NCBI GenBank assembly: GCA_036924285.1
Contig: JAYKYS010000002.1
Location: 40,129,501 to 40,193,500, forward strand
Reading direction: 5' to 3'
Source of the DNA: Asterella californica
Lineage: Eukaryota; Streptophyta; Marchantiopsida; Marchantiales; Aytoniaceae
Length of the DNA stretch: 64,000 nt
This document shows, in pieces, positions 1 through 64,000 of this stretch. The notes under the pieces are model-generated. The model was not told the origin of the DNA. It did not search any database and saw only the letters and a program-made list of their open reading frames with translations. The position numbers and the translations under genes are program-made. Position 1 is the stretch's first letter. Every line of letters begins with the position of its first letter.

Positions 1-50
1 TGGGGTGCAAGGAGAGCATGTTCCGTTACTTGGATCGGTAGATAGAGGGA

Positions 51-551
51 GTGAAGACACTCTACGGTCTTCCCTTGATTCTGCCACCCGTAACTGCATC
101 TTCCCAAACCTCAGCACCATCGACCGGATCAGACTTGGAGAAGGAGGAGTTCGACCTCGCTGTCCACTTGGTAGTGACAGCGTCGGAAGCCGAGAAGACC
201 TCGAAAGAAGCCCCGGAAGACAAGGTGTCTTCTAGGAGACAGGAAGAAGAGTTGTCTTCCCAGGTATTCCGAGTGGAGGAAGCGACTTTATCGGACCCCT
301 ATGAGGTCACCACGGCTCCCAGTGTCGAACTAGTGCCTCAGAAGAGCGAGGAAGCACAAGTCGACCCAGCTTCCCAAAGGACGCTTCCGTCTTCCGAAGC
401 AGCAGCAGCAGAGCCAGCGACGAATGTTGAGGAGGAAGCCACCTCAGTGACACCCGAGGTATTCGCATGGCTTCCCAGCTTGTCAAAAGCCGAGTTAGGA
501 GTTCAGGTAGGAGCAGATCAAATGGAGATTGCATCCGAGCAATTAGAGTAG
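51..551 (+). CDS. Unrecognised Glu/Ser/Ala-rich open frame, probably a fragment
   Basis: An open frame of about 166 codons that begins at a GTG just after an in-frame TAG and has no early ATG. The product is low-complexity and acidic, rich in Glu, Ser, Ala, Thr and Val, with repeated Glu-Glu and Ser-Ser runs. I see no domain, signal peptide or membrane segment. It lies upstream of the young Ty3 insertion, and the DNA on the other side of that insertion (10.1-10.8 kb) has the same GAAG/CTTCC-rich flavour. Both may therefore be parts of one older repeat or gene split by the insertion. It could be a disordered exon of a host gene, the tail of an old retroelement polyprotein, or chance. No function is assigned. 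Confidence 0.2.
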   Translation: MKTLYGLPLILPPVTASSQTSAPSTGSDLEKEEFDLAVHLVVTASEAEKTSKEAPEDKVSSRRQEEELSSQVFRVEEATLSDPYEVTTAPSVELVPQKSEEAQVDPASQRTLPSSEAAAAEPATNVEEEATSVTPEVFAWLPSLSKAELGVQVGADQMEIASEQLE

Positions 552-1310
552 GCAGCAAAGCGTAGAAGACAAGTTGAACTTGTCCAAACTTAGTAGGAAC
601 CAAACATGCTATCTTAGGAGGTGGCAGTTTTAGTGTAATATTAGATAGGTGACCATGTGGTAGAGTAGGCAGCGCAGGAGTAGTAAGATGGATGGCTAAT
701 TAGGAAAAGGAACCGTTTGCATGTGGGGTGGCAGCCTTCTGACAGCGCCCATCTCTCCCTTGTTGTGGTTGAGGATTGGAGGGGATTCCCTCTACGCCTC
801 AAGGCAGAAGCATAAGTAGGATTGTAGAGTAGGATTTCATGCACATTATACACACATGAGAGGCGCCTTAAGTACATTAGTAATTTTTGTACACTACTGT
901 GCGCACACACACTACACCCGATGTTAGAGACATACAAATAGATTGGGATTACATCGGAGGGGTCTGCATGCTCGTTGCCAGCAGTGGTTCAAAGATGTAG
1001 ATGGAGATAGTGGACAGTTTAGGAGCAGGGAACGGCATCCTCGTGTAGTCCTGCTGACTAAACTGGTGTGTCGAGGAGTAGGAGCAAAAAGTAGAGGGAG
1101 TGAGCTTCCCAACACCAATGTGCCTTCTTCTCGGGGAATGGATTGCTGATTTGAGTGCAGAAGCTTTGTCTGTGTCTTCTGGGTGGTGGATTTTCTTGAA
1201 TTCACTCCCGATTGTGCATGAGAAGCGTTCTTCTTGAGTAGCGGTGACTGTCAACAATTGTGCAGATTCGCAGCTTGGCTCGTCCAGTGGAGCACTTCGG
1301 ATCCACGTAC
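552..1310. other. Left flank of the Ty3 insertion, nothing recognised
   Basis: No coding region or structured RNA is recognisable. Short frames on both strands look like chance. Together with 10084-10936 this was one contiguous stretch before the Ty3 element inserted. Confidence 0.4.
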
Positions 1311-1314
1311 GGAC

Positions 1315-2230
1315 TGTAAACCCTCCGCGGTCCTAACGATCAACTACCCCCCGATCTCTCAACCTCCACGATCGTCATCCACGAATCTGCAACTGTCGGG
1401 CCTGTCTCTCACTCAGGGGTCACCTCTGATGGCTTTGATGGAAGCACACCATGAATCTTGAAGGGAAAAATGCTAAGTTCACTCTCATTCATACACCCAC
1501 AAACTTATCAACTAAAATCTCCATAATCTCATCCACTAAAATCCTCCATTCTAACGACGTTTCTCAAGTTCTCACATGCTAAAAATATCCCACACTCTCT
1601 ATATTACTCAAGTTGTCATTACGACGATGTGAAAACAAGGATGAGGAGCTCTTCTCTACTCCTCTATTTATACATTCTAGGTTTTTACTTTGGTACCCTC
1701 CGGTAACTCAGCCGTAACTACTTTTACCGGGTTTTACTAAGATATTACTTAAGGTAAAAGCATTGATCACATGGGCTTTTTACCTTTTCACATGGGCTTA
1801 TTCCTTCAAAGTCAACAACTTCTAGAAGGATTCTGGAATATTCTCAAGGAATCTCGAATTTCCACCCCCCCTCTACACTAGGACCCACTAAAAAGGAAAC
1901 ATGTGGAATCTCTTCTTGTTTTTAATGCCCACAAAGTCCACAACTTTAATCCAACCACTAATATCAAGTCAAAAAGGAGATAAGGGATACTTTCCACCCC
2001 CTTTCTACCTTTTAGACAAGATGACAAGATAGTAGTGCTCACTCTTTAGCAAATATCTGAATTCTGCCAAAAGTACAGCTAAGTTTAACCATAACTAACT
2101 TTTAGCTAGTCATGACTAACTTGATATCTCCTAAAAGTACTTTGGCAGCAAATAAACATTCTCAACACTTAGTTAGAACTAAACACCTTACTAATAGATA
2201 AACTTCCTATGTGTAACATAGGTCGTTACA
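1315..2230 (-). repeat. 3' LTR of the Ty3 element
   Basis: 916 bp, the same length as 9164-10079, with two visible substitutions (near 1441 and 1563). A TATA-like TATAAATAG lies on the minus strand at 1664-1672. In element sense this is the downstream LTR, directly after the polypurine tract. Confidence 0.95.
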
Positions 2231-2243
2231 TTTTACCCCCGGA
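2231..2243 (-). other. Polypurine tract (plus-strand primer)
   Basis: On the minus strand the run CCGGGGGTAAAA directly precedes the LTR start TGTAACG, the usual place for the plus-strand primer. It overlaps the end of the gag-pol frame closely: the stop codon is at 2244-2246. Confidence 0.75.
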
Positions 2244-5200
2244 CTAAATTTTTGCTCCGTCCTCGGAGTGAAGAGAGAACTTCCGTCGATGAAACAACTT
2301 CAACTTGTCATGGTTGACCCGATCGAATCTCCTTCCTCCCAGCTCCTGAAGGTCATATGTGAAGTTGCTCCACACCTTATCTACAACAAAAGGACCAAAA
2401 TATCTCGGAAGAAACTTCTTCCTAGCCCTCTTGAATCTGATAGCATCATACAACATAACCCAATCTCCGACTTGAAAAGGTTTTACCTCCCTCTTGCCCA
2501 ACCGTTTGTCGTAACTCTTCTTTTGATACGCCTGAGCTCGTTCCATCCGGATCATTGCTACCGCTCGGGTCTCTTCCAACTCCATGAGTTGCTCCCTTCT
2601 TGATCTGACCACGTCTTCTCCTCTCGACCTCTTCAACTTTCGTTGAATAGTTTGAAAAGTATCCAATTCGAATTGGATCGGCAACTTGGACTCCACTCCA
2701 TAAACCAGTCGAAATGGGGAGTACCCAGTAGAAGTCTTTGTTGTCGTTCGATACTCCCATAAGATAGCATGTAGCCTCTTATCCCAAGTATGTTTCGCAG
2801 TCTCAACACCAGCATCTTTGGCGAGCATCATACAAAGTGTAAGATTGGTCTTCTCCGCAAGACCATTAGCATTTGGTTTGTATGAGGTCGTTACTCGTGG
2901 CTTGATAGAAAAGTGTTGTAGCATAGCAGTAGTCATGCTCCCTACAAACTCTCCTCCTCTATCTGAGACCAACTCTAACGGACATCCAAATCTTGTGATG
3001 ATCCTCTCCCATAAGAATCTACCGACTTCTGTTTCATTGGTCTCTCTCAAAGGTCTAGCCTCTACCCACTTGGTACAATAGTCAGTGGCGACTACAATGT
3101 ATCTATTGCCTCGAGGTGTCTTATTAAGAGGACCTACAAAATCAATACCCCACTTCTCAAATGGTCCTAACACGGGAATTGATCTTAACGGAGGTGTTCT
3201 AGTAGACTTCAGAGCAAATGCTTGACATACGTCGCAAGTTTTGCAATAGTCTAAACACTCTTTGAAAATCCCTCTCCAGTGGTAACCCGCATCCAAAATC
3301 TTGAAGGCTGTTATCTTACCAGCAAAGTGACCTCCGCAAACAGTTCCGTCGTGAAACTCGTGCATTAGCTTGAATGCCTCCTTCTGACCAACTGCTCTCC
3401 TTAGTAACCCATCTGCTCCTTGATGAAACAGAATTCCCTCTACCATGGTGTAAGGTTTGCATCTCTTGATCAACGCGTTACGTTCTCGGGTATGCATACC
3501 TTCTGGAAAAGAGCCATCTACAAGGAAACTCCAGATTTCCTTGTACTCGTCCGGTATCTCCTCGATGCTTGTGATGGTCATCAGATGCTCGTCTGGAAAT
3601 GAATCATCAAACGGTTCTTCTCCCTCATCATCATAAGCCCTTGACAAAAGATCAGCATTCGCATGCTTCTTCCCTGGTCTATCTTCGATCACATAATCGT
3701 ATTCTGTTAGAAGGATCTTCCAACGAGCAATACGACCTTCGGCATTAGGCTTATTAAAGATATACTTTAAAGCCTTGTGATCTGTGACTATGGAAAATTT
3801 CCCTCCTAGCAAGTAGTGTCGAAATTTCTTCAATCCAAAGATCACCGCTAATCCTTCTCGTTCAGTCACGGAGTAATTCTTCTCCGCTGGAACCATCTGC
3901 CTACTAGCATAAGCTATAGGATGATCATGTCCATCTCCATCTAGCTGACTTAATGTACATCCGATTGCTACATTGGAGGCATCCGTATACAGAATAAATG
4001 CTTTACTCCACTCAGGTTTAGCAAGTATAGGAGCTGTCACTAATGCCTTTTTCAGCTCCTCAAATGCTTCCTTTGCTTTCTGATCATGCACTATCAAGTC
4101 AAAATCAACTCCCTTCTTCATGTACATAGTCAAAGCTATTGCTTTGTTTGAGAAGGAAAAGACAAACCTACGATAATATCCAACCATGCCAAGAAACTGC
4201 CTCAACTTTGTCAAGTTGATCGGAAATGGAAGATCCACAATCTTCTTCACCTTCTCAGGATCTACCGCAATCCCATTCTTGGAAATGATGTGCCCTAACA
4301 GCAGACCTTCTTCGCAGCCAAAGATGCACTTCTCTGGATTTAGAGAAGCGTTGGCTTGCTCCAACCGCTGCAAAACTTTGATCACATGATCAAAGTGGTC
4401 CTCCTTTCGTCCGTACACACAGAAATCGTCAATGAAATCCCGAACAAACTTCCCTATGAATGGTTCAAACACCTTGTTCATGAACCTCTGAAACGTGGCC
4501 GGAGCATTACACAGTCCGAATGGCATCACTCGAAATGCAAATGTTCCCCAAGGAGTAGTGAAAGTAGTCAACTGCTGGTACTCCTGTGCTATCTTGATCT
4601 GGTTGTATCCACTATAACCATCACCAAAGCTGTACCACTCATGACCGGCAACTTCCTCCAAAATCTCATCTATAAATGGTAGAGGATAATAGTCCTTCTT
4701 GGTAACTGCATTCAGCTTCTTATAGTCTATGCACACTCGCAGCTTACCATTCTTCTTCTTGACAATCACAATGGGTGAAACCCATTCTGAGTTCTCCACC
4801 TCATAGATGAAACTCGCCTCCTTCAACTTGTCTATCTCCTCCTTGACCATCATTGCCGTTGTAGGATTGACCCTTCTCTGCTTCTGTCGAACTGGTCTTG
4901 CGTTCTCCTCCAATTCGATTCGATGAGTCTCGAGGGTCACCTCCTTCAAATCCTTGTAGCTGAAAGCAAACACATGGATATATTTTCGGAATATATCTAG
5001 GAATCTACTTTTCTCTTCTTGAGTGACATTGATACCAAACTTCAGGGTAGAGAGTCTTCTCACAATCTCTGCCTCACTCAACTCTTCTTTGTCAGGATCT
5101 TTCTCCACTGCTGGTCGAGGCAACAAGTCAATAGCACTAAGCTGATGTACTGATTCGTCTCGACCAAATCCTTCATCCTCAGACGAGGATTCTTGGTCGT

Positions 5201-7130
5201 AAGAATCCTCAGTATCTACTTCCGAGACACTCTGATCATCCTCCGTATCAGATTCCCAGTAGTCACTAGTGGGTCTATCAGAGTCAGAAGTCACAACTCC
5301 AACACCCGAGAGAGGAACTATCACTCTATGATCTCTAGGCCCAATTCGTAAGTATCCCTTGTGCCACCTATCCGTGGTGCGCACAGCTCTCAACCAAGGC
5401 CTACCTAGGAGCAAATCATAACTAGAGTCCTTTAACACTTGAAAGGACATCAATGTTTGAACTCCCATCACAGACACGACCACCTTCTCTAACACACCAA
5501 GAGGTCTTACCCGTTGCTTGTTAGCCATCCCCACGACAATGCTAGCCGGGCGAGTTGGTTCCATTCCCAACTTCTTCATCAACCTCTCCGATATGGCGTT
5601 TACAGCCGACCCTCCATCCACCAATACGTCAGAGACGTAGTGACCATTCAATCGGACTTCAATCTTTGAAGCCCTAGTGCATACCTCTGAAGCATGCACA
5701 TCCACCACACCAACTCCCACTGACTTTGATGTCTTGCTCTTGGGTTTCTTCTTCTTGCTTCTCTTAGAACTCAGTCCTCCTCTGAGTTCCCTTCGTAAGC
5801 TGGGATTAAGTGCGATCAGTTGTCCAACAGTGATGTTGGCTTTCTGAGCACCCACATCTTCAACCACATCATATCCCGCTTGGGAAGATGAAATGGTGAA
5901 ATCCGCCATCCCCAGCTTCCTTCTTGGCTCCCTTGGTGTACTCGAAACATTACTCGAACGAGTACTTCTACTTGCTGACTCCTCCATGAAAACCGGTTCA
6001 TCAGAAAATCGAGTTCTTTTTCTTTCTTGAGCTAAAAGCTCCACCGGTGCATGAGAAGAGTTTGAACTCTCTCCTTTCTCGTAGATGGGATCTCGCACGA
6101 CATCGATAGTAGCCACCCCTTTGTCTCGTCCTTGTGATGGATTTCCTCCACCCACATTCATTCTGACAGCTTCGGCACCTCTTGCTCCGTTGTTAGGACA
6201 ATTTCGCTGGAAATGAGAACCTCCACACGTCCAACAAGTGATTCCTCCAAAGTTACCTTGGTTGCCTCCAAAGTTACCTTGATTTCCTCGGTTGGGATTG
6301 TTGTCGTAACCTCTTTGACCTCCTCCTCCACCTTTGTTCCTCCATTCTCGTAACTGCACCACATTTATCTTGAGATCCGCAAGAGTGTCAGTGATGCTCT
6401 TCAGCTCGGCATGAAAATCAGAGGTGGCAGTAGACATCGTTGTTGGGACAAACGGTCTTGGCACCACCGTTGGAGTAGGAGCTGACGTTGAAGCAATCAC
6501 CAATTGTGATGGTGCAGGTGCGATCGTTGTGGCTACACCAGGAGTCGGAGTTGACACCAGAGCAGCATGATGAGGTTGGATGATATCTCCTTCATCCAAA
6601 CTCTCTTCCATATTTGTCGCTATCTTGATGGCCTCCGCTTTGGTTGCTGGCTTCTCGTACCTCACTTGGGTTCGAATTGAAGGTCTCAACCCTCCCACCA
6701 AGTTCTTGGTCAGCACTGCTCCAATCCCCGCCATCGTTAGTTCCACATTGTCTCCACTCTTCCGTAGGACCGTCCGAAACCGTTGCTCCAACTTATCCAC
6801 CCTTTCGGCATATTGCCGAACTTTCTCGTCGTCACGTTGCTTCAAATGAGTAAGCTCCACCATGAGCTTCTCATAACTCTCTTCTGGAAGAAATTCTTCG
6901 ATGAGTGCATTACTCAACGTCTCCCATGTGTCCTCAACTGCACCAGGTGTCTGGCTCTTCACTCGGTCTTCATACCACGTAAGAGCAAAATCTTCTAAAA
7001 ACTCTGGCAGTAACAACACCCATTCTTCCTTCCTTCTCACGTTGTTTCCGATGCAACCCCTTTTGAAGTCTCGAACAAACGGTTCTACATCTTCATTGTC
7101 CTTCCCATGAAACACGGGTAGCTTTCCCAT
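2244..7130 (-). CDS. Ty3/gypsy Gag-Pol polyprotein, intact
   Basis: A single uninterrupted 1628-residue frame from a true ATG at 7130. Order: Gag region with a coiled middle; a Gly/Asn-rich stretch and a CCHC knuckle starting at Cys299 (CWTCGGSHFQRNC); retropepsin with VDGGS (Asp505; DGG in place of DSG is also seen in some plant Ty3 clades); a very acidic Ser/Asp/Glu linker; reverse transcriptase with RVCIDYKKLN and FIDD at 899-902; RNase H with YTDAS and TDHKALKY; integrase with an HHCC zinc module, then Asp1330, Asp1390 and Glu1426 (D,D-35-E spacing between the last two); and a C-terminal GPF-type module. No chromodomain is visible. It makes capsid, protease, polymerase and integrase for copying through RNA. 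Gag and Pol are fused with no frameshift or stop between them, so their ratio would have to be set by processing. All catalytic residues I can check are present. Confidence 0.95.
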   Translation of the reverse strand: MGKLPVFHGKDNEDVEPFVRDFKRGCIGNNVRRKEEWVLLLPEFLEDFALTWYEDRVKSQTPGAVEDTWETLSNALIEEFLPEESYEKLMVELTHLKQRDDEKVRQYAERVDKLEQRFRTVLRKSGDNVELTMAGIGAVLTKNLVGGLRPSIRTQVRYEKPATKAEAIKIATNMEESLDEGDIIQPHHAALVSTPTPGVATTIAPAPSQLVIASTSAPTPTVVPRPFVPTTMSTATSDFHAELKSITDTLADLKINVVQLREWRNKGGGGGQRGYDNNPNRGNQGNFGGNQGNFGGITCWTCGGSHFQRNCPNNGARGAEAVRMNVGGGNPSQGRDKGVATIDVVRDPIYEKGESSNSSHAPVELLAQERKRTRFSDEPVFMEESASRSTRSSNVSSTPREPRRKLGMADFTISSSQAGYDVVEDVGAQKANITVGQLIALNPSLRRELRGGLSSKRSKKKKPKSKTSKSVGVGVVDVHASEVCTRASKIEVRLNGHYVSDVLVDGGSAVNAISERLMKKLGMEPTRPASIVVGMANKQRVRPLGVLEKVVVSVMGVQTLMSFQVLKDSSYDLLLGRPWLRAVRTTDRWHKGYLRIGPRDHRVIVPLSGVGVVTSDSDRPTSDYWESDTEDDQSVSEVDTEDSYDQESSSEDEGFGRDESVHQLSAIDLLPRPAVEKDPDKEELSEAEIVRRLSTLKFGINVTQEEKSRFLDIFRKYIHVFAFSYKDLKEVTLETHRIELEENARPVRQKQRRVNPTTAMMVKEEIDKLKEASFIYEVENSEWVSPIVIVKKKNGKLRVCIDYKKLNAVTKKDYYPLPFIDEILEEVAGHEWYSFGDGYSGYNQIKIAQEYQQLTTFTTPWGTFAFRVMPFGLCNAPATFQRFMNKVFEPFIGKFVRDFIDDFCVYGRKEDHFDHVIKVLQRLEQANASLNPEKCIFGCEEGLLLGHIISKNGIAVDPEKVKKIVDLPFPINLTKLRQFLGMVGYYRRFVFSFSNKAIALTMYMKKGVDFDLIVHDQKAKEAFEELKKALVTAPILAKPEWSKAFILYTDASNVAIGCTLSQLDGDGHDHPIAYASRQMVPAEKNYSVTEREGLAVIFGLKKFRHYLLGGKFSIVTDHKALKYIFNKPNAEGRIARWKILLTEYDYVIEDRPGKKHANADLLSRAYDDEGEEPFDDSFPDEHLMTITSIEEIPDEYKEIWSFLVDGSFPEGMHTRERNALIKRCKPYTMVEGILFHQGADGLLRRAVGQKEAFKLMHEFHDGTVCGGHFAGKITAFKILDAGYHWRGIFKECLDYCKTCDVCQAFALKSTRTPPLRSIPVLGPFEKWGIDFVGPLNKTPRGNRYIVVATDYCTKWVEARPLRETNETEVGRFLWERIITRFGCPLELVSDRGGEFVGSMTTAMLQHFSIKPRVTTSYKPNANGLAEKTNLTLCMMLAKDAGVETAKHTWDKRLHAILWEYRTTTKTSTGYSPFRLVYGVESKLPIQFELDTFQTIQRKLKRSRGEDVVRSRREQLMELEETRAVAMIRMERAQAYQKKSYDKRLGKREVKPFQVGDWVMLYDAIRFKRARKKFLPRYFGPFVVDKVWSNFTYDLQELGGRRFDRVNHDKLKLFHRRKFSLHSEDGAKI

Positions 7131-7343
7131 CTTGTAACTACTCTTTCTACTCTTCTAATCGTCGTGCAATAACTACTCGCTAAAAGAGTACGAACATCAC
7201 CAATTCCATTCGCGAATAATCTACCATAGGTAAAATGAAAGGAAATGGTTGTAACAACACCTCTTGTGCCATCTCTTCCCCCAAGGTAATCATGAGTCTG
7301 AGTCGCATCACCGCCTTCTCCACCATCCGAATGACGATCTCCA

Positions 7344-7820
7344 TCACAACTCAGCCGAGTCCTCCTTTGAAGTCGACAACTTCTCCGTCTCAGCTCTTTG
7401 AGTCTCGTCCAACTTCTCGACTACGGACGTAAGTAGGGCGGCCACATCGACGCACTTGTGTCCTCTTGATAGATCACCCACTCCACAACTTGGACAAGGA
7501 TCTTCGCCTAGAAGATGAATTGGCGCTGGTGACGATGGACCCACTCGAAGACTCAAATCAGTAAACTCCCGCTTCCCTTTAGCTCTCTCGGTTCTGATTC
7601 TAGTTGGACAATTCACTACTTTGTGTCCCAACCCTCTACAGAAATAACACCACAAGTCGGTTTCTACTCTTCTCCTCGGCGATTCTACTTGAGGTTTAGT
7701 ACTAGGGTTTTCAAACTCGACGATAATCTCTCTCGAACTTTCTCCGACACTTACTATGACATCTAAACCTTGAGGAAGGTTTCTAAGTCTAACTTTCCAA
7801 TCTTTTGAATTTCCACTCAT
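7344..7820 (-). CDS. Extra ORF of the Ty3 element with zinc-knuckle motifs
   Basis: A 158-codon frame from the ATG at 7820; the frame extends a few codons further at a TTG. It lies in the element leader about 0.2 kb upstream of gag-pol, same strand. It has a CCHC knuckle (CYFCRGLGHKVVNC) and a second Cys/His cluster (CPSCGVGDLSRGHKC), then a Glu/Ser/Thr-rich tail. Knuckles of this type bind single-stranded nucleic acid, so a nucleocapsid-like or RNA-chaperone role is a fair inference, but the gag-pol already has its own knuckle. Extra ORFs upstream of gag are known in some plant Ty3 clades such as Ogre. The truncated copy at 55.3-57.5 kb breaks off before this region, so conservation cannot be tested here. 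Confidence 0.6.
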   Translation of the reverse strand: MSGNSKDWKVRLRNLPQGLDVIVSVGESSREIIVEFENPSTKPQVESPRRRVETDLWCYFCRGLGHKVVNCPTRIRTERAKGKREFTDLSLRVGPSSPAPIHLLGEDPCPSCGVGDLSRGHKCVDVAALLTSVVEKLDETQRAETEKLSTSKEDSAEL

Positions 7821-7958
7821 GTTGCACCTTCTCAACCATTAAGTGGACAAAATATCATAGAGGAAAATAATTCTACATTACTTTCTTAACTCTTCCGAGC
7901 TTTATATTAGAAATCGTGCATTATACATGCGATACACGAAATAAAATCTAATCTAATA

Positions 7959-8276
7959 TTAACTATCAAAGATATGATCCTCCTCACCCTCGTTTGTACT
8001 CATCACAACAGACATCTTGAACTCACTCTTGTAAGGATCCAACTCTATTTCACCAGGAGCATTCGTGGCCTCCATAGTGAATGATGCTTTAAACTCGACT
8101 TTCTTCAAATCTGTGCCAATTGTCGCGGAAGCTTCTTCGTATAGAGTAAAGAGGGCACCCCAAGTGCTATAGATGCGTGTTCGTAACTCATCTATACTTA
8201 ACTTGGGCTTCTCCGTCTCTGTTCGAACTCCTAAACGTCTCTTCTTCCACCTCGTCATTCGAACTGGATTCCCCAT
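7959..8276 (-). CDS. Extra ORF of the Ty3 element, conserved in the second copy
   Basis: A 105-codon frame from an ATG at 8276. I recognise no domain. The middle (TRIYSTWGALFTLYEEASA and onward) is clearly matched by a frame at 55291-55551 in the truncated copy (TRIYCSWGALFILNQEASA). Most changes there are conservative although the DNA has diverged, which suggests a real protein under constraint. It is the first ORF after the repeat-bearing leader, so it would be the 5'-most coding unit of the genomic RNA. The start has basic residues, the rest is mixed and the end is acidic. Function unknown. It could be an accessory protein such as a silencing suppressor or packaging factor, but that is speculation. 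Confidence 0.5.
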   Translation of the reverse strand: MGNPVRMTRWKKRRLGVRTETEKPKLSIDELRTRIYSTWGALFTLYEEASATIGTDLKKVEFKASFTMEATNAPGEIELDPYKSEFKMSVVMSTNEGEEDHIFDS

Positions 8277-8419
8277 GACGTATCTTCAAGACCTCCTTGT
8301 ATGCCGAAACTTATCTCTCTTAGTTGGTAAGAGATCTCTCCAAGATTTTTGTGGTCTCCAGTAGCTCAACCTCCAAGCTACTAAATCATGAAGTTTCAAC
8401 GGAAACTTCTCTAATCAGA

Positions 8420-8870
8420 AGAGATGGTGATGACTGTATAAATTTTCAGAGAACTGAAATTTGTATATTTTCACTTCCCTCATGGTTGTCAACCCCCTCC
8501 ACTTTGAAAAATCCTTTCTCCCTCTTCAGACCTCATCTTTTCATGATTTCTTTTGTCCTGGATAGCTTATCAGCCACTCTAAAACACTGGAAAGTTTCTC
8601 AGGAAAATAAAATTCACAGAAAATCTGACACTGACTGTAAACTTTTTCCAGAGAACAGAATTCCTCAACTCTCACGAATAGACCCCCTCAACTTTGAAAA
8701 ATCATTGCTCCCTCTCTAGACCACCTTTTCCTATGATTCCTTTTGTCTTAGATAGGTTATCAGCCAATCTAAAACACTGGAAAGTTTCTCAGGAAAATAA
8801 AATTCACAGAAAAGTTGACAGCGACTGTACAAATTTTCCAGAGAGCAGAATTTCTAAACTCACAAATTTC
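8420..8870. repeat. Tandem ~190-bp repeats in the Ty3 leader
   Basis: Two full units start near 8491 and 8681, each beginning ACCCCCTC and including the stretch AAGTTTCTCAGGAAAATAAA. A partial unit lies before them. The same unit occurs three times in the truncated copy (55.74-56.3 kb), so the copy number varies between family members. Confidence 0.85.
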
Positions 8871-9141
8871 TCTCCTCTAATAACTTTTCTCTCCTCCTTC
8901 TCTACAACTCTTGTTGCACCTCCTTTCAACTCTCCTCAAACCCTTTCTAAGTGAACAAGATGTAAAGAATGACTTCGAACGCGTCATATATCACTACGGG
9001 ATACACGAAAGGTTCTAACGTTGCTAACATCGCGTTAGCTCTCTCTCCTCCCAACGTTCTCTCCATGTGCTCTCTCATAATCTCCTTTTGTCGAATATAG
9101 AACTGAACTCTAAACATCGTTCAACGATCCCTTCAAGTGAG

Positions 9142-9159
9142 GTCCCGGCAACGGAACCA
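9142..9159 (-). other. Primer-binding site for tRNA-Glu
   Basis: Four bases after the 5' LTR, the minus strand reads TGGTTCCGTTGCCGGGAC. This is complementary over 18 nt to the 3' end of plant tRNA-Glu (ending CCCGGCAACGGAACCA). The tRNA identity is from memory of plant tRNA-Glu sequences. The truncated copy has the same site at 56593-56610 with one mismatch. Confidence 0.8.
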
Positions 9160-9163
9160 AAAA

Positions 9164-10079
9164 TGTAAACCCTCCGCGGTCCTAACGATCAACTACCCCC
9201 CGATCTCTCAACCTCCACGATCGTCATCCACGAATCTGCAACTGTCGGGCCTGTCTCTCACTCAGGGGTCACCTCTGATGGCTTTGATAGAAGCACACCA
9301 TGAATCTTGAAGGGAAAAATGCTAAGTTCACTCTCATTCATACACCCACAAACTTATCAACTAAAATCTCCATAATCTCATCCACTAAAATCCTCCATTC
9401 TAACGACGTCTCTCAAGTTCTCACATGCTAAAAATATCCCACACTCTCTATATTACTCAAGTTGTCATTACGACGATGTGAAAACAAGGATGAGGAGCTC
9501 TTCTCTACTCCTCTATTTATACATTCTAGGTTTTTACTTTGGTACCCTCCGGTAACTCAGCCGTAACTACTTTTACCGGGTTTTACTAAGATATTACTTA
9601 AGGTAAAAGCATTGATCACATGGGCTTTTTACCTTTTCACATGGGCTTATTCCTTCAAAGTCAACAACTTCTAGAAGGATTCTGGAATATTCTCAAGGAA
9701 TCTCGAATTTCCACCCCCCCTCTACACTAGGACCCACTAAAAAGGAAACATGTGGAATCTCTTCTTGTTTTTAATGCCCACAAAGTCCACAACTTTAATC
9801 CAACCACTAATATCAAGTCAAAAAGGAGATAAGGGATACTTTCCACCCCCTTTCTACCTTTTAGACAAGATGACAAGATAGTAGTGCTCACTCTTTAGCA
9901 AATATCTGAATTCTGCCAAAAGTACAGCTAAGTTTAACCATAACTAACTTTTAGCTAGTCATGACTAACTTGATATCTCCTAAAAGTACTTTGGCAGCAA
10001 ATAAACATTCTCAACACTTAGTTAGAACTAAACACCTTACTAATAGATAAACTTCCTATGTGTAACATAGGTCGTTACA
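9164..10079 (-). repeat. 5' LTR of the Ty3 element
   Basis: 916 bp, TG...CA ends, nearly identical to 1315-2230. It carries the presumed promoter and a 7-bp terminal hairpin (CCTATGT/ACATAGG, 10055-10071) close to the U3 end. Confidence 0.95.
9513..9521 (-). promoter_or_regulatory. TATA box of the Ty3 5' LTR
   Basis: TATAAATAG on the minus strand, about 560 bases into the LTR. This is a perfect plant TATA consensus in the right orientation to drive the element RNA. It is conserved in the other LTR and in the truncated copy near 56985. Confidence 0.65.
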
Positions 10080-10083
10080 GGAC

Positions 10084-10936
10084 GGTCTTATGGATAAGGG
10101 ATCTCAGAAGATAGAGTAGTCGGAGCAGCGAGAGAAGAAGAAAGAAGCCTTCTTCCCACAACAGAAGACGACATCTTCAAGTAGAAGACTGTGTAACTGT
10201 ACGCACGTTTGTTGTCTTCCTCCTCAAACTATTACAAGCAGGGATGGCTTGTTAGTCAGGATCCGGACTAGAAGCCTGTCGAAATCTTAATTTCTCCTTT
10301 TCATTTTGTTTCTCTCTCGTTTGGATTTTCCTTTCTTCCCCATCTTCCTCATCTTCTTACCTTCTTCTAGTGAGCTTCCGAGACTTCTATTGAGCTTCCG
10401 TGAAGGTGAATGTCGTTGTAGTGCTGCAGGAAGACCATTTCTGTAGGCAGAAGCCTAGGAAGGTTACAGGGGGCATACACCCTGTGATTAATCTGACCCG
10501 TTGGGACTTGGAAGAGCAATGTGCGACAGACGTTGCTAGTCGACTTCTACGAAGCAGGAGCAGTTTTCTGGAGGTGTGAGAAGCCGAGCTGAACCCCCAG
10601 AAGCCGAGAATTGCTTCCGGAAGACGGTACTGAGAAGACCGAAAGAAGTGACCTGGAAGCAGGAAGCGTCTTCCAGAGTTTATCTGTGGATAGTTGTGTG
10701 ATATTTTAGTTAGTAGTTGTTTGTTTAGGTCGAGGGCACCTTCTGAAAGGTTTGGAAGCCGTGTGGTTTTGTGAGAAGACGGGATTTCTAGACAAAACCC
10801 GTGCGTTTGTGTGTTTGAACAGATCTTAGAACTTAGAGCAGTGTTATTTGTGCAAATCCTCTGTGGGAACGATATCTTTTATACTAAATGGGCAAAAGGA
10901 GTAATCTTACGATACTACAAGTTTCTTACAAGTACG
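10084..10936. other. Right flank of the Ty3 insertion, nothing recognised
   Basis: GAAG/CTTCC-rich DNA resembling the first 550 bases of the window in composition. No frame worth calling. The decayed DNMT-family remnant begins at its right edge. Confidence 0.4.
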
Positions 10937-13470
10937 ACGGTCGTGCCTTCGGTGCTAGAAGGAGCATGCCGTCATGTGTTGGATCAAGCAATGGACTTAA
11001 ACTGCTTGGCTTGATTTGTGAGTCTTGGTTTGCCTAAGCAACATCGGATGTGATCTATATATATTACTGCTGAGACCTTTGTGAATGCTTTGCTTACCGA
11101 GATGATAGAGGCAAAGGTTGGAGGCGATGCAAGTAGAGATCGTCATTCATGGACATCAGTAGATGTGATGAGAAATCATTTGGAGGTTGCAGCTTAAGGC
11201 TTTTGAGTCCATTGATGGTGAGCAGGAGAGACATGCTCATGATGTTGCTCAATAGCAATCAATTGCTTCGTGCTCTACCTCTGGTATGAAGATTAGAGGA
11301 TACTTGGGAGCCTGAGATTGGAGTCAAGCTTATAGGAGGAGAGAGACGAAGCATACACAATCTCCCAAGGGGTTATAAGAACTAGTTTGCCTTCAGTATG
11401 AAGGATTAGGGTACCTTGAAGAAGATCGAGTACATGGATTGAGTTGGCTAGTGACACATCAATCTTTTCATACCTTTATATGTATAATGATATGGAGAGA
11501 GCTTTGATCCAGAGTCGGACTCAAGACTTTTTTGAAACCGGTTTGGTGGAGATATCTTATGAAGAGTATGCATTTGTCATTGTTATGCTGGCCAAGAGGA
11601 TATGTATGTCAACTACACTGATAGACAGATGTGTGGAGACTGCCGTCCTATCAATTGATAGACGAAGTCCAATAAATATGCCATGCCTACACCGGAGGAG
11701 ATCTTTGATGCAGTTGGGCATACAAAGGTCTTCAGTAAGTTGGATCTTCAAGCAGGATATCATCAGTTGTCTATCATAGAGGAGGATATGACCAAGGCAT
11801 CGTTCTGAAAGATTGATCCTCACGGCAAGGATTGTTTCTATCAATGATGATTCTTATCATTCGGTTGGAAGAACGCACTTGCTGAGTTTCAGAAGGTTAT
11901 GGATAGAATCCTAGCAAGATTAGATTTTGTTTGATGTCACGTTGATGACATCATACTCTATAGTGCTATAATGGAGGAGCACGAGAGATATTTACAATTG
12001 GAGTTTGAGCAGTTGAGAGCTCATGGTTTGAAGTTGCATCTTGAGAAATATAAGTTCTTCTAAGATCAAGTGGAGTATCTTGGTCATACTCCTCAGGTGG
12101 ATTAGGAGTGTAGCAAACAAAGGAAGCAATTATACGCATTCCACGTCTCACAGATAGGAGTCGAGTTTGAACGTTTCTTGATTTGATGACTTCTATCGTC
12201 GATATGTGAAGATATTCAGTGTAATTGCAAAGTCTTTGACCAAGTTAACGAAGGTGGACCAAGAGCGGCAATGAGGAGATGAGTAGGAGCGAGCTTTTCC
12301 AGAGCTCAAGGATAGGTTGACATCTGCTCTCATCTTGAAGAGACTTATTAAGGGACGTTTGTTCCAACTGCGCACTGATTGGAGTCTGTTGAGACTTGGA
12401 GTGATGCTGGCACAAAAGGATGATGAGAGAAAGAAGTTCGTTGTGACGTTTGCAAGTCACTTCAACAATTCGGCAGAGTCGAAGTATAGTTCATACGAGG
12501 GAGAGTGTTTGACTGTAGTGTGGACTGTGGAACGCATTAAGTGTTATCTGTTTGAGAACTCCTTCACTCTCATTACTTATCATCAACTGCTCAAGTGATT
12601 AATGAAATGCAATAAGCTTACGGGGAAGCTTGCATGATGGGCTTTGATTTTGCAAGAGTATGACTTCCAAGTAGTTCATAGACCTAAGATAGCGAACGGA
12701 GATGCAGATGTTTTGAGTAGAAATCCATGTACAAGTTAGAAGGATGATATAGGAGCTCCTTGCCATAGTGACACATATGAAGAGGTGGTGCCAAGTGTGC
12801 ATCCATAGGTCTTGTTGTGTTTGTTGGTTCTAGAGGATCATGTGACAATTCTCGGAAGTCAGGGGTAGATGTTGAGTCCTCAGATCCGGAAGATAACGAT
12901 GTTTCGATGTATCAGTGAGATATTCATGATGATGTGATGGTTATGAAATATCTACGTATTGACGTTGTGGTGGACATAGTAAGTGCCAAGGAGCGAGATC
13001 GTGTTCTTCAACGAGCCAAGAGGTTTTGGTGTGAAGAGAAACACGTTCTTCGAGTATGAACGGATGATAGAGTGTGTGTTGTATCACATCTATCGCATAG
13101 AGCATAATTAGTTCGACATGTTCACGAGGAGTTGGGACATTTGGGGATGAAGCGCACATATAGCTTATTCCAAGGACAATATTGGTGGTGCGATATGCAC
13201 ACCGATGTGTAGCAATTGATGACATGATGTGTGATCTGCGATCAAGTACGAGCATTATTCAATACTCCTACTCCATAGTAACACCTCTTATCGAGTATGG
13301 GTTAGGTTACCATTGGAGTTTAGACTTTTCGAGATTTTTATCGTTGACCTTACGACACAACAGATATGTGTTGTTGATGGTGGTACTATCGGAGAAAGAA
13401 AATGAGGATACCGATCTAGTAACTTCTCGATCAAGCGTCTCATCTTGAGTCGTGTGATCATTTATAGCAA
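10937..13470 (+). pseudogene. Decayed remnant of the DNMT-bearing Ty3 element (DNMT end, RT, RNase H, part of IN)
   Basis: Collinear with 46845 to about 49430 of the better copy. It starts in the methyltransferase C-terminus (the motif-X-like stretch around VLDQAMDLNCLA), passes the inter-domain UAG at 11253-11255, and runs through RT (RTQDFFETGLVEISYEEYA), RNase H (12317-12598) and the integrase zinc module and first catalytic region. Many stops and small indels break every frame. Its end near 13470 is my estimate, because similarity fades. There are no LTRs, gag or PHD part, so it is a fragment. Many changes are G to A or C to T, as expected of long-methylated, silenced DNA. It cannot encode an active enzyme. 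Confidence 0.85.
11253..11261 (+). promoter_or_regulatory. Relic of the conserved leaky stop (UAG CAA UCA)
   Basis: Preceded by CAA, this fits the readthrough pattern UAG-CAR-YYA exactly and aligns with 47176-47184 and, on the minus strand, 58458-58466. Its survival in a decayed copy shows the stop is ancestral. Confidence 0.6.
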
Positions 13471-14950
13471 ATCCAACATAAACATTCATCAAGAGCTCTT
13501 TTGTGACGAATAGGACATCTCAACCAGCATCTTCTGCTTCACTATGCCAAGTATTTCAGAGTTCAACCCAAGGAGGAAATATGTAGGCTGGTTGAGTCTT
13601 CAAAATTCTTATGGGTTTGCAAAGCCAGCCGTTTGAAACTTCCTAGTTTGTAGTCCTTTGCAATCGAGATAATTTCACTTGAGGAATCGGCTCCTCATGC
13701 TCGTGCTCGATTTCAGAAATTTCAACGTCCTCGATTCCTGTCGTCCACATAAGACTACCTAGAGGGGATAAAAAGCGACTGAGTTCAAAATTGAGCTGGA
13801 GCTTTTGAAGCAAAAACAAAAACGAAATTCCAAACGGAAACTCCAAGACAGACAAGCAAAACGTATAAGCACGAGAAGGAAAATCGTCGATTGAGGAAAA
13901 AATCCATGCACTGATACACACCCATCTTGCAGACAGAAGTAAGAACAGATTACGATTAACCAAAACACAACTCTCTAAACTCAAAGATACGTCGCTGATA
14001 GTAAACAAAATTCTTAGAACTGAACTAAATGCAACTTCGAAGAGAAAGAGTACAAATGCAGGTGTGATATACTCGATGTTCCAAGGCTCCAAGTCTCGCC
14101 ACTAGTTCTCCATAACCATTACACAAGTTTGTCAATTTTAGCCACATGAAAGAGCGGTCACGCTTAACAACCAAAAAATCACCTCGAGTCCAAGGGATCG
14201 ACGACGGTTCAGAAATCAGAGGTCCTCAATCCGATTGTATAACTACCAGCCGAAGTTCCCACGAGTCCTCTGCAAAAAACATTCTGAATGAGACACAGCC
14301 AACGGGTATCGATGGACATGAGCCATCATAACCTGTAACCAGTAACCAATCCAGCTCGTAGTGAACTTGGAGTTTTCATGCTTACTTGAACTTTCTTACA
14401 AGTCTACTAAGAAACTTCTAAACAAGAAATATCCCACTAACAATCGATCCACTTAAAACACAATCGCCTCCCCAACATCAAAAAGGGAGAATCTATAAAG
14501 TTAGAAGCACCATCAGAACAACTTATAAGTTCAGAACATATCATGAAGACTAAACACATACAAGAATTTATCAAACACATACACGAACCTGCATATTCAC
14601 TGAATAAATAGATGGTATATCAATAATTTATCGAGGTGAGTCATATACAGTGAACAGCAGAGCGAGATAAAGCACAAAGACTCGATGAGATAGAGAGAAT
14701 ATGAGAACTTCCATACATAGTATGAATAACCATGTTTATACGCTATCATGTTATGAACTGAGATCACACATATGTTACAACATCACTGAACACATGTGTG
14801 AAAACATGTATTTTTATGCTTATAACTAGCACAAGAAGAACTTGACAATGCTTTCTTCAACAAAATACCTACCAAGTTGGTTTTATCATAGCCTCATTGA
14901 GTTCAAGACGCTGACATGGATGATGCTTGTAGAAAACTTGCTAAAGCTTC
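13471..14950. other. Stretch without recognisable genes
   Basis: The longest frame here is 149 codons on the minus strand (13643-14092): hydrophobic in places, no known motif, probably chance. I saw no RNA gene or terminal inverted repeats. Confidence 0.4.
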
Positions 14951-14959
14951 TCTAACATC

Positions 14960-15840
14960 AGAGCCAATGTCCCTACGCCATGGTCCATTAACTTCACTAG
15001 GAGCACTAGCAGACATACTACTTGAAGCTGCAAGTGTAAATACGATGTTTGAAGTCACTCTGTGATGCACTAGGAAATTGTGTAATATGCAACAGGTATT
15101 AACTACTTCGGCCGTCTAGTCACGCTGCTTGTGATACCAACATTTAAGATATGCAAGCATCCTTTCAAAACCAAAAGCTTGCTCAATGCAAACTTTCTCT
15201 TTAATCTGCCGTTCAATGAACAACATGTGCAACGAAGGAGCCCTGAGTTCAAGACGAAAAGAGACATCAACCATCTTTCCATAGAGTATCCAGAATCGTC
15301 CACCAAATCTAGATATGGCTCAAGACAAAACCAGATGATAATACAACAACAGGTTAAGCAAGCACCTTGTTGTATCAGATGTGGATGAATAGTGTTAGAG
15401 GTTCTCAACACTTGGAGTCCTGGTTTGGGCATGCTCTCCCACAACTCACATCTAGAAATCGTCCATCAACATCACGTACACATTGCAATACTAAAGGATG
15501 GAATGTTTTATGTTGAAATACTCTAGAGGTATATCTCTAGCTGGAGAGACCCTGATATTTATATGAGATCCGTCTAGCGCACCCCTGACAATTAGGAAGA
15601 CCAGATTTTCTCATAACACCTTGACTAACTCGCTCCATAGCCTCTAAGCCACTGAATGAATAGCGGATCCAAAACTAAATTAACTGCTCAAACTACGTCA
15701 GAAATAACTTCATGAGAGATGAGTTCACCTATATCGAATCTTTCACCTACGTGAAAGTATGTCATGCCAATGGCAAGCCGGAGCAATGTTGCCCTCACCC
15801 TAACTTCTACTAGAACCTCCTTCCTCCAACGAGTATCTAA
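14960..15840 (-). pseudogene. PIF/Harbinger (HARBI1-like) transposase pseudogene
   Basis: Reading the minus strand across several frames gives the ordered landmarks of a Harbinger DDE nuclease. An N-terminal helix block (LLRLAIGMTYFHVGERFDIG) comes first. GALDGSHINI follows, equivalent to the first catalytic Asp motif G(A/S)xDGTHI. Then come VRDVDGRFLDV and LVDDSGYSMERWLM (second Asp, like GDSGYP), and CIEQAFGFERMLAYLKCW followed by VVNTCCILHNF (the catalytic Glu region and the very typical ACCILHNF ending). Stops and frameshifts separate these blocks, so no intact protein exists; the longest frame is 15103-15444. Harbinger elements cut and paste with a 3-bp TWA duplication and need a Myb-like partner ORF. 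A candidate partner lies at 16.6-17.0 kb. I did not find the terminal inverted repeats. Confidence 0.8.
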
Positions 15841-16639
15841 TTTTACAATGTGTGGATCAAGTACTCACAAGTCTTCTGAAATAACATTTTAGACAATACG
15901 AACTGTCCTCGCCTAGCACTCATCATCATAACTCTTCCACCAATAGAACTCAAACCAGATTAATGATCTGGTTTAACTCACCATGTAGTCGGTCCTGTCC
16001 TCTAGAGATGTGCTATGACTCTTTGTTGAACAATAAACATAACGCCGGTGAGAGAGACCCTCGCGTTCTCTGAACTTGCACATGCTCAGTGTTAACCTCT
16101 TTGGACTCTTCCAATATCAGCCATTATATGACAAGGTCCATAGCCATCACAATTGTAGTGATAACTACCACTATTACTCCACTCTACAGACGTAATGAAG
16201 CGTACAGAACAGAATGGCAAGTCAGGGTCTCATGTAATGTGCACATTCGAGGAGTCAACTTAGACAAAAGCTTTATGACGCATTTGAGGAGACAGACAAT
16301 GCAATAACTTTATTTCGTTACCAACTTTCTGGATGATTGTGAGCTATAGAAAAATCCCAATACACACACATCAGACCTGAAGCGATAATGCCATAACATG
16401 ACGATAGAATTAACTCAACAAACTTCAAGATTTAATAACCCTGAACTTAACCTGAACAGGTCTCACTCTTTGCATGTAGTACCCCAAAACTTGACATACA
16501 AATCAGAGACTATGCAAAACCTAGAGTATCAAAATGTCTTCAAAACTGGCTATAAACTTGACTGTAAAGTTTTCAGAATCCAAGATAAACTTCAGTCTAC
16601 AACTATCCTCTTCTCTAGTGGTTAAAGGCATAGCCTATA
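15841..16639. other. Spacer between the Harbinger ORF remnants
   Basis: No convincing frame. It is probably internal or flanking DNA of the decayed Harbinger element. Confidence 0.3.
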
Positions 16640-17044
16640 TCAACAAACGCACCTGCCATCTTGTCCAAAACATTCACAATCTGACAAGATAGAAGGTTAG
16701 CATTGTCTACTTTACTCTTCCCTACCGTTAACTTTTGCGTCTCAAGCTCTCTATATAATAGAAGCTTTTCTCTATCCATTTCAAGTTTCTATTTCTCTAC
16801 ATCCACGATAGAGCTTCCAAAGCTTGACACCGTTCGATTCAAAGCAGATCTTGATTTACTAAACTCTCGCTTTCTCTTCCCCTGAGTTATACCGACTACT
16901 CTCCTCAGCGTTAGGAGAAGTAGACTGCCTGACATCTGATTTTGGTTGCACATCCGGCTGAGGCTCATCGTCATTTTCAGCAGCTGGACTATGGCTCGGA
17001 GCCAACGAATCGGTCATACACGGAAGAGGTCTGAGGCCGACCAC
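16640..17044 (-). pseudogene. Possible Harbinger partner ORF (coiled-coil end), decayed
   Basis: Two overlapping minus-strand frames (16859-17044 and 16789-16974) and a continuation past one stop read as a Ser/Pro/Glu-rich linker, then a basic stretch (GKRKREFSKS), then LEMDREKLLLYRELETQKL. This layout resembles the C-terminal half of the Myb/SANT-like protein of PIF/Harbinger elements, where a disordered linker precedes a Glu/Lys-rich helix. The Myb domain itself, expected further upstream on this strand, was not seen. The call rests mainly on the neighbour at 15 kb on the same strand and could be wrong. Confidence 0.25.
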
Positions 17045-19728
17045 CGTATCAACAATCTACGAGTGGATAGTGATTGGAAGGAAGTTCAGGGGCAATTTCG
17101 TCCCTTCCCACTCAGTTCGATCAAGACAAAAGTAAGGCGCATTTCTAGATATCTTGTTGAGGTCGTGGATTTCTTGTACCCAGTTATCACCATTTCTCAT
17201 ATGTTTTTTATTTGCGAAGTGTCAGTGATTACAATGTCTTAGACCTTCGACCTCAAATACGACTGATGAGCGCGAGTTTCGTTTGGCTGGTCACCATCTT
17301 CTTCAAACTTGCGGATCTATTCTGCTCTTCATATTCTAAACTTTGCTTTCGACAAGATGAAGCACTTGCCAGTCCTACCACACAAATCTGCTTTTGCTAT
17401 GAAGATTACCTGACATCGGTGACTATGGCTGGGACCTCGTCTCAACCTCAAGAGTGGGCGTGATTTAGAATAAAGTTGCATTGTCTTGAGTCTGCCAGCG
17501 TCATTTACTGGTAGCTGATCGAGGACTCCCGTACCATCCAGCCCATGAAGTCTTGTAAATTCGAAGGCGGTGCATACACTTGCTCGCTATGACTCGGATC
17601 GAAAATATAAAATTACGGAACTAGAGGTCGTTTGCTGTCAAGACTGAGAACTCTCCCATTTGCATCATCAAGCTCGCTCTGTTCGAGACTATCTCTCTCC
17701 ACCATCCGCAAGTTACAACAACTCCATAACACGCCTTCTCACACGCCACTCGACAAGCCGTGCAGAGCACACAAACACAAAGTCAAAGCAAAGACTGAAA
17801 ATTTCGAACATTAACGATGTCCCGGGCGCTTTAGCTCCTCAGCGATGTTCGAAAACACAAATCCGTGGCACATTCGCCCAGTGAGCCGTTTCCACTGCAA
17901 GCGCGAACAATCGAGCTACATGGATTGACTGGATTATGTGTGTCCAAACTTTCTTGCGCAAAGCTATCCCTCGAAAACAGAATCAAGCCTGCGAAGAACG
18001 AAAATCCTCACCCGTAAGCGAAATAGCCCCTGTCGCCAACCTGCTTCCTAGACAGAGGAAACCGAGTACGACACCATGTCACAAAAACAAAAGAAAAAAC
18101 AAAAGCGAACTGATACCGGTATATACGCTTATTCCCAACCCTATCGCTCGCACGCGCTAACCTGAAAATACCCGTTTAGTTAATCCTTGTGCGGAGACGG
18201 CTTTGTCCCCGCACTGTACTCAATTTTGGTTTCAAAAGAATAATCTTTTGCTGGCTTCTCCTGTTACAAACGAGACTGAATTCGATCTGACACTTATCTT
18301 CACGAGCTGTATACCGTATTCTTCAAGGTCTGCAATACCTTTTATGTATTATTGCTTTTCAAGACCTGAGCAGCCCTGAGTCGACAGAGTACTCGACCAG
18401 GTGTTCTGTCAACCTTGTCCTGCGTCAATGAACCTGCAGCAGATTGTCAAGGTAGGAAGTTCCTGACTCCAATTGAAGGTCTCTATCGTAGTTGCAGAAA
18501 CCCATTATGAAAAACTTCCTAGAGCTTTTACGATTACATCGTTTACCGAGAGAGCGCGCGAAATCCAGTTTTGAGGGATTTCGAGGAAGGAACTGTCATT
18601 CTTACTGACTTTTCACTGACCGTATACAGTAGGTAACTGTTTTTTCACGCTTGAGAACCTGAGAGAAACAAAACCGTTCCGTATGAAGACTCCGACGAGC
18701 CAAGCTTGCATACTCCGGGAGCTTCATAGCAGCTAAAAGGCTTGACGAGAGTGGAACGCACTCTAAACTCTATACTTTGCTACCTGATTGCAAATGCTCG
18801 TACTTCGTTCGCGAATGCATCCTGCCCAGATTTGGACGCGCTCAATTGCAGTACTTTGTATCAATACACAGTCCACATGATGTACATTTGACATCCCGCA
18901 TCCAGTCCTGGGCTACACTGAGCATTCGTTCTTGCAGATGATCAAATATATATAGGATCTTCGCTAAAGCCTTGAAGAGGCTAACATTTGCACTTACGTC
19001 GGCGGCAAACATGCGAAAGCTAGAAACCATGACTGGGCGGAGTTGTGCAAGAACTGATGACCTCGAGATGATTCAGCTAGCGACCGTATGCTGTCATCTC
19101 GTTTATCTACTGTAACTGGTAAGTTCCAACTAAGAAAGACTCAAGAAATAAAAGTGAAAATGGATGAGTAGTTCGAATTCCGTATACTGTACGACTGAGA
19201 GTTTGACTAGTTTCTTCTCTGTCACCTTTCCCATAATTAGAGGACAGTCTCCGTGACCAGTATGTACGCAACGTCAATTCCAGACGTAGTAAGCAAGAAA
19301 GAAACGTAGATATGTTGAACTGTACTCTGTTCCGCACCATCAGAACATCTCAGGCAAGAGCCTTCAACTGTACTTCAAGATGTATGATGGACATGACCAG
19401 CGTGGACTCTGTGGAGCGCATTTAGCTGAAAATCTAAGGGCAACTGTGTCTGACTCAGTGACTTCATCATGGGGAGAAATGACTATCTTCGTAAGGAAAC
19501 TCTTGAAGAGTGTGTAGCTAGATTGCAATAGAAATTAAACGAGTGCTTGTGTAGTAAGAACTTGGACTCTGGGTCAATACCATATAAAAGGTACAAGTAT
19601 CCATCGATACCAAATGAGGTTGGCCACTTTGGCCAACTCTTTATTCCGGTGTAGACAAAAATGATTGGCAACGTTCGACCACCACCACCTCGGCTGATGC
19701 TGAAGTTGTACAGAAAGCATGAAAATAA
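17045..19728. other. Intergenic DNA downstream of the ENA gene, nothing recognised
   Basis: Only short overlapping frames on both strands, none with a motif I know. The right-hand part should contain the 3' UTR and polyadenylation region of the minus-strand ENA gene, which I cannot place exactly. Confidence 0.35.
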
Positions 19729-22587
19729 TCATATCGGTTGAGCTTTCATGACTCGTCTCTTGGAGAACTTGTACAACTCCGAACAGAACAGAAAAGCAAT
19801 AACGCTTACAATTATAATTGCCCATTCCCAGCTAATGGTTTCCTGCTTGAAAATTTTGGTGTTGAGGGTGGGTATATAAACGGTTGGTATCGGCATCAAT
19901 GATCCTACAAACACACTCACAACTAACAATCTGTTGGTGAAAAGCTTCGACGCCCCTCCACCATCTTTCGTGAACAAGCTGAATCGAACGTTGCGGCAGT
20001 TGTAGGCGTGCAGTAACATCATCCAAGTGAACGCTATGAGAATGGTTGAACGAGCACGGAAGACGGTATTGCATCCATCGAGGCTACCGCTGTGGTCAGA
20101 GTTGCACTGGGATCCCAGATTACCGTCTCCGAATGCATAAATGACAAGCACCCAGTCGGCGAGAATAAGCCCACCCATAATCACCCCGTAAGCCATCATG
20201 TCAGTCAGGAGCTCCTTCCCGAACAGGCCTTTGGTGTGAGGAGGCACACTCATGACATGTCTCGAAGCAGCTTCTACTCCAAGAGCCATGGCAGGAGGTG
20301 TGCTGGTGACCATGTTCATGTACAGAATCTGGACAGGAGAGAGAGGGAACACGGACAAGCCCGAACTATCTTTGAATGCCAAGCCCATGATCAGCACAAT
20401 GACCTCCCCTACATTTGTACTCACGAGGTGCAGCACAAACTTCCGAATGTTGGAAAATATCCTCCTCCCTTCAGAAACGGCCATAACAATTGTAGCAAAG
20501 TTGTTATCCGTCAAAACGATCTCGCTGCTCTGCTTGGCAACGTCACTGCCCGCTCCCATGGCGATTCCCACGTCCGCCTTCTTCAAGCTCGGGGCGTCGT
20601 TCACTCCGTCGCCAGTCATGGCGGCGAATTTATTTCTTCTGTGCAGAGCCTCGATCATCCTCACTTTTGTGGCAGGAGTGCATCTGGCGATGACGAGCGG
20701 CAGTTCTTCCAGCTTGTCTATCTCATCCTCCGACAATGCATCGAATTCTGCTGCAGTCATGACAGGATTGAACAAGGGCACTACACTCTCCTCAGCCCTG
20801 TCCGGTGGAGGACGGATGATTCCAACCTCCTTGGCAATTGCCAGAGCGGTCGCTTGATGATCACCGGTCAGCATATGCACAACGATTCCAGCTCTATAAC
20901 ACTGATCGACAGCGAGCTTTGATTCCGGACGTGGAGTATCTCGAATCCCCACCAGGCCCAGAAAGACCATGCTTTTCTCCACCTCCTCCCTCTCCCACTT
21001 CGTCACAGGTTTCCGCATACTGCTTTCGCTCACAGAACGATAAGCCGCGACCAGAACTCTCAACCCTTGCCCTGCCATAGTCTGAATCTGAGAGTGCACG
21101 CTCTGCATGAACTCGTCCCTCGAGGCGATCTCCACCTCGTAACCATTCTCCATCACTCTCTCACAGATCTCAACGACATTCTCAGCACCTTTGGTGTAGA
21201 CTTCGAAGGAGTCCTGGCCCACTTCCCTGCATAGCATGCTCATCCTCTTCACGTCTGAACTGAATGGATACTCGATCATCGGCTCCTTCCTTTCACGGAG
21301 CATTGGCTTGCCCATTTGAAGCTTGTAGGCGAACACCTGAAGAGCAATCTCTGTGGGGTCTCCCCATACTTTCCCTTCACTAGCCTCGACGATATTCGCA
21401 GTGTTGCACAAAGCACTGCACTCCACCAAAAGTCTGAATCTGATGTCGGACAAAATCTCTGATTTGTCGATAGCCTGATCTCGAACATAGATCTCTCCAT
21501 TTGTGTCCCATCCATCTCCCGACACCGAGAGCTGATCTTTACCAGGCAGCCAAACGCTCGTGACCGTCATCTTGCCTTGAGTTAGAGTACCAGTTTTGTC
21601 AGAGCAGATGTTGGTGACTGCTTGGAGAGACTCCAGCGCAACCAACTTTCGGACGAGGGCACGTTGATTGGCCATCCGCCGGACTCCCAAAGCCATGACG
21701 ATGGTGATGACGGCAATCAAACCTTCAGGAATCACGGCGATAGAGAGAGAGATGGCGTATAGAATGATGTCTGTGCTGAGGTCGAAATTATTCACAGCGA
21801 GCACGACGACCGCCAGCAAGAGAGATATAGCGAACAAAATGTAGGCCATCTGGTTCAGTCGCCTCTGCATGGGAGTGGAGCCGCTGGCCGTCTCGGCGAT
21901 GGACTTGGTGATTTTCCCAATCTCCGTGTTCATTCCAGTTGCTATGGCAATGCCTCGTCCCCGACCTTTGGTCAGCGTTGTGCTCGAGTACACCATGTTC
22001 AGACGATCTCCCAGCGAGGCATTATCGCCCTTGATGGGCGCCACGCCTTTGAGCACCGGCAACGATTCACCAGTCAGCATGGCTTCGTCCACCTCCAAGT
22101 TCAGCACTTCGATCAGTCTGCAGTCGGCCGGGACGACATCTCCAACTTCAAAAACGATGATGTCGCCAGGAACTACTAATGGACTCGAGATCCGGTCGAA
22201 AACACCATCGCGAATGACCTTCGCTGTGGGCGATGCCATCCTCCTCAGCGCGTCCATCGTCTTTTCGGCGCGGTACTCCTGCACGAACCCGATGGCAGCA
22301 TTGAAGAAAATGACGAACGTGAGCACTGCTCCTTCTGCATAGTCCTGTACTGCGTAGGACACCACAGCCGCCAGGACCAGAATCACGGTCAGCCCGTTGG
22401 TGAACTGACCCAAGAGCACTCTCCATGGATTCACTCCCCTCTGGCCTTTGAGCTCGTTCGGACCGAACTTCTTTTGCAGCGTGGGCACGTTCGCCTCCTT
22501 CAGTCCCCTCTCTAAGTGAGTTCCAAGCACCTGTGCTACTTCTTCTACTGGAAGAGCATGCCAGTCAGTGCTGTTTGCACCCATCAT
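19729..22587 (-). CDS. ENA: ENA-type P-type (IID) Na+/K+-efflux ATPase
   Basis: A complete uninterrupted frame. The open frame runs up to a GTG at 22659, but no ATG precedes the next stop there. I choose the ATG at 22587 (or the adjacent one at 22584), giving about 952 residues, close to the ~967 of moss ENA1. The N-terminal cation-ATPase domain is followed by membrane segments 1-2. Then come the actuator domain with MLTGES, segments 3-4 with VIPEGLIAVITIVMALG, and the phosphorylation site SDKTGTLTQGK (Asp330 from this start). A nucleotide-binding domain, the hinge TGDGVNDAPSLKKADVGIAMG (written here as its key GDGVNDAP) and six more C-terminal segments complete it. It pumps Na+ or K+ out of the cell using ATP, giving salt and high-pH tolerance. 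Among land plants the family is kept in bryophytes and lost in vascular plants, which is the main clue to the organism. There are no introns and no lesions. A SERCA-type Ca pump is the alternative, but the overall sequence fits ENA better. Confidence 0.9.
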   Translation of the reverse strand: MMGANSTDWHALPVEEVAQVLGTHLERGLKEANVPTLQKKFGPNELKGQRGVNPWRVLLGQFTNGLTVILVLAAVVSYAVQDYAEGAVLTFVIFFNAAIGFVQEYRAEKTMDALRRMASPTAKVIRDGVFDRISSPLVVPGDIIVFEVGDVVPADCRLIEVLNLEVDEAMLTGESLPVLKGVAPIKGDNASLGDRLNMVYSSTTLTKGRGRGIAIATGMNTEIGKITKSIAETASGSTPMQRRLNQMAYILFAISLLLAVVVLAVNNFDLSTDIILYAISLSIAVIPEGLIAVITIVMALGVRRMANQRALVRKLVALESLQAVTNICSDKTGTLTQGKMTVTSVWLPGKDQLSVSGDGWDTNGEIYVRDQAIDKSEILSDIRFRLLVECSALCNTANIVEASEGKVWGDPTEIALQVFAYKLQMGKPMLRERKEPMIEYPFSSDVKRMSMLCREVGQDSFEVYTKGAENVVEICERVMENGYEVEIASRDEFMQSVHSQIQTMAGQGLRVLVAAYRSVSESSMRKPVTKWEREEVEKSMVFLGLVGIRDTPRPESKLAVDQCYRAGIVVHMLTGDHQATALAIAKEVGIIRPPPDRAEESVVPLFNPVMTAAEFDALSEDEIDKLEELPLVIARCTPATKVRMIEALHRRNKFAAMTGDGVNDAPSLKKADVGIAMGAGSDVAKQSSEIVLTDNNFATIVMAVSEGRRIFSNIRKFVLHLVSTNVGEVIVLIMGLAFKDSSGLSVFPLSPVQILYMNMVTSTPPAMALGVEAASRHVMSVPPHTKGLFGKELLTDMMAYGVIMGGLILADWVLVIYAFGDGNLGSQCNSDHSGSLDGCNTVFRARSTILIAFTWMMLLHAYNCRNVRFSLFTKDGGGASKLFTNRLLVVSVFVGSLMPIPTVYIPTLNTKIFKQETISWEWAIIIVSVIAFLFCSELYKFSKRRVMKAQPI

Positions 22588-25345
22588 CCTGGCTCGTGAG
22601 GCTTCACGGTCGGAAGCAGTCCCCCAACTCGAGCTCGTTCCCCTTGCTGGAATCTCCACAGTGTGGAATTGAAAAGTGCTTCACCGTACCCCCTCTCCTC
22701 TCGGTTGAGGCTGGGACCTCGACCCTGATGCTGTTTCAAACTACAGTATGTTTCAGATCTGGATGCAGCATTCAGGTGGAAAACGGTGAAGGCTGCTGCA
22801 GATCCTTACGCCGAGGTCTGTGAAACAGGCGAGAGTTGGATCTGTTTGGAGAGAGAAGAGAGATGTAGACAGTCCAAGGGGCTCCAGATGCATGGGGCTC
22901 GGATGCATGGAGAGAGTTGGAGCCGCCAGGGCGAAAGATGCCCTCGGACTAAACCGGAGCGCGAGTATACGAAACCATATTCTAATTACAGCAAATTTGT
23001 AGGGAGAGACTCAGCAGATAAAGTGGTGACGATCTTTCGTTTCGCGAATGGACACGGCCATGCAGCCACGTGCCGAGTTTAGATCTAAAGATCCATATAA
23101 GTTAGAAATCACACACGCGTCGTTCAAGGAGAGGTACGGACAAAGGATTCACGCTCCTCAGGTAAAGGAACAAACACAGCAGCCCGGCGCCCCCAAGTCG
23201 GAGTCTCAAGGAACGCGCTCGGTAGAGTTCTCGTCCAGACTCCAGAGGAACTGGCGGCGTCCCACGAGAAGGTCCCGAATCTGTACACTGCAGCTGGTCC
23301 GCTTCTTTTTACGCCCGGCACCATATAGATCGTTTGTTCGTTCATTCAAGCTTCGAGCCGACATTCCGTGGAAATCTACTGTATGACTGCAGCTACCAAT
23401 CAAGAAGGTTCCAGAAAATGCATGTCCGGCCTGAACGGCGGAAGGCTGTATCCGAGGATGGTGTATCGTGTTAGGACTTTGAAGGTCGGAAGGAATGTCG
23501 TCCAGTCTCCCGTTTTCCTCCCCAGGGAAAGGAAAACACACCGGCATGTTGTACAGCGTGCACTGTTGAGCTCCGTTCGCTGAGGAGAAGCTCTGGGACA
23601 CGAAAGTTGAAGATTCTATATGATCATGACATGGTGAATAACATTTCGGACTTGATTCTAGAATCAATTTATCCAGTCTCTCTTGTGTTCGGATTCCCGT
23701 GCGGTTGGACTCTCTTGCCCCGTTTTGCCGTCAATTCAAGCCCTGAAGAAAAAGACAATTGACGTCCGGATCCATATCGGTCTATCACCACTATCCAGGG
23801 AGGATCTGCCCAAGTCCCCGCCATGGCCAGTCCCAGATCCCATCCTCAGAGAACATCTCCCAGTAAATTCCCCGCTGATCACGAATTCTTGTAGCAGTAC
23901 TGTAGAGAGCTAAACCTCCGTCTTTTCATTGAGCTCTCTTTGACTACTGTGAGTGCTGGTGGGTTTAACTTTAAATTAACTTCAGAGCTTGAACACCAAA
24001 GGCCAAGTGAAGTGATACTCTGGAATTTCTTCCAAAACAAGTACAACATGATATAAATCGACCAAAAAGCAACTCGACACGACTTGTTCTTTTGTACAGT
24101 TTCACTAGGCGCGTATATTATGCTGATTTATTACAGTAACTAAGAAGGATTAGGTAATAAATTAATTACCTAATTGAATTAATAATTTTTTACTAGATTT
24201 TTTCTCATTTATACTCTCATAAGGGTGTCTATGTGTTATGTCTGGGTTGCCTCACAACTGTAGGTGCGGTTAACATTTATTAAAAACATAACTGTTATTT
24301 TATCTTAACACTTATGTCTTTCCAATAAAAAATATAGGGCAAAATTACTTCAGAAGTTCATGTTGCATGCATATGTTGGTCAAAAGTAGTGTTTTTTATA
24401 GCTTACACTTGAACACAACATTTGTGTGCATTAAATTTAGTTATAAGTGGTTGGAAACAAGGAAAAAAAGTCTTTGAAATGCATGTGTTTGTTCTATTCT
24501 AGTCATCAGATTATATTCTAGTATATTTGCTCCTAGCAGTCCGCTCCAGTATGCAGTGGAAAATCAGTATAGTAGGGGTGTCAATGTTCGAATCTTTCTG
24601 TAAGATTTTTGATTCGCGGGAGGAAGTTACGACTTCGGCCAGACCTTTGTGTGTGTTTTCATATTTGATTTTTATTAGTTTCTTTCATCTGCTTTTGCAG
24701 TAAAGAAATTTATATCAAAACTTGAAAATAATTAGAAAAGAGTTCGTAATGTCCACTCACAAGGAAGGCCCAAAACAAACCACGATTCTATAAAAAAAAT
24801 TTAACCGCTTAAAGATTTGATGGTTTTTTCTCTTTCAACTGTTGAGGAATATCTCCTTTTAACTTTGACGCCCCTTGGCGACACTAGTATCTTATCTTGG
24901 TGGCCGGAACAACCATCTGGTCCTCGGAGGAGACTCAGATGAAAGTGAAAGTGCCTCTTGCTCCTCTAGTGTGAACCACTATAGACCACAATTCCTCGGC
25001 TGTAGCCACGTTAGAGACTACATCCAGCATTGCGTTCGACAACTCCCTCCTCCCGGTGATCGGGCCGTTCCAGAAACGGTTTTCATACAGTGGGTCGGTC
25101 AAGTGCGTCTTGTGCCGCATGGGCCTGGTGAAGCAAGCCAGTCTGGTCATTTCAGTGAACTGCCACACAGGCTAACGTACTCCATGGTTTCGCTCTATAA
25201 TTCTCGCATCGCTCGCATAGACAGACTTTATGAGTTTTTGTAAATTGTCTAGAAGCCGGTTACTTTCACTCACGTGTCAGTTTTCGTCAACACATAAGTA
25301 ACAGATAATGTCCATATCTATTACCAGATATTTTTCCCCGACATC
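22588..25345. other. ENA upstream region and AT-rich intergenic DNA
   Basis: 22.6-23.7 kb is of normal composition and should hold the ENA 5' UTR and promoter. No TATA box or uORF is convincing. The 153-codon minus frame at 23206-23667 and the 122-codon plus frame at 24875-25243 show no known domain and are probably chance. 24.0-24.8 kb is very AT-rich. Confidence 0.4.
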
Positions 25346-25385
25346 CCCGGTTAAATATATCTGTTACCAGATATATTTAACCGGG
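25346..25385. repeat. Perfect 18-bp inverted repeat (hairpin)
   Basis: CCCGGTTAAATATATCTG, a 4-nt loop TTAC, then the exact reverse complement. The motif TTACCAGATAT also occurs just to the left (25321-25331), so a short local duplication preceded it. It may be a minimal foldback element or an S/MAR-like structure. Confidence 0.8.
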
Positions 25386-25746
25386 AACCAAGAATTTTAG
25401 CCGGGCGGAGTATAGATAGACAGCCCGCATGTACTGTCCGAGCGCTGATTCTGGTGCACCTCCACTGTTTCACGGATGTGACTTGCAGTTTCCCTGGCCG
25501 GTGCCGAAAAGCGGGAAAGGTACGAACACGCCTTCGACCGATAGAGCGTACCTGTGGTCCTGCATGTCTAGAAAAGGCAGTACTAGTAGACATGTATCAG
25601 GGATGGCCCGAATCCGAATTCAGGATCTCGTAGCGCTCTGCGCGTGCACGTGTAGTCGTCATGAGGTTACAGCCGACGAGTTTGTCGTCACTCGTAAGTT
25701 ATAGCTGAACTCGTGTACAGGAGCATCTATCTACGTATTGGGCATT

Positions 25747-25785
25747 CCATACTTTCTTCTTGGATGGCCAAGAAGAAAGGTATGG
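25747..25785. repeat. Inverted repeat beside the hAT MITE
   Basis: A 17/18-bp stem (CCATACTTTCTTCTTGG, loop ATGG, complement with one bulge). Its right arm contains most of the left target duplication of the MITE that follows. Confidence 0.7.
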
Positions 25786-26001
25786 TCCAGTGCTCGGGGA
25801 GTTTTTTCGTGAAAAGTGGGAAATTTCCGGCAGAAGGCAAAGCATATCTGCAATTGCCGGAAATTTTACCAAATATACAATTAAAAGTAGAATTTTTCCT
25901 CCGGGGAAATTCCGACAGATTTGATCCAACGCCGGAAATTTTCAAAAAATACCGGAAGTCACTACTCTAAAAACCGGAACTCCCCGAGCATTGGTATGGT
26001 C
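25780..26001. mobile_element. 206-bp hAT-type MITE with 8-bp target duplication
   Basis: Terminal inverted repeats CAGTGCTCGGGGAGTT (25788-25803) and its complement (25978-25993), 16 bp with one mismatch. They are flanked by the perfect 8-bp direct repeat GTATGGTC (25780-25787 and 25994-26001). CA(G/A)TG-type ends with 8-bp duplications are diagnostic of the hAT superfamily. The 206-bp interior has no coding capacity, so this is a non-autonomous MITE moved by a transposase encoded elsewhere. The interior repeats the GGAAATTT/CCGGAAATTTT motif on both strands. Confidence 0.85.
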
Positions 26002-29000
26002 GATTTGAAAAGAACGATATGAAAAAACTTCTGCTTTCCCTTCACATGCCCCTTTTTCCTGTATTAATTCCAGGTCATTCACCACGTTCACTGTCTCTGC
26101 TGTACAAAATGTATAGCATGTTCCTGCATAGATTTACGTGAGCGTACCTCTAACTTAAATACGTCTGTAGGATTTGACTCCACTTCCATTACCTTATTTG
26201 GAGCAATGCAGATTGGTAACAATAGGTTAAACACCATTGGAGACACGGATCCACACAAGTAAGAGATTGCAAGAGCTTAAAACTTGTTGTACCGACACTT
26301 AAATCTGAACATTTTGTTGTAATTACATGGTCGATTGTTTACATGCAAGTCTCATATTCACATAACATGACATTACTGGACCTGCTATTACAAGTGAAGA
26401 GTGTATCCAAGTATAATAAAGGTGGAGTCAAGTCCGAGAAACATATTAGGGGTGTGGTCTTGAAAGTAAATTTCTGACGTGAAGTTTATCTTCTAGTTAT
26501 CCATTGCGAGACCATAATTCACGTGCTACCGGCAATACTGTTCAGTAGTCTTACCACCCATATTGTTTGTACTTTTCGTTTCTCAAAAACATTGGACGGA
26601 ACACTAAAGGTACATCTCGCGGAGAATTGTAAGAGAAATTTGGAGAAGTTTACGCTTTTCCATTGTTTAATTTCTCTACGCTATTCATGTCAAATGCTTG
26701 AAAGAATAGAAAGAAGGCAAACATAGATAGCGATGGAGAACTTCTTGCCTGCATTTCTTCTCAGAACCTCTTTAAGAGATGTATTCTGAGACTAATTTTA
26801 CGCTTTTTATTTCTCTAGCCTTTTAACGCTGAAGTCATTTCCAAAAAATATTTGGAATGAATATTAGTATGGACTCTAGAGAAGAGAAGTTCTGTAGAAG
26901 CGGAAGTGGATCGGACATTGACGAGATAAGTTGCTCTGGATATACGGATATACTTTTTGGTATGGATATACTCTACATGTTCACAACAAAAGAGACTGAT
27001 AAAACCTGTGAAGACAAGACCTCTCAAGAAGTAAAAGTCTAATAATTCGACCACGAATCGAATTAAACGAATATAAGTCTTAAAGTTTATTATTTATTTT
27101 AAAGGTTATATATTAATCTATAAACCCTCTTTATAATCACCTCAGAGGGAGAGGCGATTATGCAGGGAAGTCAGAAAACACAATGGGGTGAATATACTCC
27201 ATGCCATGGACATGGCTGTTCCGCATGTGACATTATCAGCATCAGCAATGACATTTGCCGAGTTTCCTAACTGCTTTGTGGGATACGTTTACAGCAATGT
27301 GAAGCAGTTGTGGAAGGCCATTACGACACGTACCTCATCGAAGATACTATGGACGGCTGACGTGGCAGGCAGAGTGCTTACTCTACGTTAGGATTGGTTA
27401 ATATAGACCTAGATACAAACTGGCAGAGTGAGCAGGGGCGTGACGGCATCTCCTTTAGTGACGATAACACCGCGTCGGAATCCGTCACCAATTAATCGTA
27501 GATACTGTGACGTCAGATTTGGGAATAGCGGTTGGAATGTTGAACGTATTGGTTTGTTTGGTGATGGCGTCAGATCATCTTTACTAGATCGACTCCGATC
27601 GACCGTATCAGTTGTCAAGCTAGCTGTCTTGCCCTTACCCATTGAAACGTGGTATTCCCGTATTGTGCTTGAGTGTCCTAACCAAGAGGCAAAGACGGAG
27701 AGTCTATGAAACTGGAAGTCCACTAGAACAGACGATAGCCAGGGACCTTGTTCAGACTCTTCTACTACGCTAGGATAGGATCATAAAGATCTGACCACCG
27801 AATATAGATGTCTCAAGTGATTTAGCCTACAATCTTTTGAAAGGAAAATAGTAAGTTAAATCTCTTGCATTTACAAGTGAAAATATATCCTTTAAAAACT
27901 ATAAAACTATTACGGAGCTTCTGGTCCGAGTCTCTCTATGATGGACTCTTATGGACAATCTCATGGTTCACGAAGATCTCAAAAGAACAGATAATAATAT
28001 TTATCATTTACTATAATTCACTCTTCTGGTATAAAAGAATCTAAAAATATTATTTTTATATTTAATTTTTAAAAATCTGAGTATTTTTAGAAAATAAAAA
28101 AGTTGAATTTAACAAACTGGTTTTTCACAATGTTCACATCTTAGAACGATGGATAACATGTTGGGTATAAACGGAAGTTGTCGTCATTGAAACTGTCGAT
28201 CTCATTTGCGTTCATCGAAGATGAAAAGATTGGACTTATCGGGGAAGAGAATGCTGAAAGATGAAACATAAGAGAGAAAGTCAAATCCCAAGAAGACAAG
28301 TGAAGGAAAGCAGGATATAGAACATACATCACAAACTCTCCAGTCGCTTAGAGCAAATTCAACTGTAAACTACAACTCTGACTTAGGATTTGGCAAGTAT
28401 ATAAAGGATGATGATATTTATGTCAAAGACTAATGTTTGGCTCACCTACTTCAGTAATGTACTAATATGATAGTTGAGAAAACATTGTATTATCTAATAA
28501 AGAGTGTTAACTTTCACAAGTTTAGAATGTATGTTTCTCAACTTGGAAGGATGGTTCTTTCTTTGCTGAGCAACGTTCTCTGAACAACTCAGGTGAGAAC
28601 AAGTTTCCTGCTATTTGTTAAGGTCCAAAAACTGTCACTTTTAGCTTAGCATTAATAATATTCTGAGAGAAATGGTGTTTAAATCATTTGAAACTCTGAT
28701 GCACAATTGGGAAGACAAATGGAGACATTTTGAGTTGAAACTTTCTGGACAGCTTGCCTCTCCTTGTAAGTGTGTATATAATATTCTTGAATTTGAGAAT
28801 TAGATAGCACTTCATCGAAGCAATATATTTTGTGATGAAATAAAATCCATTTGTCCATGCGCTTCTCAAAGCTTATATGCTTCCAAACTTGGCAAACATC
28901 TGTCGAATGCTATATAATAATTATATAATTTAAAAAAAATAAATTTAAAGCTTATATTCTATATTTTAATTATTGTTTTAAATACTTATATTCGATTTAT

Positions 29001-30286
29001 AATTCTATAACTAAATATCAGTGGTGCAGTTCTAAGTATTTTATATCTCCAAGACATGTGATAACCCAAGACATGTGATATTTATCATACATGATAAATT
29101 TTGGAGTAGTTTAAGAGTGGGAAGAAATAAAAAAGCGTTATGCTAGTTTAAGCAAACTTTTAAAACCAAATGAGTGAACAAACGAACAGATCCTTTTTGT
29201 GTGTCAGCTGTCCTCCTCCTAGAGATTGTGCCATGATCTCAGATTGCAATATGACATGGATGATTCTCCTAGTAGTCTTGGATTTTAGACGTTTTTTTAA
29301 CTTATTTTTCCAAAAGTGAGAGGTCTCGAATCCAACGCTACCTATCATGTCAAATTTAAAATCAAACGTTATGAAAATTAAAATGCTCTGGATAACCCAT
29401 AGGTCCACATTTCACTTCTGCAAACGTCAAAAAACAGAGAGTCTGGGTAAGCAAGACCCTAAGTATCGTGAGCTTGGGTTTAAATTTATAACACATCAAA
29501 AATGTACTTTCCACCCCATTATGTCTGTACAGTGTAGGCTCGTTTATCAAAAGTCACTGACATGACTTTGTGGAACTGGGAATAGGAGGAGATTCACGAA
29601 TTCCAAAACTGTGTGATAGATCCGACAATGTAGTATATAACTTGAAACTGAAGGTGAATTTAAAACTTACACCATTCCGTCACTATCATTAATAAGATGT
29701 ATATATAAAGATATGGATTATGAATATGGTCGTCTACTACGATATATGAACAAGTATTGATAGATCACTTATAAATTTCGTGGAATGCAGGTAGATTAAT
29801 CTGCGAGTTGCGGAACACAATGCACTATACGAGAACGAAATATATAAGATTAGACTCTTATATTCTGCAAAATTGCATTCGTGGAATTTTGAAGCTCATG
29901 TGAATGAATCCGGATTGTCCTCAGTTGATAGATGTTAACGTTGGACAATTGGAGTATATAAAGAACATTCTCATTTCAGGATCGAAGGGTTTTCAAAACT
30001 TAAGCGTATATTGTCGTCTGCAAACTTTTGCATTCTTCATGATTAATAAACACTATGAAGTAGATTCCATCGTACTTTGTAGAGAGTTAGGTATCACTGC
30101 CTCATCAGATCTTTATTTGGTATTAGTGAATCGATCACCTTACCTAATAGGATGAATGTATGCATGCAAGATCAACATCAATGAAAATTTTGCTCGCTTG
30201 TTGTTAAATAAAAATTCTACAACAAGTTAATAAGCAAAATAAAGTTATTTTTAAACATTAAGTGATAGGCAGACTTGGAGATACGC
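26002..30286. other. AT-rich intergenic DNA, no gene recognised
   Basis: Short frames only, the longest about 104 codons near 27.4-27.7 kb and without known motifs. 27.9-29.2 kb is strongly AT-rich. A B-box-like GGTCTCGAATCC near 29323 could be a SINE scrap. Confidence 0.4.
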
Positions 30287-31010
30287 GTAAACTCCGACAT
30301 AACCCAATATACATCCAAAGTGCATGTCTGTAGAAAAGACGGAAAGAGACAAACGGTATTTTCGCACTGAAAATAAAGTGAGAAGATTCGCAGGCATGAG
30401 TTATTGGTACCAAGGTAACAATGATATAAATATATCTTGTCTTTACATAATTAGTATGGATGGGGTTGGGTCGGCATAATTAATTTCAAGTATGCATGCT
30501 GGTGCCGTGACTGCCGCCTAGATCTACAGACTGGGACACACGAGTTGGAATCCGAGATCGAAACATTGATTAGTGCTTCTGAATTTATATATATATTTTT
30601 AAAGAAGTTCAAGTACAGAGGCTGGCGCAGCGCTTACTGTCTAGATCTGGAAAGCTGTCCACAAGAGTTCGAATCTCAACCTAGAAAAAAATGAAAAAAT
30701 GTGAAAAAATGTCTGGTTTCAACCGAGAAATCCTAGAAAGAAGTCAAAAATTACATACTGTAAGACTGAATGTACATCATTTCACTAGTGAAATAAAAAG
30801 TAAGTTAGAGAGGTCAACTTATAATTCGATCCTCGTTAGAGTCTATGAGGAGAGCATATGACTGGTCATGGATGGAGTCGATAAATAATTCATTTCAAAA
30901 TTACAGTGACACTGAAATAAAACGATCGTACTGAGGTTGAGATGAATATACATAGACCTATTCATAAAACTATGTAAACTCCGACATAACCCATTATGTC
31001 GGAGTTTACA
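30287..31010. mobile_element. Candidate ~720-bp element with inverted termini, containing SINE-like units
   Basis: GTAAACTCCGACATAACCCA at 30287-30306 is repeated directly at 30974-30993. There it is followed at once by its inverted copy (TTATGTCGGAGTTTACA, 30994-31010), forming a 17-bp hairpin with loop CCCA. The outer copies make terminal inverted repeats. I see no clear target duplication, so the superfamily is open. The interior holds two tRNA-like units. Confidence 0.5.
30500..30690 (+). repeat. Two head-to-tail tRNA-derived SINE-like units
   Basis: Unit 2 (from 30622) has an A-box-like TGGCGCAGCG and, 42 bases on, a B box GAGTTCGAATCTC (30665-30677), then an A-rich tail. Unit 1 (from 30500) has TGGTGCCGTGA and GAGTTGGAATCC (30542-30553), then an AT tail. 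They share CTAGATCT between the boxes and so are two diverged copies of one family. There is no anticodon arm fit for a real tRNA. Confidence 0.5.
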
Positions 31011-32130
31011 GAAACGCTCCAACAATTACATATCTGAGAGGTTGGTCACAAACACACCGCATTTTCTCTGCAGTTGCAACTGATTTCCTAACCCTTTCCA
31101 ACAGGAACGATTAGGTAACAAATTAAACTCTTAATAATTATGAGAATAATATGCATCCAAAGTTTAAGATTTCGCAACTTTCGTCTTCGCAGACAAGCAG
31201 GAAAAGGTTAAACGCCCAAGAAGGTATAGAATTAAATATTTATTTGATATATGGTACTCTACATCATATCGCATCACTACGCGTGCTGTTTTATTGAAAA
31301 TTTATTCAAACTTCGAAATAAACCAAAATTACAAGCGCAAAATTGAATTAGATATTTGGTGAAAATCATCTGAAGTATGAATCCAGTGAAACCGATACTG
31401 CGTCGGATTTACAATCACTATAAAGCGAATACGTTTGATAGGAGAACTGGAGTTAGAGTAGCTTAGGAATCTGTGGTCATGTATAATACCAAACGATTTC
31501 ATGTTCTCATCATGTCGTTTTTTCTAGAAATTTATTTTACTCCCACCCTTTTAACGTTGCATTATTTAACACTATCTTTGACAGGAAACTGCAAGTTCAA
31601 TAGGTCAAAATGTTACCTCATCTTAATATGAGAAGTGCATATCAAAATCCAGTCATGTATCTGCACGAAAAGTTTCAGTAAAATACAACAAATAATTAAC
31701 TTATAAGAATTTTTTAATAATCGTCTGTAACATCTTCTCATCACAGTAAACCGGCTTAACCTGTTATTACCGGTCAAGAATGGGCCAAGTAATACAAAGT
31801 TAAGAGGGTGAGATAAATTACGACAAACGTATTAGGGGTGGGTCAAATAAATCTCTGCCTCTTTTCTTTCAACACTTGCTGCAGTGCATGGAGTGACACT
31901 GGAGTCCCTTTCCGATGGAAAATCCTGCTACGATGCAAACAACGTTAAATTCACATCCGCGTGGTTCAGGGAACCATCTACCAGGTGACATTAGGTACAC
32001 GACCTGATCTGAGACGTGGTTATTCTTATTTCACCCGGAAGAGAGACCTGCACGCCTTGAAAGTTGGAAAGTTGAGGTCCAGGTTCAACCCCTGCGACCG
32101 ATGAGGGTTGGATTAAGTCTTGTGGTCGTC
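31011..32130. other. AT-rich DNA, nothing recognised
   Basis: No gene or clear repeat. A B-box-like AGGTTCAACCCC near 32080 may belong to another SINE scrap. Confidence 0.35.
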
Positions 32131-32149
32131 ACAGCACCGTCAAACCCCA

Positions 32150-32235
32150 GTTGTGAGGGTTTTCATGGCCGACCGGAAAACTGCAAGCGGATTCCAACCG
32201 GTGATGAAATAAGCGCGTAAGAGCTGCGCTACATG
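32150..32235 (-). repeat. tRNA-derived SINE-like fragment
   Basis: On the minus strand TAGCGCAGCTCT (32220-32231, A box) is followed after about 30 bases by CGGTTGGAATCC (32189-32200, B box, same GTTGGAATCC variant as at 30.5 kb). Spacing fits a tRNA head. Confidence 0.4.
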
Positions 32236-32240
32236 CTTCA

Positions 32241-32628
32241 CAGAAATTAGAAACTATACTAAGTTCGTGTAATTTTTTTAAAGTATGCTCATAACAATTT
32301 GTTTTTTTAAATATCATACTAGTACTAATCATAATAATTAAGATAATGTAACAAAGTGTAATATTGTAAGTGACGAAATGATGAACGGAAATAAATATTT
32401 TATAACAGGTGTTTTATCTAGATTAAATACCTCTTTTGTAGATTCTAAAACAGGCATTTTAAGTCTGAATCTTGACTGAATAAAATTTCTCTTTTAAAAT
32501 TTATTATTATTAATTATTATTATTTTTTGTCTTTTAAAAGCTGTTGATATACTCAGTCTATTGTAAATAAATAAAAAGTACTTTTTTGATTCCAGAACAA
32601 TCACATGGTTTACAAAATTTTTTATCTT
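32241..32628. other. AT-rich DNA, nothing recognised
   Basis: Only simple AT-rich sequence with TTATTATTA runs. Confidence 0.35.
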
Positions 32629-33560
32629 TTATCTGCTGTATCAGTAATCTCTTCAAGCGAGACTTTTCCTCATGGAAGTTTTTATTGTACATCTTCCATT
32701 TTCCAAACTTGAATCCAGAACGTACATAGAATGATCTAATTTATTTGTTCCACCTGTAATCTCTAAAAGAGACGCAAGGAAGTTTACTTTACATCCTCTA
32801 TTCTCCACAGTTGAAATTCACCTCTGTGTATTTCTTTGCATATTCATCTCTCCCAAGTTGGGAAGAGGGAATATGCGAAGAGCTTTAATTTATGTTTTAA
32901 TTTTTTCTCTTCAAAATTAAGTTAGTTAAGTTATAAATTAAAACTTACAAATTATATATATTTTTATTCGTAGGAACTGACTAATTTTTATACCAAAGAA
33001 CGACTTTGTTCGCGTGAGTGCTAAATTTTATATGTCTCAAGTGAGCATGTGTAACAAAGTTACCAAGTGAAATTAAATTTAATGAACCAAATTTAGTACT
33101 TTAAATTTAACTAAAATTAATTTTTTGAATTTTAACACAAGTAACGATTTATAAATCTTGTCGACCAGTATTTTTCCCGTCACTGTGTGCTTTACACTAG
33201 ATTTTTCATCCAAGATTTTTGAAGGCTGCTTTCAGTCAGTTACCAATGATTATTTGGTTCTTTGTTGAAAGTTTATCTTTTTCTTCCTTCTTACTAGAAG
33301 TGCAGTTTGGATGCATATTTAGCATGTAAATAGAGTGATCGAATTCGGTTTTACTACCTGTCATCGACTTTTGGAGGTGTTTACTTGTAATCTTCTATTT
33401 TCCAGAGTTGAAATACGTATACAGAATGAATGATCCAATTTACTTGTACAACCTGTAATCTCCTGAAGCGATACTTATGGAAGTTCTCCATTTTTTAGAG
33501 ATGAAACAGAACATAGTACATAAAATTATCTGGTTTACTTGTACAAAGAGACCTCTTGTC
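32629..33560. repeat. Degenerate ~100-bp minisatellite in two blocks
   Basis: At least four diverged units share the order (ACCTGTAATCTC) - (GGAAGTTT) - (CTCCATTTTCCAGAGTTGAAA) in loose form, near 32629, 32735, 33339 and 33430, with a partial fifth near 33528. About 0.5 kb of AT-rich DNA separates the two blocks. Confidence 0.5.
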
Positions 33561-34430
33561 AGCAAGAGGTTTAGAGGTAGTCGACCGTACAATAGAGAGC
33601 TCTAACTTCTAGTTCCGAAACTGGTTCAGACCGGATCCGGTAACCTATATCCCAGCATTGCACCACTTTTTAACTCTTTAGAAGCAGGATAAGCAAAATT
33701 AGACCACTCTGATAACGTTATAGTTCAATTCTGGAATATGGAGGATGTAGACTTAGAGACTTATCATGTGTTCAACACAGCAATCAATGTACGTGTGTTT
33801 CAAGTCAACTATAGTTATCTCCATCAGTCACGAACTAGTGTTCATAAGGTGGTTTAAACCACAAGTGCATGTATAAAAGGACCACCCTCTCACGCGTAGT
33901 CTTTTTTTTGTCACTGTAGCGATCTCATCTCCTAGAGCCGGAGTGCGGAAGCATTAGTTCACGACGGAGTGTGTTAGGGTTCTGGCACTTGAGTCTGGTG
34001 AAGTCAGATGCTTGGACTGTTTGCGCCTCGGCTCTGAGTGCACTCGATAGACGTCTGCGATGCTACCGCGGTGGCAGACTATGGCGGCTGGTTTGGGATG
34101 ACTTGTGTTTATTCTTTGGCTACTCGTTAGCGATAGCGGCAGCGAATATTGTTCTCGTTCTGCTGGTTTTGTCATCTCGCATTTCAATCATTTCCATAGC
34201 TTTATTGCATCAATGTTTTTTAGCACTTGGCTCGATTTGGCTGAGACTTTCTGTAACGAGGTGGCTGTGGCTGTGGTGATCGGTTGCTTTTTGGTTCACA
34301 TGTCTTTTGTCACTGTAGCGTTTTCGACTTCAGACGTCTCCATCACAGCAGAGTCTGTTTTCGACGGAACCTCTAGAGTTTTTGCTGTTTTTCTGGTGGA
34401 AACGGAGCCTCTAGGATTTGAGCACTGAAT
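33561..34430. other. T/G-rich stretch, nothing recognised
   Basis: Contains frames such as 33971-34279 with hydrophobic products, but these follow from the repetitive T/G-rich base composition. The phrase TGTCACTGTAGCG recurs at 33910 and 34308. Confidence 0.35.
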
Positions 34431-34662
34431 CTGATGATGTCGATCGTTCTGATTGTCTTCTGTCTTTGACCAGACTCGTGTACTCTGAGGTTTTCACAGT
34501 GAATCTGGTGGTGTCTGTCGTTTTGACTGTCTTGCGTCTTTGGTCAGGTGCATGTACTCGATGTTGTCTCAGAGGTTTTCGTAATGATTCTGGTGGTGTC
34601 CATAATTTTGACTGTATTGCGTCTTTGGCACTTGATGTTCTCTATGTTGTCTATGGCGGCTA
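34431..34662. repeat. Three degenerate tandem units of ~75-86 bp
   Basis: Units start at 34431, 34504 and 34590, each beginning CTG(A/G)TG(A/G)TGTC and containing TTGACTGT-TTGCGTCTTTG-like text. The plus-strand frames here are a product of the repeat. Confidence 0.6.
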
Positions 34663-37510
34663 GTCACAGATGAAGGTTTTCGCGCTCGCTTTTCTGCCAT
34701 CGCGTTTTTGTTATTTTGTCATCATGTGTTCTCGATATTTGGGATGCGAGGTATATCTCACCATGACTTTCTTTGGTTTTGTGCATGCCTAGGTTCTAAC
34801 AAGAGACTCTTCTGACGAAATGCCGAGATTTTGTTTCTCGTGTTACTGTGATGGCATCTTTTCACACCAGGGCGGTGAGTCACATTGACTGTCATCTTTT
34901 GTCCTGCAGTATGCCACTTGAACTGTGTAGTTTGAGGTCTCAAAAGCTTTCCACTGGGAACTATCCGGTCTGCAAGCTTTACTAAGTAACAGTGTTTGCA
35001 GCTGTTTATTTCTCGTCACCTTTCTTGCTCGGAAATGTGTACAAAGTCTCTGAGTCTCTCCTCTATCAGCTGCATCCGGCCTTACGTTGCATTTTGGAAG
35101 TGAACTTTCCGTCAGGTGTTCGAGCTAGGCTGCGGTATCTCAGCGCTTGTGACCATGGGTACAGCTGCTGAATCGATCTTTGAGACACATCTGGAAATCG
35201 TGTGAGATCTTTGGAGTAAATAGCATTTTGATCCTATGCTCGAGGGCGTGTGGAAGTTCTCTTGGCCTTCTACTGACGAGGATGGACAGCAGAGACGCAA
35301 GGTAAAATTACTCAGTATTGAGCGTTTTACGAGAGCTGTTCTCTCAATTCAGTCACGCTTGTGATGTGTTCGCTACCTCTATGGAGATGGAGGTCAACAC
35401 ATTTTTTATGACAGCTTGTTACAGTTGGTCAGGAACTGAACCGAGGAGGAAACATTTTCAGGTATACCGGCATCTCTCTTATGCAGCTGGTTGGTCTGAG
35501 CGGAAACCTTTTCCTGAGCTTTTGCAGTCCGCTGTCCAGCGAACTTGGGAAGAACCGAACGAAGAGCACACATGCTACATCCCTTGATTTTGATTACCTT
35601 CATGAGTTTTCTTACTTTCTTTATGAGTGTTATTTGTTTTGAATGATGTTTTTGGCTTGGACCTCCTCCTCTCCTGCTGAGAGGAGTGAACCTTCGCTAG
35701 GACGGCCAGCAAGATGGGTTCAATTCCCATCGAAGGTGTTTTCTTGTAGTTTAGATCGAAGGTGTTTTCTTGTACTTTAGAACATATATACAGTTCAAAT
35801 ACAGAGGCAACCACGGTTTGGATGGGTTGTGGTTGTGGAGACACGCTGGCTCGGTTTGTCCTTCTCTAGACCATTCGCAGGACCAGCCAGACCGCCCACC
35901 CTTGGTTGGGAGATCACCCTTTACACCCTCCACTATCCCAACCCACCCACCCGGAGGACGGGTTGAGGGTTATGTGGTCCCAGATCTGGTTTGCATGCTG
36001 ATCCATTAGAGACTACTCTACTTTACTCCAACCCATCCGGGATCCGTCTGGATCAGCCCCAAAAAGGTATTTACTCCGAACTCCATCAAAGCGTCAAATG
36101 GTCTCATCCTTGATCCAGACTGAAAACCCGTCTCTACCAAAATTCATCCACGGCCGGTTTGATGGTCCGACAATGTTTTCAAATAAGACATTCAACACAT
36201 AATTATGAGCTCTGCAAAAAGTCAATCGTGGTAGCACTTTGTAGCAACTTGTAAAAGTATAAGACAGCCGATAGGCTGCTTCAGATGTTCACAGTGGTCA
36301 AACTGCCCATTTAGCAAGAGTTTCTGCTGTAAGCAGGAAAATGAACAGCTCTGAAAGACTTCAAAGTTAGATTCTAAGTTCTAATTTCAGATATCCAGTA
36401 AATGAGTAGAAGCCATTTCCAATTACAATATACTTCTGAAAAATGTGAAGGCTATCAGTTGGTAAGAGAGTACCATCAACAGCATTGGCTCAATAAGGTC
36501 ATGAGTACTTATTTCTCGAAGATCACCAAGGTAAGGGATATAGAAAGGACTGCCAACTGGGCTACAAAGGGTACACTATACTGAGTCTCACCACAAGTTC
36601 ACCATGCATCTCATATAAATAATTTCATGCAAGAATTTCACTAGATTGCCGATGGAGAAATGAAGTTTGCTTCTGCTAGTTTATCACTATCAATACTTCG
36701 ATGAATGCAAACTCGTTGTTCCAACTAACCGGCCGGTAGTGTGGTCCGACAATGAAAAAAGTTTGTTCATCGTCATCAGAAATTCGTCTATGACGTAAGT
36801 TCGATGGATAGAGAAGAACTGACTGAAGTTCCTAATTTAGAAACTTAGGAATGAGTTTCTAGTACATGAGCAACTGAAGTGTCAAGCGTTGAGATAAAAT
36901 ATGAAGATAGTTAAGCATGGCTGACTGCAACTGCCCAAGGCAACAATCAGTAATATCAGTGGAAAATCGGATGTCCTCGTGTCCTCCAAAAAGTTACAGC
37001 ACCTAAACTGGTTGAGTAGATTATGGAGTTCTCTCCTACACACATACAAGTACCATAGTCAGTTCATAAAGGAACAAAAGTCTTGAAGAGTTGACCATCA
37101 TGATAAGTGATAAAGCATGATATAATATTCTTACCACCTCGAAGTTCCCCCTTCCATTCAGTTGTCCTCAGCAGTAATATGCACGTCGTTGCCGTCTTGT
37201 GTCGAACAGTAGTGTGTTGTGGTCGGCGTTGCAAAATCTTTATGGGCTCACATGTGATATTCTCGTTCTAGTCTAAACAACATGCAGCAAGACGAGCCTC
37301 ATGAGATCGTACATAACGGATTCTCTTCGTAGCAAATTTGTTGATGACAGAGTTGAATATCTCTGACATATAGTTCTCTCATGCTCGAGTATAGAATCTC
37401 ATTTTTGCCGACGTAATGTTACTAGTCAAGAACTGCATCATAGCCAAGTGTGTGGACGAGTCTGCTAGATTCATAGTGAGCACACATATTCCATTGAACA
37501 TGAAGTGTGA
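34663..37510. other. Intergenic DNA, small repeats only
   Basis: A 26-bp tandem duplication lies at 35729-35780. A tRNA-T-arm-like hairpin with GGGTTCAATTCCC sits at 35715-35735. The phrase GGTCCGACAATG occurs at 36166 and 36744, each time behind GGCCGGT. No gene is recognised. Confidence 0.35.
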
Positions 37511-39420
37511 TCATTTCAAATGAAAGATGGAGTTTATAAACTTACCTCTTTGATAGTGGTCCGAGGCTGGTCTATTCAGATCAGACACTAAGCAACAAGG
37601 TCTATTTCCTGGTAGGTCTCTACATAGTGTGTGGTTTCCCGTCCAATGATTTGCAGCATTGCGAATATCCATGATCAACACCGATGTATCATCTTCAGCT
37701 TGCGGATAACGTCCATCAGGTCCAATAGTCCTCCTCACATTCAACTGACAACATGTATATATCCATCCTTTCAACTTGTCAGCTATGCCATGTGTCTGAG
37801 TCTCAGGATACATGAATCGTCTAGATGCAGTGAGGTCTCCATCTGCCAACTCTCGCATCTCCGTAACTCGTTGTACCAATACATGCTTGTTCCTTGTATA
37901 GAGGCTCCATGATCTCGAAGCCATGACACCAAATGTCTCTTTGTGAGGAGCTCGAGGTCTGCTCTGACCTCCGCCTCCTCCACGCTTGCCGGTACCCTCT
38001 TCTTGTTTTGCACCTCCACCAAAAACTTCTTGATGACATTTTTACACTTGTGTCAAAGATCTTTTTGGCTCACAATCCAGTGACATGCCAATATGACATC
38101 AACCGAGGACTTGTCATCATGTACGACTTCGTCCGACACAATCCCACGAGCTATGAGTCGTTGGATCTCTAACTTCAATGCGCGATCCTCAATCAACCAT
38201 GAATTATTCCCAGTCTCGGCGATTGTGTCATGCTCATCATCTCGATGACTCGATCATCAAGTGCCGAGATGACAACATATGTTTCATTGTAATCATTCCT
38301 AGTCGAGTCGTATCTCAAATCGGCATACACAATCAAGTTGCCTACATGACAAGCAATATTAGTCATCTACGTGCTGAAGAATGCACATGTTAGGAAGGAG
38401 AATTCAAAGACACAATGCATACAGCATGGGCTTGAAATGAATAGCACTAACCGCTTACAGGTTGTTCGTTCAAGTCTGAAAAATGTGTTCGAAGCACAGC
38501 CATCTGCACCTCATCTTTTTTCTTCGTCCATCTCTCGAGTGTTGCTTGAATCCATCTAATAAACTGATCTTTTTCATTTTGGAATCCAAAGAAATGAGAT
38601 CTAGATACAGATGCTAATCCCACCTCTCGTTGCAAACTATCTAACTGTTCATACCTCAACCCCGCGCATAAATCAGCATGATAAAATCGATGAGTAACAT
38701 CAAGAACACCGTGATACAACTCCATCTCCGTCGAGGTCCAGCCAAACGTGTGACCATGTGAACACCGGAGCTTCACGGAATAGATCTGATGGAGAGATGA
38801 CATTATCGGAGGATCAAGGATCAAGTTGCATCCAAAATGAGGACATCTAATCTTGAAGAGTGTGAATAACTCTAACAATTTTGTCAGACTTACGAAAGCA
38901 TATGTCGGTAGGCTCGGCTTGTCGGGAGCTGTAGCTATGGGATTGTTATTCTCGAGTGAAGGAGGGATCAAGTTGAGGTGCAGCTGAGAATCAAAGATTG
39001 GCTCAAGAGGATCAGGTTGCATTTGAGAATCTTGGACAGCGGCATCTACTGTCCTTGTGTCATCGCGATCTTAAAAGATAATCGTTTGCATTATAGTCTA
39101 CAATCTACTCAAAACAAATCAGAAAGATCGGTCATCATGACACAACAAACACATCTCATCAAAACAAACAAATCATAAAATGATGGATAGAATAACACTA
39201 AGTCTAATAAACGATACCTGATGCTCAACATTGTCAACTCCAAGAGCTCGTAATATATCTCGATCGGCAGTAAAGTCCACATCTTCTACCACCGGGGCAT
39301 CTTTCTCCAAACCATCCTCCTCTAGAATTACATCTGCTTCAGCCAATCTGACCTCGACTTCTCTTGCCATCTGATCTATGCTAGGAGCAGCTGTGGAAAA
39401 TAAGAACTAGAACACCATAG
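37511..39420 (-). pseudogene. Decayed DDE transposase gene, possibly Kolobok-like
   Basis: The minus strand read across several frames gives the order of a zinc-ribbon DDE transposase. An N-terminal acidic exon (39219-39370) ends at a plausible donor. The 38447-39022 frame has CPHFGC...LRCSHGHTFGWTS and a helical block (HADLCAGLRYEQLD), and ends at a plausible GTAAGC donor. Next is VYADLRYDSTRND (first Asp), then IVSDEVVHDDKSSVDV, then a block with HKCKNVIKKF after an in-frame TGA where a Trp is expected. The frame at 37511-37924 ends with LKGWIYTCC and IRNAANHWTGNHTLC. The Asp-rich blocks plus the HWxGxHxxC ending resemble Kolobok-like transposases. That superfamily name is from memory and uncertain. 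A frameshift near 38200 and the stop show it is not functional. A host gene with cryptic introns is the alternative. Confidence 0.5.
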
Positions 39421-40020
39421 TCTGCACATAACGAAGCAATAATGACCCGGCATCCTCACTTTCCCTCCCAAGATCTCCAGGTCGTCGAGGATGAACTCTA
39501 GGAGGCATGAAGACAATAAAATATACACTGCAGATAAGATCTGTCTTATCAGTCCGGAGGTCCAAACTAGTCAATCGAAGTTGACCAAGAGTTTCCAATA
39601 ATAGATAAGAATATCTAATGCTCAATGAAAAACATAAGAAATAAAGATCTACACTATACCATACTAAAGAAATGAAAAGTGAAAAATATCAACTACAAAA
39701 CATCAATGTATGTTCCTAAGTAAAACTCATTACAAATCTTATATATTTCCACCTAAATCTAAACAAATATGATAATACTTGCATCGGGAAGGAAAATAAT
39801 AAAACAGAGAATTTGAAGGAGGACAAGAGCGGAAGAAGAGAAGAGCAGGAACGAAGTCGGAGGAGAGTTTCTAAAAAAATTGGAAGAAAGTTTGAATGAG
39901 CCAGTGGTAGTAGAAGTCTGAGGTTTAGGGGTGGCTTGGGAGGTTTCCCTCCTGCCGAGAACGCAAGGAGGAAAATTCCCTCCCGCCGAGAATGCAAGAC
40001 TAGAGGGAAAATCCCTCCTG

Positions 40021-40090
40021 CAAGGCTGCACACAGCCTTGCACCCTCCAATGAGGAAGATCGGCTGCTGACAGAAAGACTGTCAGCAGCC
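40021..40090. repeat. Two adjacent perfect hairpins
   Basis: CAAGGCTG-CACA-CAGCCTTG at 40021-40040, and GGCTGCTGACAG-AAAGA-CTGTCAGCAGCC at 40062-40090 (12-bp stem, 5-nt loop). They follow direct repeats starting TCCCTCC. Confidence 0.75.
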
Positions 40091-40596
40091 TGTCTTCTCG
40101 AGAGGAAAGAGGACGGAGGCACGAGAAGAGGAGGGAGACAAGGAAGGAGGCTCGTAACTTGTCTCGCCAGAAACTGATCGCCAGAAATATTTTCCGGCTC
40201 ACACTCAAATTCATCGCAGTGACAACGTACATCGGCTGACATAGTAAATTTGATCTCGGTTTTGGAAAAGTTTCATCGACATGTGAAAATCGTTCTTGTA
40301 TTGAAGTCATTTCATCTCTATGCAAAATGCTGTTCAATACAAGCACAATATAAATTTCTAAAAAACGAATATTCTGTTTTTGTGACTGAGAGTCATTTGA
40401 ACTTCAAGTGCATATTATACAGCCGTCCGAACTCAGATTCACCCCATCATAGTCACATTTTGAAGGTGCTTTGATGCTCATCGTTTCAATACCAAGATCG
40501 TCTCATTTGAGACAGAACTGAGAAGATGAGAACATTTCATGATTCTGACAGAGGTCCCTACCGGACCTGATTTCGCTTAGTTAACTCTAAGAATGA

Positions 40597-40622
40597 TTAG
40601 CGGTGGGGATCCCCACCGCTAA
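40597..40622. repeat. Perfect 26-bp palindrome
   Basis: Arms TTAGCGGTGGGGA and TCCCCACCGCTAA meet at a central GGATCC with no spacer. It could be the join of two TIRs or a cruciform-forming scar. Confidence 0.85.
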
Positions 40623-41160
40623 AGTAGCCGAACTTGTGGTTTAAGGCTGAGAGCTCATCTCCACATTGTTTTTTCTCATCGGCTTGTTGCTGTTACGTTT
40701 AATAAGTTCAAGCAAGAGGTGGAGTCTTCTTTCGCTCATACGTCAGTCTATAAGCTATTGGGATCGTTTGGAAACTCTATTTGCAGGAATGATTTTGAGA
40801 TGCTATTTTCATCACTATTTGATTTTTGATTTTTCGACTAGAACACAATAAATTCAGTATTAAAATATAGATGAAAAATTCTTTCAATCTAACCTTCTAC
40901 ACCATCATACATACTATACATATAAATTTTTATCAAGATATGACGGTTGGAACCTCTTCAAACAATTAAAACCTTTTCAATACTTTTCCACAACACTCTC
41001 TACACAAATCCCAAACCTAACTTGGAGTATTTTTTATAAAGTAAACATTAAAATCGCAAGTAAAATCCCAATTTTTCTTAAAACATATGAGTATTCACAA
41101 GTAGTATTTTACAAGCAGACCAAGGTTGAACAAGGAATGTAACCATCATGTATACTTATC

Positions 41161-41443
41161 TGTTACGTCAGTTTGGTAACTCGGCTAGGTTGACCGAGTG
41201 CGAAGTGGCGGACCCCGGTAAGACCGTTAAGGCAAGTTGGTGAGAGTGCCCACAAGGGGTATACTTCACAGGTAGGGGCTTGGAGACCTCAGTTCTTCAA
41301 GTTGAACCTTCAAGCTCCTAGCTATGGTGGGTAGTCTTGAGAGTGAGATCTGGATTCTCTGCGAGCACAGAGTGGATTTGGCTCGACTGTAGTGATTGTC
41401 TAGTGCCTGTTGGCAGGTGGAGTGAGTACATACCTTGTTATCA
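41161..41443 (+). repeat. 5' terminal repeat (unit B) of the DNMT element
   Basis: Matches 50573-50855 from TGT(T/C)ACGTCAG to CTTGTTATCA. It lacks the 108-bp unit A that accompanies the 3' copy on both sides. Confidence 0.85.
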
Positions 41444-42255
41444 CTTGAAGAACTCAGATTGCAAGGCCTGGGGTAGGGATTTCAGGTCGCAGATTGCTAC
41501 CGGTGGTATCTCCGGAGTTGGCAGATCGTTGGTATCTTCGATTTGCGGGTGCGCGCGTGCGTGGAGTGGCTTGTTTTGGTGTTGTGATCGATCGCTGTGT
41601 GTATGGGTGTCGTTTGAACTCGGTCGCAGTCGATTTGATGATGAGATAGTGCGAAAGCGCTGCTGAAATTTCGCGGAATGTGTTGAAGTGACCATTTTCG
41701 AGCTGAAGTGCGCATTTGGGCGTGGCAGATGAAATAGTCGACAATGTCGGACCGATGTGGGCTCGTTGGAAGCGCGCTGGGAAGACGGTCCTAGTGCAGG
41801 AAGATTCACGAAGTTTGGTCGAGCCGTTTTTGAGTTATGAGAAGTCGAAATTTCTGGTGACGGGTTTTGTGACGGTTTTAGGTCAGCAGAAGTGCGTCGG
41901 GGAGTGTCAGGTTGGATTGGGTCGATAAATTTTGGATCTGAGGAGTGCAGTAGGTGCGCGGGAAGACGATTCCAACGCAACCAAAATCATTCGATTTGGT
42001 GAAGGATCGACGAAGTTACAAGCCGAAGAAGGTCGCGGGTTGGTCAAAATCTGACGTAAATCCCGTCTGCGAGTTCCAAATTGACTGATTTCGACAATTT
42101 GGTGCAATTTCGACCCTGAGTTGCTGTTTCGGGTGTTTACGACGAGGCTTCGAGGAGCAGAGGTGCGTGAGAGCGGAGTGCGAGAGTGCGAAGGCGGAGC
42201 CCGAGCCCGCGCCCGCCGCAAGCCAGCTTGCTGACGTGCGTGAGAGAGGTATCCA

Positions 42256-42364
42256 AGTTTCAGTTGTGTGGGAAGTGTAAAACCAGTAGGTCACCCATCC
42301 CAACACTATTTCTGGACTTGGACGCTTAACTCTGTAGTCTCAACTTTGGCTGTACCACTAGACC
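42256..42364 (-). repeat. Antisense 5S rRNA-like / tRNA-like Pol III segment
   Basis: The minus strand reads GGTCTAGTGGTA (42353-42364, like the A box of tRNA-Gly). It continues AGTTAAGCGTCC (42319-42330) and GGATGGGTGACC (42289-42300). The last two match the box A and box C control elements of plant 5S rRNA at about the right spacing. The 5' half of 5S is not recognisable, so this is not a 5S gene. Cassandra elements of plants carry 5S-derived sequence in their LTRs. Confidence 0.65.
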
Positions 42365-42644
42365 AATAGCTCTTGGTGTCTTACAGGGATGCGTGCAAGT
42401 ACTTAGGGGCTGGTTTAAGGTAGTAGGAGACCTGCTCGCACGTTCCTAGAGGAGTGGTAGGGCGACCCCAGAGTACTAGGGGGAAGCTGCTGTTGTGGTA
42501 GTGTTTGCCTATACCGAAAAGACGCGTATGAAGGCAGTTGGTAGCAGTTGTCTTGGATGAGCTAGTAGAGCTATCACGTTGAAATTTTGGAGCTACTAGA
42601 GGTGTGGACGGCTAGTTAGTAACCTTAGGTGCAGGTTATGACAG

Positions 42645-42677
42645 TCGGTGATCATATATTATGCATGTGATCACCGA
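42645..42677. repeat. Leader hairpin
   Basis: TCGGTGATCA and its exact complement TGATCACCGA around a 13-nt AT-rich loop. Position in the leader suits a packaging or dimerisation signal, but that is inference. Confidence 0.6.
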
Positions 42678-43078
42678 AGAAGACGCGTCAGTCCGGGTGG
42701 GGCTGGGTTTCTCTTTATGTGAATGTTTGAGTGTGGAGGGTTATCGTTTGGACTTCTTGTGGTTGGAACCCCTCTATATTCTGCTTCTTGTTTGTACGCC
42801 GCGTTTGCTTGTGTTGGCGCTTGATTTCCAGAGTGAGTTCACTCTAGTGTGCTGTCGGTAGTGAGGCTGGAGTGATGACCAGTCAGACTACTTTTGTTTC
42901 TCTCACGGTGCAGTTGGAGTGACGACCAACAAATCGTGAGAGGCTGCTTGTGGTGATGGCAGGTACAAGTTGCCCTTACCTTGACTGTCTTAGTAGGGGA
43001 TAGATGAGCTCAGTAGGAGCAGGGATAGGCAAGTTGTAGTTACGGTGGTGACGAGGATTTCGACATTCGGGTTAGAGA

Positions 43079-45562
43079 GTGTGTTCGCGAGATTCTATCA
43101 CCACGGAGTTCTCGGGAGGTTCTGGTGAGGACTTCTCGGATAGTGGGTATACACGGAGTGGGGTGAGGTACCGACTACCTACACCATTGCCGTTGGTTGT
43201 TCCAGAGGACGAGTCAGACGTAGACAGTGCGTTTTCTGCTGGTGAGACTAGTGTCACCACATTGTTGTTGTGGGACATGGACGAGATCTATGGGACCACG
43301 AAAGGGCCTCGACGTTACTCGGGTACGGTGGGTACCATTGAGCTGGATGACTTCATACAGGAGTTCGACAGTTGGTGCGATCTGCAACAGATGCGGAACC
43401 CACAGTTGTTCACACCTTTCATGACGTGGAAGGGTTTGTTTCAGCACTTGGAGGGACCGCCGATGGACGATTACCACGAGTTCAGGCGAGACTACGGTGT
43501 TGAGATTGAGTTGTGGAGACAACATTGGTCTCCCAACTACGTTTTTATCACTACTGGTGCAGTTTCGGGAGGCGTAGCACCTTCGAGGTCAGGTGCCAGT
43601 AGTAGTGGTACATCCACGGGTGGCGGAGTCCCTACTACCAGCGGTGCGTACACTAGTAGTGGAGCAGGTGGTAGTGCGAGCGGGATACCACCAGAGTTTA
43701 ACCCTGTGGTTCAGTTCTTCCACTGTTTGAGGAAGAATTATCAGGGTGTGCGGACCGACAAGTTGAAGAGTTTGCAGGAGTTCCAGCGGAAGACTGGAGA
43801 GAGCCTACGCGAGGCGTTTACTCGCATGAGGCGGTTGATCAGCGTTACCCAAGGAGTGACGGAAGCACAGGCAGTCCAGTTCTGGTATGAGATACTAGAC
43901 CGGGAGCTACGTAGGAGAGTCAGAGATGCCACTCTCCTTAGAGACACCGCTCCGACATTGACGGTTGTCTTTGGTTTGGCTGAGCGGATTGAGCTCAACA
44001 TGATAGAGGAGAGGGTGGTGACTGCTGGGTTCAGCAGAGACGCATCACATGGGGCGACCTCCTTTTCTCGAGGATTACAGGCTACGCAACAGCGAGGTGG
44101 TGGTGGTGGTGGTAAGGATCGTGCTGAGCACTCACGATCCCATGGAGGTGCTGGAGGATCTGGTGGGCAGAAGCTCATGCCGTCCTTCTCTAGTCAGCAG
44201 CAAGCAGGTCCTTGTTGGACTTGTGATGGTCCTCATCAGCAGAAGGATTGTCCACAAAGGAGAGGTAGTTATGAGACATCTGGGACGTCTCAAGCGGTGC
44301 CTAGGCAGTGTGAGCACTGCGTGCGACCAGGTCACAGTAGTGACCGTTGTTTTGATCTCCATCCAGAGCTACGACACGAGAAGACTGATCGTGGACGAGG
44401 CGGAGGAGCTCAGGGAAGCCGTGGTGGTCGAGCTGGAGGTAGAGGTCCAGCACCTGGGAGAGGACCAGTTGGTCCACCGCCTGCTACAACGTCAGAAGCA
44501 GGTATGGCTGCTCGGATTGAGCAGTTGGAGCAGAGGATAGCTAGTATGGCTATGGCTCAGCGGAGATCTGGTGGAACAGAAGCTTCCACGTCTTATGGAG
44601 GAGAAGGAGGTGACTTTGACTTCATGGCTGGTGTGGCGCAGATTGAGGCATCTGCGACAGTGACTCGGAGTGCAGTGCGTATCTCTGAGCCACGGGGTGC
44701 GTCAGTGGAGTTGGATCCACAACGCGGGGAGGCTGGTAGACAGACCAGACTTCCTCAATCGTTCACGCTATCAGAGGCATTGAGGACCACTTCTATGGTT
44801 CCTAAACGACCTACCGATGGTGCAATGGAGTTGGAGACATCGACATCCAAGAGTGGGGATAATGTGAGTCAACCCTCGACGTCTATGGATGCGACGTCGA
44901 ACCCGATGTTGGGGGCGGTTACCGTAGTCTTGCGAGCCCCACTATTTTCAGCCACGGATATGAAGACATTGGGAGTCAGCTTGGCTCCAGTGTTCCAGTT
45001 GGCAGCCACGCTCAGTGAGAGCGAGGATGTGGTTACCTCTAGTGCTGAGGTGGTTCAACAAGAGGCGGTAGGTGTGTCCATGGAATCGAAGATCAGGACA
45101 GCTACTAGTGGTACTTGGCAAGCGGCGGCTGCTAGGCTAGATGAGTTACCAGCTAGACCGACAATTGACCGTGCTGGATTGGCACCAGGTGTGGTGTTGT
45201 TGGACAACAGAAGTGGTATCTTCTGTTTGGTGGCACCTTCAGGGAAGGTGTATCGACCACAGAAAGTGTTGTTAGACTCTGGAGCTCAACCGTTGATGTT
45301 GGGAAAGGCGGCGTGTATCGGTTTGGGCCTAAGGAAGTCCGAAGTAGAGAGATGTCCATTCCAGCTACAAACATCTCTAGGGGGATCAGGAGGTACAACT
45401 CTACACATGACACGCGAGTTGCTGACGGTGAGAGTTAGACCAGATCATCCCACGGATGGTTCCATGGTGAGGGCCAAGGCTATCGTTACGGCCGCGGAGT
45501 CTTATGATGTATTGGTTGGAGGTGCTGTATTATACCCTATGGGGTTCGTGATGGACTATTAG
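43079..45562 (+). CDS. Gag-protease of the DNMT-bearing Ty3 element
   Basis: A frame of 827 codons, opening at a GTG after an in-frame TAG. The first ATG is codon 67 (43277), so either that ATG or a spliced or non-AUG start is used. Residues 60-330 are Gag-like and helical, interrupted by a Gly/Ser/Thr-rich insert. Two knuckles follow: CWTCDGPHQQKDC from Cys379 and CEHCVRPGHSSDRC from Cys411. A long Gly/Arg- and Ser-rich linker leads to retropepsin, with LLDSGAQP (Asp733) and a later ILVGGA-like flap region (VLVGGAVLYP). It forms the particle and processes the polyprotein. The frame ends at TAG 45560-45562, but the same frame stays open beyond it into the linker. The Pol part is therefore probably reached by suppression, or the stop is a mutation. 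This Gag differs completely from the Gag at 60 kb. Confidence 0.85.
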   Translation: MCSRDSITTEFSGGSGEDFSDSGYTRSGVRYRLPTPLPLVVPEDESDVDSAFSAGETSVTTLLLWDMDEIYGTTKGPRRYSGTVGTIELDDFIQEFDSWCDLQQMRNPQLFTPFMTWKGLFQHLEGPPMDDYHEFRRDYGVEIELWRQHWSPNYVFITTGAVSGGVAPSRSGASSSGTSTGGGVPTTSGAYTSSGAGGSASGIPPEFNPVVQFFHCLRKNYQGVRTDKLKSLQEFQRKTGESLREAFTRMRRLISVTQGVTEAQAVQFWYEILDRELRRRVRDATLLRDTAPTLTVVFGLAERIELNMIEERVVTAGFSRDASHGATSFSRGLQATQQRGGGGGGKDRAEHSRSHGGAGGSGGQKLMPSFSSQQQAGPCWTCDGPHQQKDCPQRRGSYETSGTSQAVPRQCEHCVRPGHSSDRCFDLHPELRHEKTDRGRGGGAQGSRGGRAGGRGPAPGRGPVGPPPATTSEAGMAARIEQLEQRIASMAMAQRRSGGTEASTSYGGEGGDFDFMAGVAQIEASATVTRSAVRISEPRGASVELDPQRGEAGRQTRLPQSFTLSEALRTTSMVPKRPTDGAMELETSTSKSGDNVSQPSTSMDATSNPMLGAVTVVLRAPLFSATDMKTLGVSLAPVFQLAATLSESEDVVTSSAEVVQQEAVGVSMESKIRTATSGTWQAAAARLDELPARPTIDRAGLAPGVVLLDNRSGIFCLVAPSGKVYRPQKVLLDSGAQPLMLGKAACIGLGLRKSEVERCPFQLQTSLGGSGGTTLHMTRELLTVRVRPDHPTDGSMVRAKAIVTAAESYDVLVGGAVLYPMGFVMDY

Positions 45563-45825
45563 ACGGAGACAGCATCTTACAGACCAGGTTGGCAGTCCGG
45601 TGAGGGACGAGTGAGCCGCTTACCAGTGCGGTTCAGTGCTAGAATTGGGGCAACGGAGCTTACATCAGAGACGATGGCATCCGTTGCAGGTTTCAGTTCG
45701 GTCATCACTTGGCCGGGCGAGTTGTTAGAGAGCAATGCCCATGCGGAGGATACTCCGGTCTTTGAGGAGGTGGAGGACATGCCTAGCATGTCTATGTTAG
45801 TACCATCTGCTTTGGATGTTCCACT
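45563..45825 (+). pseudogene. Linker between protease and methyltransferase, broken by a 19-nt deletion
   Basis: In the gag frame after the TAG, the sequence is open and reads VSRLPVRFSARIGATELTSE, then VFEEVEDMPSMSMLVPSALD. The minus copy at 59.8-60.0 kb has the same protein text and then continues straight into the methyltransferase. Here 19 nt are missing next to TTGGATGTTCCACT, which moves the frame so that the methyltransferase is read one frame over. The matching shift in frame arithmetic supports one ancestral reading frame. Confidence 0.75.
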
Positions 45826-47178
45826 TTGCAGCAGTATGCCGATCGGTTGGTACAGCACGCTTGGAGTGAAGCCTTTGTACCGCCAGTAGAAGAACATCGG
45901 GGTGTTCGTGTTACTGGCCCTGTGACCTTAACACCGTTGGATACGACTCTCATTGCATGGCAGTATCCAAAAGAGGATGTGTGTGTGCTGGAGCTGTTTG
46001 GAGGGATCAGCACAAGTTTGGCTGCGGTATTGCAGGCAGGCATACAAGTACAGCGATACTTGTATGTGGAGAGAGATGAGGTCGCAAGACGTGTCTCATT
46101 GCGTCACGTGGCGCGTTTGGTGCAGAGATATCTTGAGTTGTTGCTTATATCAGCTGTTAGAGAAAATCAGCAAGCATTACCGTCAGATATTTTGCTGCTG
46201 GGGGCGCAGGATCTCACGTTTGTTGGCACCATTCACTTGGTGATAGCCGGGTGGCCATGTCAAGATCAAACGCGTGCTGGGAGAGGTCAGGGTTTACATG
46301 ACCCGCGATCTAGGATGTTCTGGGAGATGGTACGGATCTTACGACATCTCCAGATGCATCAAGTGGATTCTCCAGCGTACATCTTGGAGAACGTTCCTTT
46401 GTTGGGTGATGCTCGTGCACATATGATGACGAGTGTGCACCAAGTGCGGTCCTGGGTCGGACCGGCAGTGTTGTTAGATGCAGCGAGAGTGGGATCTCGT
46501 GCACATCGTCCACGGTTGTGGTGGACGAACTTGTTACCAAGAGAGGTGCTCAAGCGCGCACACGATGCAGTGAGACGACCAGCGCACCTCACCGTGGATG
46601 GCATCTTGGATGCAAGACGACGATCTCAAGTAGTGAGAGTCGTCGATAGGTCACCCATGGCAGTTGTGAACCTAGTGGGACAACCTATGGCAGCGTTACT
46701 CACTTTGGTGAGCTTTCCAGCGTCACATGCTTACAGAGATGGAGGACCTGGGCTTGTGTGGGATGCTCGGTTACAACAGTTGGTGGAGCCCAATGCCGAC
46801 GAGAGAGAGAGATCGATGGGTTTCCCTACGGGTACGACTGCAGTAGCTTCGGTGTCAGAGGCTTCACGTCGTCAAGTGTTGGGTCAAGCAATGGACTTGA
46901 ACTGCTTGACATGGATTGTTAGTCTTGGATTGGCTGAGCAGCGTCGGATGCGATTGACGGGTGTTACTGCTCGGACACTCCTGAGCTCTTTGCCTACCGG
47001 GTCGGTGGAGGTAAAGGCTGGGGGCGAGGCACGTGGAGTTCGTCATCCTTGGACATCATGGGATGTCGTAGGAGAGAGTGTGGAGCTTACAGCTAGAACT
47101 GCAGAAGTTTTTCGCACAGTAGCGGTGGAGGTTGTTGGTGGTGAGCAGAAGGAAACTGCTCCAGAGACTGCAAGATAG
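45826..47178 (+). CDS. DNMT3-like cytosine-5 DNA methyltransferase domain of the Ty3 polyprotein
   Basis: 450 codons, opened at a TTG by the upstream deletion, so no true start is expected. Motifs in canonical (not DRM-rearranged) order: motif I VLELFGGIST (54-63, S-adenosylmethionine binding); motif IV AGWPCQDQTRAGRG with the catalytic Cys at 145; motif VI YILENV with Glu188; motif VIII RVGSRAHRPRLWWTNL (221-236, much like the AAHRARYFWGN stretch of DNMT3); a short target-recognition region; ERERSMGFPTGTT and VLGQAMDLNCL, matching the DNMT3 C-terminal motifs IX-X. PCQ in place of the DNMT3 PCN is unusual. It would transfer methyl groups to cytosine 5, perhaps on the element's own cDNA or at its target. 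All core catalytic residues are present. It ends at UAG 47176-47178, in frame with the reverse transcriptase. A host-derived capture is likely; a bacterial-type Dcm origin is less likely. Confidence 0.9.
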   Translation: MQQYADRLVQHAWSEAFVPPVEEHRGVRVTGPVTLTPLDTTLIAWQYPKEDVCVLELFGGISTSLAAVLQAGIQVQRYLYVERDEVARRVSLRHVARLVQRYLELLLISAVRENQQALPSDILLLGAQDLTFVGTIHLVIAGWPCQDQTRAGRGQGLHDPRSRMFWEMVRILRHLQMHQVDSPAYILENVPLLGDARAHMMTSVHQVRSWVGPAVLLDAARVGSRAHRPRLWWTNLLPREVLKRAHDAVRRPAHLTVDGILDARRRSQVVRVVDRSPMAVVNLVGQPMAALLTLVSFPASHAYRDGGPGLVWDARLQQLVEPNADERERSMGFPTGTTAVASVSEASRRQVLGQAMDLNCLTWIVSLGLAEQRRMRLTGVTARTLLSSLPTGSVEVKAGGEARGVRHPWTSWDVVGESVELTARTAEVFRTVAVEVVGGEQKETAPETAR

Positions 47179-47184
47179 CAGTCA
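47176..47184 (+). promoter_or_regulatory. Conserved leaky stop codon UAG CAG UCA
   Basis: A single UAG separates the methyltransferase and RT frames; ten sense codons later the first Met of RT appears in the same frame. The context AGA UAG CAG UCA fits the plant-virus readthrough pattern UAG-CAR-YYA. The same site is present in both other copies (UAG CAA UCA at 11253; UAG CAG UCA on the minus strand at 58466-58458). Confidence 0.8.
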
Positions 47185-47208
47185 ACGACTTCGTCTTCTA
47201 CCTCTAGC

Positions 47209-47994
47209 ATGGTGACAGAGGATACTTGGGAGCCAGAGATTGGACCCAAGCTTATAGAAGAGGAGAGACAAAGAGTTCAGAGATTCCTGAAGAGCTACAG
47301 GAATTGTTTTACCTTTAGTATGAAGGATTTGGGTACCTTGAAGGGACCAGGTATACGGATCGACTTGGCTAATGACACGTCAATCTTTCGACGTCCTTAC
47401 AGGTACAATGACATGGAGAGAACCTTGATCCAGAGTAGGACTCAAGACTTGGTGGAAGCTGGGTTGGTGGAGATGTCGCATGGAGAGTATGCATCCGCCA
47501 CAGTGATGCCAGCAAAGAAGGATATGTATGGCAACTACACGGATAGGCGCATGTGTAGAGACTATCGTCCTATCAATCGACAGACGAAGTCCGATAAGTA
47601 TGCCATGCCGACACCTGAGGAGATCTTTGATGCAGTGGGACATATGAAGGTCTTCAATACTTTGGATCTTCGAGCAGGGTATCATCAGTTGCCAGTGAGA
47701 GAAGAAGATAAGCCCAAGACAGCATTATGGAGGATTGACTCTCACGGCAAGGATTGTTTGTATCAATGGCGGTTCTTATCATTTGGGTTGAAGAACGCCC
47801 CTGCTGAATTCCAAAGAGTGATGGATAGGATCCTAGCAGGATTGGATTTTGTCAGATGCTATATTGACGACATCTTGGTCTATAGTGCTACAGTGGAGGA
47901 GCACGAGAGACACTTGCGGGATGTGTTCGAGCGGTTGAGAGCTCATGGATTGAAGTTACATCCTAGGAAGTGCAATTCTTCCAGGAGTTGGTAG
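47209..47994 (+). CDS. Reverse transcriptase of the DNMT element
   Basis: Reads in frame from the UAG, first Met at 47209. Key motifs: RMCRDYRPINRQ, the LDLRAGYHQ block, YQWRFLSFGLKNAPAEFQ and the catalytic YIDDILVYS (Asp-Asp intact). The frame ends early with a wrong tail (KCNSSRSW) because one G is missing near 47974. The other two copies keep the base and continue as KCKFF. RT copies the genomic RNA into DNA. The rest of the enzyme follows in the next frame from 47970. This is a single recent lesion in otherwise good sequence. Confidence 0.9.
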   Translation: MVTEDTWEPEIGPKLIEEERQRVQRFLKSYRNCFTFSMKDLGTLKGPGIRIDLANDTSIFRRPYRYNDMERTLIQSRTQDLVEAGLVEMSHGEYASATVMPAKKDMYGNYTDRRMCRDYRPINRQTKSDKYAMPTPEEIFDAVGHMKVFNTLDLRAGYHQLPVREEDKPKTALWRIDSHGKDCLYQWRFLSFGLKNAPAEFQRVMDRILAGLDFVRCYIDDILVYSATVEEHERHLRDVFERLRAHGLKLHPRKCNSSRSW

Positions 47995-50291
47995 AGTATT
48001 TGGGTCACACCATCTACCCAGGCGGATTGGGTGTTCAACAGACGAAGGTCGAGGTCATTGCACGTATTCCACGCCCCACAGATGTGAGTCGAGTTCGAGC
48101 ATTTGTTGGTTTGGCGAACTTTTATCGTCGATACGTGAAAGGATTTAGTGCAATTGCGAAGCCATTGACCAAGCTGATGAAGGTGGACCAGGAGTGGCAG
48201 TGGGGAGATGAGCAAGAGCGAGCTTTCGTGGAGCTCAAGGATAGGTTGACATCTGCTCCCATCTTGAGGAGACCCGTTAGGGGACGTCCTTTCCAACTGC
48301 ACACTGATTGGAGTATGTTGGGACTTGGAGCAGTGCTGACTCAGCATGATGATGAGAAAAAGGAGTTTGTGGTGGCGTATGCCAGTCGCTCCAACAATTC
48401 GGCGGAGGCGAGGTACAGTTCGTACGAGGGGGAGTGTTTAGCTGCAGTGTGGGCTGTTGCACACTTCCGATGTTACCTTTTTGGGAACCCTTTTACTCTC
48501 ATCACTGATCATCAGCCGCTCAAGTGGTTGATGGAGTCCGACAAGCTTACAGGGAAGCTTGCACGATGGGCTCTGATCTTACAAGAGTATGACTTTCAGG
48601 TAGTGCATAGACCTGGAATTGCAAACCTAGATGCCGATGGGTTGAGTCGCAACCTGTGCACGAGTCAGCAGGATCAGATTGGGGCTCGATGGCATGATGA
48701 GGTTGATGAGGAGATAGTGCCAAGGTGGCATGCATCTGCCTTTCTTTGTGTTTTGGTCATGAACTCTAGTATGGAGGGCCAAGTCGTATCTTTCTCAAGT
48801 GAGAGAATAGATGACGAGTCTCCAGATCCTGAGGGTGGAGATGGTGTTCCAAACCAGCGAGATATCCATGACGATGTGACCGTGATGGAATATCTACGTA
48901 CTGGTGTGGTGGTAGGCACAGTAAGTGCCAAGGAGCGAGATCGTGTCCTTCAACGAGCGAAGAGATTTCGACGAGAAGGACGACATGTACTTCGAGTGTG
49001 GGATGATGGGAGAGTACGAATAGTGCCACATCCATCCCAGAGGACACAATTAGTACAACATGCTCATGAGGAGTTGGGACATTTTGGAGTGAAGCGCACG
49101 TATAGCTTACTCCAAGGACAGTATTGGTGGCGTGGTATGCACGTCGATGTGCAACAATTTGTCGCACGATGTGTGGTTTGTGATCGAGTACGAGCATCGT
49201 TTAATGCTCCTACTCCACAACTACACCCCTTACCGATTATGGGGTTGGGTTACCGTTGGAGTTTGGATTTTGTGGGACCCTTATCGTTGACGGTACGTCA
49301 TCATCGGTATGTGTTGGTGATGGTGGAGCACTTCTCCAAGTGGATTGAGTTGGTGGCATTACCAGACAAGGCGAGTGAAGGGACGGCGTATGCGTTCTTA
49401 GATCGAGTGCTAAGTCGTTTTGGAGCACCAGCTGAAGTGCTGACAGACCAAGGTACAGAGTTCCTTGGTGAGTTTCAGGTCTTGTGTGATCAGGCGGTGA
49501 TTGATCATCGAACTACGTCTCGAGATCATCCTGAGGCGGATGGTTTGGCGGAGAGGGTAGTTCAGACGGTGAAGAGAGGATTGCGTAAGTATGGCTTGCA
49601 GAAAGGCCACTTGGGAGACTGGGATGTGCAGTTACCATGGTTGGCTATGGGTTACCATTTTAGCCGACAAGCGTCTTTGGCTTCCTTCTCACCGTATTTT
49701 CTATTATACGGTCGAGATCCAGATCTACCTTCGGCCATTCGTCGTGATTCTGCTGAGGTGCTGAACCTTGATGATCCGGATATGTGGGTGAGAGCATGTT
49801 CTCAACGAGCAGAGACATTTCGGAGAGTTATGCCCATGGCTTTTGAGAATCTAGCGATTGCTCAGCATAGAGACACGTTGCGATATGCGACTATCCGAGG
49901 AGGAGGTTATCGACCATCGATTCGCAGGTTTCATCCTGGCGATTATATCTATCTGCAGCAGACTGCACCGACGACGTTGGATGTGACCGCAGGACGCACT
50001 ATTTTACGAGTGCGTGAGGTGTTACCTTCTGGAGTACTCATGTTAGAGGGCCGTGATGGTGTTGTTTGGAAGGACCATGTGCGTAATTGCGCGCCATGTC
50101 ATCTTCCCAACATCGATGATACCGTTGACCCAAGCTTGGCAGTTGTACGAGCAGGCTTGAGGTGTATGTTGTGTGGGTCAGCTCGTATGTTGGTGTGTGA
50201 TGGTTGTTCGAGAGGTTGGCACATGTCATGTTTGACTCCACCTCTCACTGTCATTCCTATTGGACGGTGGGTTTGTCCTCGATGTATATAG
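47970..50291 (+). CDS. RT thumb, RNase H, integrase and PHD finger of the DNMT element
   Basis: 773 codons, continuing the RT after the 1-nt deletion; the apparent GTG start is not real. RNase H shows LHTDWSMLGLGAVLT and ITDHQPLKWL. Integrase has the zinc module H-x4-H...C-x2-C (HEELGH...CVVC) and the catalytic triad in WSLDFVGP, LTDQGTEFLG and HPEADGLAERVVQ. A GPY/F-like C-terminal stretch follows (IRRFHPGDYIYLQQT and beyond). The last 45 residues are a clear PHD finger: CMLC, CDGC, HMSC and CPRC in C4HC3 spacing with the conserved Trp before the final pair. PHD fingers read the histone H3 tail, so this may guide integration as chromodomains do in chromoviruses. No chromodomain is present. 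The frame ends at 50291. Confidence 0.9.
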   Translation: MQFFQELVEYLGHTIYPGGLGVQQTKVEVIARIPRPTDVSRVRAFVGLANFYRRYVKGFSAIAKPLTKLMKVDQEWQWGDEQERAFVELKDRLTSAPILRRPVRGRPFQLHTDWSMLGLGAVLTQHDDEKKEFVVAYASRSNNSAEARYSSYEGECLAAVWAVAHFRCYLFGNPFTLITDHQPLKWLMESDKLTGKLARWALILQEYDFQVVHRPGIANLDADGLSRNLCTSQQDQIGARWHDEVDEEIVPRWHASAFLCVLVMNSSMEGQVVSFSSERIDDESPDPEGGDGVPNQRDIHDDVTVMEYLRTGVVVGTVSAKERDRVLQRAKRFRREGRHVLRVWDDGRVRIVPHPSQRTQLVQHAHEELGHFGVKRTYSLLQGQYWWRGMHVDVQQFVARCVVCDRVRASFNAPTPQLHPLPIMGLGYRWSLDFVGPLSLTVRHHRYVLVMVEHFSKWIELVALPDKASEGTAYAFLDRVLSRFGAPAEVLTDQGTEFLGEFQVLCDQAVIDHRTTSRDHPEADGLAERVVQTVKRGLRKYGLQKGHLGDWDVQLPWLAMGYHFSRQASLASFSPYFLLYGRDPDLPSAIRRDSAEVLNLDDPDMWVRACSQRAETFRRVMPMAFENLAIAQHRDTLRYATIRGGGYRPSIRRFHPGDYIYLQQTAPTTLDVTAGRTILRVREVLPSGVLMLEGRDGVVWKDHVRNCAPCHLPNIDDTVDPSLAVVRAGLRCMLCGSARMLVCDGCSRGWHMSCLTPPLTVIPIGRWVCPRCI

Positions 50292-50451
50292 CAGGGATAG
50301 CCGATTAGATCTTTGCGTGGTATGGATTGCAGACAGGCGACTAACGATGGAGCAATGTAGCACCCGGCCTCCTGATCCTTGCACCCATGAAGGTGTATAT
50401 CACGTAGTTGAGATATGGAGCTATCTGGAGTTAGAGGGACCTAACCGCCAG

Positions 50452-50464
50452 TTAGGGGGGCGAT
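50452..50464 (+). other. Polypurine tract of the DNMT element
   Basis: TTAGGGGGGCGAT directly precedes TGTGGTACAC, the start of repeat unit A. This favours an LTR that starts with unit A. Confidence 0.6.
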
Positions 50465-50962
50465 TGTGGTACACTTGTGTATGTGTATGACATCGTCCAT
50501 GTGTTATGTGTATGTGTGGTGTTCCCTTGTCAGCGATGTATGTTGTGTAGCGATGTGTATGCGCACGACAGCTGTCACGTCAGTTTGGTAACTCGGCTAG
50601 GTTGACCGAGTGCAAAGTGGCGGACCCCGGTAAGACCGTTAGAGCAAGTTGGTGAGAGTGCCCACAAGGGGTATCCTTCGCAGGTAGGGACTTGGAGACC
50701 TCAGTTCTTCAAGTTGAGCCTTCAAGCTCCTGGCTATGGTGGGTAGTCTTGAGAGTGAGATCTGGATTCTCTGCGAGCACAGAGTGGATTTGGCTCGACT
50801 GTAGTGATTGTCTAGTGTCTGTTGGCAGGTGGAGTGAGTACATACCTTGTTATCATTGTGGTACACTTGTGTATGTGTATGACATCGTCCATGTGTTATG
50901 TGTATGTGTGGTGTTCCTTTGTCAGCGATGTATGTTGTGTAGCGATGTGTATGCGCACGACA
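50463..50962 (+). repeat. 3' terminal repeats in A-B-A order
   Basis: Unit A (108 bp, 50463-50570), the dinucleotide GC, unit B (50573-50855), then unit A again (50855-50962, one mismatch to the first). B ends TTATCA and A begins TTGTGG. The A-GC-B joint reads CGACA-GC-TGTCACG. See the finding on permutation. Confidence 0.85.
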
Positions 50963-50966
50963 TATC

Positions 50967-51179
50967 CTCTAACGGATTTTGTTTTATATTTCTATATTTA
51001 CATTTTGACCTAGCTTGAATCCTAATATCTAGTATCTTCTTGCTTTGGTCCTGTTGAGCCTCATTTCTTCCTATGTCCTTGGCAAGAACCTTCGTCATTG
51101 ACCAGTATAATGCTCTCCCCCGTAGTTTCTCCTACGGCCCCCTTGAGTTCAACCTGTTCCTTTGCAACTATTTGCCTTG
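50967..51179. other. Flank of the DNMT element
   Basis: Begins with the right TATC duplication context. Nothing recognised. Confidence 0.3.
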
Positions 51180-51560
51180 CCATTTCATTTAAACGTCCTT
51201 GCTTCTTAATACATGCTTCATCCAACTTGTATTTCTCATGTGCTTCTTGACCACACTTAACGTCTTCACAATCTTGCCAAATAGTAGTGACATCTTCATC
51301 CTCTTTAGCAGACTAGGAAGCTTAATCTCCCAAGATTCATAGCTCCATTCAACTCCATCAGATGGGAGTTCATATATTAGATGCTCCAGCTGCTTTATTG
51401 CTTTTGGTTTTTTGGACTTTGTCGTTGGCAGTCTAGGAGACTTGGGAGCTTCACATCTTGTCGCTGGTGGTGTACGAGGTTTGATAGTTTGACATTCTAT
51501 CGCTGGCGGTGTAAGAGACTTGTAGCTTTACATTTTGTCATATTCTTTGCTACATTGGAC
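51180..51560 (-). pseudogene. C-terminal part of a decayed gene with Pro-rich repeats
   Basis: The minus strand reads (S/R)LTPPAIECQTIKPRTPPA and similar Pro-Thr units. It continues as IYELPSDGVEWSYESWEIKLPS, and then, after a one-base frame change, as EDEDVTTIWQDCEDV and a Lys/Glu-rich helix with EMARQIVAKEQVEL. This is protein-like in two adjoining frames, so it looks like a coding exon with an indel. It lies on the same strand and downstream of the Ulp1-like part and may be the end of the same gene. Confidence 0.35.
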
Positions 51561-52158
51561 TTGAATTTGAACGCATCTCCGATGAGAGTAGAAACTTTGA
51601 CTGATTCTTTTGGCACATAAGCTCTTTGATCAGGCTTGCGGGAAGGATCTCGAGGCACCGTATCAATGACCAATCTAAAGAAGAGTAGTTGTAAAAGTAA
51701 GGTTGTTTCCTTCTAAGAAGAGGTGTTGATTTGAGGTGTCTCATGAGAACTTCTGCTTTGGGTTGGTTCTTGGGAGGTTGGATCTTCACTTCTGTTGCAC
51801 ATGGATCCATCTTTATGCCTCTTGAGATTCCTCTTTATTAAATATTCAACACTGGATGAGATGAATCTTGTGACAATGAAGATAGACGTCAGAGAAAAAT
51901 GATTTATTAAAACAACGATGACGAACGTCATCACACAAAGCTTTCTTAAAATCACATACTTCTTCTAGGTCACAACATTTCAATAAGGAGTCATCGTCAA
52001 GAGTGGCATCCAGTCCATCTTTTCATTCAATAAATCGTCTCATCATGAACATGATATGAACTCCACAGTCCGGAGAGTTGTTCTGCTGTCCAACCTGCAT
52101 CATACCATAATAATATTATTACAATGACATGTGAGAATTTAGAAATACAATTTGAACT
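51561..52158. other. Spacer inside the decayed Ulp1-like gene
   Basis: No convincing coding text. It could be an intron of the minus-strand gene on either side. Confidence 0.3.
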
Positions 52159-52596
52159 TCAGTTAAAATTTAACAACTGCCCACTACAAGGAAAAAATAT
52201 ATTGACGACTTGGAAATGAAGAATTTTTACCTTCCTATGTAAGCACTCACTAAAATATTCCTTTGTCATTTTCAAGTCGGAGCCACTTGTCAAGTGTTTG
52301 TGTAATCTTTTGCTAGAGATGAAAGTCTTTTGCACTATCCATGTGACAGATGCAAATTTTCTCCTTGCTTCCATCACACTCACAAGGGTTAAACTCCAAT
52401 GTAGATCGTTCACATCTAAGTGGACTAGAACAACTAAATATTTGACATATTTCCATCGTTTTAACTTGAGAGCTAGTCCATTTTGTAGACGCAGTTTGTT
52501 CGACTCCAAAGATGGATTGTTCTTTTGACCCTCAACGTTCGAAAGTTGATCGAGTTCCCATAGTTTTTCATACCAAAACGTGTTGAGAAAAACCAT
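52159..52596 (-). pseudogene. Ulp1/SENP-like cysteine protease fragment
   Basis: A 145-codon frame starting VFLNTFWYEKLWEL and then KRWKYVKYLVVLVHLDVND, LHWSLTLVSV. This matches the core of C48 (Ulp1) proteases: an N(S/T)FWYxxL helix, a basic xxRW segment, and the catalytic His in xHWxL. In the next frame over, ICHMDSAKDF fits the following (I/L)xHxDS strand with the catalytic Asp, so a frameshift falls there. The final Gln and Cys motif (NGxDCG) was not found. Plant transposons such as Kaonashi-type MULEs and some CACTA elements carry Ulp1 genes, and host SUMO proteases share the fold. The broken frames and TE-rich context favour a transposon relic. Confidence 0.5.
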
Positions 52597-52963
52597 CCAT
52601 CCATAGAGCTATCTATGCTCATATGGATGGAGCAAAAATCTCGATGATAAACATGTTGAGGATGTCGCTTATCACCATGTTTCTGGGCTGTATTGACTGA
52701 ATGGTCTGATCAGCAAATCAAACGGATACAAGTTGAACGTTTCTTTTCATTATGCTTCAGTCGACCAATGTACTCGATGGAACAATCCTGAGTACAATAC
52801 AAACATTGTTTATTACTTTATTGTTGAGTATTTGACTTAGTTTCACCACTAGACTAAAAATACACTTGGATATTATTTAATATTTTTGGACAAAAATGTT
52901 ATTTTTATTATAGTCTGATATATAACAGAAGGTTGTAGTACCATAGTACTAACTTGTCAAAGA
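52597..52963. other. AT-rich spacer
   Basis: Nothing coding; likely an intron or decayed stretch. Confidence 0.3.
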
Positions 52964-54633
52964 TCATGCTTCATCCTTCAGAATGTGAACATGTTCATCC
53001 GGAGTGACGTCTACCTTGAAAACTCGCACTCTTGCAGAACGAGTGCTAACCAGACCTTCAAGTACTGGTTCAAAAAGTGCTCGCTGGAATGCTCTTTTCT
53101 CGTGCGTTGACATATCATCTCTCCAGTTTGAGCATTGAGTTTGATCTTCTAACTCGGTGTCAAGATACGTGGTTTTCAAGACCGTTTGATCTAGTCTACC
53201 AATGAGTGATCGAGCGTTTGGATCGTCATCTGCATTGACAGAAGAGTCAAACACCTCGACCATCCTTACCATGTCTAACTCAGCAAAATCATACCCCTCT
53301 CCAACTGCCGAAGTATGTCGCGAATCTCGTTGCAATTGTGCTTATTTTCACAAGCTACTCTTTCTGTCAACATGAGAGACTTCATATATCCCTTGGTCAA
53401 CTCTTGTCCGTCAAAAGTATGTCACCATATACATAGCTGAGAGAGCAATTCTTGTCTCAAGCTCTTATTAAAGCGAGATTTTCCTCGTTTTGACGTCTAT
53501 CGTCATCTTTGAAGTCATCTTTTTGTCGTCATGGGTTGAACGTCTTGGATCAGCTCTCCAGTGTTATTATTGATCAAGGCTCCTCTTTCTGGTTGAAACT
53601 TGATACAAAAGAGTTTGTACATATCATCGATAAGAGTTATTTTGCGACATGCACATCTATTCCTTCTAGATACATGTGTTCCAAAAACAATTGTAGTGAT
53701 ATGCACAGTTGCATGTTCTAGGTGTCACGGTTTGGAGGAAGCCAATATGACTTTGACAAATTGGACAACATCTCTTTCAATCTTATTGTCTTCTGCTGCT
53801 CTTTGGTATATCTTCAAATTTCTCAGATTTTTCTCAAACTCGTCTACCTCTGGAGGATACAAATCCATATGACTGTTTGTGACAATCAAGTTCATGTCGT
53901 TGAACTTCGCAAGGAGATGAGGATGACCGTTGAGTTGAATATTTCTTGTTGAGAACTGAGCATTGAACATCAACCTCAAAGATTCTCCGTTTGCAGCCAT
54001 TGCAGCAACTTTCAACTCCAACTACCTGTTCTCGTTCTCCAAACATTGAAGTGCAACTTTATAATGATCAGCTCGACTAGGAAGAACATCGATGATCTTT
54101 AATGCTAATTTCCAATTCTCCTCTTCTATACATACAACCTTTGCTTGCATCGTTTCTAGCTCTTTTGTAAGAGTCTCATCAAGGGTGGTAAAAGCACTAG
54201 CCACGTTGTCTGTTGTGGTATCACTAAGGATCTTAAGTATAACATTCTTAAGATCACATACTAACTGTAGGTTGAAATTCAAGTTTGAGGTTGCATCACT
54301 TTAGAAGCGCCAACTATGTCATCCACTTCAGTCCCTAAACCCTAGACCCTAAACCCTAAACCCACCCTGGTTGTTCGTGATTGTTTCACCTCTAGTTCCA
54401 GTGGTCGTCTCTTTCCGTCTTCTATCTCCTTTGACGAGCACCAGAATCTTTCTTTCTTCTTCCTTCGTATCACTTTTAGATCCAGTTTGCAGTTCATCAA
54501 CTGAGCTCGCCACGTTAGGAGAAACCAAGCACAGACGCGAAACGCTCATCACATTCAAAGTTCTAATCAATGCAGTAGCTTCGAGTGGAACAGAAGTATC
54601 CAGAGGATGAAGAATCAATTGTAGATGATGCAA
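52964..54633 (-). pseudogene. Upstream exons of the decayed Ulp1-like gene
   Basis: Several minus-strand frames look like pieces of one protein. 54349-54633 is basic and Ser-rich. 54022-54282 is a Leu/Glu/Lys heptad-rich coiled coil and continues in the same frame past a single TAG into 53725-54021, which is again helical. 52964-53335 contains RAFQRALFEPVLEGL and VDVTPDEHVHIL. No domain is recognised with certainty. The in-frame stop within an otherwise continuous helix suggests a pseudogene. Grouping with the Ulp1-like fragment rests on strand and distance only. Confidence 0.3.
54333..54363 (-). repeat. Short interstitial telomere-like repeat
   Basis: Four units CCCTAAA with one variant (CCCTAGA) plus CCC, i.e. 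TTTAGGG on the minus strand, the common plant telomere repeat. Confidence 0.85.
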
Positions 54634-55315
54634 TAGACGGTTGAGAAAATGCTAAGACTTGGATTCATATTTGATCTTCTGTTTTTTTCTATTGTGAACG
54701 TTTTCCTTGACTTTCTTCTTGGCTGGACTTTCTTTTGCAAGATGACAATGTTAGTTGTTTTGGAAGGACTACCTCACATAACTTTCCCCGAAACATGATC
54801 TTTCAAGAATGTAGTTCACACCTTGCTTTGTGCTTCTCTTCAGGCGCAACATCTTTCACCGTCTTGCTCAAGTCAACACTTCTTCAGTCAATATGAAGTC
54901 CTTCTCGTTCCAATCCAACGTAGAAAAGAAAATTCTGACAAACTTCTGACCTAGTAAGAAGCCACACATTTTGTGCTAGATTTCTCTAAGACTCTCTATT
55001 TGCTTTCAGAAAGTAGTCCGTACACTTGATCTTGATGTTGTATTCTCTTGCCGTCGATTATTTATCATCATAACCTGGAAATAAATGCCTCAACTCATTC
55101 GTGTCAAATCTATAGTTGCAATGATCCATGACAAGAATAAGTCGTTGTCTGTTAACTCCACTCTTGTGGAGTTTGTTGCTAGTCAATGTTATTTCCTCCA
55201 TCAATCTCCACAACATTCCATGCAGGTCTATACATATCTTGCAATAATCTCATGGAGAGAGATGAATTATGAAAGTTCACTCTCAATGTATCAACGGTAT
55301 CGTGTCGCTTCTTGA
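54634..55315. other. Stretch without recognised genes
   Basis: No coding text or repeats that I recognise. The truncated Ty3 copy begins at its right edge. Confidence 0.3.
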
Positions 55316-57506
55316 TATAGAGCATTCGTGGCTTCCACAGTGAATGATGCTTTGAACTCAATCTTCTTCGCATCTGCGCCGATGCTCGCAGAAGCTTCTT
55401 GATTTAGAATAAAAAGGGCACCCCAACTGCAATAGATGCGTGTCGCAACTCCTCTATACTTAACTTTGGCTTTTTTGTCTCCGTTCGAACTCCCAAACGT
55501 CTCTTCTTCAACCTCGGAACTCGAACTGGATTCTCCATGAAGTATCTTCAAGACCTCCTTGTATGCAGAAACGTATATCTCTTAGTCGGTAAGAGATCTT
55601 TCCAAGATTTTTATTATCTCTAGTAGCTCAACCTCCAAGCTACTAACTCATGAAGTTTCAACAGAAATTTCTCTAATCAGAAGAGATGGTGATGACTGTA
55701 CAAATTTTCAAAAAACTAAAATTTGTATATTTTCACTTCCCTCATGGTTGTCAACCCCTCCACTTTGAAAAATTCTTTCTCTCTCTTCAGACCTCATGTT
55801 CTCATGATTTTTGTTTCCTCTAATAGCTTATCAGCCAAGCTGAGATATTGGAAACTTTCACAGGAAAATAAAATTCACAAAAAATCTGACAATGATTGTA
55901 AAAAATTTCCAGAGAGTAGAATTCCTCAACTCTCCTGAATAAACCCCCTCAACTTTGAAAATTCATTGCTCCCTCTCTAGACCCCCTTTTCGTATGATTT
56001 CTTTTTTCTTAGATAGACTATTAACCAAGCTACATTCCTGGAAAGTTTCACAGGAAAATAAAATTCACAGAAAATCTGACAATGACTGTAAAATTTTTTC
56101 GAGAGTAGAATTCCTCAACTCTCGTGAATAAACCCCCTCAACTTTGAAAATTCATTGATCCCTCTCTAGACCACCTTTTCTCATGATTTCTTTTGTCCTA
56201 GATAGGTTATCAGCCGATCTAGAATACTGGAAAGTATCACAAGAAAATAAAAAACACAGAAAATCTGACAGCGACTGTACAAACTTTCCAAAGAGCTTAA
56301 TTCTTAAACTCTAAAATTTTTCTCCTCTAATAACTTTTCTCTCCTCCTTTCTCTACAACTCTTGTTTCATCTCTTTTCAACTCTCCTCAAAGTCTTTCTA
56401 AGTGAACAAGATGTAAAGAATAATCTTGAATCCGTCATAGATCACTACCGGATACACGAAAGGTTTTAATGTTGCTAACATCACGTTAGCTCTCTCTCCT
56501 CTCAACGTTCTCTCCATGTGCTCTCTCATGATCTCTTTTTGTCGAATATAGAATTGAACTCTAAACATCTTTCAAAGATCTCTTCAAGTGAGGTCCCGGC
56601 AACAGAACCAAAAATGTAAACCCTCCGCGGTCTTATCGATCAACTGGAAGGGAAAAATCTCTCAACTTCCACGATCGTTATCGATGAATCTGCAACATGT
56701 CGGGTCTGTCTCTCACTCAAGGGTCACCTCTAATGACTTTGATGGAAGCACACCATGAACTGGAAGGGAAAAATGCTAAGTTCACTCATTCATACATCCA
56801 TAAACTCATCAACTAAATTTTTTCATAAACTCATCAACTAAAATCTTTCATTCTAACGACGTCTCTTAAGTTCTCACATGCTAAAACATCATACACTCTC
56901 TATATTACTCAAGTTGTCATTGCGACGATGTGAAAACAAGGATGATGAGCTATTCTCTACTCCTCTATTTATACATTCTAGGTTTTACTTTGATATCCTC
57001 TGATAACTCAGCCGTAACTATTTTTACCGAGTTTTATTAAGATGTTACTTAAGGTAAAAGCATTAATCACATGGGCTTATTCCTTCAAAGTCAACAACTT
57101 CTAGAAGGATTCTAGAATATTCTTAAGGAATCTCGAATTTCCACCCCCTCTACACTAAGACCCACTAAAAAAAAACATGTGGAATCTCTTCTTGTTTTTA
57201 GTGCCCACAAAGTCCACAACTTTAATCCAACCACTAATATCAAGTCAAAAAGGAGATAAGGGATATTTTTCACCTGCTTTCTACCTTTTAGACAAGATGA
57301 CAAGATAGTAGTGCTCACTTTTTAGCAAATATCTGATTTCTGCTCAAAAGTACAGCTAAGTTTAACCATAACTAATGTTAGCTAGTCATGACTAACTTGA
57401 TATCTCCTTAAAGTACTTGGGCAGCAAATAAACATTCTCCACACTTAACTATAACTAAACACCTTACTAATAGATAAACTTTCTACGTGTAACATAGGTC
57501 GTTACA
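55316..57506 (-). mobile_element. Truncated second copy of the tRNA-Glu Ty3 element (5' LTR and leader)
   Basis: Similar to 8058-10079 of the intact element. It comprises part of the 105-codon extra ORF (55291-55551), three ~190-bp leader repeats (near 55741, 55931 and 56121), the tRNA-Glu site (56593-56610, one mismatch) and an 892-bp LTR (56615-57506). Gag-pol and the other LTR are missing. It directly abuts a minus-strand piece of the DNMT element at 57507, where its LTR terminus TGTAACG meets sequence coding the RNase H boundary. The copy is clearly more diverged than the two LTRs at 1.3-10.1 kb are from each other, so it is older. Confidence 0.9.
56615..57506 (-). repeat. LTR of the truncated Ty3 copy
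   Basis: 892 bp, TG...CA, keeps the TATAAATAG box near 56985 and the terminal CCTA(T/C)GT hairpin region in weakened form. Confidence 0.9.
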
Positions 57507-60050
57507 GTACCGACGATAGAAGTTCACCAAACCAACAAATGCTCGAACTCGACTCACATCTATGGGTCGTGAGATACGTGCAATAGCCTCAACCTTCGTC
57601 TATTGAACACCCAACCCATCTGAGTAGATGGTGTGGCCCAGATACTCTACCAACTCCTAGAAGAACTTACACTTCCCAAGGTGTAACTCCAACCCATGAG
57701 CTCTCAACCGCTCGAACACATCTCGTAAGTGTCTCTCGTGCTCCTCCACAGTAGCACTATAGACTAAGATGTTATCAATATAACATCTGACAAGATCCAA
57801 TCCTGCTAGGATCCTATCCATCACCCTCTGGAATTCAGTAAGGGCGTTCTTCAACCCAAATGGTAAGAACCGCCACTGATACAAACAATCCTTGCCGTGA
57901 GAATCAATTCCCCAGTATGCTGTCTTGGACTTATCTTCTTCTCTCACCAGCAACTGTCGATATCCTGCTCGAAAATCCAAAGTACTGAAGATCTTCACAT
58001 GCCCCACTGCATCAAAGATCTCCTCAGGTGTCAGCATGGCATACTTATCAGACTTCATCTGCCGATTGATAAGACGGTAGTCTCCACACATCCGCCTATC
58101 CATGTAGTTGTCATTCATATCTTTCTTTGCCGGCATAACTGTAACAGATGCATACTCTCCATGCGACATCTCCACCAACCCAACCTCCAACAAGTCTTGA
58201 GTCCTACTCTAGATCAAGGCTCTCTCCATGTCATTGTACATGTAAGGACGTCTAAAGATTAGCGTGTCATTTGTCAAGTCGATCCGTATACCTGGTCCCT
58301 TCAAGGTACCCAAATCCTTCATACTGAAGGTAAAACAATTCCTATAGCTCTTCAGGAATCTCTAAACTCTTCGTCTCTCCTCTCTTATGAGTTTGGGTCC
58401 AATCTCTGACTCCCAAGTATCCTCTGTTATCATGTTAGAGGTAGAAGACGAAGTCATTGACTGCTATCTTGCAGCCTCTAGAGCAGTTTCCTTCTGCTCA
58501 CCACCAACAACCTCCACCGCTACTGTGCGAAAAACTTCTGCAGTTCTAGCTGTAAGCTCCACACTCTCTCTTATGACATCCCATGATGTCCAAGGAATGA
58601 CGAACTCCACGCATCTCGCCCCCAGCCTTTGCCTCCATCGATCCGCTAGACAAAGAGCTTAGGAGTGCCCGAGCAATAACACCCGTCGATCGCATCCGAC
58701 GCTGCTCTGCCAATCCAAGACTAACAATCCATGTCAAGCAGTTCAAGTCCATTGCTTGACCCAACACTTGACGACGTGAAGCCTCTGACACCGAAGCTAC
58801 TGCCGTCGTACTCATAAGGAAATCCATCGCGCTCTCTCTCGTCGGCATTGGGCTCTACCAACTGCCGTAATTGAACATCCCACACAAGCCCAAGTCTTCC
58901 ATCTCTGTAAGCATGTGACGCTGGAAAGCTCACCAAAGTAGGTAACGCTACCATGGGCCGTCCCACCTGATTCACCACTGCCATGGGTGACCTATCGACG
59001 ACTCTCACTACTTGAGATCGTCGTCCTGCTTCCAAGATGCTATCAACCATGAGGTGCGCTGGTCGTCTCACTCCATCGTGTGCGCTCTTAAGCACCTCTC
59101 TCAGTAACAAGTTCGTCCACCACAACCGTCGACGATGTGCACGAGATCCTACTCTCGTTGCATCCAACAACACTGCCGGTCCAATCCAAGACCGCACTTG
59201 GTGCACACTCGTCATCATCTGTGTACGAGCATCACCCAACAAAAGAACGTCTCCAAGATGTACGCTGGAGAATCCATCTGATGCATCTGGAGATGTCGTA
59301 AGATCCGTAACATCTCTCAAAACATCCTAGATCGCGGGTCATGTAAACCTTGACCTCTCCCAGCACGCGTATGACCTTGATATGATTACCCGGCTATCAC
59401 CAAGTGAATGGTGCCACCAAACGTGAGATCTTGCACCGCCAACAGCGAAATATTTGATGATAATGCTTGCTGGTAGTCTCTAGCGGCTGATATGGACAAC
59501 AACTCAGGATATCTCTAAACCAAACGTGCCACATGACGCAATGAGATGCGTCTCGCAACCTCATCTCTCTCCACATACAAGTATCGATGTACTTGTATGC
59601 TTGCCTGCAATACCGCAACCAAACCTGTGCTGATCTCTCAGACATATATCCTCCTCTGGATACTGTCACACAATAGGAGTCGTATCCAACGGTGATAAGG
59701 TCACAGGGCCAGTAGCAGGAACAACCTTTGATTCATGTACAAAGGCTTCACTCCAAACCTGCTGCACCAACCGATCAGCATACTGCTGCAACTCTCCACT
59801 CGAACTCCAGAGTGACACATCCAAGGAAGATGGTACTAGCATGGACATGCTAGGCATGTCCTCCACCTCTTCAAAGACCGGAGTATCTCTGCCTGGACAT
59901 TGTCCTCTAACAACTCGTCCGACCAAGTGATGACCGAACTGAATCCTGCAACGGATGCCATCGTCCCTGGTGTAGGCTCCGTTGTCTCAACTCTAGCACT
60001 GAACCGCACTGGTAAGCGGCTCACTCGTCTCTCACCAGACTGCCAGCCAC
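57507..60050 (-). pseudogene. Minus-strand fragment of the DNMT-bearing element (linker, DNMT, RT)
   Basis: Collinear with 45588-48134 of the plus copy. It contains the linker (VSRLPVRFSARVE, 59836-60024), the methyltransferase (about 59900-58467), the conserved UAG (58466-58464) and RT (58193-57657, ending KCKFF). It shows what the plus copy lost: the 19 nt before the methyltransferase and the G at the RT break are present here. The copy has its own damage. The catalytic PCQ has become SYQ after a stop (TGG CCA TGT to TAA TCA TAT; Cys codon at 59380-59382), the ENV block has a deletion, and RT YIDD reads YIDN. At 60050 it joins an unrelated Gag. Confidence 0.9.
58458..58466 (-). promoter_or_regulatory. 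Conserved leaky stop (UAG CAG UCA), second fragment
   Basis: AGA UAG CAG UCA, identical to the plus copy, although the flanking sequence has diverged. Confidence 0.7.
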
Positions 60051-60763
60051 TCTTCCCCTCCTCTGTCTTGTCAGTACAGCCACAGCATCCTCAACTCTCC
60101 CCCAATCCACAGTAACACCTCCTTCAGCAGATCGATCGACCAACATAAAACACAACCGATCTGCCGTAGCATCATCGGTAGCTTGTAGGAAAAGCTCTGT
60201 TCTCCTAGCATCTAGGGTTATTCGCTCTAGAGTTGAAAGTTGCTGGTATCTCCGATCAAACTCTCTCAGCAACTCACTCAGGCTCATCATACGACCAGGT
60301 TGCTGCTCAACCCAGTCTAGAAATGTCCTTCTAGTAACTCTCTCTGGATCCTCCTCAAGAAACTCCTCTCGAAGAGATCGCTCAAAACTCATCCAGATTC
60401 CAAGATTTCTTCTCTGTACATCCCTAACTTGGTCCCGCAACTCAGGAATGACAGCTAACTCAAAACTTACTATCATCTCAACATCAGTAACCCTAACCAG
60501 CTCCATCTCTCCTCTATACTCACGCAGATATCTAGAAATATCTCTACCTTCAAACCTTCCACATCTGTTCACAATAGCTTGCAAAGCCTTGGTGGACTTT
60601 AACTCACCCTCTCCAACGATCGGATGTTGTGGACCAAGGCTGCAAGAGTCTTCAGGATCTCAGCCGTATCCAAACCAGGTACAGAGGTCGTTGCAGTCAC
60701 AAATGCTACAGAAGGTGCTGTAGTAGACGTAGATGCAGCAACAGCAGCGCTCTTGCGATCCAT
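60021..60763 (-). pseudogene. Gag of a third retroelement family, frameshifted
   Basis: Starts at ATG 60763 (MDRKSAAVAAS), with an Ala/Thr/Ser-rich head and a helix LKTLAALVHNIRSLE. A frame change near 60590 leads into RCGRFEGRDISRYLREYRGE and a long helical Gag core up to 60050. The same core is found at 63020-63550 (for example RDISRYLREY versus DISKYLRCYK across its own frameshift; MSFERSLREEFLEED versus TFSHALMEEYFLENS), so the two are homologous Gags. The last codons belong to the adjoining DNMT fragment, making a chimeric end. No knuckle or pol follows. Either recombination joined two elements here or the DNMT fragment inserted into this one. Confidence 0.7.
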
Positions 60764-60820
60764 CTTCTCTCCTTGTAGTAAACTCAACCTCCTCAATCAA
60801 TCACCCCAAGAGCTCTCAGT

Positions 60821-60830
60821 GGAAGCACCA
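60821..60830 (-). other. Candidate primer-binding site of the third family
   Basis: TGGTGCTTCC on the minus strand, a few bases after an LTR-like end CAACA and about 60 bases before the Gag ATG. A related layout (TGGTGAACTC after CGACA) lies near 63920. I could not name the tRNA. Confidence 0.4.
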
Positions 60831-60838
60831 GATGTCGT

Positions 60839-62107
60839 GTTGAGAGTTTTCCTTGAGAAGGGTGAACCTTCTGGCTGTGATATGAGCTTGAAGGCTGTGT
60901 TCAGTCTACTTAGGGAAGCACTAGGCTCCTAGCTGTGGTTGGTTTGCCCAAAGGATAGGCTTCAGGTTACAAGGTGATACTGAAAAACGCTCATACAAGT
61001 CTCTTGGCTCTTCTGATATGTTCAGGAAGCAAAGTTCAGGCTTAACTAGCAACGATAAGATCTGACGGTAAACTTTGACACTCAGGATTGAGAAATATGT
61101 GAAGGTTTAGACTTCAGAACTTCTCCTACATGTCAATGAGGTCCTACTGGATACACATAAGAAGTTCCAGCTTGAGATCAATTCAGAGCACCAAGATATG
61201 AGTAGAAACTTTCTGAGCAGAGAAATTATGACAATTTCAGGTACCCAGTCAGCTATTTCGACCTATAACAAGAGATTGGCTTGATCAATTTCAAAGTTTC
61301 TTACAGGATTTGCAGTACACAGGTTGCTGAACACTCCTGTGAAGTCGGACCTCCTGATTGTACACAGAACTCCAGATTTCGTTCTCTGAAGTTGCTGCTC
61401 TAGATTGCGAGCTTTACAGACCCCCTCAGCTTCAGCGGACGCCCTGAATTACTCAGTAACTCAAATCACTTGAAACTTTTTTGACAGTCGTAGCCCGGCT
61501 GACAGTGAACGCAACCACGAAGGTTTGAAGCGATTTCTTCAATTCTGCTGCAATTGATCTTCAAAACCCCAAAATCAACAAAAGTGATGCAGTTTTGACA
61601 CAATCTGAACTTCAATTGGGCATAACTCCTTGTTTATTGATCCAAATCGATCGAGAATTTCACTGACAGTGCTTGGCTCGACGAGCTCTATCTCCCTATG
61701 CTCTCTGATTTCGCAGTGTTCTCACCTTTTGCCCGAAATCCTCTTTAGATCTCTGTTTCTAAACTTAGAGTTTTACAAAAGACAAAAATGGACCAATGAG
61801 AGTTCATAGCACCACTTGACTGTCCTTTTGTGCCTTAAACTACCTGGTGACTTATCTACACTCATAGGCCACCACGTCAAGCCCCCTAGAACATCATATA
61901 TCTGACTGTAACCTTCAACCTCAAGTCTGTACATGTCATTGTACGTATCCAACTCTTCTTTTTTGTTTTCTGAAAAAAAAGAACCACACTGTTGCAACCA
62001 AAATCCTCAACCACAACCATCATGTCTCGCTGTACAATGATATGCTCCTCAATCATCATCCTCTCTGATCTCTTCTTCTGAAAATCCTCACAACCTCGCA
62101 AGCATCA
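60839..62107 (-). repeat. Probable LTR of the third family
   Basis: In minus-strand sense it starts TGATGCTTGC after the purine run GGGTTGAGAGAG and ends CTCTCAACA before the candidate primer site. TG...CA, about 1.27 kb, no coding text. There is no second near-identical copy in the window, so this rests on boundary motifs only. Confidence 0.45.
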
Positions 62108-63752
62108 CTCTCTCAACCCAAATCATCTTCAGCAATGGCTTCTCCCCTGTAAGCCATCCTTACCCATCATCCTATACCCGTAGCCTCCAGAGCATCCATC
62201 CACTCTCTTTCATCCTCAACATGTCTGTTCTTGATGATGCCAATGATGATATCATGGACTTCCTTTGAAGTTGCACCCAAGATCTCCCGTGAAATGAATT
62301 CAACCTTGACATCTTGAATGCGCTCCTTCCAACCTCTCTTCACATCCATCGTCATCATCTCTGCATCTGGTTGTTGTTTGTCTGCAACCAGATCATCCAC
62401 GTCTATTGTATGCACCTCAACCATCTCTTACGGTTGTGAAGGATCGTCCTCCATTGCCAGTTCAAGAAGAACAGTTTCTTGTTGAATCTTATCCTCCCCA
62501 GCTTGCTTCTCTGAAGAAGTCTCTTCTTGTCTTTTCTTCTCGCTCTACATTATGGATGCAGTATCCAACTTCAGCTCGCTTAGATCTTCGTGCTCATCCA
62601 AATCATCCATATGGAGATCATGCTCAATCTCCTCCACCTTAGCATCATAACTTATAGCTTCAATAGCTACAACTGCATGTGCCGCAAAGTAATCATCCAC
62701 AAACTTCTTCATCCCTCCTTTACCAACGTCGGCTTGAAAGAGAGTATCCGAACTTCTGAATGCTACCTTTCCATCCTCTCAAGAAATAACCTCACTTTGC
62801 AAAGACTCTGCAAAGTCAACGAAATCATCTCGCTGATGGTCAGTACCATCACACCACACGCACTGATGTACCCAAGTTGATTTGGGTACAAGCACCATCT
62901 TCCTCGACGATCTCTTATCCTCCAACCTAGTAACCTTAGCTTGTAGATCTTGCATCTCTTGCTGTAGATCCTCGATGGTTGGATCTTTCTCCTCTACAAC
63001 CACAACTGGGGATTGAACCTCAGGTACTACCCCGAACTGATGTAGTCAACGATGCAGGTGTCAACCTTGTAACACTTTCCCTTGTGTGTCTCCAGACAAG
63101 AAGCTCAACCGCTTCATGCACAACCTCCCAATTCCTTGTCAACCCTTCTTCTTCCTCCCCATCCTCCAGAAGTAGCTCCAATTGCTCTTGCCATGGTTCA
63201 TCAGCAGCTTGAAGAAACAACTCTATCTTGTAGCTCTCCAAGGTCAGCTTCTCCACCCGAGATAGTTGAGAGAGTTGTCTCTCGAACTCCTCTAACAGCT
63301 CTGTAGGCAGTAAACTTTTGTTGTGTCGGTTGATCCACTCCCAAAACGATTTCTTGATTACTCGATCTGAGTTCTCCAAGAAATACTCCTCCATCAGCGC
63401 ATGTGAAAATGTATCCCAGTTCTTCCCAAAATGTTTTGTTAGATCCTTCACATGCTCCCTTATCTCAAGCACCGCAGCGAGTTCGAATGTCTCGATCATC
63501 TCCATCTCCGATACCTGATCTAAATCCATCTCCGTCTTGTAACATCTCAAGTACTTTGAGATATCTTACCCCATCAAATAGATCGAGCTTGTTGATCACC
63601 CTCCGAAGCGTCTTCGTCCTCGAAGCCTCCTTTTGTTGGTTCTCTTGCTCTTGTCGCACAAACAAAGTGAAGGTTTGAAACAAACGTGCAGTTGCTGCAT
63701 CCAACTGCAATCTTAGTATCCCCTCCGATCCATCCATCTCGTCCATAGTCAT
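62108..63752 (-). pseudogene. Gag-only remnant or non-autonomous element of the third family
   Basis: Minus-strand frames run in order. 63465-63752 starts MTMDEMDGSEG and leads into KLDLFDG. After a one-base shift, 63020-63550 gives the Gag core. 62779-63003 has a coiled coil and a knuckle-like CVWCDGTDHQRDDF in which the last Cys is replaced. 62167-62424 is an acidic helical tail. No protease, RT or integrase lies between this and the presumed LTR at 62107, so the element has Gag only, as in TR-GAG elements, unless pol was deleted. Frameshifts and stops make it non-functional as it stands. Confidence 0.55.
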
Positions 63753-64000
63753 GGCTCGTCATATCTTTCCATCCTCCCATGATCCCAACCGTCTACATAT
63801 CCATCATCCCAGGTCCGCAACATCCACCCGAACAATAGTATCCATCCTCATCCTCGTCCATGATTGTTGATCTCCTCTTCCAGTTCAAACACAGAAATCT
63901 CCACCCCGGACCTTCACGTCGAGTTCACCATCGTTGTCGTGTCGGATTTTACGTGAAGGATGTCCAGGAAAACACGAGGTTCCTGGCTGTGGAGATGTTG
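63753..64000 (-). other. Leader and edge of a likely LTR, cut by the window end
   Basis: From about 63938 the plus strand reads TGTCGGATTTTACG and then GGTTCCTGGCTGTGGAGATG. This loosely matches 60839 onward (TGTTGAGAG... CTTCTGGCTGTGATATG). It is probably the 3' end of the upstream LTR of the Gag remnant. Confidence 0.35.

What the first reader, a model, noticed from the sequence alone, without database searches (positions are those of the whole stretch)
45826..50291. A Ty3/gypsy retrotransposon that encodes a DNMT3-like DNA methyltransferase and a PHD finger
Seen: cytosine-5 methyltransferase motifs I, IV (PCQ), VI (ENV), VIII and IX-X in canonical order, directly upstream of and in frame with RT-RNaseH-integrase, followed by a C4HC3 PHD finger. 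Three copies in this window share the DNMT-RT join, so it is a family trait and not a chance insertion. Known: retrotransposons with captured DNMTs were described in charophytes and dinoflagellates, and chromoviruses use chromodomains to target integration. Inference: this lineage combines a DNA-methylation writer and a histone reader, parallel to host DNMT3 with its PHD-like ADD domain. It may methylate its own cDNA or its target, hiding from or exploiting host silencing.
Basis: partly seen in the sequence, partly recalled or inferred. Interest (0 to 1): 0.97.

Follow-up and report, generated by a model that had tools for sequence, protein, structure and literature searches.

The report
Inside-out LTR retrotransposon with DNA methyltransferase
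A many-copy family of jumping genes in this (probably moss- or liverwort-like) genome carries a DNMT3-like DNA-methylation enzyme and a histone-reading-type finger, has its end repeats arranged inside-out, and likely inserts by way of a DNA circle, so it would be a genomic parasite that brings along the kind of mark hosts use to silence it.

Summary
In the family the DNMT belongs to the Gag-protease frame (about 1,370 aa), which ends in UAG-CAG-UCA. That stop and its context are kept in 38 of 39 alignable genomic copies. The RT-RNaseH-integrase-PHD frame (1,041 aa when open) follows in phase, presumably by readthrough. The window copy is broken by a premature stop and two frameshifts.

The element is 9,802 bp (41161-50962). 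Its repeats are A-coding-B-A-B, as in DIRS elements, yet it encodes a DDE integrase and sits in a 4-bp duplication (11 of 15 copies perfect). It has an 11-nt self-primer whose two sides co-vary in three states. The A2|B2 joint varies in 6 of 24 copies, some with primer-site or PPT letters, as LTR-LTR joints do; the B|A joint (GACA-GC-TGTC) keeps its length. Likely model: self-primed cDNA closes into a 2-LTR circle, and integrase opens it at the B|A palindrome.

The DNMT is under purifying selection and stands apart from host DNMT3. Closest known is KnitGypsy-Dnmt3 (Klebsormidium; same repeat order). DNMT activity, histone binding and the circle are untested. Verdict: new variant of a known kind.

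The parts
41157..41160 (.). left target-site duplication TATC
   Evidence: matches 50963-50966; 10 of 14 further two-ended copies have perfect 4-bp duplications, 4 of 14 have one mismatch
41161..41442 (+). A1, left terminal repeat, begins TGTTACG
   Evidence: repeat of A2 50573-50854
41291..41302 (+). self-primer segment (inferred RNA 5' end)
   Evidence: reverse complement of 41443-41454; co-varies with it in three states over 13 of 13 rows that hold both sites, of 15 rows (printed alignment)
41443..41454 (+). primer-binding site, complementary to A1
   Evidence: 0 of 20,000 single-base shuffles of A1 hold the 11-nt complement
43076..45562 (+). Gag and aspartic protease part of frame 1 (zinc knuckles from about 44213 and 44309, DSGA protease motif 45275-45286); cut here by a premature TAG at 45560
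   Evidence: (gag only E 0.05, under cut-off); the relatives read Trp at the stop
45787..47175 (+). DNMT3-like cytosine-5 methyltransferase (end of frame 1)
   Evidence: PCQ, ENV and the motif VIII Arg kept in each of the 39-40 covered copies
47176..47184 (+). conserved TAG-CAG-TCA stop, readthrough-type context
   Evidence: 38 of 39 alignable of 40 genomic copies; one has an 8-bp deletion there; window copies TAGCAGTCA, TAGCAGTCA, TAGCAATCA
47179..47994 (+). reverse transcriptase (in phase with the DNMT after the TAG); frame lost at its end in this copy
   Evidence: PF00078 1.2e-26
47967..50291 (+). RNase H, integrase (H2C2 and rve) and PHD
   Evidence: integrase D, D, E kept in each of the 29-30 covered copies
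50163..50288 (+). C4HC3 PHD finger at the integrase C-terminus
   Evidence: PF00628 5.6e-9; nearest solved: CHD4, PHF12, PHF21A, KDM5
50455..50462 (+). polypurine tract GGGGGGCG
   Evidence: directly before B1
50463..50570 (+). B1 repeat, ends CGACA
   Evidence: 99% identical to B2
50567..50576 (+). B1-GC-A2 palindrome GACAGCTGTC, inferred integrase site
   Evidence: 24 of 26 readable of 29 rows identical, 2 with one substitution, none with a length change
50573..50854 (+). A2 repeat
50855..50962 (+). B2 repeat; A2|B2 is an LTR-LTR type joint
   Evidence: 18 of 24 readable joints (of 29 rows) exact, 6 with added or changed bases
50963..50966 (.). right target-site duplication TATC
57507..60048 (-). 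second copy, DNMT-TAG-RT, truncated
10910..13412 (+). third, older copy: end of DNMT, TAG, RT to integrase

Best explanation
This is a Ty3/gypsy-type retrotransposon family whose Gag-protease frame ends in a DNMT3-like methyltransferase and whose integrase ends in a PHD finger; it likely primes its own reverse transcription, likely closes its cDNA into a 2-LTR circle, and is predicted to insert by opening that circle at a palindrome inside the LTR. Shown: the 9,802-bp layout TSD-A1-PBS-gag-PR-DNMT-TAG-RT-RNaseH-IN-PHD-PPT-B1-GC-A2-B2-TSD, its recurrence over genomic copies, the 4-bp duplications, the co-varying self-primer, the conserved UAG-CAR-YYA stop, purifying selection on DNMT, RT and IN, and the separation of these DNMTs from host DNMT3. 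Inferred: most ribosomes stop after the DNMT, so DNMT is made at Gag level and packaged, while readthrough makes Pol. RNA starts at about 41291, pairs with the PBS and primes itself. Normal strand transfers make LTR(B-GC-A)-coding-LTR. The ends are ligated. Integrase cuts GACA^GC on both strands of one LTR and joins the CA ends to target DNA with a 4-bp stagger, giving A-coding-B-A-B. The packaged DNMT would methylate the cDNA or circle before or at insertion, so that the new copy looks like host chromatin. The PHD would steer integrase to nucleosomes with unmethylated H3K4.
Against: No RNA, protein or methylation data. RNA start and end, readthrough rate and circle are inferred. The six variable joints could be later mutations or slips in strand transfer; three of them are only an added T, and the single-letter PBS match is weak. 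In other lineages the DNMT runs into RT without a stop (P0127), and one Gag-protease-DNMT protein goes on for about 480 aa (P0227), so the stop is not universal. The DNMT tail before the stop shows no protein constraint (pN/pS 1.61, on a low pS of 0.033). The PHD pN/pS is 0.62, a weak case for selection over 43 codons. CpG is not depleted over the element (0.79 against 0.80 in window 24000-40000), though it is lower in A1 (0.52) and in B1-A2-B2 (0.70), so no clear mutational trace ties the enzyme to its own copies. Three rows in the clade with DNMT before integrase lack it there, so it may be dispensable.
Confidence: 0.6

Rival explanations
1. DIRS-like route without circle opening: RNA runs from A1 through B2, and the internal B1-A2 block templates the missing ends, so a linear A-coding-B-A-B cDNA is made directly and inserted by the integrase.
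For: The same repeat order serves DIRS elements this way (recalled); B1-A2 holds both ends fused; 18 of 24 readable A2|B2 joints are exact.
Against: A2|B2 would then be copied and should be as stable as B1|A2, but 6 of 24 joints vary, two with three or four PBS or PPT letters, against 0 of 26 length changes at B1|A2 (three rows not readable there). The self-primer and PPT beside A1 and B1 fit ordinary LTR synthesis.
Confidence: 0.3
2. The DNMT serves the host-element truce: it helps silence new copies (self-limitation) rather than protect cDNA.
For: C-to-T changes among copies are raised at CG (0.045) and CHG (0.052) over CHH (0.030), so copies are likely methylated after insertion; slowing of retrotransposition is raised as a possibility for other retro-DNMTs in PMC5890265.
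Against: Host DNMT3 and DRM genes are present and could do this alone; the CHG signal points to host enzymes.
Confidence: 0.25
3. The DNMT is a passenger or has only a structural, nucleic-acid-binding role in Gag.
For: The Klebsormidium retro-DNMT gave no methylation in yeast, a result its authors call inconclusive (PMC5890265).
Against: pN/pS 0.257 and unbroken conservation of the PCQ Cys, ENV Glu and motif VIII Arg in the covered copies.
Confidence: 0.12
4. An ordinary LTR retrotransposon into which a host DNMT3 was recently inserted by chance.
For: DNMT3-like; gypsy domain order.
Against: Many copies, homologues in Calypogeia, Sphagnum, Marchantia and Riccia by source names, and a tree that sets the retro-DNMTs apart from host DNMT3.
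Confidence: 0.01

Closest known systems
KnitGypsy-Dnmt3 of Klebsormidium nitens (de Mendoza 2018, PMC5890265; parts 1-4 of 7 read plus passages)
   Same: Gypsy domains, Dnmt3-related DNMT without rearrangement, repeats ordered as in DIRS, purifying selection on the DNMT; a K. nitens IN-PHD protein (P0113) is 52% identical to this integrase over 74% of the query region
   Different: There the DNMT is described in the Pol frame; here it ends the Gag-protease frame before a conserved UAG. PHD does not occur in the main text (0 occurrences); self-priming, duplications of the Gypsy element and joint diversity were not met in the parts and passages read
SymbioDIRS-Dnmt3 (same paper)
   Same: Dnmt3 in a retrotransposon with A-coding-B-A-B repeats; its DNMT methylated CG in yeast
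   Different: tyrosine recombinase and DIRS class there; DDE integrase with target-site duplication here
Tf1/Sushi and Tj1 self-primed LTR elements (PMC6317226, PMC4600332; passages read)
   Same: priming from the RNA's own 5' segment, complementary to the PBS; gag-pol stop codon in Tj1
   Different: LTRs at both ends there; permuted repeats, PHD and DNMT here
DIRS/PAT elements
   Same: repeat order A-coding-B-A-B with fused ends inside
   Different: they use tyrosine recombinase without target-site duplication (recalled); here rve integrase and 4-bp duplications

Membership tests
DNMT3-type C5 methyltransferase | closest to DNMT3 among solved C5 methyltransferases, motifs in order I to X (not rearranged as in DRM) | tested here: met
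   motif order from the sequence
DNMT3-type C5 methyltransferase | groups with host DNMT3 genes in a tree | tested here: inconclusive
   one branch separates retro-DNMTs from DNMT3, DRM and HhaI; the root is unresolved and only four outside rows were used
DNMT3-type C5 methyltransferase | de novo DNA methylation | not testable with these tools
   needs enzyme assay
Ty3/gypsy retrotransposon | RT, RNase H, then H2C2/rve integrase in this order | tested here: met
Ty3/gypsy retrotransposon | insertion with short target-site duplication | tested here: met
   4 bp: 11 of 15 perfect, 4 of 15 one mismatch
Ty3/gypsy retrotransposon | two identical terminal LTRs flanking the coding part | tested here: not met
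   A-coding-B-A-B instead; B-A-B in the 28 of 40 fetched copies that reach the 3' end
chromovirus | chromodomain at the integrase C-terminus | tested here: not met
   Pfam finds PHD and no chromodomain at E up to 0.1
DIRS/PAT element | split direct repeats | tested here: met
DIRS/PAT element | tyrosine recombinase, no target-site duplication | tested here: not met
   rve integrase and 4-bp duplications
self-primed (Tf1-like) retrotransposon | PBS complementary to a 5' segment of the element's own RNA | tested here: inconclusive
   complementarity and co-variation met; that the RNA starts there is not shown
KnitGypsy-Dnmt3 kind | Gypsy domains, Dnmt3-like DNMT and DIRS-type repeat order together | tested here: met
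   against the text of PMC5890265
KnitGypsy-Dnmt3 kind | DNMT inside the Pol frame | tested here: not met
   TAG between DNMT and RT in 38 of 39 alignable copies
DNMT3 ADD domain | histone reader on the same polypeptide as the DNMT, GATA plus PHD | tested here: not met
   single PHD on the integrase beyond the stop; nearest solved are CHD4, PHF12, PHF21A, KDM5

The most novel reading that the evidence does not exclude
A retroelement that moved its integrase attachment site from the LTR ends to a palindrome (GACA-GC-TGTC) inside the LTR. Self-primed reverse transcription makes an LTR-LTR circle, and a DDE integrase opens that circle to insert it: the circle-junction route once proposed and abandoned for retroviruses (recalled), here used by an element that also packages a DNMT3-like enzyme at Gag level to methylate its own circle and aims with a PHD reader.
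Probability: 0.42. Interest if true: 0.92.

Novelty: new variant of a known kind. Interest (0 to 1): 0.77.

Why it matters
Beyond the one charophyte of PMC5890265, it places DNMT-bearing Gypsy elements in bryophytes (Calypogeia, Sphagnum, Marchantia and Riccia by source names) and, with the DNMT just before the integrase, in a sister clade of mostly unnamed environmental sequences (one member, from Haematococcus, lacks DNMT at that site). It puts the DNMT on the Gag side of a conserved stop, which predicts a packaged enzyme in molar excess over Pol and makes the question 'does a retroelement methylate its own cDNA?' directly testable. It also shows DIRS-type repeats used by a DDE integrase with target-site duplications, with evidence in the joints for a circular intermediate: a concrete case in which an integrase may act on a circle rather than on linear ends.

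Tried and rejected
Direct DNMT-RT fusion: rejected for this family by the conserved TAG. A normal LTR pair: not found; repeats are A...B-A-B. Recent capture of host DNMT3: rejected by the tree with host gene L001. UAG read as sense throughout: unlikely, since the other TAG, in the gag-protease frame, stands where relatives have Trp. Related loci in viral contigs: none confirmed (where 6 stretches matched a pattern and none encodes a relative). CpG depletion as a self-methylation trace: absent over the element. A readthrough RNA structure after the stop: z -2.0 for one copy, 6 of 200 shuffles fold as well; co-variation not tested. Whether IN-PHD copies without DNMT exist in this genome: not answered (tool busy). 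A last protein search, meant to reach Klebsormidium polyproteins, named none (5 hits, the query among them). Literature searches; in the listings shown I saw no paper on DNMT or PHD Gypsy elements of bryophytes, on self-primed DIRS-type Gypsy elements or on circle opening by their integrase; only open-licence PMC was searched, and the longer listings were cut at 12-20 papers. Foldseek and VIA lists show DNMT3 and bacterial C5 methyltransferases; other families are not excluded by absence.
Full report
Setting. The window is C102:40129501-40193500 of a 516.7-Mb, 773-contig assembly. The named protein matches of the DNMT are bryophyte: Calypogeia fissa, Sphagnum, Marchantia and Riccia. That the host is a bryophyte is an inference from these.

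What is in the window. A 9,802-bp element lies at 41161-50962. Frame 1 carries Gag (zinc knuckles by eye; Pfam gag only E 0.05), an aspartic protease with DSGA, and a C5 methyltransferase. Frame 2 carries RT, RNase H, H2C2-rve integrase and a PHD finger. This copy is defective: a TAG at 45560 where relatives have Trp, a frameshift near 45.8 kb and another near 47.97 kb. Two further copies share the DNMT-RT join: minus strand 60048-57507, and plus strand about 10910-13412 (older).

Where the DNMT sits. In copies 1, 2 and 3 of the window DNMT and RT are in the same phase and separated by TAG-CAG-TCA, TAG-CAG-TCA and TAG-CAA-TCA. Of 40 further copies fetched from the genome, 39 could be aligned at the junction: 38 have TAGCAGTCA and one has an 8-bp deletion there. 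The stop lies in a 14-base run without substitutions (47171-47184, gaps ignored) among 41 rows; 59 of 2,164 nine-base windows in 45787-47960 are equally unchanged. Third-position diversity falls around the stop (0.037, 0.028 and 0.015 in the three 90-base bins from 46957, against 0.048-0.128 in the 13 bins before). UAG-CAR-YYA is the context of leaky stops of the tobacco mosaic virus type (recalled; my paper search for it found nothing). DNMT proteins of several relatives also end shortly after the domain, for example four clusters ending in GIQ (P0060, P0067, P0071, P0075), but proteins over about 810 aa were outside that search. In the genome search, 16 of 123 scored PF00145 matches (of 1,250 candidates) lie in open frames of 1,367-1,381 aa, the expected size of Gag-protease-DNMT. 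Frame 2 is open over 1,041 aa in 4 of 40 copies.

Other layouts. Among 227 proteins from three searches (architectures: for 223, for 4), 26 carry the DNMT just before the integrase; in two, P0225 and P0226, RT and RNase H are seen before it in one polyprotein. In a 69-row integrase tree these 26 lie in one group of 29 rows (100/100) with three rows that have no DNMT found between RNase H and integrase (P0158, P0185, Haematococcus P0193). In the DNMT trees the same layout is one group (100/98 and 100/99), next to two Gag-protease-DNMT proteins, P0224 and P0227 (95-96/86-88, only 84-85/83-87). The simplest reading is one old capture in front of RT and one later move. P0127 joins DNMT to RT without a stop, and P0131 seems to (by eye); P0227 goes on for about 480 aa after its DNMT. 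So the stop is a feature of this branch, not of the whole group.

The PHD. Its nearest solved relatives are CHD4, PHF12, PHF21A/BHC80, KDM5 and KAT6A/DPF fingers, several of which read unmethylated H3K4 (recalled). Of the 120 integrase-bearing proteins among 223, 114 carry it, including Klebsormidium nitens P0113; the query held the PHD and only the best 120 of 350 hits were listed, so this share is biased upward. Each zinc ligand is kept in at least 27 of 27-29 covered copies, five of the eight with one exception.

Ends and insertion. The repeats are A1 41161-41442, B1 50463-50570, A2 50573-50854 and B2 50855-50962. Of 40 fetched 3' parts, the 28 that reach the PHD end carry B-A-B (L027 and L046 with extra pieces); the other 12 break off earlier. 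Of 20 fetched 5' pieces, 14 showed the left end. Ten of these have a perfect 4-bp target-site duplication and four have one mismatch (compared by eye from the flanks printed); the window copy has TATC on both sides. The ends are TGTCACG (TGTTACG in the window) and CGACA, so a DDE integrase most likely acted on an A end and a B end.

Self-priming. Directly after A1 lies ACTTGAAGAACT, the complement of AGTTCTTCAAGT inside A1. The 11-base pairing exists in three states (CTTGAAGAACT in 5 rows, CTCAAAGAACT in 7, CTCGAAGAACT in 1, each with its matching A1 segment) in 13 of 13 rows that hold both sites; two further rows of the 15 run out of the fetched piece (states 2 and 3 read from the printed alignment). 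Priming from the RNA's own 5' segment was first shown for Tf1 (PMC4600332, passage; see also PMC6317226, passages).

The circle. Self-priming plus the PPT before B1 would give ordinary cDNA with LTR = B-GC-A (392 bp). The genomic copies are instead what results if the two LTRs are joined and the ring is cut at B-GC-A of one LTR. Two observations support this. The A2|B2 joint was readable in 24 of 29 rows (28 copies and the window; L027 is rearranged, and the pattern missed four): 18 are exact and 6 vary. These six are L010 with ACT (the first three PBS letters), L045 with A (one PBS letter, weak), L032 with GGCG (the last PPT letters), and three with a T. The B1|A2 joint, readable in 26 of 29, does not change length; 24 are GACAGCTGTC and 2 have one substitution. 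The LTR outer ends differ between subfamilies (GTTATC and CAGATT), while the inner palindrome does not.

Selection and age. Pairwise pN/pS over 41 rows: DNMT core 0.257, RT 0.178, RNase H 0.156, integrase 0.216, integrase C-terminal part 0.229, PHD 0.624, DNMT tail 1.61 on a pS of 0.033. The PCQ, ENV and motif VIII Arg codons are intact in each of 39-40 covered copies, and the integrase D-D-E in each of 29-30. A1 and A2 of the same copy are 94-100% identical in 15 copies (280 of 280 in one; two compared over short pieces), so some insertions are recent. C-to-T changes are raised at CG and CHG sites, as host methylation would do; the element as a whole is not CpG-poor (0.79), A1 alone is lower (0.52).

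Comparison. de Mendoza and co-workers (PMC5890265; parts 1-4 of 7 read, and passages) described Dnmt3-bearing Gypsy elements with DIRS-type repeats in Klebsormidium, in the Pol frame, and CG methylation by two SymbioDIRS enzymes in yeast; the Klebsormidium enzyme gave no activity, called inconclusive. PHD does not occur in the main text. A plant-wide survey of LTR elements has no mention of PHD or methyltransferase in its main text (PMC6317226, word counts). So the kind is known; the frame position and stop, self-primer, duplications, joint diversity and bryophyte spread are what this work adds to what I could search. Supplementary files and figures were not available to me.

Not shown: transcription in this plant (a related transcript frame exists in EukProt, P0107), readthrough, enzyme activity, histone binding, the circle, and the effect on silencing.

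Noticed in passing
window 2244-7154 (-): A second, more distant Ty3/gypsy element with one open 1,636-aa gag-pol frame and no DNMT or PHD found.
   Followed up: partly
window 19729-22680 (-): An open 983-aa frame for a P-type cation ATPase, apparently without introns.
   Followed up: no
L001 (C1:40145511) and L002 (C419:30573634): Host DNMT3 (unrearranged, with PCQ) and host DRM both in this genome.
   Followed up: partly
window 46957-47226 and fetched copies: Third-codon-position diversity is low around the stop while protein change is not: perhaps an RNA element; one 6-bp hairpin encloses the UAG.
   Followed up: partly
L046, 3' end: An extra A-like piece after B2 (B-A-B-A), perhaps a tandem or nested end.
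   Followed up: no
P0190 (source name Spirochaetia bacterium): A DNMT-integrase-PHD protein filed under a bacterial MAG; likely algal contamination.
   Followed up: no
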